Source: a virus
Virus record (IMG/VR): IMGVR_UViG_3300020061_000011
Coordinates: 1-44,192 of that record
Direction: 5' to 3' (one strand)
DNA: 44,192 nt
Shown: in pieces, positions 1 to 44,192 of the stretch
Layout of the letters: every line of letters begins with the position of its first letter
Position numbering within the stretch: the stretch's first letter is position 1
The notes under the pieces: generated by a model
What the model saw: only the letters and a program-made list of their open reading frames with translations
The model's database searches: none
Told to the model about the DNA's origin: nothing
Made by a program: the position numbers and the translations under genes

Positions 1-1176
1 ACGGGCGTGCAGCAAGAGGTTGAACTGTCGCTCGAAACGTATCGCGCTGCGGAGGAAGCCAGAATGACGTTCCCGCAGTACGTCAATGCGCATTTCCAAA
101 CTGAAGCCACGCAGTTCGGCTCGACGTTTGCGCAAATGCTCGCATCGTCCGGCATTTTCATGTCGAACAACAACGACTACGGGATTCGTCCCCCGACCGT
201 CGCAGAGCTGATGACCGGCAAAGCGCACGAAACGGCGATCAATCTCGGTATCGTGTCTCGCCCCAGCGGCGCGGCGAGCGACACTCCTTCGGGGCGTTTG
301 CTGTTCCCGGCGGTGTTGCTGGAAATGGTCGAAAATCAGCTGCGTCCGACGATCGAAACGTATATCGGCGCATTCAACTCGATGATTGGGCAAACGGTCA
401 ACGTCACGTCGCCGAAGTACGCGCAGCCGATCGTCAACTACGATGCGGCGCGTAACTCGCGCAGCATGCCGATCGGCCAGCTGGCCCGTCCGGCGCAAAT
501 GCTGACCTTCACGCTGTCGGACATCGCGCGCACGATTCCCACGTATTCGATTGGTATCGAAATCTCCGATCAAGCGGCGAGCGCAATGACGATTGACTTC
601 GTTGCCAAGGCCATCGCGGAACACACCGTTTTCGAGCGCGCATCGCGTATGACCGACGATCTGGTCGGTATCGTGACGGGCGACGTCGATTCGACACAAA
701 CCGCGCTGAGTTCGGTTACGGCGACTTCGTTCGATCCCACCATCGCGAACGCGGCCGGCGTGCTTTCTCAGTCGGCATGGGTACAGTTCCTTCGCAACAA
801 CTTCATGCGGCGTTCGATCACCGACGTGGTTTGCGACGTGAAGACGTATCTGTCGATCGAAAACCGTACGGGCCGTGTAACGGCCATGAACGCGTCGGCA
901 ACTGACGAACGGCTGAATTCGGTCCCGAAGGTCACGTTGCCGGGTATCAACCCCGGTGTCAACGTGTTCCTCACGGACGGTTCGCCGCTCGGCGCGAACA
1001 CGTTGCTGGGTCTGGATCGCTCGAAGGCGATGCGTCGCGTCGTGTACGTCGGCGCGCAGTACAGCGCGATCGAAGAGTTCGTCATGCTGCGGTCCAAGCA
1101 AATGCGCATGGACTGGGCGGAGCGGATCGAATCGATGGGCTTCCCGGAAGCCTTCCAGCTGATGACGCTGACGTAA
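1..1176 (+). CDS. Major capsid protein, HK97-fold type (5' partial)
   Basis: Probable shell-forming capsid protein. The reading frame is open to the left edge of the window, so the true start may lie upstream. In-frame candidates inside are GTG at 7 and ATG at 64; the ATG has a perfect GGAGGA at 51-56, but the residues before it (ETYRAAEEARMTFPQYVN) look like genuine protein, so I favour an upstream start. About 390 residues is a normal size for this family. The mix of beta-rich stretches, the position just before the connector genes, and a strong terminator directly after the stop (1201-1226) all fit a highly expressed capsid gene. No catalytic motif is expected. The assignment rests on context and overall character rather than on a diagnostic motif. 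Confidence 0.75.
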   Translation, partial: TGVQQEVELSLETYRAAEEARMTFPQYVNAHFQTEATQFGSTFAQMLASSGIFMSNNNDYGIRPPTVAELMTGKAHETAINLGIVSRPSGAASDTPSGRLLFPAVLLEMVENQLRPTIETYIGAFNSMIGQTVNVTSPKYAQPIVNYDAARNSRSMPIGQLARPAQMLTFTLSDIARTIPTYSIGIEISDQAASAMTIDFVAKAIAEHTVFERASRMTDDLVGIVTGDVDSTQTALSSVTATSFDPTIANAAGVLSQSAWVQFLRNNFMRRSITDVVCDVKTYLSIENRTGRVTAMNASATDERLNSVPKVTLPGINPGVNVFLTDGSPLGANTLLGLDRSKAMRRVVYVGAQYSAIEEFVMLRSKQMRMDWAERIESMGFPEAFQLMTLT

Positions 1177-1200
1177 TACGCCGTAAATCGGCAAAGTACG

Positions 1201-1229
1201 GATAGGGCGCAATGCTGCGCCCTGTCTTT
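1201..1229 (+). terminator. Intrinsic terminator after capsid gene
   Basis: Perfect 11-bp stem (1201-1211 with 1216-1226, outermost pairs including one G-T) around an ATGC tetraloop, followed by TTT. It lies 24 bases after the capsid stop and before the next Shine-Dalgarno, so it would set capsid mRNA above downstream mRNA. Confidence 0.8.
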
Positions 1230-1244
1230 CAGGAGTACAGGACA

Positions 1245-1691
1245 ATGGGCAAAAAGACACTCGATCCGGAAACCCTAGGAGGTACCGTGAAAACCAACGA
1301 TCCCAGCGGCGATGGCGCTGCGGCTGTAGCTGCGGCTGGTGGCAACGATCCGAATGCCGATCCGTCAGTCGATATGGCGGCGCTCGAAGCGCAGAAGAAA
1401 GAATCGGATGACAAGGTTGCAGCGGCGAAGGAGGCCAAAGCCCTGAAAGTTGGGCAGAAGGCTTTCATCTACAACCCGCAGGAACGTACGCTCCGCGACC
1501 CGTATACCGGCGACAAGTTCCCGTTCGGCACGACCGTCAAGGTCAAGGAACTCGGTCAATGGACGATCGTACAGGTTTCGGAAGGAATTCTGCGCGAAGG
1601 CAAGGAAGACGACGTGGGCGTGGAAACCGAAGACAATTCGGATTTCAAGTCTGATGAAGCCAAGGCTGCGAAGGCCGGCGGCAAGAAGTAA
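1245..1691 (+). CDS. Unknown capsid-adjacent protein (possible head decoration or completion protein)
   Basis: I do not recognise the family. The frame extends up to an ATG at 1212, but that codon lies in the loop of the capsid terminator; ATG 1245 has AGGAG at 1231-1235 with good spacing, giving 148 residues starting MGKKTLDPETLGG. Residues 1-60 are Ala/Gly/Asp-rich and likely disordered, followed by a charged, probably helical linker. Residues about 65-115 look folded, with a Tyr-Asn-Pro-Gln-Glu segment and a beta-rich stretch (TVKVKELGQWTIVQV). The C-terminus is acidic and ends in Lys/Gly/Ala. Its place between capsid and connector genes suggests a structural or head-maturation role; this is inference from order only. 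Confidence 0.6.
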   Translation: MGKKTLDPETLGGTVKTNDPSGDGAAAVAAAGGNDPNADPSVDMAALEAQKKESDDKVAAAKEAKALKVGQKAFIYNPQERTLRDPYTGDKFPFGTTVKVKELGQWTIVQVSEGILREGKEDDVGVETEDNSDFKSDEAKAAKAGGKK

Positions 1692-1711
1692 ACCAGCACT
1701 AGGAACCTCCA

Positions 1712-2185
1712 ATGGCATCCGCCGTATTGTACACAACCCGCAATGCGATCCGTGGTGCCATTGGCGTTTCTGAGATCGAACTTCTGGATGCGAACATCGA
1801 CGATCTAAACGTCGAAGACGAATTGTTCATTTATTTTGCGAAAAACGTGCCTACTCACGCGGCCATATTCGCCGCCGGAAGTGCGGTCGGGGCGACTGAC
1901 GAAGAAAAGCTGGCTTTTCGCAAGCTAAAGAAGGTCTGCCAGTATGCAGCCGCGTGCATCGTATTACAGACGAATCAGTACCGTTTCGAGCAGAGCACGA
2001 CATCCGGCGGCGTGACCAAGGCCAGATTCGGAAAAGATGATCTCGAAACGATTATCGGCAGATTATCAGGTATACGGGACGAATTCCTCGACGACTTGAA
2101 CGGCGTCGATCCTCTGGACGGTTCCGGCCAAGTATCTCCGCTGGTTACTGCGTCTCCCGCGTATGATCCGGTCGCGGGTCCGTAA
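1712..2185 (+). CDS. Probable head-tail connector (adaptor-like) protein
   Basis: A 157-residue protein, mostly helical by composition, starting at ATG 1712 after an AGGAACC Shine-Dalgarno. Small helical adaptor proteins of this size (HK97 gp6 / SPP1 gp15 type) commonly follow the capsid gene in siphoviruses, and the next three genes fit head closure, tail completion and tail terminator. A central YAAACIVLQTNQYRFEQ stretch looks like a buried helix. The C-terminal 25 residues are Pro/Gly/Ser-rich and probably extended. The stop at 2183-2185 lies inside the start of the next gene, so the two are translationally coupled. The role is inferred from gene order, with no diagnostic motif. Confidence 0.55.
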   Translation: MASAVLYTTRNAIRGAIGVSEIELLDANIDDLNVEDELFIYFAKNVPTHAAIFAAGSAVGATDEEKLAFRKLKKVCQYAAACIVLQTNQYRFEQSTTSGGVTKARFGKDDLETIIGRLSGIRDEFLDDLNGVDPLDGSGQVSPLVTASPAYDPVAGP

Positions 2186-3068
2186 TGTGGATATCAGACA
2201 GGCCGCAGCGTACTTCAACGATACGCGGTTTGACGTATACGATTTCGATACGCTGAACTGGGGCAGTGAAAATTTCAGGGGAAACCTGAAATACGCCATC
2301 GAATCGTTCTCTATCAACAACCTCTCGGCACGTAAGCGCATGCTGTTCGTGGAGCCTGACGCGGAAGTCTCTCCTGTTTTCCGGATTAGCGATAACGGCG
2401 CGGTCTTCATGCTCGAAGGCCCGCAACCGGATTACATCGCGAACACGCAATATCAAAAGGTCTACAACGTACATGAAGCGCTCGGCGTCGCAACAATCAA
2501 CCGCCGCGCTCCTGCTGGCTTGTTCAGTGATCCGGGCTGGGCGGTTGACAGCATGGTCGAATCGACGTTTGGAGATTACACCTTCCAGCGCGTTACTACG
2601 GATCAGGACGATCAAGTCAACCAATATGGCCTGTATACCGTATTTCTGCCGTCGAACTCTGGCGCTATAGACCATGACAGCGTAACGGTAGGCGGCAAGA
2701 CGTTTTTCCTTCTAGAAGTCTATACCGATCAAGGTCTGATTTGCGGTCGCACTACAGGACGCCCGGATGCGCGAGTCGATCTCGTGTATCACTCTATGGG
2801 TGCGGCCGTATACGATCCCAACACGTTAACTACGGTCCGCAGCGACACGCCGTTTAATGTGACGGCGCAGATCGACCCTGTGAAGCTGGATGAAATAACC
2901 GGCGGTACCGTAGTTCACGACGCGATCAAGGTTTTGATCGATAAGACGTGGATTGGCGTGATGCCGAAGTTGAACGACGAAATTGTATGGTCTGGCAAGA
3001 GGTATCGCGTGACTGGCATCACGTCTAACTCTTTGCAGGATCAATGGGAGCTGATGGCAAGTGTCTGA
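2163..3068 (+). CDS. Probable head closure / neck protein
   Basis: A 301-residue beta-rich protein. Start at ATG 2163 overlaps the previous gene by 23 bases; a GTG at 2187, immediately after the upstream TAA, is a plausible alternative and neither has a clear Shine-Dalgarno. The C-terminal region (about 255-301) contains DEIVWSGKRYRVTGITSN, the pattern typical of small SPP1 gp16-like head-closure proteins, where a beta barrel carries a G-x-x-Y-x-V-x-G-I strand. The protein is about three times the usual length of that family, so the first 200 residues are an extra domain of unknown function. Followed with 8-base overlap by the tail completion gene. Confidence 0.5.
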   Translation: MIRSRVRNVDIRQAAAYFNDTRFDVYDFDTLNWGSENFRGNLKYAIESFSINNLSARKRMLFVEPDAEVSPVFRISDNGAVFMLEGPQPDYIANTQYQKVYNVHEALGVATINRRAPAGLFSDPGWAVDSMVESTFGDYTFQRVTTDQDDQVNQYGLYTVFLPSNSGAIDHDSVTVGGKTFFLLEVYTDQGLICGRTTGRPDARVDLVYHSMGAAVYDPNTLTTVRSDTPFNVTAQIDPVKLDEITGGTVVHDAIKVLIDKTWIGVMPKLNDEIVWSGKRYRVTGITSNSLQDQWELMASV

Positions 3069-3555
3069 CAATATGTCCTACCTGAAAGATATAGTTGCGC
3101 AGCTGGCACGCCAGCCGCGCGACTTTGCTTTGGCTGTGGCGGCGGAAGTGTTCCAACAGTGCGTAGAGGCTACACAGGTGGATTCAGGGCAGGCAGCAGC
3201 CAATTGGCGCTATGTCCCGTATCAAGGTGAGCCGGCGATGGAATCGCAAACTATGATGTGGGGGTACGGAACCACGGAACCTGTGGCGCCGGCAGGGTAT
3301 AAATGGTCATCGCTGGACAATGGAGAAGCAGCCTTCCGGTTCCAGTTCGAGCAGTTGATCGACGTAATGGCCTCGGCTCCGCAGCATATTGACGGCGTGC
3401 TGGTGTATAACCCCATTACAGTGGGGTTTGCTGGGTTTCAACCCGGTGACGACGCATTTTACCCTGAGAATGCGTTTCGTAGTCTAGACATGCCTGCGAT
3501 AATCAATACGGTTATGGACCGGTTCTATAGCGAATATAATGGGTCCAACGGATAA
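3061..3555 (+). CDS. Tail completion protein, HK97 gp10-like
   Basis: A 164-residue protein probably sitting at the neck between portal complex and tail tube. The segment EATQVDSGQAAANWRYVPY matches the loop typical of HK97 gp10-type proteins (T-x-V-D-[ST]-G-x-A-x-x-[NS]-W), which usually lie between the head closure and tail terminator genes, as here. I chose GTG 3061 because GGGAG at about 3046-3050 is well spaced for it; ATG 3073 is in frame but far from any Shine-Dalgarno. The C-terminus (NTVMDRFYSEYN) looks like the terminal helix of the family. Its stop TAA shares one base with the next ATG. Confidence 0.6.
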   Translation: MSDNMSYLKDIVAQLARQPRDFALAVAAEVFQQCVEATQVDSGQAAANWRYVPYQGEPAMESQTMMWGYGTTEPVAPAGYKWSSLDNGEAAFRFQFEQLIDVMASAPQHIDGVLVYNPITVGFAGFQPGDDAFYPENAFRSLDMPAIINTVMDRFYSEYNGSNG

Positions 3556-3953
3556 TGTACACGGAAGAGCAAATCCATATTTCAATCGATCAGCACACAG
3601 CAGCGCAATTTCCTGCGATGCCGATAGTGTTTGACAATCAGGACGACACAGCTGCGTCGCAGGGCGCGGTGCCTTGGCTGAAGCAGAAAGTTGTGTTTAA
3701 AACTGCTAATCAGATTATTCTTGGAAATACCACGCCTTTCCGGGGAACCGGAGCGGTAGTTTTTATTATCTATGTTCGTAAGGGTACCGGCACGTCGGAT
3801 CGAGACAAGCTTCACCAGAGGGTGATAGACTCTTTCCGCAGCCAACAGATCGGCGGGGCTACCTTTCTTAACGCGCAATTGCTGAATCGTGGCGAAAGTG
3901 AGAATTGGCAGCTAATCGGCCTACAAATCCCATTCTTCTTTAATTCCCTGTAG
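3555..3953 (+). CDS. Tail terminator protein
   Basis: A 132-residue protein likely to cap the head-proximal end of the tail tube. It starts TEEQIHISIDQHTAAQFP and ends NWQLIGLQIPFFFNSL, with a central strand-rich GAVVFIIYVRKGTG and a helix DRDKLHQRVIDSFRSQ. This alpha/beta order (N-terminal helix, beta hairpins, helix, final strand with F/Y) and the size match gpU / DUF4128-type terminators. It lies directly before the tail tube gene, as in lambda-like and HK97-like maps. Start overlaps the preceding stop as TAATG. Identification is by size, predicted fold order and position; I see no single invariant residue that would prove it. Confidence 0.6.
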   Translation: MYTEEQIHISIDQHTAAQFPAMPIVFDNQDDTAASQGAVPWLKQKVVFKTANQIILGNTTPFRGTGAVVFIIYVRKGTGTSDRDKLHQRVIDSFRSQQIGGATFLNAQLLNRGESENWQLIGLQIPFFFNSL

Positions 3954-3963
3954 TGGAGGATTT

Positions 3964-5154
3964 ATGAGCTTTGCAACTTCCAATCGCACCGATCTGAAGC
4001 GCATCAAGGAAGTGACGTGGGGTACAACTCCCGCATCGCCTGCGCTGATTCCGATCCGTTATACCGGCGAATCGCTGGATGACGCGATCTCCACCGAAAA
4101 GTCCAAGGAAATTCGCTCGGACCGCATGGTGTCGGATTTGGCGCTTACCGACGCGCAAGTGTCGGGAGACATCAATATCGAGCTTTCTTATGGCTCGTTC
4201 GACGACTTCTTTGAAGCGGCGTTTATGTCCACATGGGACACGCCGGTTGCGATCACCGCGATTGCTGGTGATATGTCGTCTACGGCGTCAGGCTTCTCGT
4301 CCACGCTGGCAACGAAGTTCAACAGCATCGATGTCGGCCAGTACGTGCGGGTCGCAGGAATGACGACTCCGGCGAACAACCAGCTTTATCTGGTTACGGC
4401 GCGTACCGGCACGACTCTGACGACGACTCCGATTCCGGGTACCATCGAAACGCCGCCCGGCGTAACGATGACTGTTTCGAGCGCTGGCTATCTGCGTAAC
4501 GGCGTGCTCGAACAGTCGTTCACGATCACCGAGATATTCAACGACGCGACCGTGGCAACACGGCGTAACTTCGTCGGCATGCGCGTTAAGGGCTGGTCGC
4601 TCGACATGAAGACCGCATCGCTCCTGACCGGCAAGTTCAGCTTCATCGGTAAAACTTGCGATTACACCGATGTCGCGTTCGGCGGCGAAACGACGGCGGC
4701 AGCGTCCACGACCGATATCATGAACTGTGTGACCAACGTCGTGTCTGTGACGGCAAACAACACCGTTTACGGGTCAGTCGGCGCGGTCATGTCTCTGTCG
4801 GTTGACTTTGACAACCAGCATCGCGGGCAGAAAGGTATCGGCTTCCTCGGTAACGTCGGCGTGGTCGCGTCGCAGCTGTCGGCGAAAGGCACGATCAACC
4901 TGTACTACGAGAGCAAGGCGCAAGCGCTGCTTTTCAAGGCGGCAACCGCGTTTTCGGTCGCTTTCACGCTTCGTGACAACTCCGGCAATCAGTACGTTTT
5001 CTCGTTCCCGAAGTGCAAGTACGATTCGTTCAAGGTGAACTCGTCGGCGCTGGATTCGGACGTGCAGGCGCAGGCTTCGTTCCAAGCCCTGCGTGGCGGC
5101 GTCGATCCGACCTCGCCGTGTATGGTTCAGCTCGACCGGTTCGTCGGCCCGTAA
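3964..5154 (+). CDS. Major tail tube protein
   Basis: A 396-residue Ser/Thr-rich, beta-rich protein started by ATG 3964 with GGAGG six bases upstream. The opening (KRIKEVTWGTTPASPALIPI) and the region IRSDRMVSDLALTDAQVSGD are characteristic of phage tail tube proteins of the TTP family, in which a leading W-G-T-x-P motif precedes the beta-sandwich tube domain and a R-S-D-R-x-x-x-D loop follows. A segment around residues 100-170 (TSTASGFSSTL to TMTVSSAG) may be an Ig-like or decoration insertion. The strong Shine-Dalgarno and a terminator immediately after the gene suit an abundant structural protein. No sheath gene precedes it, which indicates a non-contractile tail. Confidence 0.8.
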   Translation: MSFATSNRTDLKRIKEVTWGTTPASPALIPIRYTGESLDDAISTEKSKEIRSDRMVSDLALTDAQVSGDINIELSYGSFDDFFEAAFMSTWDTPVAITAIAGDMSSTASGFSSTLATKFNSIDVGQYVRVAGMTTPANNQLYLVTARTGTTLTTTPIPGTIETPPGVTMTVSSAGYLRNGVLEQSFTITEIFNDATVATRRNFVGMRVKGWSLDMKTASLLTGKFSFIGKTCDYTDVAFGGETTAAASTTDIMNCVTNVVSVTANNTVYGSVGAVMSLSVDFDNQHRGQKGIGFLGNVGVVASQLSAKGTINLYYESKAQALLFKAATAFSVAFTLRDNSGNQYVFSFPKCKYDSFKVNSSALDSDVQAQASFQALRGGVDPTSPCMVQLDRFVGP

Positions 5155-5174
5155 TGCAGCAACACTGACATATG

Positions 5175-5201
5175 ACGGCGCGCAGCGATGCGCGCCGTTT
5201 G
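5175..5201 (+). terminator. Intrinsic terminator after tail tube gene
   Basis: Stem ACGGCGCGC (5175-5183) with its exact complement 5190-5198, closed by an A-T pair and a GCGA loop of GNRA type, followed by TT. Lies 20 bases after the tail tube stop. Confidence 0.75.
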
Positions 5202-5207
5202 TCGTCT

Positions 5208-5289
5208 GGCTCCAGCTAAGTCGGCGCGAGTGCAGTCCACATTCGCCCCGGCGTATGCCGTACTCCGGGCTGGCTGGAGCCTTATATTT
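5208..5289 (+). promoter_or_regulatory. Inverted repeat with nested hairpin in leader of chaperone gene
   Basis: Nine-base arms GGCTCCAGC (5208-5216) and GCTGGAGCC (5273-5281), extendable inward by two pairs, enclose a CGGC-GTAT-GCCG hairpin (5249-5260) and an alternative CCCGG/CCGGG pairing (5247-5251 with 5265-5269). TTATATTT follows. It could be a second terminator or a structured leader upstream of the tail chaperone gene; the sequence shows the pairing but not its role. Confidence 0.4.
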
Positions 5290-5320
5290 CGGAGTTATCG
5301 TGTTGGACAGGAGTATTACA

Positions 5321-5755
5321 ATGGATGATACAAAGCAAGTTGTAGCGCCGGAATTCGATATTTCGGATTTTCTGACCGATACGAAGCTGGAAGCCGAAGG
5401 CGTCTGGCGCAGTCTCGGAAAGGACGCGAAGGGGCATGTGCGCAGCGTGAAGCTGGCGCGCATCAATAACGACGACTATCAGTCGTTGATGCGCAAGAAA
5501 CAGCGTGCGAACTCGGCGTTGCTGGAGCAGAACGACGACGAGTCAGCCAAGCTGATGGAAACGATCAACAAGGAATTGTTGGCGTTTACTGTTATCAAGG
5601 GGCTGAAGGTGGACGGCGTGGAAGTCCCCTACACCTCGGTGCTCGGCATGAAGATGCTCGACGCGAGCCGTGATCTGCATATCAAGATTCGTCTTCTCGC
5701 GGATCAGGCCGACGCGTACCGCATTCAGAACGAGGACTCGGCTGTAAAAGAGTAA
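5321..5755 (+). CDS. Tail assembly chaperone, upstream (gpG-like) part
   Basis: A 144-residue protein acting as a chaperone for the tape measure protein during tail assembly. ATG 5321 has AGGAG at 5309-5313, while the frame is open much further upstream through a terminator, so 5321 is the clear start. The composition (acidic start DISDFL, helical middle with LMRKKQRANSALLEQNDDES) and the location between tail tube and tape measure genes match gpG-type proteins. The last codons read GTA AAA GAG TAA; a -1 slip at AAAAG (5746-5750) would join it to the next frame and yield a 268-residue GT-type fusion, as is usual for phage tail chaperones. See the frameshift entry. Confidence 0.75.
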   Translation: MDDTKQVVAPEFDISDFLTDTKLEAEGVWRSLGKDAKGHVRSVKLARINNDDYQSLMRKKQRANSALLEQNDDESAKLMETINKELLAFTVIKGLKVDGVEVPYTSVLGMKMLDASRDLHIKIRLLADQADAYRIQNEDSAVKE

Positions 5756-5794
5756 GGGCCGCTGTCCGTTGGCATCTGGAGATGCCGAAGGACA
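5744..5794 (+). promoter_or_regulatory. Putative -1 programmed frameshift site with downstream hairpin
   Basis: The slip tract AAAAG at 5746-5750 lies two codons before the gpG-like stop (TAA 5753-5755). In the -1 frame the sequence is open from 5674 to 6126. Thirteen bases downstream a long hairpin begins: 5763-5776 pairs with 5781-5794 (one G-A mismatch, one G-T wobble) around a TGGA loop. The hairpin buries ATG 5782 in its stem and its only nearby GGAG lies in loop and stem one base from that ATG, so independent initiation of the second frame looks poor. The slip heptamer is not the canonical X-XXY-YYZ form, since the P-site GTA would re-pair with TGT. Confidence 0.6.
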
Positions 5795-6126
5795 AGATCG
5801 AACAGCTGCAAGCGTGGGAAAAGGCGAATAACAGGAGATCGCCTAAACTCGCGAGTAGACCGCGTTTACCGCCGTATCTGACCATGTACGTGAACGCGTT
5901 CTTTGATTTAAGCAACCGGCGGCAGTTCTCAATGGCGGAACTGCCGCTGACTGTTGGAGCGATAATCAAGTACGGAAAGCTGTTCGGTTACAGAAGTGAG
6001 CTTCGTTTCTTCTTCAAGATGATGGCCGGCATGGATAACGAATTCCTGTTATTCCATGGCGAACGTCGGAAAGCAGAGACACCGAGCAAGCAGAAGGATA
6101 GCGCGCCCAGATCGGACGGCCTTTAA
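5782..6126 (+). CDS. Tail assembly chaperone, downstream (gpT-like) frame
   Basis: The -1 frame relative to the gpG-like gene encodes 114 residues from ATG 5782, but is more probably made only as the C-terminal part of a frameshifted fusion (125 residues from about 5749: KRVRAAVRWHLEMPKDKIEQ and onward). Features: a helix with Trp (QLQAWEKANNRR), Leu-Pro-rich PRLPPYLTMYVNAF, and a positively charged C-terminus. In the lambda model the T domain binds tail tube subunits and the G domain binds the tape measure protein. The overlap with the preceding gene, lack of a usable Shine-Dalgarno and occluding hairpin support the fusion. It ends just before the terminator upstream of the tape measure gene. 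Confidence 0.65.
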   Translation: MPKDKIEQLQAWEKANNRRSPKLASRPRLPPYLTMYVNAFFDLSNRRQFSMAELPLTVGAIIKYGKLFGYRSELRFFFKMMAGMDNEFLLFHGERRKAETPSKQKDSAPRSDGL

Positions 6127-6133
6127 TTTCAAT

Positions 6134-6161
6134 AGCCCTAGCCTGTCGGCTAGGGCTTTTC
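6134..6161 (+). terminator. Intrinsic terminator upstream of tape measure gene
   Basis: Perfect 10-bp stem AGCCCTAGCC (6134-6143) and GGCTAGGGCT (6148-6157), TGTC loop, then TTTC. It lies eight bases after the chaperone stop. Its presence also argues that the tape measure gene starts downstream, at 6212, rather than at the in-frame ATG 6056. Confidence 0.85.
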
Positions 6162-6211
6162 TCCCACAGGTACGCTACACTCATCCTCGCCGCTCTAATA
6201 GGGTCCGTGCA

Positions 6212-9200
6212 ATGGCCGTTGTCGTCCAATTTGACGTAACCAAAGCGCAAGCGGATGTAGACCGCCTAGGCGTTAGTATTCTAGGTTTGGGTACAAAGGC
6301 AGCGGAAGCGTCGGCATCCGTTAAGTCTAATTTAGATTTTTCAAGCGGGATCGCGGCCGAGTTCGCGGCGATCAAGAAAGAAATGGATTCCCTGCGCCAG
6401 ACGGCGAAGGGGCTGAACGACGAAATGGGCCTGACCGCTGCCGGCTTGAAGGCATTCGCGGATAAAGGCACAGCAGTCGTCACAGCGATGCAGGCTTCGT
6501 CTAAGGCTGTCGTCGCCAACGTTCAATCGCTACAGCAGAACAACGCTGCTATATCTACGGCGATCAAGAACGAAGAGCTGCTTAGCGCAGCCAAGGCCAA
6601 ATCGAATATACAGTGGGTCACGCAAGAAAAGGTGATCCGCTCGACTATTACTGCGCAAGAGCTGCAACGCGCGGTAACTTCTCAGCTCAACGATCTGGAA
6701 GAGAAAGGCGCGATCACGACGCAGATGAATATGCGTTATCGCGAGCAGATGCGGCAAACCTACTTGAACACCGGCACGGCAGCTGAAAAGCTGTTGCAGA
6801 CGTTAAAGCAGGAAGCCGATCTATTCCAGCGGTCGAACGAATACGTGGTTCGAGCTACAGCCGGATACAAGCTGTTGACTTATCAGCAGCAGCAGTCCGT
6901 GCAGCTGTTCTCGAATATCGGCGTAGCCATGAAGAACACGAACGATCTGTTCGTGAAGGCCGAAACTGCAAATGAGCAATACAACCGTCGTCTGAAGGAT
7001 TTGAATCTTCTTCTGGACAACGGCGTTATCACGCGGGCCAAGTACAATACAGCGGTAGAAAACTCGAATCGTATACTCAACGATTCGATAGCGCAGCAGG
7101 CCAAAGCTGCGGAAGCGATGCGCCTTAAGGCGTATCAAGATTCTGAGGCGGCCAAGCAGGAGAAGGCTGTATCCGACGCCATTCGGAACACGACTGGCGT
7201 TGTGCAGCGTGGACTTGACCCTCTTGCGCAGTATACCGCTCGGCTCCGCGATCTCAACACGGCTCGCGCAGGCGCAACAGACTTTTCTGGTAATCGTGTA
7301 GGACTCTCGCAACAACAGTATATCACCGGGCTCGCTGGCGCACGCGCAGAACTAGAACGAAACATCGCGTCATCAGCTAGAGCAGCAGTCGGACTCAGCG
7401 GCCTCACTCGCGAATTTAGCGTCGGCACTCAGGCGGCAGCGGGATTCCGCGCCGGATTGCAGGGAGCCGGCCTCGGCTTTGGCATCTTCACCGGATCGAC
7501 GATCGCCGTCGCGACGGGCGTCTATGCGCTGTCGAAGGCTATGCGCGAGTCGTTGGGCGCTGGCGCCGAGTTTCAGGAGCGCTTCGCTCGCGCTGGCGCG
7601 ATGCTCGCCGGCTTTCGAGATGCGCTAGGAACTGTATCGCCGCAAGCGCGGCTGCTTAATGTGGAAATTCTCGGCTTAGCCGAGACAACGCGGTTCTCGG
7701 CAAGCGAGATCGCGGATGCAGTGAAAGCGCTGGGCCAAGCCGGCTACGATACCGCGCAGGCAATGCGAGCGCTCCCGACTGTCCTGAATTTGGCGACAGT
7801 TGGCGAGATTAGCACGACCGAAGCGTCTGAACGGCTTGTCAACATTCTTGCGGCATTTGGGCTGCAAGCGGAGAACGCAGCGGAAGTTGCGGACAAGCTA
7901 GGCAAAGCGTCTCTTGTCTCTACTGTCACGATATCCCAGCTTGGTACAGCGTTGGGGTACGTCGGGCAATCTGCGCATTCGGCCGGCATAAGCCTAGAAA
8001 CAACGCTAGGTGGTATTGCGTTCCTGCGCCAGATTGGTATCCAAGCGTCAAAGACCGGTACCGATCTGCGGAATATCATTCAAGACCTTGCGGCGCCGAC
8101 GAAGAGAGCTGCGCAGGCATTGCACGAAGTCGGGCTGGAAAGTTCGCAGTTCTTTAGCGGACCGGGCGGTGCGCTCGATCTGGTACAGACGTTTGAGAAG
8201 TTGCGCGATAAGCTGAAAGATTTCAGTTTGCAGGCGAAAGAAGCGTTTGCGGTCAAGATATTTGATAGCCGTACGGCAGGCGCGTTTTTGGCGTTCATTG
8301 ACCCTGAGAAGCTTGAGATATTTAAGAACTATATAGCGCAAATTGAGAAAGCCCAAGGCGAAATGCAGAGCCTTGTGGACATTATCAATGACAATGCAGT
8401 TACGGCGTTCGCTCAGTTTAAGAACACGCTACAGAATGTTGCTATTAACGCATTCACCGATTATTCCGGCAAGCTTACGGGCGACCTGAAAGAGCTGACA
8501 CAATTCATTCAAGACAACGGACCGAAGATTTCGGAGATCATTTCGTCTGTTGCCTCTAAGATTGTCGATGTAACGGAAGTTATTGTTCGCAACTTCGGAC
8601 TGATAACTTCTGGTCTCGCTGCGTTTACTGGCTTGAAGATCGTTGAAGCTATCGGTTCGTCGCTGGCGGCGCGGATCACAACGTTCATGGGCGCGTATCA
8701 GGCTGCGGCAACTCGCGCGGCTGCGGCCCAAGTAGAGCTGAATCTTACGCAGAATGCCGGTACCGTCGCAGGCATGCGGTATACGGCGGAAATGGAAGCG
8801 GAAATACTTGCCATGAATGGCGTCACCGCCGCTGCTGGACGTGCCGCAGCCGCTACCGGCGCGCTCGGTGTAGCGACCGGGGGCGCGGCAACGGCTGGCG
8901 TCTTGTCGTTGTCTGGCGTGATGCGTGGCGGATTAGCGCTGATTGGCGGATGGCCGACGCTTATTGCGGCAGCAGTGATTGGCGTCGGGTATTTTGCATA
9001 TAAGACGCACGAGGCGAGCAAATCCATTGAAGTCGATCTGAACAAGATCAACATGGATTTCTATCAGTTGCAGGAGGCAATGAAGGCAACGGACACGCTA
9101 GATTTCGCCGGTCTTCGCAGCTTCGGCCAGCAGGTTCAAGGAGAGATAGCAACGCTGGAAGACGCTAATAAAGCGCTTCAGCACAACATCGATCTGATTC

Positions 9201-12200
9201 AGGCGAAAGGCCGCGTATCGCAGGCCACCTACGCTAAGACCGGCTCTACTACGCCGCTGTCCGATGCCGATATTGCTGCGATAGCAACGGCGCGCGCGCA
9301 GATGGAGGGGGTGAATAAGCAGATAGATTTACTGCGCGAACAAGGTGTCAAGCTGAAGACGGAGGAATGGTTTAAGAACGCGGGGACGCAGAAAGCTATC
9401 GAAGGTCTGCAAACTCTGACTACGGAAGCTCAGCAAACTATCTTGACGCTGAGCCCTGTCATGCAGAGTTTCGCGAACGACATCGGAGGTATGTTCCTTC
9501 GTGTTGGTTCCGTTATTACAGGCATGTTCAATACCGCAGGATTCCAAGCTACCAGCTTCTTTAAGCTGATGCAGCCGTTCTTTGAAGATCGGACAGGGCT
9601 CGGCGTAAACCCGACGCCTGCGAAGCCAACTGAAGTTCCGGGCGGCGGTAGCGACGCAGCAGCGGCGCAAGCGGCGCGGATGAAAGAGCTGGCGAACGAG
9701 ATCAAAGGCGTTGTTACGGAGTACGAGAAGGCAACTTCGTCCACGTACGAATTCGATCACGCGTTCAAGAACGTTACGGATTCCATCGACAACCTCAAGA
9801 ACAAGCACGTCGCTGACGAGCTTGCGAAGATCGGCGTGTCCGCAGAGGAAGCGAAGACCGCGCTGGTGTGGAAGGGTGCGGATGTCGTTTTCAAGGATTT
9901 GAAGGCGCGCCTCGTCGAAATCAATCCAGAGTTCTCAAAGCTGAAGACGGTGCAGGCGGACGGCGCGCAACAGTCTAGCAAAGCGGCGGACGCGTATTCG
10001 ATCCTCGCAGATGAAATGACGCGCATCGGCGATGTTTCTCCGGAAGTCGCCGCCGCGCTGAAAGTGATGTTCGATTCTGTGCGCGATCAGGTGCCGGACG
10101 TTCTTAACGGGGTTGCGGACCTACAGGATCGTCTCAACGAAATCAGTACCGGATCGAGCGCGAAACTCGACGCGGTGTTCCGTGTCGATTCCATGCCGTC
10201 GTTCCTTGCGCAGCTGGATAAGGCAAACATTTCCATCAGCGAGTGGGATAAAGGCGCCATCGCCATCGACGCTGCGAACAAATTGCTTGGCGGCTCCACA
10301 AAGTCCGTTGCGAACGCGCTGGCGGAAGTGTCCGACAACCAAGCGGAAGCGAACGCAATGCTGGCGATCAACAACGCCTTGCATGATGCGCCGCAACTTC
10401 GCGATGCGACGGGCCGTCTGAATGCGTACGGTCTGGCGCTGCAAAACGTGTACAACCAGACGACGCAAGGCGCACTGGAATTGCAGAATAAGAACCTGCA
10501 AAACCAGATCGACCTAATCAAGTCTGGCGTCAATGATCTGACGCTGTATAACGAGCTGTGGAAGGCATCCAAGGGCGGCGTGATCGAACTTACGGATGCG
10601 CAAGTCGGGCTCATCAAAACGCAGGAACAGCTGAGCGTGCAGCTCGCGAACCTGCAAGCGCAGCAAGCCGCGTGGAAGCAGCTTGGCGAGGGTATGGCCG
10701 ACGTGTTCGCAAAGGCCGCGACCGGCGCGTATTCCAGCTTTAAAGATGCGTTCGCTGATATCAAGAAGTCGTTCAAGCAACTGCTGTACGATCTGATTAA
10801 GCAAGCAGCAATGCAGCAGATCATGATTTACATGGGCTTCCAGCAAGGCGGCGGAGGCGGAGGCGGTGGCGGTAGTTGGATGAGCATGCTTGGTAGCTTG
10901 TTCGGAAGTTCTACCAGCGGTGGCAGCTCGGGCGCGAACAGTGGATGGACGCTGACTGATCTGGCGGGCATGGCTGCGAGCAACAACACGGGGTATAACG
11001 GAGGCGGGGCCGCAGGCGGCGGCACAGGCGGCGGCTGGTTCGGAACTGCGTCAAACGTCTATAGCGCCGGACGTATGGGTTACAACGCCTATACTGGCGG
11101 CATAGGCAACATGACCAGCGGTATCGGGTCAATGTGGAGCGGAAGCGGGCAAACCATGCCCGGTGCCGGATACTTCGGCTCATCCGTGTACGGCCCCGGA
11201 ATGGCGACGAGCTACGCGCCTACGGCGCTTGGCTACGGTACTGCGGTCGGAGCGGGCCTGTACATGGGCTACAACCGCTACCAGCAGGGCGGAGCGATGG
11301 GCGGCATGGCGGGCGGCGCGACCTACGCAGTGGGCGGCACAGCCCTTGCGCTGGGCGCCGGCTCGATGATGGCCGGTAGCGGCTTCGCGGCCGGCGTCGG
11401 CTCCATGGCGACGGGTGCGACGGCCATGGGCGCGTCCGCAGGCGTTGCGGCAGCGATCCCGATCATCGGGTGGATCGCGCTCGCGATGATGCTGGTTGAC
11501 ATGATGAGCGGCGGAAAGCTGTTTGGCACGGACGCCGTTCCTAAAGGCTTTGGTACGACGATAGGCGTTCAACAGAGCGGCGCCGTAGTTACCAACGAAT
11601 TACACTCTAAAGGCCAGCATGCGCTATTTGGCGGATCGTACTGGGAAAACAGCCCGCTAGACACGACGCCCGAACAACAGGCGATGGCCGATAAAATCCA
11701 GAACAGCATCGAAGCTTCTGGAAAGAAGGCCGCATCCGCGCTTGGCGTCACGATGGCAGAAATGGTATCCGGCGCGTTCACGACCGAGTTCGACACGAAA
11801 GGTAACGTAGAGAGCGAAGTTTCTACCGTCCTCGGTAAAGTCTATACCGAGTCGATGGAAGACTTTATCAAGCGTATGCAGGCTGAACAGGTTGTCGCGC
11901 AGATTGGCGTAAGTATCGCGGCAATGGGCGGCAACGCCGACGAAGCCTCGAAGATCGCCGAACAGTTCCGCTCCGACGCAACGACATTCGCTGACGCGGC
12001 AGCATTCATGCTAAACGCGCAGATCGACATCAAAAACGGTGTTGGTCTTCTTCGTGAAGTTGGTCCCGGCGTGCTGTCGAAGACCGTAGATATCGTTGTC
12101 GAACTGCAACAGCAGAACGAAACGCTTGTTGACACGTACGCCCGTCTGATCGGCGAAGTCAACTTGGTTCAATCGATCATGGATTCGCTCGGCGACGGTT

Positions 12201-14629
12201 TCAACAAGACCGGCGTCGAATTGGTGCAATTCTCCGACGACGTGGTGCAAGCGCTGGGTGGCCTAGACCAAGCGAAGGTAGCTTGGGATTTCTTCACTTT
12301 TGGCATTATGCAAGGTGTGGACAAGGTTTCTCAGGCTACCAGCAGCGGAGCACTGACTTCGCAGCTGGTGTCGCTCGGACTGGATGCGAACACTTCTGCG
12401 GAAGAATTCGCTAAAGCGTTCAAAACCTTCTCTTCGTCGTTGTCTGCGGAAGAGCTGGCGAAGTGGATTCAAGCCGGCGCGGCGATGGGCGCAATCAGCC
12501 AGAGCATGCTGATCCTGCAAGGCTACGCGGATGGCGTCGATCTGACCGGAGTGTTCAGCGCGCAGGCGCAGATGATCCAGCAAGTGAACGCGCAGATCGA
12601 TGCGGCGGCGCGGCTGGGTGCGAGCGAAGAAGAGCTGGCGAAGATGCGCGACTACGGTCGTCAGGCCATAGCCAAGCAGCTTGACGACTTCATGGGCAAC
12701 ATCGAATCTCAAATCGGTAAGTTTGAGGGCGGAGACTGGACGTACCAGTTAAAGCAGATCAACACCCAAATGCGCGCTAACATCGACACGGCGCGTGCAA
12801 TGGGTGCCAGCCAGCAACAGCTGGCTGAGATTCAAAAACTGGCTGCGTATCAGACTGCGCAAGTTATAGCGCAGCTGCAAGCTGCGCTTATTTCAGGCAT
12901 TAAGCAGCTGCACGGCGTAACAGACGACCAGCAGAATAGTGGCGGCGGAAACAGCTTCGATCAGGTTGCAGCAGACGGGCGCAACGCGCTCCTAGATGCG
13001 CAGCGCGAGCTGTACGATGCGGCACAGACCGCAATCAAGAACATCAAGGAATTTCTTGATAGCTTGGATGTTGGCGCGCTATCGCCGGATGGCTGGGATG
13101 TACAGCTGGGTTCGGCCGGATCGCAATTCGATCAAATGCTAGCTGCGGCGCAGGGCGGCGATGTTGATGCGATCCAGAACATTACGAACTATGCGCAAGA
13201 GTATTTGCAGCATGCGCAGGACGCATACGGCAATAGCGTTCAATATCAGGCGATCTTCGATTACGTTACGCAAGCGCTGCAAAGCCTGTCTACTGATCTC
13301 GGCACGATCACAGAGCCGCCGGACTCGAGCACGGGCGGTGGTGGTGGCGGTGGCGGTGGCGCGACTCGCGATATTCTGTCCACAGAGGATCGCTTCCAGT
13401 TAGCGTTCCAGATCGCTAATCAGATAGGCGCGTTGAGTCTTGCGACGGAAGTCAGCATTTACGATTTGATGGATAAATTCGGCACCAGTTTGGGTGAACT
13501 CGCCACCAGCATGGGTATCAACCTTAATCATCTGGACGAGGATACGATCAGCAGCATAACGATGCTGGCGGCAGCACTGAATCTTTCGGCGGTCGATCTG
13601 TTGACGGCGTTAGGCGCTCAACCGGCGGCGATTGGCGCATTCTTTGAAGTCACGGCACAACAGCTTAACGAGGGTAATCTAGCCGGGCTGCAAACTATGG
13701 CGGAAGCGCTGGGTATTAGCGTATTTGACGCAATGACGTTCCTTGGGGCGTCGCTACCGGAAGCGATCAAAGCGAACGGCATTGATATTACAAGCCTCGA
13801 CGCGGTGACCATGCTGAAGCTGGGAGACATCTCGAACATCCTAGGCGTGAGCATCGTTGAGCTGTTGACGGAACTCGGCGTTGATATCGGTAAATTCGCA
13901 CAGCCGTTGGCGGATACGATCCGCGACGACCTGTCTAAGATTCCCAACTTATCCGCAGAAACGATCGCGGGGCTAGACCCGCTGCTAGTTGCACTAGGAA
14001 CGGCGATCACACAGGGCGACCTGACAACGGCGCTGGATTCGATTAACACGTTTATTTCGACGCTTCCCGCAGATCAAGCACTGGCGCTAACGCAGCTGTT
14101 TGGTGCGTTGGGCATCAGCCTTACGGGCGTAGGCACTTCGGTAGATGCGCAGACCGTCGTTCAAAACAACATTGCGCTGAATACGGGCAGTACCGCGTCA
14201 AACATCAGCACGCTGAACGATAACGTGATGACTTATATCAAGGTGCCGCTGGACGAAATTGCGCGTAACACGCGCGCTAGGCCGACTTCACCGACACCGG
14301 GCGAATCTGACAGCACTGCGTTCGGTTTCGGCACCGACGACATGGGGGCATCGCGCGGCAGTTACGAAGTGCCGATCCCGCCGCCGGAAGATATCAACGC
14401 GCGTTCGTCAGAAGGTACAAGCGAAGCCAAGGATCATGCAATAACGGCGACAGAAGAGATGCATGTGACACTCCGCGAGGTTAAAGAAGAACTGCGCGTT
14501 ACTCGCGAGATTGTAGGCGCTAAGTTGGATCGCGGTAATGAAACGCAAGTTGAGACGCGCGACAAGGTACATAAGCTGAACAAGACAACACAGCGTCAAA
14601 CCATTTCCAAGTCGTTTAAACGCAAATGA
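6212..14629 (+). CDS. Tape measure protein (giant, 2805 aa)
   Basis: Sets tail length and is ejected ahead of the DNA. Start ATG 6212 (TAGGG seven bases before) is preferred to ATG 6056 because a terminator lies between them. Residues 20-400 are coiled-coil-rich. Residues about 490-630 hold the conserved tape measure core (for example SLETTLGGIAFLRQIGIQAS and TGTDLRNIIQDL). Hydrophobic segments lie near 423-440, 908-931 and in a Gly/Ala-rich stretch 1600-1766 ending IPIIGWIALAMMLVDMM. A lambda gpH-like C-terminal-domain motif (FKDAFADIKKSFKQLLYDL) occurs at about 1510-1545 in mid-protein, followed by a poly-Gly run. A second Gly run near 2376 precedes helical repeats of about 45 residues (2390-2640). 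At about 0.15 nm per residue the tail would be near 420 nm. Confidence 0.92.
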   Translation: MAVVVQFDVTKAQADVDRLGVSILGLGTKAAEASASVKSNLDFSSGIAAEFAAIKKEMDSLRQTAKGLNDEMGLTAAGLKAFADKGTAVVTAMQASSKAVVANVQSLQQNNAAISTAIKNEELLSAAKAKSNIQWVTQEKVIRSTITAQELQRAVTSQLNDLEEKGAITTQMNMRYREQMRQTYLNTGTAAEKLLQTLKQEADLFQRSNEYVVRATAGYKLLTYQQQQSVQLFSNIGVAMKNTNDLFVKAETANEQYNRRLKDLNLLLDNGVITRAKYNTAVENSNRILNDSIAQQAKAAEAMRLKAYQDSEAAKQEKAVSDAIRNTTGVVQRGLDPLAQYTARLRDLNTARAGATDFSGNRVGLSQQQYITGLAGARAELERNIASSARAAVGLSGLTREFSVGTQAAAGFRAGLQGAGLGFGIFTGSTIAVATGVYALSKAMRESLGAGAEFQERFARAGAMLAGFRDALGTVSPQARLLNVEILGLAETTRFSASEIADAVKALGQAGYDTAQAMRALPTVLNLATVGEISTTEASERLVNILAAFGLQAENAAEVADKLGKASLVSTVTISQLGTALGYVGQSAHSAGISLETTLGGIAFLRQIGIQASKTGTDLRNIIQDLAAPTKRAAQALHEVGLESSQFFSGPGGALDLVQTFEKLRDKLKDFSLQAKEAFAVKIFDSRTAGAFLAFIDPEKLEIFKNYIAQIEKAQGEMQSLVDIINDNAVTAFAQFKNTLQNVAINAFTDYSGKLTGDLKELTQFIQDNGPKISEIISSVASKIVDVTEVIVRNFGLITSGLAAFTGLKIVEAIGSSLAARITTFMGAYQAAATRAAAAQVELNLTQNAGTVAGMRYTAEMEAEILAMNGVTAAAGRAAAATGALGVATGGAATAGVLSLSGVMRGGLALIGGWPTLIAAAVIGVGYFAYKTHEASKSIEVDLNKINMDFYQLQEAMKATDTLDFAGLRSFGQQVQGEIATLEDANKALQHNIDLIQAKGRVSQATYAKTGSTTPLSDADIAAIATARAQMEGVNKQIDLLREQGVKLKTEEWFKNAGTQKAIEGLQTLTTEAQQTILTLSPVMQSFANDIGGMFLRVGSVITGMFNTAGFQATSFFKLMQPFFEDRTGLGVNPTPAKPTEVPGGGSDAAAAQAARMKELANEIKGVVTEYEKATSSTYEFDHAFKNVTDSIDNLKNKHVADELAKIGVSAEEAKTALVWKGADVVFKDLKARLVEINPEFSKLKTVQADGAQQSSKAADAYSILADEMTRIGDVSPEVAAALKVMFDSVRDQVPDVLNGVADLQDRLNEISTGSSAKLDAVFRVDSMPSFLAQLDKANISISEWDKGAIAIDAANKLLGGSTKSVANALAEVSDNQAEANAMLAINNALHDAPQLRDATGRLNAYGLALQNVYNQTTQGALELQNKNLQNQIDLIKSGVNDLTLYNELWKASKGGVIELTDAQVGLIKTQEQLSVQLANLQAQQAAWKQLGEGMADVFAKAATGAYSSFKDAFADIKKSFKQLLYDLIKQAAMQQIMIYMGFQQGGGGGGGGGSWMSMLGSLFGSSTSGGSSGANSGWTLTDLAGMAASNNTGYNGGGAAGGGTGGGWFGTASNVYSAGRMGYNAYTGGIGNMTSGIGSMWSGSGQTMPGAGYFGSSVYGPGMATSYAPTALGYGTAVGAGLYMGYNRYQQGGAMGGMAGGATYAVGGTALALGAGSMMAGSGFAAGVGSMATGATAMGASAGVAAAIPIIGWIALAMMLVDMMSGGKLFGTDAVPKGFGTTIGVQQSGAVVTNELHSKGQHALFGGSYWENSPLDTTPEQQAMADKIQNSIEASGKKAASALGVTMAEMVSGAFTTEFDTKGNVESEVSTVLGKVYTESMEDFIKRMQAEQVVAQIGVSIAAMGGNADEASKIAEQFRSDATTFADAAAFMLNAQIDIKNGVGLLREVGPGVLSKTVDIVVELQQQNETLVDTYARLIGEVNLVQSIMDSLGDGFNKTGVELVQFSDDVVQALGGLDQAKVAWDFFTFGIMQGVDKVSQATSSGALTSQLVSLGLDANTSAEEFAKAFKTFSSSLSAEELAKWIQAGAAMGAISQSMLILQGYADGVDLTGVFSAQAQMIQQVNAQIDAAARLGASEEELAKMRDYGRQAIAKQLDDFMGNIESQIGKFEGGDWTYQLKQINTQMRANIDTARAMGASQQQLAEIQKLAAYQTAQVIAQLQAALISGIKQLHGVTDDQQNSGGGNSFDQVAADGRNALLDAQRELYDAAQTAIKNIKEFLDSLDVGALSPDGWDVQLGSAGSQFDQMLAAAQGGDVDAIQNITNYAQEYLQHAQDAYGNSVQYQAIFDYVTQALQSLSTDLGTITEPPDSSTGGGGGGGGGATRDILSTEDRFQLAFQIANQIGALSLATEVSIYDLMDKFGTSLGELATSMGINLNHLDEDTISSITMLAAALNLSAVDLLTALGAQPAAIGAFFEVTAQQLNEGNLAGLQTMAEALGISVFDAMTFLGASLPEAIKANGIDITSLDAVTMLKLGDISNILGVSIVELLTELGVDIGKFAQPLADTIRDDLSKIPNLSAETIAGLDPLLVALGTAITQGDLTTALDSINTFISTLPADQALALTQLFGALGISLTGVGTSVDAQTVVQNNIALNTGSTASNISTLNDNVMTYIKVPLDEIARNTRARPTSPTPGESDSTAFGFGTDDMGASRGSYEVPIPPPEDINARSSEGTSEAKDHAITATEEMHVTLREVKEELRVTREIVGAKLDRGNETQVETRDKVHKLNKTTQRQTISKSFKRK

Positions 14630-16668
14630 TAGAGATCGCCCAAATAGAATATATGGACCCGTCAACGCACAACATTGGAATGTTGCGCGTCTGTTCGTCA
14701 CCTGACTTTTTCTCTGGCAACGAGCCGTACCAGCCGATCATCCTTGAAAAGCTGGATTTTGAAGGAACCTTGTTCTCGAAAGGAACGACTCAGGGTGACG
14801 CTGAAATCAGCGTTGGCACCTTTGTTCTGACCAACATCGACGGAGCGCTGGACTACCTGCGCACTTACGGTTTTGATGGCCGGGCTATTAGAATCTACCG
14901 TCCCAAAGATAAAGACGATACGGTCCTCAATGCCGCTAATCTGTATTTCACAGGAACAATCAAGTTCCCTGTGTTCTCATGGGATAAAGTGACATTCAAC
15001 ATTTCTAACAGAATGGAGATTGTCAACGTACCTATGCAGCCCATTGGGTTTTTAGGTACAAACATAGGAACTGGCGGCTTAGGCGGGCTTGACGGGTCTT
15101 CCGGGCTGGCAGGAACTACGAAGCCGCAAGTGTGGGGCAGGGTGTGCTGCGCTGAAGGCGCGCTCATCAATGAGTTTTTCCTGCTGTACGGGTTCAACTT
15201 CGATCATGCTGGGCTGCATAAGCCTGTGTTTAATTTTTATAACGTTTGGGTAAAAGGTATACGCTACTTGCGAGATGCGGATTACCACGATACAACCGCA
15301 TTGGCGAACGCGACCATACTTCCCGGCTTTTTCGGCACATGTCTAGCCATGGGCGTACTGCGTTTAGGTAGCACGCCGGCATCGAACGGGCGCGTAGTCG
15401 CAGACGTGGCCGACATGGACGAGCCGTTCAATACTGCGGGGCAGGTGATAGAACGTATTCTAAAGGCCAATGCTAGCTTTGTTGAAGGCGTCGATTACAA
15501 TTCCAGCGGCCTGCAAACCATGGACGATTTCAATCAATGCCCTGTCGGTTACTACGTTACGGATAACGTAGTTATAGGCGAGGTAGTGAACATGCTTGCG
15601 GATTCTATCGGCGGATGGTTTCTTCCGGACGCGGCAGGCGTTTTTCAGTTCGGCATCGTTGATCTGCCGACGCAGCTTATGCAGGGCGGCAACGTACCAG
15701 TCATGACTTTGACTCGCCGCAACTGGCTAGACTCTATCGAGCGCGTTCCGGTTAATGACCAGAATGAGAACATTCCGGCGTTTTCAGTGGAGTTGCAGCA
15801 TACGCGCAACTGGACTCCGCAAGATAGCGGAAGTCTCGCGGATGCTGTAGGTATCACGGATCGCCTGTTTTTCACTAATCAATATCGTTCCTCGCGAAAG
15901 ACGAATGACAGCATAAAGGAGCTGCATCCGCTCGCTCCTAGCCTGAAGTATACGACACTGCTTAACCGTCAATTGTATTACGCGCTGGTAAACGGGGATT
16001 TCTCTATTCCTGTTGCTACAGCCGGTAACGGCTGGACGGCAACAGGATTGGGGCTGTCTACCACGCAAGGCGCTGGATTTATCGAGGTTACGCCTAGCGG
16101 CGTGGTAGCAAGGATCGAGCAGTATTTTGGGTACAACAGCGACGTGTTCCCCGGCACGATAGAGATAGGCTTTAGCGTAGCGGCCACGTATACTGTGCTC
16201 ATGGAAGTTCGACGAGGACTTGGCGGCGGAACCCTGATTTATAGCGAAACTATCTCAACTTCCTCTGTCGATCGGGACTACATTCGATCATTCGTTTTAC
16301 CGTACGGGCTTGGTAGCGTCACCGGTCAGCTGACAATTCGCTTTAGCTCGGTCAACACGTCTACGCCGTTCAAAATAGGAACGATCTTTCTTCGCACGGT
16401 ACAGCAAGGCAAACCGCCGGATGAAGAAGCGCAGCGTCGTCTTACGAAAGAGTCAGCATTCACCGAACGTTTCACGCTCACTGTCGCAAACCAGTTTGTT
16501 ACCGATTTCGGGTTACAAGTCGGTAAAATTGTAATTCTTCAAGACGATAAACGTTTTGACCTGTTAGTGGGTCGTCCGTACCTTATCATTGGAACGCAGC
16601 TGGACGACGACAATTACGTTACTGAGCTGGACGTATGGGGGCTAGGTACAAATGTCACTAACAGCTAA
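14626..16668 (+). CDS. Minor tail / tail-tip protein
   Basis: A 680-residue protein of beta-rich composition, starting in an ATGA overlap with the tape measure stop. The order tape measure, then this gene, then a 291-residue partner matches the distal-tail and tail-hub module of siphoviruses. Visible features: an N-terminal domain (1-140) resembling distal-tail modules with paired beta strands (AISVGTFVLTNIDGALDYL), a Gly-rich loop GTGGLGGLDGSSGLAG near 150, a central region with YYVTDNVVIGEVVNMLADSIGGWF typical of hub proteins, and a jelly-roll-like segment (about 450-580, STSSVDRDYIRSFVLPYGLG). It ends with a beta-rich YLIIGTQLDDDNYVTELDVWG as hub proteins often do. Exact role (distal tail versus hub) is not decidable by eye. 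Confidence 0.6.
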   Translation: MIEIAQIEYMDPSTHNIGMLRVCSSPDFFSGNEPYQPIILEKLDFEGTLFSKGTTQGDAEISVGTFVLTNIDGALDYLRTYGFDGRAIRIYRPKDKDDTVLNAANLYFTGTIKFPVFSWDKVTFNISNRMEIVNVPMQPIGFLGTNIGTGGLGGLDGSSGLAGTTKPQVWGRVCCAEGALINEFFLLYGFNFDHAGLHKPVFNFYNVWVKGIRYLRDADYHDTTALANATILPGFFGTCLAMGVLRLGSTPASNGRVVADVADMDEPFNTAGQVIERILKANASFVEGVDYNSSGLQTMDDFNQCPVGYYVTDNVVIGEVVNMLADSIGGWFLPDAAGVFQFGIVDLPTQLMQGGNVPVMTLTRRNWLDSIERVPVNDQNENIPAFSVELQHTRNWTPQDSGSLADAVGITDRLFFTNQYRSSRKTNDSIKELHPLAPSLKYTTLLNRQLYYALVNGDFSIPVATAGNGWTATGLGLSTTQGAGFIEVTPSGVVARIEQYFGYNSDVFPGTIEIGFSVAATYTVLMEVRRGLGGGTLIYSETISTSSVDRDYIRSFVLPYGLGSVTGQLTIRFSSVNTSTPFKIGTIFLRTVQQGKPPDEEAQRRLTKESAFTERFTLTVANQFVTDFGLQVGKIVILQDDKRFDLLVGRPYLIIGTQLDDDNYVTELDVWGLGTNVTNS

Positions 16669-17527
16669 TATCCTGCTTGGGTACAACGATTACGTACACA
16701 ACGGGTCTATACACGATACATCGTGTCCGTTCGCTGCGGGCGCGCCTGCTGTTAATATGCTGACGGAAGACTTAGATAAGCCGGTTATCTTCGCGCCGAC
16801 TGCTGCTGAGCCTACGATGTCTTTCGTTATCGATCTCGGTGCAGCGAAGCCGACTGACTTAATCGCGCTTATCAAGCACAATATCAACTACACCGGCAAG
16901 TGGCGCGTGCAGCTGAATTTCGATATCGCCGATCCTGTCGGTCAAGAGTACGATAGCGGCTGGCTTACAGTGATACCGCCGCAGCCGGGTTTTGGCGTCC
17001 TTACTTGGGGCCAGTTCCTTTGGGGCGGGGCTATCCCTGAATACAACCTCGGCAAGTACAACCGGCATGCGTACCTGCCGCTTCCGAATACGGTCGTTAT
17101 CCGGTACATCACCGTAACTATCGACGCTCCGTCAAATACTGCGCCGGTCAAGTTCTATAGGCTTTGGGCCAGCATCGGCTATCAGCCGTCCGTTAACGTC
17201 CAATACGGCGCGGAGATCGTGCCGATCGACGAAACCAAAGTGCAGAAGATGTCAGCAGGAAACCGCATATACGGCGATGCTGTGCAGCGGCGTCAGGTTA
17301 ACGCCGGCTTCGATATGCTGCCACGTACGGAAATGCTGTACAACATCGTCGGTGCCTTGTACCTCGCGTCTGGCGTTAAATCTCCTGTTATTTGCATGTT
17401 GGAGCCTGCGGACCCGGCTAACTACTATGTCGAAGCTGTATACGGAAATCTTACGCAGATCGACAAAGCCGTGTATAGCTCGTGGCTGATGTTCAGTACA
17501 ACTTTCGCTGTTGAGGAACAACCGTAA
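16652..17527 (+). CDS. Minor tail protein (tail-tip partner)
   Basis: A 291-residue, beta-rich protein whose ATG lies 17 bases inside the upstream gene. Its first 180 residues have the strand pattern of a galactose-binding-like jelly roll (ANILLGYNDYV, SFVIDLGAAKPTDLIALI, WRVQLNFDIADPV, VIRYITVTIDAPSNTAPVKF), which is typical of sugar- or surface-binding modules in tail tips. The second half (KMSAGNRIYGDAVQRRQVN, then EMLYNIVGALYLASGVKSPV) resembles a separate tail-assembly domain found next to hub proteins. It probably forms part of the distal tail and supports the fibres encoded next. The identification as jelly roll is my inference from strand spacing; there is no catalytic motif. Confidence 0.5.
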   Translation: MSLTANILLGYNDYVHNGSIHDTSCPFAAGAPAVNMLTEDLDKPVIFAPTAAEPTMSFVIDLGAAKPTDLIALIKHNINYTGKWRVQLNFDIADPVGQEYDSGWLTVIPPQPGFGVLTWGQFLWGGAIPEYNLGKYNRHAYLPLPNTVVIRYITVTIDAPSNTAPVKFYRLWASIGYQPSVNVQYGAEIVPIDETKVQKMSAGNRIYGDAVQRRQVNAGFDMLPRTEMLYNIVGALYLASGVKSPVICMLEPADPANYYVEAVYGNLTQIDKAVYSSWLMFSTTFAVEEQP

Positions 17528-18690
17528 TGTCAACTCTGCCTCTGACACTGGCTGACCAGCTAGTAACTATTAACCAGCTTGCTGGTAGCAATTACGTTCC
17601 CGGCTATCCGGAGCTTTTGAATCTTCTGGGGCAGCATCCGCGCAAACTGCTGGTCGGAGCTACTGTTATTGCATCGAACGCATATATCTATCCGATACCG
17701 GGCAAACAGCGGGTTTGGGCGGTTAAGGGAAAAGGCTGGACTTCAGGCATGCGCCTGCGGGCGTACAAGGCAGGCAATCTTACACATTACTGCACGATTC
17801 TTGTTAACGACTACAGCGCAGCCACGGGCCAAATGATCTTTGAAGTTTTGGCAGCTTCGTACTTTGATCTTGCGCAGCCGTCAGCTTACTTCTTTACTCC
17901 GTTCTTTCCGGAGTCAGCAGCTAGCGCTGTCTTGTCCACAGCATCCGGCGGAACCGCTGGCAACGATATCGAATCGGCGCGGGTAGGTTTGAAGCTTCCA
18001 TGCAATTCCAAGTTCACAGAGTTGTTCGCTGATTTTGTCGTGCCTCTGAACATTTGCCGGCGTATTGTCAGACGCCCGACTCTTTTCGACAATGGTGCGG
18101 CAGTAGCGCTTCCGCTCGCCACAAACCCGTATGACTACCAAAATCATCCGGGCGTTGCGCGTGTCGGTACAGGCACACCTACTGGCCCTATCTCTGCGGT
18201 GGGGGACTATGACGGCGTTGTACTAGGACGACCCAGCGGACACGACTGGGCGGACTGGGGCGCTGACGGCACTGTGTTTGAAGCACAGATCAATCTTCCT
18301 GCGCTTATAACGGACAGCAAGTCGCAAGTCGAAGTCGGACTAGTAGGCACAAATGCTAAGCTTCTCGTCTGTTACACGAACGGAGTTAATACTGGCCGTT
18401 TCACGTTCCAGACAGGAGTTAGCGGGTCATACACGACACAGAACACGGTGCTTACCGTTGCAGCGGCGACATGGTATAAGATTCGTTTGGAGACTGTAGG
18501 CGCGAATATCCAAGTGCAGATCAACGGGGCGAATACGCTTACGGTTGCAAAAGCTGGGTTCCAAGGGCTTTCCGGAAACAACCGCATGTCTCCGTTAACG
18601 CGCATGATTGCTATCGTATCCAGCCCTGCGCAGGTTGCAATTGACATCGATTACCTGTATTTCCTCAGAGAATTCCCAACGGCACGCTAA
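17527..18690 (+). CDS. Tail fibre / receptor-binding protein 1 (lectin-like C-terminus)
   Basis: A 387-residue fibre-type protein, first of three related neighbours. Residues 35-125 form an anchor domain (WAVKGKGWTSGMRLRAYKAG, then YSAATGQMIFEVLAASYFD) whose x-A-T-G-x-[IM]-x-[VF]-x-V-L-A pattern recurs in the next two proteins. Residues about 225-387 look like a concanavalin-type jelly roll: GTVFEAQINLPALI, VEVGLVGTNAKLLVCYTNG, TWYKIRLETVGANIQVQINGA, and the last strand IDIDYLYFLREF. The W-Y-[KR]-I-R-x-E-x-x-G-x-x-[IV]-x-V-x-[IV]-[ND]-G pattern is common in LamG-like domains. The gene overlaps its upstream stop by one base and its downstream start by one base. Receptor specificity cannot be read from sequence. 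Confidence 0.6.
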   Translation: MSTLPLTLADQLVTINQLAGSNYVPGYPELLNLLGQHPRKLLVGATVIASNAYIYPIPGKQRVWAVKGKGWTSGMRLRAYKAGNLTHYCTILVNDYSAATGQMIFEVLAASYFDLAQPSAYFFTPFFPESAASAVLSTASGGTAGNDIESARVGLKLPCNSKFTELFADFVVPLNICRRIVRRPTLFDNGAAVALPLATNPYDYQNHPGVARVGTGTPTGPISAVGDYDGVVLGRPSGHDWADWGADGTVFEAQINLPALITDSKSQVEVGLVGTNAKLLVCYTNGVNTGRFTFQTGVSGSYTTQNTVLTVAAATWYKIRLETVGANIQVQINGANTLTVAKAGFQGLSGNNRMSPLTRMIAIVSSPAQVAIDIDYLYFLREFPTAR

Positions 18691-19883
18691 TGGCCCTTTA
18701 TCCTGTAGTTGTCAACGGTGTTTCTTACACGCTTGCGCAGTTCGATTTGCTGGCGTATGCGACTGGCGTACCGAACTCGGCGTCCGACGCCGTGCGAGAA
18801 GCTCTGCTTCTGCATTACGGTACATCGTCGTCCAGCGTCACTATCGGCACAGGATCGAAAGTTTTCACGACACAAGCCGGTTTAGGCTTCCGCGTCGGAG
18901 ATCGAGTCTTTGTCGGGTCTAACGCCGCTCCGCAGACAAACCGTATGTGGGGCACGGTGACTGCGTATAACTTCGCGACAGGCTCTATCACTGTTAACGT
19001 GCTGGCCGTGTACGGCTCTGGCACGCTGTCTTCGTGGGTTATCGGCATCGGTGGTGCAGATGCTGCGTGGTTGTCGGATAGCGTGCATGCGCTGGACAAT
19101 GGCGGTACAGGCTACGGCCGCGCGACGTTTACGCTTCCTGCCAACTTTATCGGCATGGGCGATCCTTGCACTAATATGCAAGAAATCATAGAAGAGTTTG
19201 CCGGAACGCAGGGCTCAAACGTTAATAACAATGCCAACATCATTGAACCGCCTTGGTACGTATCACCAAGCAATCCGACCACGGACGCGTGGAACGATCC
19301 TGATACGGACGTTGCAGATATTTTGGGGCATTTCACTCTGTATTCGGCGGATGACTCTCAGATTTCTTCTCTGCTCAGCTACAACAATACAGGCTTTCTG
19401 CACCTTGGACGCGGGGCGCTGACGTACGAAACTTCTGTTTTCAAGGTACGTGACGCGTCGCTGGCCGGAACGGTATACGCATACCAGATGGGTCTTTGTG
19501 CCAAACTCGCGACACTGCACACGGTTAGCCAAAGTATATTCACCGTCGCTGGCGTAGGCTTTGAAGCCTATAGCGATGTGAACTCTGGACGTTGGACTTG
19601 TATCTGCAATTCTGGCGGCGTGTCTCGGCGGCTCAACACAAACGCACTTCCCGGCGTTGGTACCGATACGCTTCGTTTCGAGGTAGACCACGACGGCAAC
19701 ACCGTTTACTTCTTTATCAACGATATTTACGTAGGATCAATCGGAGGTAATCTCCCCAAGTACGGTGCGCAAAACCTGCTTTATCCAATTTATTCCGCAC
19801 GCGCGCAGATTGACTCCAATGTTATAGTGCGGACGCATCTTTATATCGATTCCCTATATACCCGCAAATTCCTAATGAGATAA
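18690..19883 (+). CDS. Tail fibre / receptor-binding protein 2
   Basis: A 397-residue paralogue of its neighbours. Residues 1-45 are a short helical start; residues 48-110 are the shared anchor module (VTIGTGSKVFTTQAGLGF, GDRVFVGSNA, WGTVTAYNFATGSITVNVLA, GSGTLSSWVIGIGG), which is a recurring module of phage fibre proteins. A linker with NGGTGYGRATFTLPANF follows, then a beta-rich C-terminal domain (about 165-397) containing LGHFTLYSADDSQ, WTCICNSGG and TLRFEVDHDGNTVYFFINDI, again a lectin-like jelly-roll strand pattern. There are three Cys residues, unusual next to neighbours. Transcription is continuous with fibre 1. Confidence 0.6.
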   Translation: MALYPVVVNGVSYTLAQFDLLAYATGVPNSASDAVREALLLHYGTSSSSVTIGTGSKVFTTQAGLGFRVGDRVFVGSNAAPQTNRMWGTVTAYNFATGSITVNVLAVYGSGTLSSWVIGIGGADAAWLSDSVHALDNGGTGYGRATFTLPANFIGMGDPCTNMQEIIEEFAGTQGSNVNNNANIIEPPWYVSPSNPTTDAWNDPDTDVADILGHFTLYSADDSQISSLLSYNNTGFLHLGRGALTYETSVFKVRDASLAGTVYAYQMGLCAKLATLHTVSQSIFTVAGVGFEAYSDVNSGRWTCICNSGGVSRRLNTNALPGVGTDTLRFEVDHDGNTVYFFINDIYVGSIGGNLPKYGAQNLLYPIYSARAQIDSNVIVRTHLYIDSLYTRKFLMR

Positions 19884-19886
19884 CCC

Positions 19887-21197
19887 ATGTCCGTTATCGG
19901 CACCATAAATAGCCGCGTCTACGATACCGTTGATTTCAACGCTGTTGACTATGCGAACCGTATTCAACAGCTGATCGGCGACATCTACGTTCATTTCTTG
20001 CCACGCCGCGCTCTCACTTCTGCCACGTCACTGGCCGTCGCGACTGGCTCCAAAGCCTTCACGATCAACAACAACCTTTCGTCGTCGAATCCTGACTACG
20101 CTGTGGGAGAGTGCGTTTACGCGCGACCGATGATCGGCATGAATGGTGTCGATCGGCGCTATCGCGATACGTGGATGTCCGGCGTTATCTCAGCCATCTC
20201 TGGCACCGTTATCACCGTGAACGTACTGGCAGCGAGGGGGAGCGGAACTTACGCGAGCTGGATGATTGCGCCAATCGGCGACAATATACAGACTTTGGCG
20301 AACCCGCTCGCAGTTACCAACGGTGGCCTAGGCTCTGCGACGTTGGCTACTGGAAAGGCGAATATCGGGGTGGGCGCACCTACTGCGCAGATCAAGCCAA
20401 TTTTTGAGGACTTCCTTGGAACAGTCGTTTTACCGAGCGTGTCATCCGGTCATGGCTATTCCGAAAGTTTCGACATCTACGATCACAACAAAGACAGCGT
20501 GGACTTCGTTGGAAATTTCTCCCCGCACGGCTTGCTTACGGGCGACACGGAACAGTTTAACGTAGACCCAAACGTAACGCAACCAGTGACCGCGAGCGAT
20601 TGGGCCTCTCATCCGGGTATTATCATGCTTGCCGGCGGAGGACCTGGCACGACGGGCGGAGCGATGATTTGCACGAAGAATGCCGGGAGCGGAGGAATTA
20701 TCCAGTTTCCGTACTCTGGCGATCTCTTCGAGGTAATGTTCCGAGTTCCGGACGGATACACAACCCCCATCTGTTCTTTCGGGTTTACGGCAGCAAGCAG
20801 CGGCGGTGACGAAAGCGCTGTCGTGATGAACATCGGCGTCGATACCTTGCCGTATATCAAGACGTGCATGGCAGCGCCGGACATGTCCGCTATGTCCGGT
20901 CTTCCGGGCGGTTTCTCCGTTGTTACCGGAAATACCGGCGGCTCCCCCACGTCCGTGTGTTTCCCCAGCACTTACCGTATATTGTCGGGAATATGGTACC
21001 GTGCGCGGTTTACGTCAACCAGCTGCACTCTGTACATAGGAACGACGCAGGTTGCGCAAATCACCAGCTTGACATTCCCGACATTGGTTCTGGATCACGC
21101 GATGGAATTCACGCTCGCAGCAGCATCGTCGGACCCTAATACATATTCCGGCGTGCTGCTGGACTACTACTATTACCGACATAACACTACGCGCTAG
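19887..21197 (+). CDS. Tail fibre / receptor-binding protein 3
   Basis: A 436-residue paralogue and the last gene of the + strand structural operon. Residues about 45-135 carry the anchor module (TSLAVATGSKAFTINNNLSS, YAVGECVYARPMIG, ISGTVITVNVLAARGSGTYA, SWMIAPIGD). The C-terminal part (about 165-436) is Gly/Ser/Thr-rich and beta-rich, with WYRARFTSTSCTLYIGTTQV aligning to the WYKIRLE strand pair of fibre 1 and ending LLDYYYYRHNTTR, comparable to IDYLYFLREF in fibre 1. The stop TAG (21195-21197) shares the palindrome CTAG with the stop of the convergent SbcC-like gene, so there is no terminator between the two arms. Confidence 0.6.
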   Translation: MSVIGTINSRVYDTVDFNAVDYANRIQQLIGDIYVHFLPRRALTSATSLAVATGSKAFTINNNLSSSNPDYAVGECVYARPMIGMNGVDRRYRDTWMSGVISAISGTVITVNVLAARGSGTYASWMIAPIGDNIQTLANPLAVTNGGLGSATLATGKANIGVGAPTAQIKPIFEDFLGTVVLPSVSSGHGYSESFDIYDHNKDSVDFVGNFSPHGLLTGDTEQFNVDPNVTQPVTASDWASHPGIIMLAGGGPGTTGGAMICTKNAGSGGIIQFPYSGDLFEVMFRVPDGYTTPICSFGFTAASSGGDESAVVMNIGVDTLPYIKTCMAAPDMSAMSGLPGGFSVVTGNTGGSPTSVCFPSTYRILSGIWYRARFTSTSCTLYIGTTQVAQITSLTFPTLVLDHAMEFTLAAASSDPNTYSGVLLDYYYYRHNTTR

Positions 21198-23374
21198 TTT
21201 GTCAGCATAGCTACGTCTATCGTGGTATCCGCCGCGTATTCCTCGCCTTCACGGTGAGTGACCAGCACGATCTGCCGGTCGGTGCCACGAAGCGCCCCAG
21301 CGAGCGCTGCGGCCATGTCGTCCCGCAGCTCGCTCGACGGCTCGTCCAAGACCGCGAACGAAACCCCGGCCGGCAGGAGCGATGCTAGGGCTATGCGGAG
21401 CCCGACGCCGGCAATCGCCTTGAGCCCGCCAGAGAGCGTCACCACGGCGCGCCGGTTGCCGTCCTCGATGTAGTAGAACTCGCCGCCCGGATCACGCTCC
21501 AACGATTCGATGCGCCCTTCCGTCACGCCGGAGACGAACTCGCTGGTAATCGCCATGATCTGCGACCAGAGGTCGTCCATGAAGATCGCGCGGTTATCGC
21601 GCAGATACTTCGTTAGCCCATTGAAACGGTGAACATCCTTCTCATACTCGTCTTTCTTCTCCGCCAGTTCGGTCGCAACTTTAAACTCTTTGCGCAGCTG
21701 CGCTATTTCCCTGTCCAATATCTCGGAAGCTGACGCGCCTTTACGGTACTTTTCCTGCGCTACTTCCGAAGCTTCCTTTTGACTCTTGGCTACGATCTGC
21801 AACATACCGAGATCGACGGCAGGCGTCGCTTTAAGCTTGTCCAAGAATTCATTACACGCTTCGGCCGCTTTCGTTACTAACGCTGCGGTGGCGTCACGAT
21901 CCTTCTTTGTACGCAGAATGTATTCGTTGTTCCGTTCGATGACCTCGAACCGGTCCGACAGCTGCCCTTTCTTAGAATGCAGCGCATTGACATCTTCGCG
22001 CGTAAACTTGCCGTTTATGCTTTTCAGGGCTACAGCTACCGCTGACTGGCGCTCCGCCACTTCGTTGATAATGGAATCAGAGGGGCATTCTTTCTTCAGT
22101 TTCTTGACGGCCGTCTCTGCGGCGCTCAACACGCCTTCCAATTCGCTTAGTCCTATTTCCGACGCATCAACCTCAATCTTTAGCTTATCGTAGCGCGTCT
22201 TCGCCTTAGCGAGTTCCGCTTCATCATACGGCCGCGCGCACTCGCTGCACACAGACGCATCCAGCGCTTTCTTCGCCTTCTTCAGATCGTCCTTGTAGTT
22301 CTCGTACGTGGTGCGCGCAGCAATGGTCGCGTCCGAATGCTTCTTGCATAGCTTCAACGCCTTTTCGAGTTCAGGTGAGAGTTTCTCGAACAATGCCAGC
22401 TGCGGCTTACCCGTGTCTTCCAGCCAACGATTTACGCTTTCAACTATATTTTTATTGTACTCGTCAACTTTAACGCTAATTTCCGCAGCATCCGCCTGTT
22501 TCGTGAGAACGGCGAATTCCGCTTCCAGATCGCCCGGCTCCACGTATTCGCCCAGCGTTTCCAGCTGCTTGTTCAAGAGCGCAACCGTATTGCTGTGCCG
22601 CTCGAACATGCTCTTATGCGCGTCCAAGGCTACCTTGAAATCGCTGGCCTTCTGGTGCGCTTCGCGCCCGTTTTCCAGCGCTTTTTCCGCTTCCTCGGCG
22701 GCCAAGCGTGCAACGGCGCTGTCTTCTTTCAGCGCCGGCAAACCGAGGTTGAGCTGTGATAGCTGCTTGTCGTCGATCTCTTTCTGTACCTCCGGAGGAT
22801 CGCGGAACACAGGGATGTACTGCAACGCTACTTTTGCGCACGCAGCGAAGTTATTCGATACTTCCTGAACCTGATCGATGTAATCCGCCTGCGCGATCTT
22901 CTCGATCATCTGGTTCAACTTCGACGCTCCCAGCGTTAGGAGCGCGGCCGTCTCGGTCTGTTGCGAATATGTCAGCTCGATAAACTGTTTGGCGCTGACG
23001 CCCAGTTTATCCACGATCCACGCATTGACCGACGTATGCCCGGTAGCTATCAGCGGCGGTTCGCTGAAGATCGATTCAAACTGCACGATCTCTGCGGTCT
23101 TCAGCGTGCGCGTGATCTGATACTTCTCGGCGCCGATATCCATTATCAGCGTGACTTTGCAGTCCTTCTCGCCGGTCATCACGATATCGTCGGATGAGTC
23201 GTCCAGCGCGCTAATCCCGAACAGCGCGAAATAGATGCCTTTGAGGATCGTTGTCTTCCCGAACCCGTTTGGCCCCTTGAAAACGGTCAACGTAGGGGCG
23301 AACTCGACGGTCAAATCCCGCCAGCGGCCGAACCGGGCGAGGACAAGGGTTTTCAAGTAGGCGTTATTGCTCAT
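21194..23374 (-). CDS. sbcC: SbcC/Rad50-type recombination ATPase (gp46-like)
   Basis: The ATPase half of a Mre11-Rad50 (SbcD-SbcC; T4 gp47-gp46) end-processing complex. Walker A is GPNGFGKTT (residues 34-42). The arms (about 170-600) are long coiled coil. A zinc-hook CSEC sits at 376-379, the midpoint, as expected for dimerisation. The C-terminal half of the ATPase has the ABC signature TLSGGLKAI (about 645), Walker B FAVLDEPSSE (about 672) and the switch His in VTHREGEE. At 726 residues it is close to short phage and archaeal Rad50 proteins rather than E. coli SbcC (about 1050). Shine-Dalgarno GGAG precedes the ATG. It is the last gene of the - strand operon, 36 bases after SbcD. Confidence 0.92.
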   Translation of the reverse strand: MSNNAYLKTLVLARFGRWRDLTVEFAPTLTVFKGPNGFGKTTILKGIYFALFGISALDDSSDDIVMTGEKDCKVTLIMDIGAEKYQITRTLKTAEIVQFESIFSEPPLIATGHTSVNAWIVDKLGVSAKQFIELTYSQQTETAALLTLGASKLNQMIEKIAQADYIDQVQEVSNNFAACAKVALQYIPVFRDPPEVQKEIDDKQLSQLNLGLPALKEDSAVARLAAEEAEKALENGREAHQKASDFKVALDAHKSMFERHSNTVALLNKQLETLGEYVEPGDLEAEFAVLTKQADAAEISVKVDEYNKNIVESVNRWLEDTGKPQLALFEKLSPELEKALKLCKKHSDATIAARTTYENYKDDLKKAKKALDASVCSECARPYDEAELAKAKTRYDKLKIEVDASEIGLSELEGVLSAAETAVKKLKKECPSDSIINEVAERQSAVAVALKSINGKFTREDVNALHSKKGQLSDRFEVIERNNEYILRTKKDRDATAALVTKAAEACNEFLDKLKATPAVDLGMLQIVAKSQKEASEVAQEKYRKGASASEILDREIAQLRKEFKVATELAEKKDEYEKDVHRFNGLTKYLRDNRAIFMDDLWSQIMAITSEFVSGVTEGRIESLERDPGGEFYYIEDGNRRAVVTLSGGLKAIAGVGLRIALASLLPAGVSFAVLDEPSSELRDDMAAALAGALRGTDRQIVLVTHREGEEYAADTTIDVAMLTN

Positions 23375-23410
23375 AAAAACTCCGTGGTAAAAGGGAAGAA
23401 AAGCCTGTCT

Positions 23411-24535
23411 TTATTCCTTCGCCGCGAGCGCTGTAACTGCCTCATCGTACGCCGGCTTGTGCGGCGTGTTCGCGATCGAATCGCCGATAACTTCCGGCAG
23501 CGTGCGAGGAATGAACTCTACCTCTTCTACCTTGGCTGCGCCGGCTTTGATGACTTCGACGCTGTTCTTGATAAAGAACGTCAAATTCTCGTCAACTTGT
23601 TTCCACAGGTTCGCGATGGCTTTCGCCAGCTCGGCGTGTCGTTTTGCTTCCAGCCGGCCTTTGATCTCGATGAAGGGCGCACCTTGCATTGGTGCCAAAC
23701 CGTCCAGTACGTCTTCGACGCGCAGCTCTTGATACATGTCCGCGACTTGAAGCGTTTCGATCGTCTGTAGCGTGTCCGTTGCCGTATCCAGCACGTAGAC
23801 GAAACGATCCGACAATTCGCCGAACGTGACCGGGAAGACATTCCCCATCACGATAAGGCGATCGTTATGCAGCATGCGCGGCGGATGCTCATGGCCGACG
23901 AAGATGCGCGTGTACACGCTGAGTGCGCGTTCCTGCATCGCTTCCGTGAAATACAGCGACGTGCCGTTCGGATCGACGACGTTGTACGCTTCGCCCGGCA
24001 CGCCGACGTTGCAATGCAGGACGAGGTATATGTTCCGCGCGCCTTTGCCTTTCTCGGCAAACTCGCACGCCATTTCGACGCTTTGCTCGAAGATGCTTTG
24101 CGTCAGGCAATGCGGAGCGAAAACGAGTTCTGACGAACTGTCCGGAGATGCGACCCTGTAATCCGGCTTGGAAGGGTCCGGGCTGACAACGACCGGCAAA
24201 TCCTCTTCGTCAAACAAATGGTGCGAGAACTTGTTCAACAGCTGCAAGCTGCCGATCTTGTCGGTACGATTCACTACATCGTGGTTGCCGGCCAACGCCT
24301 TCCAGCAATGCATCAATACGGTCCAGCCCTGCGCGATCACAGCTTCGTCGTTCGTGTACGTGTCGAACAGATCGCCGCCGCATATGATCTTTTTCGCGCC
24401 GTTGTGTTTTAGCGCTTCTATCACTTCCAACGTGCGCTTGAACACGAACTGCCGGAACGCCATCGATGACCGCACTGTCGCATGCGACAGGCGCGAGATA
24501 CCCAGATGCGGATCGCTAAAGAATCCCAGTTTCAT
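23411..24535 (-). CDS. sbcD: SbcD/Mre11-type nuclease (gp47-like)
   Basis: Metal-dependent phosphoesterase nuclease partner of the SbcC-like ATPase, trimming DNA ends and opening hairpins or protein-blocked ends. Motifs: D8-x-H10 (FSDPHLG), GGDLFDT with D55, GNHD at 83-86, a later His in LVLHCN and the paired His of VGHEHPPRM. These supply all five usual metal-binding positions. The C-terminal 150 residues include the ATPase-binding region. Length 374 is normal. The ATG overlaps the stop of the upstream PD-(D/E)XK nuclease gene as ATGA and has GGGAG upstream, so the two are coupled. Confidence 0.92.
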   Translation of the reverse strand: MKLGFFSDPHLGISRLSHATVRSSMAFRQFVFKRTLEVIEALKHNGAKKIICGGDLFDTYTNDEAVIAQGWTVLMHCWKALAGNHDVVNRTDKIGSLQLLNKFSHHLFDEEDLPVVVSPDPSKPDYRVASPDSSSELVFAPHCLTQSIFEQSVEMACEFAEKGKGARNIYLVLHCNVGVPGEAYNVVDPNGTSLYFTEAMQERALSVYTRIFVGHEHPPRMLHNDRLIVMGNVFPVTFGELSDRFVYVLDTATDTLQTIETLQVADMYQELRVEDVLDGLAPMQGAPFIEIKGRLEAKRHAELAKAIANLWKQVDENLTFFIKNSVEVIKAGAAKVEEVEFIPRTLPEVIGDSIANTPHKPAYDEAVTALAAKE

Positions 24536-25071
24536 TCGACTTCTCCCGATGGTAGGTGTTCGCCACTTTTCTGTATGCCCATCGCCATCAGATGAGGCGA
24601 TATGACCCAGCTTTCCGCGAATCCGCTTAGATTACGCAGGTTAGTATGGTATGCAGGACTGCCATTAAGCGCTACACGTTTCACCGGATAGCAGACGTTA
24701 ATGATCTTGCCGGACCAAATCTGTATTTCACCGGTCAGTACGTCTTTATATGCTACAACAGCGATCGCTCCGCAACGCGCTGCCATTTGGAGCGAAGAGT
24801 TCTGGCTGGACTTCACCAGCGATCGGTAATAGTTCGCAAACGGTTTGCCCGCGTTTGACGCTTTGCATTCGACGTAGAACGAATACGGCCTACCATACAG
24901 GCCGGACTCTACTTGCAGCTTGAAGTCGCTGTCCGCTTTTCGCACCAGATTACCGGCGGACGCCGAGTCTAGTACGCGCTCGAAGCGACAGCGATAGGAC
25001 TTGTAGAGAGGGGCGAATGCCTCCGCCCACTCTCTTTCAAACTCCTTGCCGTGTTGGATGTCAGGCTTCAT
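24532..25071 (-). CDS. PD-(D/E)XK nuclease, Holliday-junction-resolvase-like
   Basis: A 179-residue nuclease-fold protein. The catalytic core is visible as an early Glu (E11 or E13 in KEFEREW), ADSDF with D49, and FYVECKAS with E68 and K70, giving D-(x18)-E-x-K. The following FANYYRSLVKSSQNSSLQMA supplies a Gln/Ser helix, as in archaeal Hjc-type resolvases and small restriction-like nucleases where R/K-x-x-Q follows the core. Its position directly upstream of SbcD and SbcC suggests a recombination or repair role, but RecB-like exonuclease or virus-specific endonuclease functions are also possible. Starts 11 bases inside the preceding gene after AAGGACG. Confidence 0.7.
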   Translation of the reverse strand: MKPDIQHGKEFEREWAEAFAPLYKSYRCRFERVLDSASAGNLVRKADSDFKLQVESGLYGRPYSFYVECKASNAGKPFANYYRSLVKSSQNSSLQMAARCGAIAVVAYKDVLTGEIQIWSGKIINVCYPVKRVALNGSPAYHTNLRNLSGFAESWVISPHLMAMGIQKSGEHLPSGEVE

Positions 25072-25447
25072 CGTCCTTCTCGGCCTTCCTTCTTTCGATA
25101 ATGCTCATCGCATCCTGTGCAACGCGAACCGCTGCGTAAAGCTTATCGTCCTTGATATCCAGAGTATCAGGCAGAACGCGCAAAAGATTTTCCAACGCCG
25201 TCACGCATGGGTTTTCCAGCTCGTCCACTTCCAGCTCGATCGGGACCAGCTTATACCTCTGCATGATGATCTGGATCATGTCGTCCTTCAGACCCAGATC
25301 ATACTTGACGGTAACGCTCGGCCACTCCTGTGGCGAGACCCTGATGGTCAGCGAGACAGGGCGCTTCTTATCGTCGTTCACGCTGATCCCCAGCGCGTTC
25401 AACAACGCCAACTGATACTCGCTGATCTTCATTTCGCGCACAGACAT
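25061..25447 (-). CDS. Unknown 128-residue protein
   Basis: Not recognised. I place the start at ATG 25447, which shares one base with the dUTPase stop (TGATG); the frame continues upstream through the dUTPase gene but that part is Arg/Gly/Ser-rich out-of-frame sequence. The protein begins MSVREMKISEYQLALLNALG, has a beta-rich middle (RPVSLTIRVSPQEWPSVTVKYD), a helical middle (LKDDMIQIIMQRYKLV), an acidic loop, and a charged C-terminal helix (AQDAMSIIERRKAEKDDEA). No motif links it to nuclease or nucleotide enzymes. It sits between dUTPase and a PD-(D/E)XK nuclease, so a replication or recombination accessory role is plausible but untested. Confidence 0.6.
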   Translation of the reverse strand: MSVREMKISEYQLALLNALGISVNDDKKRPVSLTIRVSPQEWPSVTVKYDLGLKDDMIQIIMQRYKLVPIELEVDELENPCVTALENLLRVLPDTLDIKDDKLYAAVRVAQDAMSIIERRKAEKDDEA

Positions 25448-25962
25448 CACAATCTCCCTGTCGAACCGAAGCCTTTCTCGCCGCGATCGGAAATAACCGA
25501 GAACTCCTGAACGGTGCGGAATTCCGGACGCAGGATGCTGACGAAGACCATCTGCGCGATCCGCTCGCCCGGCTGGATATTGATGCTTCCATCCGAATTG
25601 CGGTTCCACAGGTTCACCATGATCTCGCCCTGATAATCCGCATCGATCACGCCGATCGTATTGCCGATAATCAGACCCTTGTTGCCAAGGCTCGACCGGG
25701 GAACGATCAACCCAACAAGGCCGATACCCAGTTCGTTGGCTTCTTCGGCCGTCTCGGCGAAATCCGAACCTTCGCCGAAGACGCTACCGATATGCATGTG
25801 TATGCCGGTATGCACCATGTGCGACGTGCCGGCCGGGATCAGCGCGCCGTCGATCGCTTTCAGGTCAATGGCCGCCGCACCCTTGGACATGTACTTCGGA
25901 AGGTGCGTGTCTTCCAGATCATACATATCCGGATCGTGGTACTTGATTTCGATAAGCAACAT
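25447..25962 (-). CDS. dut: dUTPase (deoxyuridine triphosphatase)
   Basis: Hydrolyses dUTP to dUMP and pyrophosphate, keeping uracil out of DNA and supplying ThyX with dUMP. All five trimeric dUTPase motifs are visible: SKGAAAIDLKA (1), PRSSLGNKGL (2), GVIDADYQGEI (3, with the catalytic Asp and Tyr), PGERIAQMVF (4), and RGEKGFGSTGRL (5, the Gly-rich lid). At 171 residues it is slightly longer than the usual 150, with an extra acidic loop DFAETAEEANELG between motifs 1 and 2. Start ATG follows AGGAGAAAATC. It lies downstream of the TOPRIM gene in the same operon and complements ThyX at 40108-41127. Confidence 0.95.
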   Translation of the reverse strand: MLLIEIKYHDPDMYDLEDTHLPKYMSKGAAAIDLKAIDGALIPAGTSHMVHTGIHMHIGSVFGEGSDFAETAEEANELGIGLVGLIVPRSSLGNKGLIIGNTIGVIDADYQGEIMVNLWNRNSDGSINIQPGERIAQMVFVSILRPEFRTVQEFSVISDRGEKGFGSTGRL

Positions 25963-25971
25963 GATTTTCTC

Positions 25972-26865
25972 CTAGAAGCACAGGTTTTGGACAAATTGGA
26001 TTTTTCGTCTGCCTAGTTCGATTTCTTTTGCTTTCTTGTTCCACGCGTCTTCATTCACGATATACGGGATGATCTCATCGCGCAGTTCGTTCTGGAGCTG
26101 GATCGGATCGACTGCATCCAATTCCCACGATTCTGGTCCATACTTGTTGATGTAGTCACCGACACGGCTGTCCGTCATTTTTGCCGGATTCGGCGGCGGC
26201 TTCAGAATTTCGATCTGATCCATGTTCAGCGCGACGCGCTTGAAAATGATCTCTGCGCCCAGCTCTTCCGAAAACAGGGCGATGCGCTCCTGTAGATCGC
26301 GAGACATGTCTATACCGCTGGGATCGTGATCTCCGAAGTGCAGGATCACGGGCGTCTGCCGATACGCTTCGCAGTACCCCATGATGTGCTTACGCGCGAA
26401 ATCACGTAGTACCGTACTCGACGGGTAGCCGCGCGCCGCCAGCAATGGAACATCGTATTCTCGACAGACCGGGTTCAGCACGCCGAACAGCGCATCCTTC
26501 TCGACGATGACGAACACGCGCGAAGGCTGATCCGTCCAACGATCCTTGTAATACGAGTTTGCTGCTGCTTGCATACAGTCACGCGCATCTGAGTAATGAC
26601 GATTCGTACGAAATGCGCGCACGCGATCCTCGATCGCATCCCAGTCCATCAGCCCGGCAAGACGTGCCTTGTTTGCCACGTTTTTCACGTTGGCGTACGC
26701 CTTATCATCGTTCTGAATGACGCCGCGCGCAACGAGCTGATAATACAGCTGGCGCACAGTGAGTACCAAGTTGGCAGCTTGATACTCTTCGATGATCGTA
26801 TTCATCACGTTGATGAAGGCGATCGTGCGCGGCTTTAACCGCACTGTTTCGTAACGCTGTCTCAT
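25972..26865 (-). CDS. Spo11/topoisomerase VI A-like TOPRIM protein
   Basis: A 297-residue protein with the two catalytic elements of type IIB topoisomerase A subunits. A winged-helix-type segment LTVRQLYYQLVARGVI places Tyr41/Tyr42 in the R-x-[IL]-Y-Y motif where Spo11/TopoVIA carry their DNA-linking tyrosine. The TOPRIM domain follows: FVIVEKDALFGVL (E122) and HFGDHDPSGID (D179, D181), almost identical to the VEKDAVF and D-x-DP-x-G of TopoVIA. ARGYPSSTVLR also matches the family's K-G-Y-P-x-x-x-T-R segment. No B (ATPase) subunit is visible here, so it resembles stand-alone mini-A proteins that I recall from mobile elements. Probable activity: DNA cleavage or strand passage; untested. Upstream spacing 12 bases from the exonuclease gene. 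Confidence 0.75.
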   Translation of the reverse strand: MRQRYETVRLKPRTIAFINVMNTIIEEYQAANLVLTVRQLYYQLVARGVIQNDDKAYANVKNVANKARLAGLMDWDAIEDRVRAFRTNRHYSDARDCMQAAANSYYKDRWTDQPSRVFVIVEKDALFGVLNPVCREYDVPLLAARGYPSSTVLRDFARKHIMGYCEAYRQTPVILHFGDHDPSGIDMSRDLQERIALFSEELGAEIIFKRVALNMDQIEILKPPPNPAKMTDSRVGDYINKYGPESWELDAVDPIQLQNELRDEIIPYIVNEDAWNKKAKEIELGRRKIQFVQNLCF

Positions 26866-26877
26866 GAATACCCCGAA

Positions 26878-27684
26878 TTAGTAGCGCGGCCCGTACATCT
26901 TGATACCGTACGCAGAACGTAACGTATACTCGAAATCCCCGCCGTACTCAAACGTCTTCGCGATCCACCACGCGTATTGCACAGGCACGTAATCGTTCTG
27001 ATTCTCGCCGTCTTTCGGCTTACCGAACAGTTTACCCTTGTGCATGCCAATAGGGCAATACTTCATCACGCGCGGTTCCATGCACCACGTCGCCAATTGC
27101 ATCGGCGTCATTTCCAACACCTTGCAGAAGTGATCGACAAGGTTGAACACCATCATGGCGTCGCCTGCGGCGCTGTGCGCTCCTTCGACAGCCATCCCCA
27201 GCCATTCCGTGATCCCGGTCTTACCCGGCTCAGCCTTCGGCGTAGTCAGCTTGTGCGTCGGAGCCATCCAATAAAGCCGGCGTGCGGCGACCAGCGTGTC
27301 GATGATCGGTAGGCCCACCAGCGGGGATTCGCCCGTGATCTTCCACATGATCTCCAGATCGAACGTGCGCACGTTGTGCCCGGCTACGATGACCTTCGGC
27401 GTGCCGTCGATCATGTAGTTCGCTTCGAGCCATTGGTACAGCTCGCGCAGCACGATCGCGTCGTCGCGGCAACCGTCGATCATTTCCTGACTGATCCCGT
27501 GAATCGCAAATGCCTTGTCCGACACTTCCAAACCGGGATCGCAAATCTCATCGACGATCTTCTCATACCGATAACCGTCGCTATCGCCGGGCGAACGCAG
27601 GATGCCTGCTACCTGCACGACTCGGCAGGTAGCAGGCTTCTCCGACGTGGTTTCTGTATCGTACGCCAGAATACGATCCGTCAT
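26878..27684 (-). CDS. ExoX-like 3'-5' exonuclease (DEDDh) with DUF3820-like tail
   Basis: A DnaQ-family 3'-to-5' exonuclease. Motifs: D9-x-E11 (LAYDTETTS), GHNVRTFD (Exo II Asp) and HSAAGDAM (Exo III, with the DEDDh His). The C-terminus carries MKYCPIGMHKGKLFGKP followed by VQYAWWIAKTF, resembling the small DUF3820 domain that follows the exonuclease domain in exodeoxyribonuclease X. Probably acts on mismatched or recombination-derived single-strand ends. The start overlaps the upstream small gene by four bases (ATGA). At 268 residues it is slightly longer than E. coli ExoX (220). Confidence 0.85.
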   Translation of the reverse strand: MTDRILAYDTETTSEKPATCRVVQVAGILRSPGDSDGYRYEKIVDEICDPGLEVSDKAFAIHGISQEMIDGCRDDAIVLRELYQWLEANYMIDGTPKVIVAGHNVRTFDLEIMWKITGESPLVGLPIIDTLVAARRLYWMAPTHKLTTPKAEPGKTGITEWLGMAVEGAHSAAGDAMMVFNLVDHFCKVLEMTPMQLATWCMEPRVMKYCPIGMHKGKLFGKPKDGENQNDYVPVQYAWWIAKTFEYGGDFEYTLRSAYGIKMYGPRY

Positions 27685-27878
27685 GCGCTGTGATCTCCTT
27701 TAAAGTCGGTAGGCAATGGTTCGTTGAAGAAAAGCCACTTGATCGTGTTCTGTACACCTTCTTCGTAAGTAAGCGTCTCGAACTGCAATGAGTGATGGGA
27801 GATATGCTCGCGTAATTCCCTGCACATTTCCTCTATCTCTTCGGGCGTGCGTTTGAGTCGCGAAAACGCATCTATCAT
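27681..27878 (-). CDS. Small unknown protein (65 aa)
   Basis: Not recognised. A short charged protein, TPEEIEEMCRELREHISHHS followed by EEGVQNTIKWLFFNEPLPTD, predicted mostly helical. It has its own AGGGG Shine-Dalgarno, starts ten bases after the polymerase stop and overlaps the exonuclease start by four bases, so it is very likely translated. No cysteine or membrane segment. A partner or modulator of the polymerase or exonuclease is a guess from position only. Confidence 0.65.
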   Translation of the reverse strand: MIDAFSRLKRTPEEIEEMCRELREHISHHSLQFETLTYEEGVQNTIKWLFFNEPLPTDFKGDHSA

Positions 27879-27888
27879 TTGAACACCC

Positions 27889-30800
27889 CTAGGCCGCTAG
27901 TTTCTCCGTGGTATTGAAAATTTCGGCTAGAGCGGCTTCGACCTTTTCCTTGGACGGACGACGCTTCAGCTCGATCTGATCCCCCCAGTTCTTACCGATT
28001 GACACCGACGTTTCCAGACTGATATTCAGTCCCGGCAATTCCATTTCCATAATGTCCGCAAGTTCCGTAATCAGCGAGTACACCTGACTTACCGGACAAC
28101 TACAGACCTTCTCGTCATAAATAGGTGCGATCAACGTCGCACGATGGCGCTCCATCACCTTGTTCACTGCGATCTTACGGAGCGCGACCTTCAGTACGGA
28201 CGCGGCGCCGCCTTGAATCTTGAAGTTACCCGCTTGCCGTTCGGCACTCTTTGCTATGCCCTTGTTCGTATCCATGATTTTGTACAGGTGCCGGCGATTG
28301 CCGAAGCAATCCGCCACAAAGCCGAATGTCTTGGCTTCGCGTGTCGCTTGCTCTTGGAACTCCAATACCTTGGGATACGCGCTAAAGAACGCGTCGATGA
28401 ACGATTCCGCCATCTGCTTGGGAACGATCAGCTTGCGCGCCAGACCGCCCGGACCGCCGCCGTACGTCACAAGGAAGTTGGTGCGCTTGGCGTAGACTTT
28501 ACGCACCACGTTACCTCGGCGCGTGATATCCGGTTCGTCGCTATCCGACTCGTCTTCTACGATCTGTTCAAACTCTGCGTATTCGACCGGCTTGCGGTCC
28601 TTGTTGCGCACGTTGTAGATCATCACGCCGGTTGTCGTGTGAACGTCGCGGCGCTGGTCGCCCTGATAGCAGGCGCGCAGATTCGGGTCGTTACTCTCGC
28701 CCGCGAGGATAACCAGCTCTTCCTGATTCCAGTCGATCGAAACGATCACTTCCGGCTCGATGTCTGTCTGATCCGCCGACTGTGGGAGATACGTGGATCG
28801 TATGTGTCCTTCGTCCTTCGTCTTCGATACCTGCAAGATGTTGGGACAGGTGCCAGACGGCCGGCGCGTGATAGTTCCGCAGTTACGAATCTGCGGGTGC
28901 ATGCGGCCATCGCTGGGCGACTTCCACAGCGGATACGGGCGGTAGTACAGCTGCCGACGCGTACGCACCCCGCGCATCGTCAGCACAGCGTCCAGCACTT
29001 TGTACTGCCATGTGGACTTATCCAGCTCAGACATCCACGTACGCACCGCGTTCTCGTTCGTCGTCGGCGCCCCTTCCATTTCAAACAGTGACCGCTGATC
29101 CTTGCCGTCCTTGGATATGTTGCGCAGCTGAATCGGCAGACCCATCTTGCCGTAGAACAGCCGCGCCATCTGATCCGGCGAACCTTCGTTCAACTCGTCA
29201 CCGCTCCATAGCGACTTGTCGTGGCCTATGAACGCGCGCACCCAGCTTTCCAAAGAATCCACGTCATCTTGCGTACCGACACGGACCGCGAGATTCAGCA
29301 GATTCAGGAATTCCAGCTGTTCGGGACTCGCGCTCGCCCCCGACTTGGGATCGGCCAACTGCGCTTGAATACCATCGTAATACGTAGCGATCCATTCTTC
29401 TTTCAGCGAACGGATCGACGGCAGGTTCAACTGACGCGCGATGTTGGCAATGGTTTTCTTTTCGAGATCGACCGGCGGCGGCGTCAGCGCGTTGTACTTG
29501 CAATCGATTAGCAGTTTAGCCTTCTTACCGGCTAGAATCGATTCAATCTCGTCTTCCGATTTTTCTTTCTCTTGCAGTTTCCGCTTCTCGAACTCGCTGA
29601 TCTCGGCCCACAGCGTAGTGAACCCATCCATGTTGATATCGCTGCAATGCTCGCTTAGGAGCGTGCGCAGTTCGGATTCCGACTTGTCGTACAGCGCATC
29701 GTCGTCTTCCTTCAACTGCGTCAGACGATCCCAGTCCATCGGAACGCCGCGCAAGAAGCCGTCCAGCATCGCGCGCGTGAAATACGTCTCGTTGTCGTAG
29801 TAGAACTGCCATGTCCCTTCGCATTCCATCTGCACGATATACAGGATCGCCAGATGCGCCGCACAGATTGAGTCGTCGCAACCGTAATCCAACACTTCGT
29901 CGCCGGACACGTCGCGCATGTCTTTGCCGGATTCAACGATGTCTTCGTATTTGAGCTGGCTGTAATTCAGATCAGCCTTGCTCGACAGTTTCAGCGCGTG
30001 TCGTTTGTTCTCATCGACGTAGTGACCCATGATCGATGAATCTAGCATGTGATCGAAACGTTTGTCGAAATTCGTAGCCGATACGGTTTGCTCGAAACTG
30101 TCGTTGTGTGCCAGCAATTCCGTACCGTCCATGGCGTCCAGTATTTCCTTCAAATCTTCCTTCTTACAGTTATGCGTGTCGCGATGCTTGATCGGCATGT
30201 AGAACGCGTACTGGAAGTTGGCGCCGAAACAGAACGACGCGCCGGTCACGATCTGATGCAACGTGTCGATATAGCCGCCGGACTTCTTCGCGCGCTGATA
30301 CGGCTCGTGCTTGACGGAATCGTAGGATTCATAGTCGAACGCGGTGAACCAAGAGTTACGCATCGCTGCGTACAGCGGGTCCATCTTCGTCTTCGCCAGC
30401 TGCTTACCGTCCAACAGCCAGCGCTTCACGCAATGCTTGCGGAACCCTTCAAGGAACTCCGTCAGCCCGTACGGCTCCAACACGTCGCGTAGGCGCTCGA
30501 TCGTGGGGATGCGCTTTTCCCACTTCGGCCGGACCACCTTCGATCCGTAAGTAGATTCGCACCATTCCGGGTGTAGCTTCGCCAGCTTGTAGCAGAGAGA
30601 CATTTCGCTGCGTTGCATGTACAGCTTGTTGAGTATCTTGCAATCGGCGGCCGACTCTTCCAGCTCCGCATAGTTGTCATGCTTCACGCATTCTTCGATC
30701 TGCGCGATACCTTCCATGCCGTACTTCTCGACCAGCTGCTTCCATGTCTTCTCGCCGAAGCCGGCGACGCCGGGAATCTTGTCGGACGGATCGCCGACGA

Positions 30801-31368
30801 CGGCTTTGTACATGACGACAGGATTGTACGGCTTGAGCGCCATTCCCTTGAACGTCGTCTTGAACGCCTTGTCGATGATGAAACCGACTTCGTTCTTGCC
30901 GTCCACGAGTTGCAGCAAATCGTTATCGACGGTGTAGACCATCTTCGATCCGCGCATACGCTGCACCAGATACGCGATAGTGTCATCAGCTTCCGCGTAC
31001 TGCGTCTTGACGACCATGCAGCCTAGGCCAAACAACAGCTTGCGAACGGCCTCGAACAGCTCATCCTTCTGAGCCTGCACGATCTCATCGTCTTCGTCCT
31101 GAGACTTGCCGGCCTTGTATTTCTCCAAGTATGCGCGGCGACGCGAGTTACCGCTACCGCCTTCGAGAACCGCTATCACGTCGATTGGAGCTGTGTTTTC
31201 CAAGATCGGCGCGAGATAGTAATTGATGAAGTTGTTCAGGCCATGCACGGCCTTCGGTTTCTTCTTTCCGTCAGCGCCCATCACAAAGTCAACTGGCTCG
31301 CCGCTGTAGTACGAATGCAGCATCAGCCCGCGTAGATCAAGGATGACGCGATGTCGTGGGGCCATCAT
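27889..31368 (-). CDS. polA: Family A DNA polymerase with 5'-3' and 3'-5' exonuclease domains
   Basis: Replicative DNA polymerase, 1,159 residues with a full three-domain Pol I layout. The N-terminal 5' nuclease (1-310) has D11, YAEADDT (D128/D129), VDNDLL (D148/D150) and the helix-3-turn-helix GDPSDKIPG (192-200). The proofreading domain has D345-x-E347 (AFDYES), HNDSF and the Exo III-type YGCDDSIC. Palm: motif A DWNQEE (D879), motif B K961-R-T-N-F965, YGG, and motif C YDE (D1085, E1086). Compared with E. coli Pol I, motif A has Glu instead of Ile after Gln, motif C has Tyr instead of His, and an acidic insertion (DESDSDEPD, 939-947) separates A and B. Overlaps its upstream neighbour by four bases. 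Confidence 0.95.
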   Translation of the reverse strand: MMAPRHRVILDLRGLMLHSYYSGEPVDFVMGADGKKKPKAVHGLNNFINYYLAPILENTAPIDVIAVLEGGSGNSRRRAYLEKYKAGKSQDEDDEIVQAQKDELFEAVRKLLFGLGCMVVKTQYAEADDTIAYLVQRMRGSKMVYTVDNDLLQLVDGKNEVGFIIDKAFKTTFKGMALKPYNPVVMYKAVVGDPSDKIPGVAGFGEKTWKQLVEKYGMEGIAQIEECVKHDNYAELEESAADCKILNKLYMQRSEMSLCYKLAKLHPEWCESTYGSKVVRPKWEKRIPTIERLRDVLEPYGLTEFLEGFRKHCVKRWLLDGKQLAKTKMDPLYAAMRNSWFTAFDYESYDSVKHEPYQRAKKSGGYIDTLHQIVTGASFCFGANFQYAFYMPIKHRDTHNCKKEDLKEILDAMDGTELLAHNDSFEQTVSATNFDKRFDHMLDSSIMGHYVDENKRHALKLSSKADLNYSQLKYEDIVESGKDMRDVSGDEVLDYGCDDSICAAHLAILYIVQMECEGTWQFYYDNETYFTRAMLDGFLRGVPMDWDRLTQLKEDDDALYDKSESELRTLLSEHCSDINMDGFTTLWAEISEFEKRKLQEKEKSEDEIESILAGKKAKLLIDCKYNALTPPPVDLEKKTIANIARQLNLPSIRSLKEEWIATYYDGIQAQLADPKSGASASPEQLEFLNLLNLAVRVGTQDDVDSLESWVRAFIGHDKSLWSGDELNEGSPDQMARLFYGKMGLPIQLRNISKDGKDQRSLFEMEGAPTTNENAVRTWMSELDKSTWQYKVLDAVLTMRGVRTRRQLYYRPYPLWKSPSDGRMHPQIRNCGTITRRPSGTCPNILQVSKTKDEGHIRSTYLPQSADQTDIEPEVIVSIDWNQEELVILAGESNDPNLRACYQGDQRRDVHTTTGVMIYNVRNKDRKPVEYAEFEQIVEDESDSDEPDITRRGNVVRKVYAKRTNFLVTYGGGPGGLARKLIVPKQMAESFIDAFFSAYPKVLEFQEQATREAKTFGFVADCFGNRRHLYKIMDTNKGIAKSAERQAGNFKIQGGAASVLKVALRKIAVNKVMERHRATLIAPIYDEKVCSCPVSQVYSLITELADIMEMELPGLNISLETSVSIGKNWGDQIELKRRPSKEKVEAALAEIFNTTEKLAA

Positions 31369-31748
31369 TTGAATTTGTCTCCAATGCGGAATAGATCGGC
31401 TACGTCGCGTAGCGCCTCTTGATCGGCTTCATAGCGCATTTCGACGATCGTGCTGACGAAGATGAGAAAGTCTTCAGGTGACAGGTTATACGCGTAGTAC
31501 ACAGCGTTACCGAAATCTCTGTCCGTCTTGACGCGCTCGCGCAACGATTGGCGCGTGCGGATCGGCTCCAAAATGTGAATGACCTTGCGCGGCAGCATAA
31601 GCGGCCGGAACGACAGATACAGCGGGAACAACAGAAAGAACGCAATGGTACACATTACGTAGCCGGCCTCGTAGCCGCCTAGGCCACACAGGACGCCGCA
31701 GGCAAGCAGAAAAAGTAGCTGGTTTCTCAGCCGTTGCTTATCGAACAT
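31365..31748 (-). CDS. Two-TM membrane protein, unknown
   Basis: A 127-residue protein starting at ATG 31748 (GGGGGAT upstream); the upstream in-frame ATG at 31796 would run through a hairpin and adjoin the tRNA. Residues 10-50 hold two hydrophobic segments (LLFLLACGVLCGLGGYEAG and YVMCTIAFFLLFPLYLSF) separated by a Gly/Glu/Ala turn, followed by a soluble helical domain of about 75 residues (IRTRQSLRERVKTDRDFG to the end). The C-terminal part is charged and cytoplasmic by the positive-inside rule. Function not identified; candidates are a membrane anchor for replication or a host-takeover protein. Its stop is inside the polymerase start (ATGATGA). Confidence 0.6.
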   Translation of the reverse strand: MFDKQRLRNQLLFLLACGVLCGLGGYEAGYVMCTIAFFLLFPLYLSFRPLMLPRKVIHILEPIRTRQSLRERVKTDRDFGNAVYYAYNLSPEDFLIFVSTIVEMRYEADQEALRDVADLFRIGDKFK

Positions 31749-31764
31749 TGAAATCCCCCAAATA

Positions 31765-31789
31765 GCCGGTCCGCGCTGTGCGGACCGGC
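31765..31789 (-). terminator. GC-rich hairpin downstream of the tRNA
   Basis: Perfect 10-bp stem GCCGGTCCGC (31765-31774) and its complement 31780-31789 around a five-base loop, nine bases beyond the tRNA 3' end in the - direction. TATTT then G-runs follow, so the U-tract is weak. It could be a terminator of the tRNA transcript or a processing signal for its 3' end. Confidence 0.45.
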
Positions 31790-31797
31790 AAACCACT

Positions 31798-31872
31798 TGG
31801 CGCTGCGTGAGAGGATCGAACTCTCTTTATCAGGTTGAAAACCTGATGTCCTAACCGGTAGACGAACGCAGC
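31798..31872 (-). tRNA. tRNA-Glu (anticodon TTC)
   Basis: Seventy-five bases on the - strand that fold as a full cloverleaf. The acceptor strands GCTGCGT and ACGCAGC pair perfectly. The D stem GTCT/GGAC has one G-T pair. The anticodon stem TCAGG/CCTGA encloses the loop TTTTCAA, so bases 34-36 are TTC (Glu). A four-base variable region TAAA, as in E. coli tRNA-Glu, is followed by the T arm GAGAG-TTCGATC-CTCTC. Discriminator G and an encoded CCA end the gene. It reads GAA/GAG codons. It lies in a replication operon between two protein genes, so it must be processed out of mRNA. No integrase is near, so I do not read it as an attachment site. Confidence 0.93.
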
Positions 31873-31881
31873 TTAACGATG

Positions 31882-32652
31882 TTACGCCTTCTCGGCCGGC
31901 TTCTTGCTGTCCCACTGATCGACCATACAGAAATAGCGGAACGCCCACGGATGGTACGTCTTCTTCGCAGCCGTTGTGATCTTCGCCCCGGCCTTGATAA
32001 GCAGTAACACCATGTCCAGCTCGACCGGCGGATTCATCATGCCCAGTTCCGCTTGCACGCCCGACAGCCGTCCGACTGAAGTCGGAGGAACCGACAGGAT
32101 AACCATGCGACCATCGAATTCGCCGCCGTAGACACGCCCGGCGACTTCCTGATACTCGCGGACTTCCTTCAGCACGTCGCCATCGGCTTTCCAGTTGGCG
32201 ATCTTCTGATCGACGGCGATGCCATCCGTCGCGACCTTCTGGTCGTACGAGAAGAAAATCTCTTCCTTGTTCTTCGACTTGTAAATCCAGCGTTTCCGCG
32301 CTTGAAGCGGGTTGAAGTAGAACTCTTCGAGAGTTCCTTCTTCCGCGACTTCAAACTTGTCTTTGTCCAGCTTGACTTGCGGGAACGAGCCGAACTTCAG
32401 TTCGCCGTGCAGAGACGCGAATCGCGCGCTTGTCGGCCCGGTACCCGGCGCGGCCACGGCTGTGCCGGGGCTGGTCGCGGGCATCGAGCGAGGGTCGGAT
32501 TCGGTATCGGCAGCGCCTTCAGTGAAGGGCTGCGAAGCGGGGGTGGGGTCGTCAGCTTCGACGGTGGAACTTGCGGATGCAGCGGTTGTTTCGTCTTTGA
32601 TGGTGCCGGGGGCCGGCGGGTCCATCGGCGGTACTTTCGGCTTGATAGCCAT
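31882..32652 (-). CDS. Unknown replication-operon protein with disordered N-terminus
   Basis: Not recognised. A 256-residue protein. Residues 1-80 are Ala/Pro/Thr/Ser/Asp-rich with no bulky hydrophobics, hence disordered. Residues 80-256 look folded: ARFASLHGELKFGSFPQVKL, EFYFNPLQARKRWIYKSKN, GRVYGGEFDGRMVILSVPP, ELDMVLLLIKAGAKIT and an aromatic end (HPWAFRYFCMVDQWD). The start has AGAGGACACACAAT ahead of ATG. Gene order (after the SNF2 helicase, before tRNA and polymerase) and an aromatic-rich beta segment would be compatible with a single-strand DNA-binding protein, which the window otherwise lacks, but I see no diagnostic motif. Confidence 0.6.
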   Translation of the reverse strand: MAIKPKVPPMDPPAPGTIKDETTAASASSTVEADDPTPASQPFTEGAADTESDPRSMPATSPGTAVAAPGTGPTSARFASLHGELKFGSFPQVKLDKDKFEVAEEGTLEEFYFNPLQARKRWIYKSKNKEEIFFSYDQKVATDGIAVDQKIANWKADGDVLKEVREYQEVAGRVYGGEFDGRMVILSVPPTSVGRLSGVQAELGMMNPPVELDMVLLLIKAGAKITTAAKKTYHPWAFRYFCMVDQWDSKKPAEKA

Positions 32653-32747
32653 ATTGTGTGTCCTCTCAGATCGTTTCGGTTTGGGTTATGCCCTGCGTCA
32701 GCGGCTTGCGAACGGTACCATAGTTAACCGGGTCCGTCCATCCGGCT

Positions 32748-34322
32748 TTAAGCGGCTTTCGCCGCTTGTTCGTCTCGATCCTTGCCCAGCATTTCGGCGA
32801 TCAGATCATCGCGCGATACCACGGAATTATTGATGTCACGCTTCTTACGCATGTTGTTCGTTGCCTTGACCCATGCGGTGCCTTTCACGACGATCATGTA
32901 AAAGAACGTGGAATATTTCTGGCCCTTGCGAGACAGGCGTTTCCACCACTGATCGAAGTCGCCGGGAACAGTCGTCGGCTCCGCAGAAATGCCGTGATGG
33001 CATACGCCTTGCAAATTCAGGCCGACGCCGCCGGATTCGTAGTTCGCTACCAGAATGCGGCACTTGGGATCGTCCAGAAATATCTGCTTATTCTTCTCGT
33101 TCCTGCTACCGCTGTTGCCGCCGTAGATCGTAACTGTATTGTGCTGCTTGAACCGTTCGGCGATCATCTCGACCGTCTTGCGGTAATAACAGCCGATGAA
33201 TACCTTATGCTTGTCCACGTCGATCTGCTTCAACAGCTCTTCGATCGCGACCATTACCTGCGATTCTTCATTAAGATGCAGAATGCTTGGCTGCATCACC
33301 GACTGCATACAAATCTGCCGGAGCGTCGCTGTCTGCTCGCCTGAGATAGACGTGCCGTCCTTGAACTCCATCACCTTGGCGGTGACGAAATGCTCGTAAC
33401 GCTTCGCATGCTTCGGCGACAGAGTGATCGGGAAATCAGGGAACAATACGGGCGGAAGCTTCTCCGGCATATCTTTCTCTTCGATACGCCGCGCCTGCAA
33501 GTACAGGTTCTTTCTCAGCAGTTCTAGGTTCTTGAAGCTGTCTATAACTTGAATGTCGCGCTCGACGATACTACCGCCCTTGTTGAAGCGAACCGGTATT
33601 TTCTTGTAGTTGATGTGTTGATTCGCAAACGACGTGTGCGACTTGTAAACCCACGGCGTAACCATTCGGATGTACCCGTACAGGCTATCCAGATTATTCT
33701 TTGCCGGCGTGCCGTGCATGCCGCACAGCGTCGCGTCATCGTTGCGCGTCAAATAGCTTTCAATCGCGGCGTACGTCTTCGTATCCGGATTAGAAAAGTA
33801 ATCACATTCATCGCATGTAAGCGACTTGAACCCTAGCTGCTCGAACAGCATGAATTCTTTCAGGAACAGCGCTGGCGTGGTCAGCACGATATGCGGCGGA
33901 GGCGGACCGCTCCCATCCGTCTTGTTTCCGGTCAGCCAGCGCGTCGCTTGCGCGTTCCGCTCGGTCGGTGATCCGTGGTAAATCTCGATCGACAGGCGAT
34001 CCTCAACCCCCTCGAACGTATCGATCAAGGACTGACGGAACTGTTCCAACAGGATAGGCGGCATCAGCGCTACAGCGCGGTTGCCCACGGCGGCGTGCCA
34101 GATCATCGCCGCTTGGCCCGGCAGCGTCTTACCCGTGCCTTGCACGTCATACAGCGCCGCACGCTGATAGCAGAACAACAGGTTCAGTCCTGTGACCTGC
34201 GTGAACATCGGTGAAATATGCCCAAAATCAGGATGCATGATGCGCATGCCAGCAAACCACGCTGGAATCTGCGATGCATCCATTTTCGCTTCGAGAAAGT
34301 ATTGGCGAAGGTCGTGACCCAT
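32748..34322 (-). CDS. SNF2-type superfamily 2 DNA helicase/translocase
   Basis: A 524-residue ATP-dependent DNA translocase or helicase. Walker A is QGTGKT (61-66) preceded by a Q-motif-like CYQRAALYD. Motif II is DECD (171-174) and motif III includes MHGTPAKNN. Lobe 2 holds motif IV (FIGCYYRKTVEMIAERF), motif V (ILVANYESGGVGLNLQG) and motif VI (FDQWWKRLSRKGQK), where SNF2 proteins have Q-x-x-x-R-x-x-R-x-G-Q. There is no extra N- or C-terminal domain, so it is a minimal core as in many phages. Likely roles are fork restart, branch migration or protein removal. Overlaps the preceding small gene by one base. Confidence 0.9.
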   Translation of the reverse strand: MGHDLRQYFLEAKMDASQIPAWFAGMRIMHPDFGHISPMFTQVTGLNLLFCYQRAALYDVQGTGKTLPGQAAMIWHAAVGNRAVALMPPILLEQFRQSLIDTFEGVEDRLSIEIYHGSPTERNAQATRWLTGNKTDGSGPPPPHIVLTTPALFLKEFMLFEQLGFKSLTCDECDYFSNPDTKTYAAIESYLTRNDDATLCGMHGTPAKNNLDSLYGYIRMVTPWVYKSHTSFANQHINYKKIPVRFNKGGSIVERDIQVIDSFKNLELLRKNLYLQARRIEEKDMPEKLPPVLFPDFPITLSPKHAKRYEHFVTAKVMEFKDGTSISGEQTATLRQICMQSVMQPSILHLNEESQVMVAIEELLKQIDVDKHKVFIGCYYRKTVEMIAERFKQHNTVTIYGGNSGSRNEKNKQIFLDDPKCRILVANYESGGVGLNLQGVCHHGISAEPTTVPGDFDQWWKRLSRKGQKYSTFFYMIVVKGTAWVKATNNMRKKRDINNSVVSRDDLIAEMLGKDRDEQAAKAA

Positions 34323-34558
34323 TAGTTCACCTTTTTCGGATTGAACTTTACCTTGCCCTCAGTATAGTCCAAAACCTGAGATTCGCAAATAGCTGCCAGC
34401 GTATCCGGAGTCATCGTGCCGTACGTGTCAAACTGGGTTGGCTTACTTTCAAACCGGATAAACAGCTGTAACTCGCATCTTTGAAACTGGTCCGATATTT
34501 CTGAAACGAGTTCCACCAGCCGCTTTTTAATGAGGCTTTCCAGCTTCTTGTCGTCCAT
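34322..34558 (-). CDS. Small unknown protein (78 aa)
   Basis: Not recognised. Starts at ATG 34558, sharing one base with the primase-helicase stop (TGATG), and ends one base inside the SNF2 helicase ATG, so it is translationally coupled on both sides. The sequence has a charged helical N-terminus (DDKKLESLIKKRLVELVSEI), a strand pair QLFIRFES and a basic C-terminus (YTEGKVKFNPKKVN). Possibly a primase- or helicase-associated factor; the inference is from position only. Confidence 0.6.
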   Translation of the reverse strand: MDDKKLESLIKKRLVELVSEISDQFQRCELQLFIRFESKPTQFDTYGTMTPDTLAAICESQVLDYTEGKVKFNPKKVN

Positions 34559-37500
34559 CAGTTTTCCTCGAAGCAAGATACCTCTATCCCTTTCTCCGCC
34601 AGCTTGGCGATATTGAACTTCATGACCGCGCGGTTACGCGCAAAGCCGTCGCGCACCGCAGCTACCGACTCACAGTACGGAGCGAACTTAATCAGCTCTT
34701 TGAACTGCGTGTGCGTCTGGATGACCGGGCGTTCGTGGAAACCCATCTTGTACCGGCAATACTGCGAATGCGCGCTTATGCTGTCCAGATACAGTGCATT
34801 ACCTTCGCGGAAGTAATACTGATTTTTCGGTAGCCACGGGTAGCCGTCCTGTTTGGATGAGATTTCCGACATGACTGCCATGTCCTGCATAACGCGATCC
34901 GCTTCGGATTGTGTCTTACGCGTAGCGATCTCGTCTGCCCTCATCGTTGTCGATTCAAGGAACGTCGCTTCCAGCTCGGCCAGCTCTTCGCCGATCCCCA
35001 GCGCGTACTTGACGTTCAAATGTTCGGCGAACTTGATCCCAGCGAGCACGACACAAAACCCATAGTGCGTGCGGTCTCCTACCTTCGTCGGAATCTTATC
35101 GTACCCATACTGCACCCATTCCCTGACTTGATCGACGTTAATGTGTATCACTTCCATGTACGCCGTCTTCGCGAAACGATTGAAATAGGTGTAGTCGCGC
35201 TTCACTTCCATGAAAGCATCTTCCATCCCCGGCCCCTTGCGATCCTGCTGGTTCATCTGCACTTGAACGCAGCGATGCACCAGCGCCGGGGCCATGATGG
35301 ACTGCTCGGAACACAGCACGGTCGGTCCGGTCAGCACCACGTCGGTTGTATACGCGCCTAGCTGGCCGTCGCCGTGTATCTTCGAGTTCTTGATCGTTCC
35401 GCGCTTGATCGAATGCTGATTGAACACCTTCTTGAAGTGCTCGACAAACTGGTCATACAGCTTGCCCAGCGGGCCGGCGTTGAATTCCTCGACCAGACGC
35501 GGGACCGTCATGGTTTCCGCGACAAACGCGCTCGCTGCGAAAGGTGTCGATCCGCCGCCGCCCAACGACAACGGCATCGCATTTTCCGATCCGCTGCCGC
35601 CAAGGTAGTGGATACCGTGGAGCGCTGCGAACAGCCCGCTTGTCTGCGTCTTGCCGGCTTCCGCGTTACCCCACAGAGACAACAGCGGAAACTCATTTGT
35701 ATACGCGAATATGTGCTGCTTGAGGAAACACGCCATATTCCAGCCCATCATCTGCGCGATGATGGGTTTCTGATTTATCTTGAAAAGCTTGCGGAACATC
35801 TCGGACGTGCGGGCATCGCCCTCGCCCTCTGTGATCGCCTTCACGACGCTCAGGCGCGGCGCTCCCATGATCCGACCGGACAGGCTGTACAAATTCTCGC
35901 CGCCGTACTGATCCACGCTGTACCCCGGCTCGACGTAAGTAAACACGTCCTGTCCGCCCACCTTCGCATGGTGGATACCGTGGCTGTAGACGCGCCGGAT
36001 GTTTATGGTCGTCTTCTCGATGCCGCTGAGTAGTGCGCTTTTCATACGCTGTATGTCTTCGTCTTTGCCGATGAAGGCGAGGTTTTTGAGTCCGCCAAAT
36101 GCGCCGATGTATGCGGCCTTAGATGACCATGCTTGTTCGTCGATGATTACCTTGCCGACGCGCTTATTCTGACAGTATACGATTGCTTCTACTGCTACGC
36201 GCCGATCTTCGTCTAAATTAGACACTCGCTCTATGAAGACTTTCGTGAAGCGCAAAACGTAGTTTGTAACTCGGCGCGGTCCTGCTTGCGATAGGAAGTG
36301 ATATTCGCAACTGGATATGATTAGCCCTTCGGCCGTGTCATCAACCGCGTCCGGCGCTCGATCTCGGCTATGTGTGGGAACTTCGCGTGGAACGCTGCCA
36401 TTATCGCCGCCCCCTCCCACCCCAGTCGGACCGCTTGGCGGTTCTCCTTCTCCCCCGCCTTCATTTCCGGCAGCATTTGCATTGTCTGGGCTGCGGATTG
36501 TGATTTGAGAATCATCATCGTTGCGATCCTCTCTCGATTGGTTTTTCGCTTGGATGGCTTCTTCGGTGTCGTCTTCCTGCTGATACCGAATAAAGCAAAT
36601 TGGACACCGCTCGCACGGCGGCTTCGCAAGAATCGAAAGTATCGATCGACAGCTCCAAGAATAATCGGTGCCGCCGGCAACAGTACCGAAACTGCGCCGT
36701 ACATGGTCAAGACGACTTTCGATATTGTCATGCGATTCTCCCGAAGAATTTCGCGCAAACACTTCCAGCGTTTCTTTCTGATCGGTCGGCGGTACGAACG
36801 CACGGACCGACTTCATCATCTGCACGGACTTCTTGTTGAATCCTATGTCCGACCGGATATTCTCATCCGACATTAAGTCCTGCGCGCACGGCGGCAGCTG
36901 TTCATCGCCCAGCGCGTTACGCATGTTGTCATCGATCAACGTCGCGATCAGAGGTTTCACGTCCTCTGCCCGGCGCTTCGAGAACTTGAACAACGTTTCC
37001 AGCATCGGCGTCCGATGCCCGTTCACCTTCGGAACCGGGATATCTCGCGGCTCCGACACCATCTTGTGATATTCCTTGACGTTTAGCTTATCGAGTTCTT
37101 GCGCGGTCACCAGCACCTTGTAGGTACCTGTATCCTCGCGTTTGCGGTTAGGGAGCCGCCACATGCGGCCTTTGCCTCGCGTGTAGACTTCCCAGTCTAC
37201 ATCGCCGACGTGCATGGACTTCGCTAGTTCCCGGTAAATCAGAGGCAGATCGACCATCTCCACGGCATCCGTGAAAATGTGCATCGGCAGCGTAATATGC
37301 AGCCCCTTCTTCCCCGACAACCAAACAGTGCAATGCGCCGGATTAACGCCGGAATCGCCCATTTTGTCTATGGCTTTCTTAGCGGTCTTGATGCTCTTGG
37401 AAAGGTCCGGACTATCGATATCCAGATAGAACGGCCCGGTGTAGTGAAGCTCGCCAGTCAGGGTTTGTTGGAACCCCGCTGCCTGATTAACAGCGAGGAC

Positions 37501-37617
37501 CGTACAAAACCCGTATTTCTCATCAACTAGCGCAGCCTCTTCTTCCGGAGTACCTACCTTGATCGCATCCCAAACGCCCTTTTTTTCATGGCCTTTGAAA
37601 TAACGGAAAAAATCCAT
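34558..37617 (-). CDS. Primase-helicase: archaeo-eukaryotic-type primase fused to a P-loop helicase
   Basis: A 1,019-residue replication protein. The N-terminal 200 residues hold the AEP primase core: D66-x-D68 in FYLDIDS, S101-G-K-K-G-L-H107 (the S-x-H-type motif), and D141 followed by R-x-x-R-x-P (VDWEVYTRGKGRMWRLPN). Residues 244-341 carry LPPCAQDLM, WSC (C323) and PPCERCPIC (C335, C338, C341), a Cys set reminiscent of the PriL-type iron-sulfur domain. A low-complexity Gly/Pro/Asp linker (345-430) leads to a helicase-like C-terminal half with Walker A GNAEAGKT (650-657), a Walker B-like acidic segment near 700-712 and an arginine-rich end. Probably primes and unwinds at the phage fork. Confidence 0.85.
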   Translation of the reverse strand: MDFFRYFKGHEKKGVWDAIKVGTPEEEAALVDEKYGFCTVLAVNQAAGFQQTLTGELHYTGPFYLDIDSPDLSKSIKTAKKAIDKMGDSGVNPAHCTVWLSGKKGLHITLPMHIFTDAVEMVDLPLIYRELAKSMHVGDVDWEVYTRGKGRMWRLPNRKREDTGTYKVLVTAQELDKLNVKEYHKMVSEPRDIPVPKVNGHRTPMLETLFKFSKRRAEDVKPLIATLIDDNMRNALGDEQLPPCAQDLMSDENIRSDIGFNKKSVQMMKSVRAFVPPTDQKETLEVFARNSSGESHDNIESRLDHVRRSFGTVAGGTDYSWSCRSILSILAKPPCERCPICFIRYQQEDDTEEAIQAKNQSREDRNDDDSQITIRSPDNANAAGNEGGGEGEPPSGPTGVGGGGDNGSVPREVPTHSRDRAPDAVDDTAEGLIISSCEYHFLSQAGPRRVTNYVLRFTKVFIERVSNLDEDRRVAVEAIVYCQNKRVGKVIIDEQAWSSKAAYIGAFGGLKNLAFIGKDEDIQRMKSALLSGIEKTTINIRRVYSHGIHHAKVGGQDVFTYVEPGYSVDQYGGENLYSLSGRIMGAPRLSVVKAITEGEGDARTSEMFRKLFKINQKPIIAQMMGWNMACFLKQHIFAYTNEFPLLSLWGNAEAGKTQTSGLFAALHGIHYLGGSGSENAMPLSLGGGGSTPFAASAFVAETMTVPRLVEEFNAGPLGKLYDQFVEHFKKVFNQHSIKRGTIKNSKIHGDGQLGAYTTDVVLTGPTVLCSEQSIMAPALVHRCVQVQMNQQDRKGPGMEDAFMEVKRDYTYFNRFAKTAYMEVIHINVDQVREWVQYGYDKIPTKVGDRTHYGFCVVLAGIKFAEHLNVKYALGIGEELAELEATFLESTTMRADEIATRKTQSEADRVMQDMAVMSEISSKQDGYPWLPKNQYYFREGNALYLDSISAHSQYCRYKMGFHERPVIQTHTQFKELIKFAPYCESVAAVRDGFARNRAVMKFNIAKLAEKGIEVSCFEEN

Positions 37618-37626
37618 TGGGCTGGC

Positions 37627-37950
37627 TCAGTCTTCGATCGATATGGAAACGCTTGCAGGGACGAGGAAAATCATGTTCGGCACGACGAGCGATCCGCCGT
37701 TGCGAACATCCATTCTTATGGGGATAACGGGCTTGACCCAGTAACCGGGTCCAAGCAGAGGATTCTGCACTTCGCGCATAGCGTTGCCTTCGACGATAAA
37801 TCCGTTTTCTGTCCACATATACCACGACAGACGGCCATCATCTACTTTGAACGACACGAGCTGAAGATGGCCTAGGCACTCTTGGCTGCCAGCTCGGGTG
37901 AACACCGCCTTAGCGCCGACTGCCATCGGCATCGCTAGCTTGCGCTTCAT
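37627..37950 (-). CDS. Small unknown protein (107 aa)
   Basis: Not recognised. Beta-rich, starting MKRKLAMPMAVGAKAVFTRA and ending FLVPASVSISIED, with GRLSWYMWTENGFIVEG in the middle. No Cys pair, membrane segment or catalytic motif is evident. It follows two hairpins that separate it from the upstream Lys/Gly-tailed gene, and is followed nine bases later by the primase-helicase. A weak Shine-Dalgarno (GGGATTCC) precedes the ATG. Confidence 0.55.
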   Translation of the reverse strand: MKRKLAMPMAVGAKAVFTRAGSQECLGHLQLVSFKVDDGRLSWYMWTENGFIVEGNAMREVQNPLLGPGYWVKPVIPIRMDVRNGGSLVVPNMIFLVPASVSISIED

Positions 37951-37968
37951 GAAGGAATCCCGCGAATG

Positions 37969-37985
37969 CCGGGCGGTGCGCCCGG
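37969..37985 (-). promoter_or_regulatory. GC-rich hairpin just upstream of the 37950 start
   Basis: Stem CCGGGC (37969-37974) with GCCCGG (37980-37985) and a five-base loop. It lies 18 bases before the ATG of the 107-residue gene. It could block or tune ribosome access or protect an mRNA 5' end; no ligand-binding architecture is evident. Confidence 0.35.
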
Positions 37986-38010
37986 TGAACAGTAGCTTAC
38001 CGGAATGTGA

Positions 38011-38044
38011 CGAAGCCCGCCAGACTTGCGCCGGGCGGGCTTCG
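38011..38044 (-). terminator. Strong hairpin between 132-aa and 107-aa genes
   Basis: Perfect 11-bp stem CGAAGCCCGCC (38011-38021) with 38034-38044 around a 12-base loop, located 23 bases after the stop of the 132-residue gene. The - strand continuation is TCACATT, so there is no real U-tract; it may be a weak or Rho-assisted terminator, or an mRNA stabiliser that keeps the first gene's message higher than the rest. Confidence 0.45.
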
Positions 38045-38067
38045 TGCGTGACGCTACAGCCGCTGTA

Positions 38068-38466
38068 TTACTTGCCCTTGCCCTTGCCCTTGGCGTTGGC
38101 GCTGGGGGCACTTTCGGTACCCGAACCGTCGCCGGCAGCCTTGGCGGCGCGCGGAGTGCGCACGATCGCCGTGGGCGCCTTGTCCGACTCGCGGCGCAGG
38201 AACACCAGCTGGTTTTCGGCGTCGTCCTTCTTGTCCGCCGTACGCAGCGTGAAGTCGATACCGTTCTGGAGACCGCGCTTTTCGAGGTTGTTCTTGACGG
38301 CGCTGGACTTGCCGGCGCGGAACTCGAAAGTCACCAGCTCCCCGCTTTCGAGAGCGTTGAACTCGCGGGCCAGACCATCCCAATCGAAGCGGTCACCGCC
38401 GAGTGTCTCGAACGTCTTCGCAACGGCCTCGAAATTGGCGCTTTCCTTCGTGATCTTGTTGAACAT
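38068..38466 (-). CDS. Unknown promoter-proximal protein with Lys/Gly tail (possible DNA-binding)
   Basis: Not recognised. A 132-residue protein directly behind the best promoter of the window, with strong AGAGGAAA Shine-Dalgarno. Residues 1-90 look folded and mixed alpha/beta (FETLGGDRFDWDGLAREFNA, ELVTFEFRAGKSSAVKNNLE, AENQLVFLRRESD). Residues 100-132 are Ala/Gly/Ser/Lys-rich and end KGKGKGK, encoded by a run of the repeat CTTGCC on the + strand. A basic, flexible tail suggests contact with nucleic acid. The strong promoter and being first gene suggest high expression, perhaps as a DNA-coating or early regulatory protein; this is inference. Confidence 0.6.
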   Translation of the reverse strand: MFNKITKESANFEAVAKTFETLGGDRFDWDGLAREFNALESGELVTFEFRAGKSSAVKNNLEKRGLQNGIDFTLRTADKKDDAENQLVFLRRESDKAPTAIVRTPRAAKAAGDGSGTESAPSANAKGKGKGK

Positions 38467-38515
38467 GACGTGGTTTCCTCTTGGTTGTGGAAGTGCTTGC
38501 GTTTGCAGCGTCCAT

Positions 38516-38544
38516 ACAATAACACCGAGTTATACGTGTGTCAA
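38516..38544 (-). promoter_or_regulatory. Sigma70-type promoter for replication operon
   Basis: On the - strand a perfect -35 TTGACA (38544-38539), a 17-base spacer and a -10 TATTGT (38521-38516, four of six matching TATAAT, with T1, A2 and T6 kept) lie 50 bases before the ATG of the 132-residue gene. This is the clearest promoter in the window. It would transcribe leftward through the primase-helicase and on to sbcC at 21194 if the intervening hairpins are leaky. Confidence 0.75.
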
Positions 38545-38551
38545 CGGTGTT
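38521..38551 (-). promoter_or_regulatory. Inverted repeat framing the promoter: candidate operator
   Basis: Arms AACACCG (38521-38527) and CGGTGTT (38545-38551) are exact reverse complements centred at 38536, so the arms lie just outside -35 and over -10. The right arm overlaps the stop codon of the upstream gene. The layout suits a dimeric repressor or activator, but 7-base arms of spacing 17 could arise by chance. Confidence 0.4.
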
Positions 38552-39125
38552 AGTGCGTGGAAACGATGAAGCGGTACGATCTCCCTTTACCGCCTCTCTT
38601 CAGCCGGATACGCGGCCAGAGTGGGCGCGGCTCCAACATTCTGCGGATCGCCGTGTCTATGACGGCTTGATCCAATAAGACGGCGCACTTTACTTCAACC
38701 AACTCCATCCGCTCGATCGACAGGATACGACTGGCTTGGTTGATAGTCAGAATTGCGCCGCCTACGGTCAGGTACGGCTCGAAGGGGTATCCGAGTTCCG
38801 GGTCCGGCCGGGAACGTAGATAGAAATTGTCTGGCCCCCATGGAAGAGCCGCAAGTTTTTTGTGGAGCCACCTTGGCGCTGACTCTGCGCCGAATCCGTC
38901 AACGTCTTCAAGGAAGCGCTGGTACCCACGTTCGATTGCAGTTTGGTCTGATCCATGGCTTTGCCCTCCCCAGTCGGGAGACGTGTCGAATGACGCGTAG
39001 TTTATACACTTGCAGAACTGAATGGTCAACAACTGCTTTCGCGGCAGATTCGCGATCGGATCGTGAAGTACGTCTTGTTCCAACAGCTGTACTTCCTGCG
39101 GAGAAGGTCGGCGGAACACGCTCAT
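38550..39125 (-). CDS. Unknown protein (191 aa)
   Basis: Not recognised. A soluble 191-residue protein with an N-terminal helical part (SPQEVQLLEQDVLHDPIANL, ITIQFCKCINYASFD), a Gly/Ser/His loop (GGQSHGSDQT), an aromatic segment (PWGPDNFYLRSRPD) and a beta-helix-beta C-terminus (LTVGGAILTINQASRIL, ELVEVKCAVLLDQ) ending in a basic, Arg-rich tail. The start overlaps the upstream gene's stop by four bases (ATGA). Its TAA lies against the promoter of the replication operon, so it belongs to the upstream transcription unit. Confidence 0.55.
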   Translation of the reverse strand: MSVFRRPSPQEVQLLEQDVLHDPIANLPRKQLLTIQFCKCINYASFDTSPDWGGQSHGSDQTAIERGYQRFLEDVDGFGAESAPRWLHKKLAALPWGPDNFYLRSRPDPELGYPFEPYLTVGGAILTINQASRILSIERMELVEVKCAVLLDQAVIDTAIRRMLEPRPLWPRIRLKRGGKGRSYRFIVSTH

Positions 39126-39547
39126 CCCAGATCGCCTCCTTTGATAGCGTCCGTGAAGCGCGTCTCCATATCCGTGATGACCTCAGCGTACGGGATCATC
39201 GAGATAACCTCCCACGTCCCCTGTGAGACGGCCACCATCAACGGCAGCGTCCGCGCGGCGCTCTCTATCAGGCGCCCAGTCATGCGTGCGATCCATGCGT
39301 CATTGACGACACAGCTCAGCTCGGCACGGGCAGCAGGAGCGCGATCCGTTGCGTCCAGATATGTTAGCCACATGAAGGCGTGGAACAGCGGGATCACGAC
39401 CTGATCCGACTCATGGCCCGGTTCGCTCAGTCTTTGCCGGATTGACGCGTGCGCGTCGCGCATGGGCGATGACAGATTCTTCAATGCTCGCGCCTGCCGC
39501 ATGTCGGCAAATGACACCACTGTATCGTTCTTGGGCGAGTCGTTCAT
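39122..39547 (-). CDS. Unknown protein (141 aa), overlapping HTH gene
   Basis: Not recognised. Start ATG 39547 has GGAGGA eight bases upstream; earlier in-frame ATG 39628 lacks a Shine-Dalgarno and lies within the HTH gene. The protein starts NDSPKNDTVVSFADMRQARA, with a central helical and aromatic segment FHAFMWLTYLDATDRAPAA, and ends with TDAIKGGDLG. Its first 46 codons overlap the HTH gene in another frame by 137 bases, an unusually long overlap for this window. The reading frame looks protein-like through the overlap. A four-base overlap joins it to the next gene. Confidence 0.55.
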   Translation of the reverse strand: MNDSPKNDTVVSFADMRQARALKNLSSPMRDAHASIRQRLSEPGHESDQVVIPLFHAFMWLTYLDATDRAPAARAELSCVVNDAWIARMTGRLIESAARTLPLMVAVSQGTWEVISMIPYAEVITDMETRFTDAIKGGDLG

Positions 39548-39923
39548 TGCTATCCTCCGAATTGTGAATGTACTTGTTTGCTTCGGTAACGCGCATTCCG
39601 TTGAAGTTACAGAATACTTCGTACTCATCCGTCGCTAAGACTTCTTTAGCGCGTTTGATGATCTCTCGCACGAAGCGCTGACGGTTACGCGTCGATTCCT
39701 GATACTTGGGGTTACACCCTTGCAACGGCAGAGGTATCAGCGGGCCGCCTGCGTACGGCAAAATATCACCGTACAGTATGCGCGCGATCGAACTCTCGCT
39801 TACCTTGTATTCCTCTGCTAGCAGCTCGATGCTGCCATTGTCAGCGAATGACTCACGTATAGCAACAACGTCGCTGATGTTCAAGTTTTCGCGATCTCCA
39901 TCGCCCCAACTGCGATCGATCAT
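39411..39923 (-). CDS. Helix-turn-helix protein, candidate regulator
   Basis: A 170-residue protein with a helix-turn-helix of the sigma-region-4/HTH type near residues 17-53: SDVVAIRESFADNGSIELLA, followed by EEYKVSESSIARILYGD, the classic A-x-x-[FY]-x-V-S-x-x-[ST]-[IV]-x-[RK]-I-L pattern. The middle (RFVREIIKRAKEVL, YEVFCNFNGM) is helical or mixed. Residues 126-170 (ERLAQERYSGVIC and on) overlap the next gene out of frame and look like non-coding Arg/Ala-rich sequence, so the true stop may have been lost or the tail may be a real overlap. Candidate binder of the inverted repeat at 38521-38551, only by proximity. Overlaps its upstream gene by four bases. Confidence 0.6.
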   Translation of the reverse strand: MIDRSWGDGDRENLNISDVVAIRESFADNGSIELLAEEYKVSESSIARILYGDILPYAGGPLIPLPLQGCNPKYQESTRNRQRFVREIIKRAKEVLATDEYEVFCNFNGMRVTEANKYIHNSEDSNERLAQERYSGVICRHAAGASIEESVIAHARRARVNPAKTERTGP

Positions 39924-40111
39924 ACAGGTTCCTTTGCGATCACGAACACGACTCGCTTCTGACCGAGTTCCGGGCGTACGTTTTCTAGATCGTCAATCGC
40001 CTCGATCTTGAATAGACGGTTGAAATACGGGTGATAGACGTACATGTCTTCTCCGACACGTTCGTCGGGAAGTTCGTCAAGCAGCCGCTTGATCTCGTGA
40101 ACGCGCATCAT
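39920..40111 (-). CDS. Small unknown protein (63 aa)
   Basis: Not recognised. Starts at ATG 40111 or 40108 in an ATGATGA overlap with the ThyX stop; the frame upstream of this inside thyX is non-coding in character. Sequence: HEIKRLLDELPDERVGEDMY, YHPYFNRLFKIEAIDDL, LGQKRVVFVIAKEPV, predicted helix then beta. It resembles small phage proteins of mixed alpha/beta fold with no known role. Overlaps the HTH gene by four bases, hence coupled with it. Confidence 0.55.
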   Translation of the reverse strand: MMRVHEIKRLLDELPDERVGEDMYVYHPYFNRLFKIEAIDDLENVRPELGQKRVVFVIAKEPV

Positions 40112-41127
40112 CCTCTCTCGATATAGCTCGGCTCTTTGTTGAGCGATTCCCACATGACCGGGCACTTGATCGCCAGCTGTGTATTGATCTGACTGCCAAG
40201 CTGTTGCGCTTCCTTCTGCGCGTGGCCGTCCATACGCAGGTTGCAGACCCGCTTCCATGCGTCGATGGTGCCGGTCCAAATCCAGTTTGTGATAGCCGAC
40301 TGCGGCAGCACCATGCGTGCCAGCTCCGGCGCGCAGCCTTGCTCGATCATCACATTGTACAGCGCTGCCGGCTTGATGTAGTGGTTATTCGCGGCTTCCA
40401 GTATATCCGCAGTCAGCTCGGCCGGGGAATCTTTACTGCCCTGCTTGATCGATTTATCCGGGCGAGCACGCCACACGATCGGCACGAAAAACTGCGGCGG
40501 ATCGTCGATGTAGCGTCTACTCTCTTCGTTCCAGCACAGATGAATCTGATGCTTCACCATCTGTCGCGCCATGAAAATCGATGCGCTGACGCGGAACGAT
40601 GCGGACGCCAACTTCTCCATGCCGCGCGCGTCGTGTGCTGCTACCGACCGCAAACTTTTCTTAAGGTCAACCTCGCGTATGCCGAATGAAACCGGCTTGC
40701 GGAAAAGAAGCGGCGCGGACATGCGATACCGTTCGTTCTTGTGATACCAGTCGCGGATGTCTTCGGCGACGTGTACCGGTAACGCCCACAGGTTTTCGTA
40801 GAACGCCCACATGGAACCGGATACGAAAACGCCGGACGTGCTGCGTTCCCACGTAAAGCCGGCGAGATTCGCGCGGTCAAAGAAAGCCAGCCAACACAGC
40901 GGCGTCATGTAACCGTTGCTGAGGTAGAAGATATCTCGCGCATGCCCGTACGGACTCCAATGCCCGTGAGTCATCAGATGTTTCAGCAGCTTCCCGTTTT
41001 CCCCGTCGTTATACTGCGCCGCCATCTTCGCGAGAGACACGCGCGCAGCGTCGCAGATACCATAATCAGAATTCAGCGGGCGGATCATTTCCGCCTTGAA
41101 ACAATCTACCACCACGTTATTTCTCAC
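40108..41127 (-). CDS. thyX: Flavin-dependent thymidylate synthase ThyX (divergent)
   Basis: Makes dTMP from dUMP with methylene-tetrahydrofolate and NADPH using FAD. The family signature is recognisable at residues 188-206: RQMVKHQ then LCWNEESRRY, aligning to RQWVRHR-x7/8-S-x-RY of ThyX, but the invariant R-H-R reads K-H-Q. Other family features are HLMTHGHWSPYGHARDIF (50-67, ThyX HxSPFEH-like) and SAITNWIWTGTIDAWKRVCN followed by LRMDGHAQKEAQQ (C-terminal helices). The start is GTG 41127 with GAGGGAA upstream, eleven bases inside the upstream two-TM gene. At 339 residues it is longer than typical bacterial ThyX (220-250) because of inserted segments. Confidence 0.9.
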   Translation of the reverse strand: MRNNVVVDCFKAEMIRPLNSDYGICDAARVSLAKMAAQYNDGENGKLLKHLMTHGHWSPYGHARDIFYLSNGYMTPLCWLAFFDRANLAGFTWERSTSGVFVSGSMWAFYENLWALPVHVAEDIRDWYHKNERYRMSAPLLFRKPVSFGIREVDLKKSLRSVAAHDARGMEKLASASFRVSASIFMARQMVKHQIHLCWNEESRRYIDDPPQFFVPIVWRARPDKSIKQGSKDSPAELTADILEAANNHYIKPAALYNVMIEQGCAPELARMVLPQSAITNWIWTGTIDAWKRVCNLRMDGHAQKEAQQLGSQINTQLAIKCPVMWESLNKEPSYIERG

Positions 41128-41326
41128 GGCGTTCCCTCTTCATTTTACGGCGCGCTATCCGCACCGTCACTCTGTATACGAAAGCAAGGAGTATAAAGAA
41201 GAATCCTTGCCGCCAAATGAAATCGCCGGCCATCGGAGCGACGCTAGATTCGACCGCTCCGACGTAGAAACATGCTGCCGCCAGAAACAGCAGCAAGGCT
41301 ATGGTTCGTGCGTGCGTACGATTCAT
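41117..41326 (-). CDS. Two-TM small membrane protein, holin-like
   Basis: A 69-residue protein with two hydrophobic segments (TIALLLFLAAACFYVGAV at 8-25 and FIWRQGFFFILLAFVYRVTV at 36-55), a short polar turn, and a highly basic C-terminus (RIARRKMKRERREK). Size, two TM helices and a charged tail are the class II holin layout. It is near the SleB-type hydrolase, three genes away. The evidence is topological only: other small phage inner-membrane proteins share it. ATGA overlap with the upstream gene. Confidence 0.55.
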   Translation of the reverse strand: MNRTHARTIALLLFLAAACFYVGAVESSVAPMAGDFIWRQGFFFILLAFVYRVTVRIARRKMKRERREK

Positions 41327-41811
41327 CCTTTGCTATCGTCGCGAACCAGCTTGCCGTCGATAAAACAGCGGTCGTCCATGTCCGGACGCGTGTGCCGCAG
41401 CTCGGCTAGGAAGATCGCGTTGCACAGCAGATAATCCAGATGATGCTCGCCGGTCTTAAGATCGCGGTCTTCTCCGGAAAGCCATGCGGTAATATGCCGC
41501 AGCGCTGAATCCGCGACTTCGGTCATCAACAGACCCTTGCGCCAGTTACCGCGTCCGTACTCTGTCAGTCCACCACAGAGGATAAGCGCGGCGCTTTCCA
41601 TGGCATGCCGCGCTTCCATGACCAGTGACAGTCTAGGCTTGCCGGCGTTGTGACGTGTGCCGGTCTTCCTCGCCATCAACTCGTCCAATGCGCGCGAGTT
41701 AGCAACGCCGATCTCGTGCAGCCCATTGTCACGCGCGCGCTGTTGCCCAGTAACAAGAACGGTTTTCACGTTCTTACCTAAGCGTTTCTTTGTTGCACGT
41801 CGTAGCGCCAT
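41323..41811 (-). CDS. dATP/dGTP pyrophosphohydrolase-like protein (DUF5664/MazZ N-terminal type)
   Basis: A 162-residue protein, starting at ATG 41811 (TGATG overlap with upstream stop; GTG 41814 also possible). Residues 50-150 match the DUF5664 pattern well: RHNAGKPRLSLV, ALILCGGLTEYGRGNWRKG, ADSALRHITAWLSGEDRDLK, TGEHHLDYLLCNAIFLAEL. I recall this family as the N-terminal domain of dATP/dGTP diphosphohydrolases, MazZ-type enzymes associated with 2-aminoadenine (Z) genomes, but it is also widespread in phages with ordinary DNA. Acidic E-x-x-D and H-H positions fit metal-dependent nucleotide hydrolysis. No PurZ (Z-dAMP synthesis) is visible in the window. Neighbours are ThyX and lysis-like genes. 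Confidence 0.7.
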   Translation of the reverse strand: MALRRATKKRLGKNVKTVLVTGQQRARDNGLHEIGVANSRALDELMARKTGTRHNAGKPRLSLVMEARHAMESAALILCGGLTEYGRGNWRKGLLMTEVADSALRHITAWLSGEDRDLKTGEHHLDYLLCNAIFLAELRHTRPDMDDRCFIDGKLVRDDSKG

Positions 41812-42278
41812 CACTTCACCCCTATGCGGTTGCTTCCGATTTCAACGATGACTCCGCCCGTATCCGGATCGACATAGACGTAGCCGGCTTCGACGTTTTT
41901 CTCGATCACGTTGCGCAGCCGCGTGTAGCCGGTGTTGCTGCGCGGTACGAAGTAGACGGTCTTTCCGTCGCTGCCGCTGGCAGCGTCGGCGACCGACGCA
42001 GACTTCATGTCCGGCGAGAAATATTCCGGACCTTTGCGCACCGTCTCGGCGTAGCGCTCTGCCGCTGCCGGCGTGACTGCGGACTGCGCTTTCAGCGTGC
42101 GCAATTCTTCGCGCACGATGTTGTAATCGTACGCCATAGCAACGAACGCTATCGTCAGCACAGCATACCCGACTATGAAGCGAATCCACTGCGAGCTGAT
42201 CCAGTACCTCTTTTTCGGAGAGAACGGCGGCGGCATCTTTGAAACCGGAGGAAGCATTCCAGACTCAGGTTTGCGCAT
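41811..42278 (-). CDS. Single-pass membrane protein, unknown
   Basis: A 155-residue protein: 31 polar N-terminal residues rich in Pro/Lys, one TM helix (FIVGYAVLTIAFVAMAY, 34-50), then about 105 residues that would lie in the periplasm: helical (REELRTLKAQSAVTPAAAER) then beta-rich (TVYFVPRSNTGYTRL, GYVYVDPDTGGVIVEIG). N-in orientation fits the positive-inside rule. It overlaps the SleB-type gene by 14 bases. The layout is like an inner-membrane spanin but has no long coiled coil and no lipobox-bearing partner could be found, so I call it only a membrane protein. Confidence 0.55.
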   Translation of the reverse strand: MRKPESGMLPPVSKMPPPFSPKKRYWISSQWIRFIVGYAVLTIAFVAMAYDYNIVREELRTLKAQSAVTPAAAERYAETVRKGPEYFSPDMKSASVADAASGSDGKTVYFVPRSNTGYTRLRNVIEKNVEAGYVYVDPDTGGVIVEIGSNRIGVK

Positions 42279-42792
42279 AAAATACCAAGCCTCCGATTTT
42301 TTGTATAAGAGTGTGTCGCGACTGCCAATCCGTTTTCAGCGACGTAGAATGAAAAAAGATCATCCGACGATAATCATCTGACAGCGTGCCGTAGTAGCTG
42401 GTCGCAACGTGTGCCGCTTCCAGCGCATCGTCCCATGCTTCCACGTCAGCTGAGTTGTACAGCGTAATCACGGTTCGATAGCCGACGAACTGTTTTGGCT
42501 GCTTGACTACGCCGCACAGATCGGTCGGCCATTTGCCGGACAGAGATCGGTTAACGACGGTCGCTGCGACGGCAAGCTGCACCTGATAGCTTTCGCCGCG
42601 CGCTTCGCCGTATACGACGCGGCGCACGCATTCGACTTCATCCTCCGTAAACACCGGCATTATTTCAGCCGGAGGAATAGAGAGCGAGATCGGCGCAGCA
42701 CTGACCGTCTTCTGATCCACTCTCTGCACTACCGCCATCCCGAACATGATGGATAACAGAAACAGCAGCCCGAATAGATCGGTCTTGTTCAT
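42265..42792 (-). CDS. SleB-type cell wall hydrolase with N-terminal membrane anchor (endolysin candidate)
   Basis: Peptidoglycan hydrolase of the SleB (Hydrolase_2) family. The catalytic Glu is E63 in VYGEARGESYQVQLAVA, then NRSLSGKWPTDLC, KQFVGYR, and the C-terminal FFHSTS and IGGLVFYA motifs complete the domain. The protein is 175 residues with a hydrophobic N-terminal segment (LFGLLFLLSIMFGMAVV, 7-23) that could be a signal anchor or signal-arrest-release element, as in exported endolysins. This makes it the only clear lysis gene in the window. It is buried in an early/nucleotide operon rather than after the fibre genes. ATGA overlap with upstream gene. Confidence 0.88.
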   Translation of the reverse strand: MNKTDLFGLLFLLSIMFGMAVVQRVDQKTVSAAPISLSIPPAEIMPVFTEDEVECVRRVVYGEARGESYQVQLAVAATVVNRSLSGKWPTDLCGVVKQPKQFVGYRTVITLYNSADVEAWDDALEAAHVATSYYGTLSDDYRRMIFFHSTSLKTDWQSRHTLIQKIGGLVFYAQT

Positions 42793-43031
42793 GCCGGCTG
42801 GCCGGCTTTACTCTTGCGGTCCAGCGCTTTATGTTTGCGCCGTTCTTGCCGGTTCATCCCGCAATTGTCGAACGTTTGACGTACCAGTTCGGTTCCTTCC
42901 TCTGTCATCTTGACCGACAGCTGACCCGATACTTTGCCGCCCAGACCTTTCACGCTGCCTCGCGCCGCCTTCTCGGCTTCCTCGATGAATTGCAGCTGGC
43001 CGGCAGTAATAGCTTCGCTAATCATTTGCAT
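42789..43031 (-). CDS. Small unknown protein (80 aa)
   Basis: Not recognised. ATG 43031 follows GGAGAACGTC. The protein is helical and charged: QLQFIEEAEKAARGS, a Gly-rich middle (VKGLGGKVSGQLSVKMT), GTELVRQTFDNCGMNRQERR and a basic end. It lies eleven bases after the ligase stop and overlaps the SleB-type hydrolase by four bases. Nothing identifies its role. Confidence 0.55.
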   Translation of the reverse strand: MQMISEAITAGQLQFIEEAEKAARGSVKGLGGKVSGQLSVKMTEEGTELVRQTFDNCGMNRQERRKHKALDRKSKAGQPA

Positions 43032-43042
43032 GACGTTCTCCT

Positions 43043-43969
43043 TTAGAGATCGATCTTGTCGCGGAACCCCAGCCCCTTCGGATGGCGCGGTTTATCCTTC
43101 GCGCCTATGGGGAAGTGGCTGTACTTGAAAATCTTCCCCATGATCTTGTCGCGGTTATCCCAGAGTTGCTTCTTATAGTTTGCGCTGAACCCCTTGAACA
43201 TCCCGCAGCGGAATTCCACTTGCGTATACAGGTCGCGCAAATGCAGCGCTCCTAACGTGTCGCCGGGAACTAAACCATCCTGCGCTTTGGAGCGGGCCGT
43301 ACGGCCCAGTTCGTTAGTGAACGCCTCGTTCTCGTTCACCATCAATTCTTCAACGCCGATGATCTCCGCTTCGCTATCGTGAAAGCGCTTGAGTTTCATC
43401 ATGCCTTGTTCTTTGCGCGTCGATCGGCCCTGCTTGTACAAGCCACGGAAGCTGCGCGCGATCACGCCTTCATAGCCGTCCAGCAGCAGTTGTGTTTCGT
43501 ACGCTTCCAGCTCGTCCCACGCGCGAATGAACCTGTACGGGTGCAGGATCGGCATTATCGCAGGCACGTCCGATACCCGCATTTTGTTGAGTTCTTCGAG
43601 CAACAACTTCATACGCTCGTGATAGCCGAAACCGCTCATTTCTATGTGATCGAACACATAGTAAGAAAATTCCGGCTCGCCCTTCTTCGACATCACGGCG
43701 CTGTTCGTGCGCAAATAGCAATCCTCTGCGCACGGATCGCCCATGATGAGTTCACCATCCAGACCGTTGAACAGCTCGCGGCCCAGCTCGCTCTGGATAT
43801 ATGCGTTCGGGATCGGCTTCAGCGACCGCGACGTAGCTACGCCGTTGACGATCGTGCATCGTATGCCGTCCAGTTTGGCCGACGCATACAACGGGAACAG
43901 CACTTGATCCTTGAACTCGTGCATGCTGCGGCGTTCCGCCAGCATCGGCGATCTGAACTCGTGAATCAT
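43043..43969 (-). CDS. ATP-dependent DNA ligase
   Basis: Seals nicks in phage DNA. Nucleotidyltransferase motifs: motif I K32-L-D-G-I-R (the AMP-accepting Lys), motif III GLDGELIMG, motif IIIa-like YYVFDHIEM, motif IV YEGVIARS and motif V MMKLKRF (two Lys). A C-terminal OB-fold-like region follows (GALHLRDLYTQVEFRCGMFKG). At 308 residues it is a minimal T7-like ligase without a DNA-binding extension. Start ATG follows GAGGATTCCAA, and a terminator lies between it and the upstream partial gene. Confidence 0.93.
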   Translation of the reverse strand: MIHEFRSPMLAERRSMHEFKDQVLFPLYASAKLDGIRCTIVNGVATSRSLKPIPNAYIQSELGRELFNGLDGELIMGDPCAEDCYLRTNSAVMSKKGEPEFSYYVFDHIEMSGFGYHERMKLLLEELNKMRVSDVPAIMPILHPYRFIRAWDELEAYETQLLLDGYEGVIARSFRGLYKQGRSTRKEQGMMKLKRFHDSEAEIIGVEELMVNENEAFTNELGRTARSKAQDGLVPGDTLGALHLRDLYTQVEFRCGMFKGFSANYKKQLWDNRDKIMGKIFKYSHFPIGAKDKPRHPKGLGFRDKIDL

Positions 43970-43987
43970 TTGGAATCCTCGTGGTTT

Positions 43988-44012
43988 AAAAGCCCCGGCC
44001 GAAACCGGGGCT
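43988..44012 (-). terminator. Intrinsic terminator, - strand
   Basis: Perfect 8-bp stem AGCCCCGG (43991-43998) with CCGGGGCT (44005-44012) around CCGAAA; on the - strand TTTT follows the stem (43991-43988). It ends the transcript of the partial gene upstream and lies 19 bases ahead of the ligase start. Confidence 0.8.
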
Positions 44013-44030
44013 CTGTTCCTGCGAAGCGAC

Positions 44031-44192
44031 TTACTTGCTATGGTTCGCCGTCAGGTCGAACTGCCCGCCATCGGGAAATTCCTGACGCAGCTTGCCCTTG
44101 CCGGAAAACTTGAACGATTCGCCGAGATTGAGCAGCTTACCCTTGCTGTTGAACGTGATGTTGAATCGCGCATCCTTCGTACCGATCGGTAC
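44031..44192 (-). CDS. Unknown protein, C-terminal part only
   Basis: Fifty-three codons then TAA (44033-44031), open to the right edge of the window, so the N-terminus is missing. Residues include VPIGTKDARFNITFNSKGKL and LGESFKFSGKGKLRQEFPDG, ending FDLTANHSK. The Lys/Gly-rich, beta-strand-like sequence shows no known motif. It is followed by a good terminator, so it ends its own transcription unit. Confidence 0.65.
   Translation of the reverse strand, partial: VPIGTKDARFNITFNSKGKLLNLGESFKFSGKGKLRQEFPDGGQFDLTANHSK

Follow-up and report, generated by a model that had tools for sequence, protein, structure and literature searches.

A Mini-A protein related to topoisomerase VI-A and Spo11 in a phage replication operon that also encodes SbcD and SbcC

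Gene Content of the Operon

The window analyzed here, i.e., the whole stretch of DNA, is an IMG/VR virus record of 44,192 bases whose first genes are head genes, with the major head protein at 7-1176. Neither a terminase nor a portal was seen among the window genes scanned. Given this and the start within head genes, the record most likely represents part of a genome. The operon under study lies on the minus strand and contains, in order of transcription, the following genes:

27889-31368, minus strand: Pol I-type DNA polymerase (PolA) with a 5'-3' exonuclease domain, at the head of the replication operon (Pfam DNA_pol_A 3.1e-54, 5_3_exonuc_N 2.7e-13)
26878-27684, minus strand: DnaQ-like 3'-5' exonuclease (Pfam RNase_T 1.2e-9; PHROG 192 3.6e-31)
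25972-26865, minus strand: Mini-A protein of 297 aa, with a winged-helix/5Y-CAP domain (residues ~1-90) and a Toprim domain (~95-270)
25447-25962, minus strand: dUTPase, directly downstream of Mini-A (Pfam dUTPase 1.4e-26)
25061-25510, minus strand: small ORF of 149 aa if started at 25510 (start uncertain), no family match
24532-25071, minus strand: PD-(D/E)XK or Holliday-junction-resolvase-like nuclease (PHROG 37986 'Holliday junction resolvase' 5e-9)
23411-24535, minus strand: SbcD/Mre11-like nuclease (phosphoesterase; PHROG 100, SbcD-like, 2.6e-15; Pfam Metallophos 1.2e-6)
21194-23374, minus strand: SbcC/Rad50-like ATPase of 726 aa, the last gene of the operon (PHROG 28217, DNA repair exonuclease, 4.5e-60; PHROG 77, SbcC-like, 4.9e-32; Pfam AAA_23 1.7e-13)

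DnaQ and Mini-A are separated by 12 bp and Mini-A and dUTPase by 9 bp, the nuclease and SbcD genes overlap by 4 bp, and the SbcC stop overlaps the stop of a convergent tail gene by 4 bp. The initial annotation had described an operon continuing from a Spo11-like protein with dUTPase, a resolvase-like nuclease, SbcD and SbcC, and the Pfam and PHROG matches agree with each of these genes; left out were the upstream PolA and DnaQ and the small ORF at ~25061-25510. The latter overlaps the dUTPase end and matched nothing in Pfam, in PHROGs or among the loci compared. Homologues of the resolvase-like nuclease, annotated as Holliday junction resolvase, occupy the same place in the phages PMBT3, Lana and SHOU24. 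The identity of the SbcCD pair is indicated by a calcineurin-like nuclease and an AAA/SMC-type ATPase encoded in adjacent genes.

Other features of the window on the minus strand include a ThyX gene (40108-41127) with a ~155-residue N-terminal extension ahead of the Thy1 domain (157-324), a cell-wall hydrolase (42265-42792; Hydrolase_2, 3.7e-16) within the replication gene cluster and a tRNA-Glu (ttc) at 31798-31872 amid the polymerase operon genes.

Identity and Distribution of the Mini-A Protein

The 297-aa ORF and the motif residues originally claimed for it were confirmed from the translation, which reads R38-Q-L-Y41-Y42, V-E122-K-D-A-L-F and G-D179-H-D181-P-S-G. Profile search matched residues 1-292 to PHROG 6247 'DNA topoisomerase' with an E value of 6.5e-104, well above any chance level. 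A protein of similar size from the Pseudomonas phage NP1 shares 50.2% identity with it over 98% of the length and is drawn as Mini-A in Fig. 4 of a 2021 review (PMC7614492); the resemblance to mini-A proteins suggested in the initial annotation is thus actual membership. Reviews (PMC8185306) name Takahashi et al. 2020 as the source of the family description. Judged by its sequence, the window protein is a member of the Mini-A family and a full-length relative of topoisomerase VI-A (topo VI-A) and Spo11. The Mini-A kind has already been described, and the window protein is an ordinary family member in a less usual setting. The NP1 and window proteins are alike in full-length homology, length, motifs, their encoding by tailed phages and in that no B subunit was found, whereas the NP1 gene has DNA ligase, ThyX and a RecA-like gene as neighbours and the window copy lies in a PolA/DnaQ/SbcCD operon.

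Mini-A relatives were found by tblastn in 74 phage records, a scan of viral contigs gave at least 586 confirmed relatives, and Mini-A is encoded in 88 stretches of bacterial and archaeal genomes. A plasmid protein annotated 'Topo Mini-A' shows 28% identity to the window protein. Pfam and NCBIfam gave no name to the latter; weak Pfam matches to TOP6A-Spo11_Toprim, TP6A_N and DUF2399 were obtained in some relatives only. Sequence search of the solved structures, with the single Mini-A or an 18-sequence profile, returned no topo VI-A match, as the divergence is too great for this method. In the literature covered, no enzymatic activity is reported for any Mini-A.

Several unusual copies were also observed. 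Mini-A is split across two annotated ORFs in PDS1 (L032:8917-9803) and in Roseobacter phage RDJL Phi 1 (14424-15265), owing to a frameshift or a sequencing error. Four thaumarchaeal assemblies (L189, L191, L192 and L194) carry a bacterial-phage-like Mini-A in addition to a topo VI-A of their own; proviruses or viral contigs that contaminate the assemblies are possible sources. The Mini-A of another viral record (L019:6231-8552, IMGVR_UViG_3300037483_001670) contains an in-frame intein-like insert (Hint_2 1.1e-6, LAGLIDADG_3 2e-6), located exactly between a Trp residue and the catalytic E-K motif (AELW / C...HN / CEKDALAG).

Predicted Catalytic Residues and Domain Structure

In an alignment of divergent Mini-A members, Y42, E122, K123, D179, D181, P182 and G184 were invariant (103/103), and Y41 was kept in 99 of the 103 sequences and substituted in four. 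The conservation of Y41/Y42, on which the proposed kinship depended, therefore holds. For HMM-HMM comparison, a Mini-A profile was aligned with 27 archaeal topo VI-A sequences and with 40 shuffled or reversed decoys. The alignment with topo VI-A was end to end and scored 41-44, against 31 for the best decoy, with a single-comparison E of 9e-5 to 3e-5; the hhalign probability was modest (59-75%), and weight is therefore placed on the motif order and the decoys. Y41-Y42 fell on the Y-Y of the topo VI-A motif T-[IL]-R-D-[LV]-Y-Y, with Y42 corresponding to the second tyrosine, while E122-K aligned with E-K and D179-x-D181 with D-x-D, so that all motifs were collinear. Y42 is accordingly the predicted nucleophile of Mini-A.

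The AlphaFold2 model of the window protein, built with 18 sequences, had a pLDDT of 87.5 with an uncertain hinge at residues 82-87. Whole-model Foldseek matches were weak (E 1.1e-3 at best), probably as a result of this hinge. The Toprim half of the model best matched topo VI-A 1d3y (Z 11.7, 151 residues, 4.8 A), followed by JetD 7til (Z 10.7) and Spo11 8uru (Z 9.2); on this half by itself, topo VI-A and JetD cannot be told apart (Z within 1). A separate model of the N-terminal 92 residues had a pLDDT of 89.4. With VIA-align, the best match of this domain was again topo VI-A 1d3y (Z 8.1, 79 residues, 5.0 A), model residues 11-92 lying on chain residues 72-153 at a constant offset of 61; Foldseek with the same domain model ranked topo VI-A third only (E 0.9). 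By this offset, Y42 would lie at 1d3y chain residue 103, the catalytic tyrosine of M. jannaschii. Both Mini-A domains thus match topo VI-A by predicted structure, including the expected match of the N-terminal half to the winged-helix catalytic domain. Together, the HMM-HMM alignment and the structure matches bear out the Spo11/topo VI-A kinship put forward in the initial annotation.

Comparison With Known Systems

The archaeal topo VI A subunit resembles the window protein in its winged helix followed by Toprim and in the collinear R-x-[LV]-Y-Y, E-K and D-x-D motifs; however, Mini-A is shorter, shares only ~15% identity with it and has no B subunit encoded nearby. Likeness to Spo11 extends to the Toprim fold (Z 9.2 against 8uru for that half), the set of catalytic residues and an ATPase-free action that is possible in principle. 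Mini-A is nevertheless outside the eukaryotic Spo11 family by sequence and has no meiotic partners. Topoisomerase VIII is likewise of type IIB and occurs on plasmids and in integrated elements, but has a B-type ATPase part, usually fused to the A region. The window Mini-A, having A-type domains only, is ruled out as a topoisomerase VIII.

The topo VI holoenzyme is an A2B2 tetramer that includes an ATPase B subunit. The lack of a B subunit noted earlier was also seen more widely: no GHKL B subunit or HATPase_c domain was found in the 44-kb window or in 46 further Mini-A records. As the window is a likely genome fragment, a B-like partner may be encoded elsewhere in that genome. There is also no fused GHKL/B domain, the 297 aa being covered by the two A-type domains. 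Mouse SPO11 dimers cleave DNA without partners (PMC11922746); stand-alone cleavage by Mini-A is plausible on this account, and by analogy a B-less Mini-A can plausibly be active.

Association of Mini-A With SbcCD Across Phages

Linkage to sbcCD in related phages had been anticipated and was largely not found. SbcC lay within ~6 kb of Mini-A in 3 of the 171 dereplicated groups examined (the window, L056 and L104), in three different arrangements. This is a raw count, from which no depletion or enrichment of SbcCD relative to phages without Mini-A is claimed; neighbours were counted from mechanical ORFs on the same strand, so that split genes would be missed. Among 35 Mini-A records, a full SbcC and SbcD was present in one, Achromobacter phage JWF, ~20 kb from Mini-A, and 3 of 50 further Mini-A viral records contained both genes. 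In the first of these (G025/L056), the order is PolA-SbcD-ThyX-SbcC-Mini-A and SbcC adjoins Mini-A; in the second (G055/L104), SbcD-SbcC lie upstream and SbcC ends ~3.3 kb ahead of Mini-A; in the third (G030/L064), SbcCD is ~20 kb away. The SbcCD of L104 was detected by a PHROG profile, not by the profile from the window SbcCD. As L056 and L104 have Mini-A close to SbcCD, the idea of a module is, for this minority of phages, only weakened.

Across the 171 groups, Mini-A neighbours were mostly DNA-metabolism genes of various kinds, and none of them was a constant companion. The commonest neighbour families occurred in at most 12 of the groups, and some of these were apparently out-of-frame ORFs overlapping Mini-A itself. 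A tree built from 104 Mini-A proteins did not resolve the copies of the window and L056 as sisters. The closeness of Mini-A to SbcCD therefore seems to be a gene order that arises now and then, not a machinery devoted to cutting and processing, and a break-and-process module is not supported as the family-wide mode of Mini-A.

The gene run of L056 (L056:1358-10891) includes a PolA that matches the window PolA at 7e-96, so that L056 is a distant relative, with its Mini-A placed elsewhere in the operon. Short RecN/SbcC-like AAA_23 ATPases of 460-480 aa were seen 3.5-4.6 kb upstream of Mini-A in L031 (5465-6904), L032 (4658-6100) and L103 (3577-4965); SbcD was not found with them, and two of the three are in Bacteroidota phages.

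Backbone Relatives Without Mini-A

Relatives of the replication backbone were identified in the phages Lana, PMBT3, UAntarctica and SHOU24, with PolA matches of E 1e-162 to 1e-137. Homologues of the primase, helicase, SbcD and SbcC are also common to the window and these phages, with E values against the Lana/SHOU24 group of 1e-41 to 8e-32 for SbcD and 5e-45 to 8e-41 for SbcC. A peptide-pattern search of the viral-contig collection found no close relatives of the window SbcC or PolA; the Lana/SHOU24 phages are therefore the nearest operon kin found.

The order primase, helicase, PolA, resolvase, SbcD, SbcC was kept in all four phages tested, with DnaQ matched in three. The operons differ from that of the window in having no Mini-A, which was absent anywhere in the four. 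At the slot of Mini-A and dUTPase, i.e., the interval between DnaQ and the resolvase, PMBT3 and UAntarctica carry a dNMP kinase; the gene at this slot in Lana is unnamed but equal to it in size. Since these four relatives keep the gene order without it, Mini-A was most likely inserted into a pre-existing replication/repair operon.

Proposed Function of Mini-A

Mini-A is probably a stand-alone tyrosine DNA-cleaving enzyme of phage DNA metabolism that was inserted into an inherited replication operon. By homology, it would act as a homodimer with active sites shared across protomers, Y42 of one protomer attacking DNA held by the putative Mg2+-binding residues E122, D179 and D181 of the other. 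Such Mg2+-dependent transesterification would leave a reversible 5'-phosphotyrosyl break. Mini-A would have its role in phage replication and recombination, where it may cut and probably reseal phage DNA, either relieving topological stress or providing recombinogenic ends. SbcCD would serve as the general end-processing nuclease of the inherited replication module. Since bacterial SbcCD cleaves DNA next to protein-blocked ends and strips off covalently attached topoisomerases (PMC6265447), it could process Mini-A adducts. Any such removal would reflect what SbcCD does in general and would not point to a dedicated module.

The initial annotation had gone further and envisaged a self-contained Spo11/Mre11-Rad50 module. 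Spelled out, Mini-A would introduce programmed, covalent double-strand breaks into the DNA of phage or host, SbcCD would remove Mini-A and start resection, and the resolvase would finish recombination, by analogy with meiotic Spo11 and Mre11-Rad50. The co-operonic Mini-A and SbcCD of the window, the arrangements in L056 and L104 and the known action of bacterial SbcCD on blocked ends and covalent topoisomerases (PMC6265447) are in agreement with this scheme, but the rarity and variety of the linkage (three groups, three arrangements), the distance of ~20 kb in JWF, the four backbone relatives that have SbcCD without Mini-A and the unresolved relationship of the window and L056 copies all speak against it, and we regard it as unlikely. 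Confined to the window, L056 and possibly L104, the pairing of covalent breaks by Mini-A with its removal and the onset of resection by the phage SbcCD is likewise held to be improbable.

Were Mini-A a hydrolytic Toprim nuclease like JetD/MksG, it would make breaks without a covalent tyrosine intermediate. JetD and MksG (Wadjet nuclease) share the Toprim fold geometry with Mini-A (Z 10.7-10.8), their chains score level with topo VI-A on the Toprim half, and some family members gave the weak DUF2399 matches. However, the N-terminal domain best matches topo VI-A, PADLOC gave no match for the window Mini-A, and the CAP-domain catalytic tyrosine is missing from JetD and MksG (PMC10586767, PMC10123090). 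It is this tyrosine of the N-terminal domain, invariant in Mini-A as Y42 at the topo VI-A position, that sets Mini-A apart from them, and a hydrolytic mode is considered distinctly unlikely. Loss of catalysis, leaving a regulatory or structural DNA-binding protein, appears very improbable: the plain annotation 'DNA binding protein' of relatives in some phage records and the lack of a reported activity in the literature covered would fit it, but the catalytic residues are invariant across very divergent sequences. Inteins usually sit at essential catalytic sites, and the intein-like insert of L019 lies exactly at the E-K motif. The reading of Mini-A as a stand-alone tyrosine enzyme is therefore preferred.

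Mini-A is widespread in phages, and few known relatives of Spo11 and topo VI-A are smaller. Together with the co-operonic SbcCD, it offers a handy natural pair with which to learn if a Top6A homologue acting alone cuts DNA permanently or seals its breaks again, and if removal of such a protein by Mre11-Rad50 existed outside meiosis. If true, the minority pairing of Mini-A and SbcCD would be a parallel, in viruses of prokaryotes, of the meiotic Spo11/Mre11-Rad50 step.

Follow-up and report, generated by a model that had tools for sequence, protein, structure and literature searches.

The locus at positions 34,558 to 37,617 raises the question of whether one phage protein can carry the functions of the primase small subunit, the primase large subunit and a helicase, as the initial annotation proposed. 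We refer to the whole analysed stretch, 44,192 nucleotides of virus record IMGVR_UViG_3300020061_000011, as the window. The frame lies on the minus strand, which the initial annotation left unstated, with an ATG at 37617 and a stop at 34558, and on the plus strand the same frame is interrupted by stops. The AEP residues, the five cysteines and the Walker A motif that had been named were each found at the residue given for them (Table 1), and their conservation is above chance: D66, D68, H107, D141 and R154 are invariant in 56/56 relatives, and C244, C335 and C338 are kept in all 32 cysteine-bearing relatives in which, as in the window, primase and helicase are fused on one chain (hereafter, fused relatives). 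A full-length AlphaFold2 model built on 51 sequences reached pLDDT 86 and pTM 0.64. Judging by its domains and their homologs, the protein would have both primase and helicase activity.

Table 1. Features of the primase-helicase gene and two of its neighbours in the window (residue numbers refer to the primase-helicase)
Feature	Positions	Strand	Motif or basis
Whole gene, primase-helicase, 1019 aa	34558-37617	-	phrog_16345 'primase', E 2e-60
AEP (PriS-type) catalytic domain, residues 1-202: D66, D68, S101, H107, D141, R154	37012-37617	-	YLDID 64-68, SGKKGLH 101-107
Helical PriCT-1/PriL-CTD-like cysteine domain, residues about 205-350	36568-37005	-	AlphaFold2, hhalign
C244, first cysteine (PPC), on PriL ligand C1 in the alignment	36886-36888	-	LPPC ending at C244
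C323, second cysteine, missing from Lana-type relatives	36649-36651	-	YSWSC ending at C323
C335, C338, C341 (CERCPIC)	36595-36615	-	PPCERCPIC 333-341
Gly/Asp-rich disordered linker, residues about 344-423	36349-36588	-	pLDDT <50 over 344-416
Helicase half, MCM-like / SCCmec-Cch-like, residues 424-1019	34561-36348	-	Fold matches
Walker A, residues 650-657	35647-35670	-	GNAEAGKT
Family A DNA polymerase fused to 5'-3' exonuclease domain, 1159 aa	27889-31368	-	
Separate DnaQ-like exonuclease gene	26878-27684		

The two ends of the protein can be assigned directly. The N-terminal domain is a PriS-type AEP in which the DxD, the SGxxGxH motif, the second catalytic aspartate and the downstream arginine are all present, and the model of residues 1-202 matches human Pri1 with Z 12.0 over 189 aa. 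Its score against PF01896 is 20 bits, under the cut-off, and the serine of the catalytic motif (S101) is replaced by threonine in 8 of the 56 relatives. The helicase half belongs to the MCM-like type of Cch and the SaPI replication helicase, both by its Walker A motif and by its fold over the whole half: the model of residues 424-1019 matches the SCCmec helicase Cch (5dgk) with Z 24.2 over 465 aa and the SaPI replication helicase (8tch) with Z 19.9 over 448 aa. G650, G655, K656, E711 and R782 are nearly invariant among 51 relatives; from their positions, E711 would be the Walker B residue and R782 the arginine finger.

Relatives were collected from several sources. A tblastn search of phage records matched 33 of them. 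Identity was 26-29% over the greater part of the protein in the Pseudomonas phages Lana, PMBT3 and UAntarctica and in Vibrio phages including SHOU24; in KLEB27-3 (Bacillus) and MTATph1 (Moorella), the match is confined to the first 340 residues. Scanning viral contigs with an alignment yielded 80 further loci where a single-protein query had found nothing; a second viral-contig scan added 38, almost all with the stand-alone layout, and a genome-contig scan one. No PDB sequence was found when PDB was searched directly with the window protein. At least three layouts emerge, namely, an AEP with the cysteine domain standing alone, the same module joined to an MCM helicase (L081 and Bacillus phage vB_BboS-125) and the same module joined to a Cch-type helicase, as in the window. 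Stand-alone genes have a DnaB-like or replicative helicase gene nearby, and their cysteine domains share the motif P-x-C ... R-N ... W ... G-C ... C-x(3,4)-C, with three of the four cysteines present in 32/32 aligned rows and the third in 31/32; in the 30-row alignment, all four are invariant. The Pfam PriL model detected no large-subunit gene in the records of ten relatives, an uninformative negative, as the same model is blind to these divergent domains as well.

Several loci lie at the margins of this collection. L077, L082, L083, L088 and L091 form a further group of AEPs of about 400 aa with a cysteine tail and a different spacing of the first cysteine. In Bacillus phage BSP7 (L133:1514-4417) and Microbacterium phage Sparcetus (L134:1074-3944), a related MCM helicase shares its chain with a DnaG-type Toprim primase, which has apparently taken the place of the AEP-PriL module. 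The primase-helicase of PMBT3 (L002:3001-5892) bears the annotation 'RNA polymerase-binding transcription factor', for which the CxxCxxC run may be the reason.

The origin of the cysteine domain becomes visible through the stand-alone relatives. The window's own domain matched no Pfam family, PriCT_1 and PF04104 (archaeal/eukaryotic primase large subunit) included. All 30 stand-alone relatives matched PriCT_1 (PF08708) and 16 of the 30 matched PF04104, with a best E of 7.6e-9, over overlapping stretches. Comparison by hhalign of the cysteine-bearing fused domains with the stand-alone domain gave 99.6%. Because the fused domain thus joins the stand-alone domain, which in turn matches PF04104, homology with PriL is supported at the sequence level, and the cysteine domain of the window can be read as a shortened homologue of the PriL C-terminal domain (PriL-CTD). 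Against a small PriL profile (human, yeast and PolpTN2; the human and yeast sequences agreed with the PDB chains), the stand-alone domain reached a probability of 87%, with an E of 4.5e-6 that is a one-against-one value rather than a database E-value. In this alignment, C1, C2 and the 'CP' cysteine fall on PriL ligands, the fourth PriL ligand is unmatched and a different cysteine is present; in the coordinates of PF04104, human C1 and phage C1 both lie at about position 111. The fused domain itself aligned weakly with two PriL sequences (hhalign, probability 27%), and against PolpTN2 alone a direct profile comparison fell short of significance.

Structure prediction, which had been suggested as a check against PriL-CTD, gave a helical model, yet the direct fold match is at noise level. 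Modelled alone with AlphaFold2, the domain is a helical bundle (pLDDT 90). In the PDB fold search, it matched the RepB' primase (Z 3.7, 66 aa), the Xenopus primase large subunit (Z 3.5, 76 aa) and human PriL-CTD (Z 2.4, 95-98 aa); unrelated helical folds score similarly in the same search, which places the PriL matches (Z 2.4-3.5) within the noise. In a library of viral models, the PMBT3 relative and a protein of 987 aa, the length of the SHOU24 relative, ranked first, and the first 20 entries included, at low probability, three examples of LEF-2, the PriL-like primase subunit of baculoviruses, along with a primase large subunit from an archaeal virus. These fold matches by themselves prove nothing, and the sequence evidence is the stronger.

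The likeness to PriL is partial. The Fe-S_C part of PriL is missing together with its fourth ligand, the last cysteines (C3 and C4) are found in a short tail, and only a short segment separates the AEP (to 202) from the cysteine domain (from about 205), with no PriL N-terminal domain in between. The proposal of three functions on one chain therefore stands for the PriS, large-subunit-CTD and helicase modules but not for a whole large subunit. Furthermore, although homology to the C-terminal part of PriL could be traced through the stand-alone relatives, the site of the initiation arginine (human R306) is F260 in the window. This column holds F, W, L or Y in nearly all fused relatives and arginine in all stand-alone ones (R275 of L094, aligned with human R306); the residue after it is an asparagine that does not vary among the cysteine-bearing fused members. 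With an aromatic residue or leucine in place of the initiation arginine, the details of initiation must therefore differ from those of PriL.

The cysteines evolve as a unit. We counted them in 50 fused relatives, with near copies removed and the window included; the MCM-bearing L081 was counted apart. The cysteine-bearing members number 32 of 50; 15 of these 32 have C323 but not C341, 12 have C341 but not C323 (C341 is thus present in 17/32) and five have both, namely, the window, L015 and three Vibrio phages. The three Vibrio rows required a two-residue hand correction of the alignment, after which their cysteine precedes the CxxCxxC run by 12 residues, the spacing between C323 and C335. The other 18 fused relatives have cysteines elsewhere in the domain but none in the five site columns, and no fused relative carries one to three of the site cysteines. 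Two members of this group, L039 and L078, have a lone cysteine two positions before the C244 site. Hence the five columns behave as one site, of which at least four cysteines are kept or none, and the role of fourth ligand falls to C323, to C341 or to both. The refuting outcome named at the outset, cysteines not conserved in relatives, was half borne out: most of the family keeps them as a set, and one group has lost the entire set.

In the best tree, computed from the AEP part alone, the 18 relatives without the site make up one side of a branch (support 76/27, unstarred), and in a quick tree with a midpoint root the stand-alone relatives fall outside the fused group. Because these outside relatives have four cysteines, loss of the site as a block in one clade is the simpler reading, the root of the tree not having been inferred. 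The change from C323 to C341 occurs twice in the tree; a single change was not rejected (AU p 0.11), and two independent pairs are too few for testing the change. A tentative history, to which we would give slightly less than an even chance, is that the iron-sulfur cluster was an inherited part of the PriL-like domain, that the fourth ligand moved from C323 to C341 through forms with five cysteines, of which the window and SHOU24 are examples, and that the entire cluster was lost in one clade, whose primase active site stayed intact.

The gene lies among others that bear on its role. In addition to the two in Table 1, its neighbours encode a topoisomerase, SbcCD-like proteins and an SNF2-type helicase, a set that fits a replication operon. 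The order in the window (small ORF, primase, small ORF, SNF2-type helicase) resembles that in Lana (small ORF, primase, small ORF, helicase). Elsewhere in the window, on the opposite strand to the primase gene, a 2857 aa open frame (6056-14629, plus strand) perhaps encodes a tape-measure or other large virion protein.

Taken together, these observations are best accommodated by a model that we consider probable, in which the phage possesses its own primase-helicase that combines PriS-type primer synthesis, a PriL-CTD-like initiation helper with a metal centre and a Cch-type helicase. Under this model, the PriS-type domain would make the primer and the helical cysteine domain, a relative of PriL-CTD known as PriCT-1 in mobile elements, would most likely help to hold the template and the first nucleotide at the start. 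Such a role, acting in cis, is suggested by homology: PriL-CTD, or PriX in its stead, holds the first nucleotide and enables the primase to start, the initiation arginine being R306 in human and R355 in yeast (PMC5700102), and de novo primer synthesis by the polymerase of phage NrS-1 is reported to be the joint work of its Prim/Pol and helix-bundle domains (PMC7102993). Four of the five cysteines would serve as ligands of a single structural metal centre, for which a 4Fe-4S cluster is likelier than zinc. The long flexible linker would tether the primase to the MCM-like helicase, presumably a hexamer, such that primers could be laid at the moving fork for the family A DNA polymerase of the phage.

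The identity of the metal is the point on which an alternative has the most to recommend it. In the same protein, the four cysteines might sit on structural zinc, with the PriCT-1 bundle closed by a zinc knuckle. Zinc sites are common beside AEP domains and in mobile-element primases ('ZnBD', PMC5862659), a CxxC pair is present, the Fe-S_C half of PriL is absent, and the shift of the fourth ligand between C323 and C341 would be tolerable for a zinc site. However, three cysteines of the stand-alone relatives align with the cluster ligands of PriL, and PolpTN2, which has a comparably compact cysteine tail (C581, C671, C677, C686), was purified as a light brown protein (PMC3973330). It is from PriL and from this colour that iron appears the likelier metal in the phage domain. 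The all-helical model, with one CxxCxxC run and two lone cysteines, lacks the second CxxC knuckle and the beta hairpins of a zinc ribbon, so that a zinc-ribbon fold only, the other refuting outcome foreseen in the initial annotation, is disfavoured. We accordingly regard zinc as the unlikely choice, albeit one with a real share of the probability.

Two further readings depart more radically from the preferred one. Should the cysteine domain be unrelated to PriL, its helical likeness would have to be convergent, as the lack of a Pfam match for the window domain and the weakness of the PDB fold matches might suggest; given that PF04104 and PriCT_1 match overlapping stretches of the stand-alone relatives and that the hhalign comparison joins both phage groups, convergence appears highly improbable. 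We assign a similarly low, if anything marginally lower, probability to the protein being mainly a repair or restart primase-polymerase of the LigD/PrimPol kind, active outside main replication. The AEP domain does give weak LigD_Prim-Pol matches, but it is fused to a replicative-type helicase, and the PolA, topoisomerase and SNF2-type helicase genes next to it argue against such a role.

The idea of a single AEP-PriL chain is not new. Fusions of PriS and PriL have been described in Nanoarchaeum equitans, prophage phBC6A51 and PolpTN2 (PMC3973330), and the relationship between PriCT and PriL, together with AEP-PriCT-DUF927 chains, was reported in 2018 (PMC5862659). The Bacillus cereus prophage phBC6A51, cited as a PriS-PriL fusion (PMC3973330), would, like the window, have an AEP and a PriL-like domain on one phage chain; a 2005 report on it concerns a primase and an MCM, by its title as cited (PMC3973330, PMC5862659). 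The same combination is found in AYP68415.1 of vB_BboS-125 (DNA_primase_S 3.9e-10, PF04104 9.6e-4, MCM 3.4e-13; PPVC ... FGC ... C ... C), in which the helicase is a classical MCM rather than the Cch type. PolpTN2, from the Thermococcus plasmid pTN2, likewise joins an AEP to a PriL-like domain with four cysteines (PMC3973330) but has no helicase on the chain, and its catalytic histidine is changed to glutamine.

The order of modules in the window is that of PrimQH and All3500, PriCT-1/PriCT-2 primases of mobile elements (AEP-PriCT/ZnBD-DUF927-WH), DUF927 being the family of the staphylococcal Cch helicase and PriCT a proposed homologue of the PriL Fe-S domain (PMC5862659). Compared with these, the AEP of the window matches both PriS and LigD models, and the four-cysteine set is an added feature. 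The stand-alone phage AEPs, such as KLEB27-3 gp067, that of MTATph1 and, by description alone, orf181 of 0305phi8-36 (PMC2147016), differ from the window in having a separate helicase nearby and in keeping the initiation arginine; those of KLEB27-3 and MTATph1 share with it the AEP and the four-cysteine domain. Human and yeast PriL-CTD align with the stand-alone relatives at C1, C2 and the CP cysteine, whereas C4, the Fe-S_C subdomain and the N-terminal domain of PriL are all missing in the phage. No description of the four-cysteine set in this phage family, of the ligand shift or of the block loss was found in the literature searched, a weak negative given that most subscription journals lie outside it; by word count only, 'primase' has zero occurrences in the Lana and PMBT3 papers.

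The present analysis extends the PriL-like domain to a phage family with genomes of roughly 75-90 kb, in which the primase gene is frequently listed as hypothetical. It is debated whether the role of the iron-sulfur cluster of primases goes beyond structure, a redox proposal being cited in PMC5700102. Phage enzymes with four, five or none of the site cysteines and an intact active site would allow a side-by-side comparison of what the metal cluster contributes to a primase.
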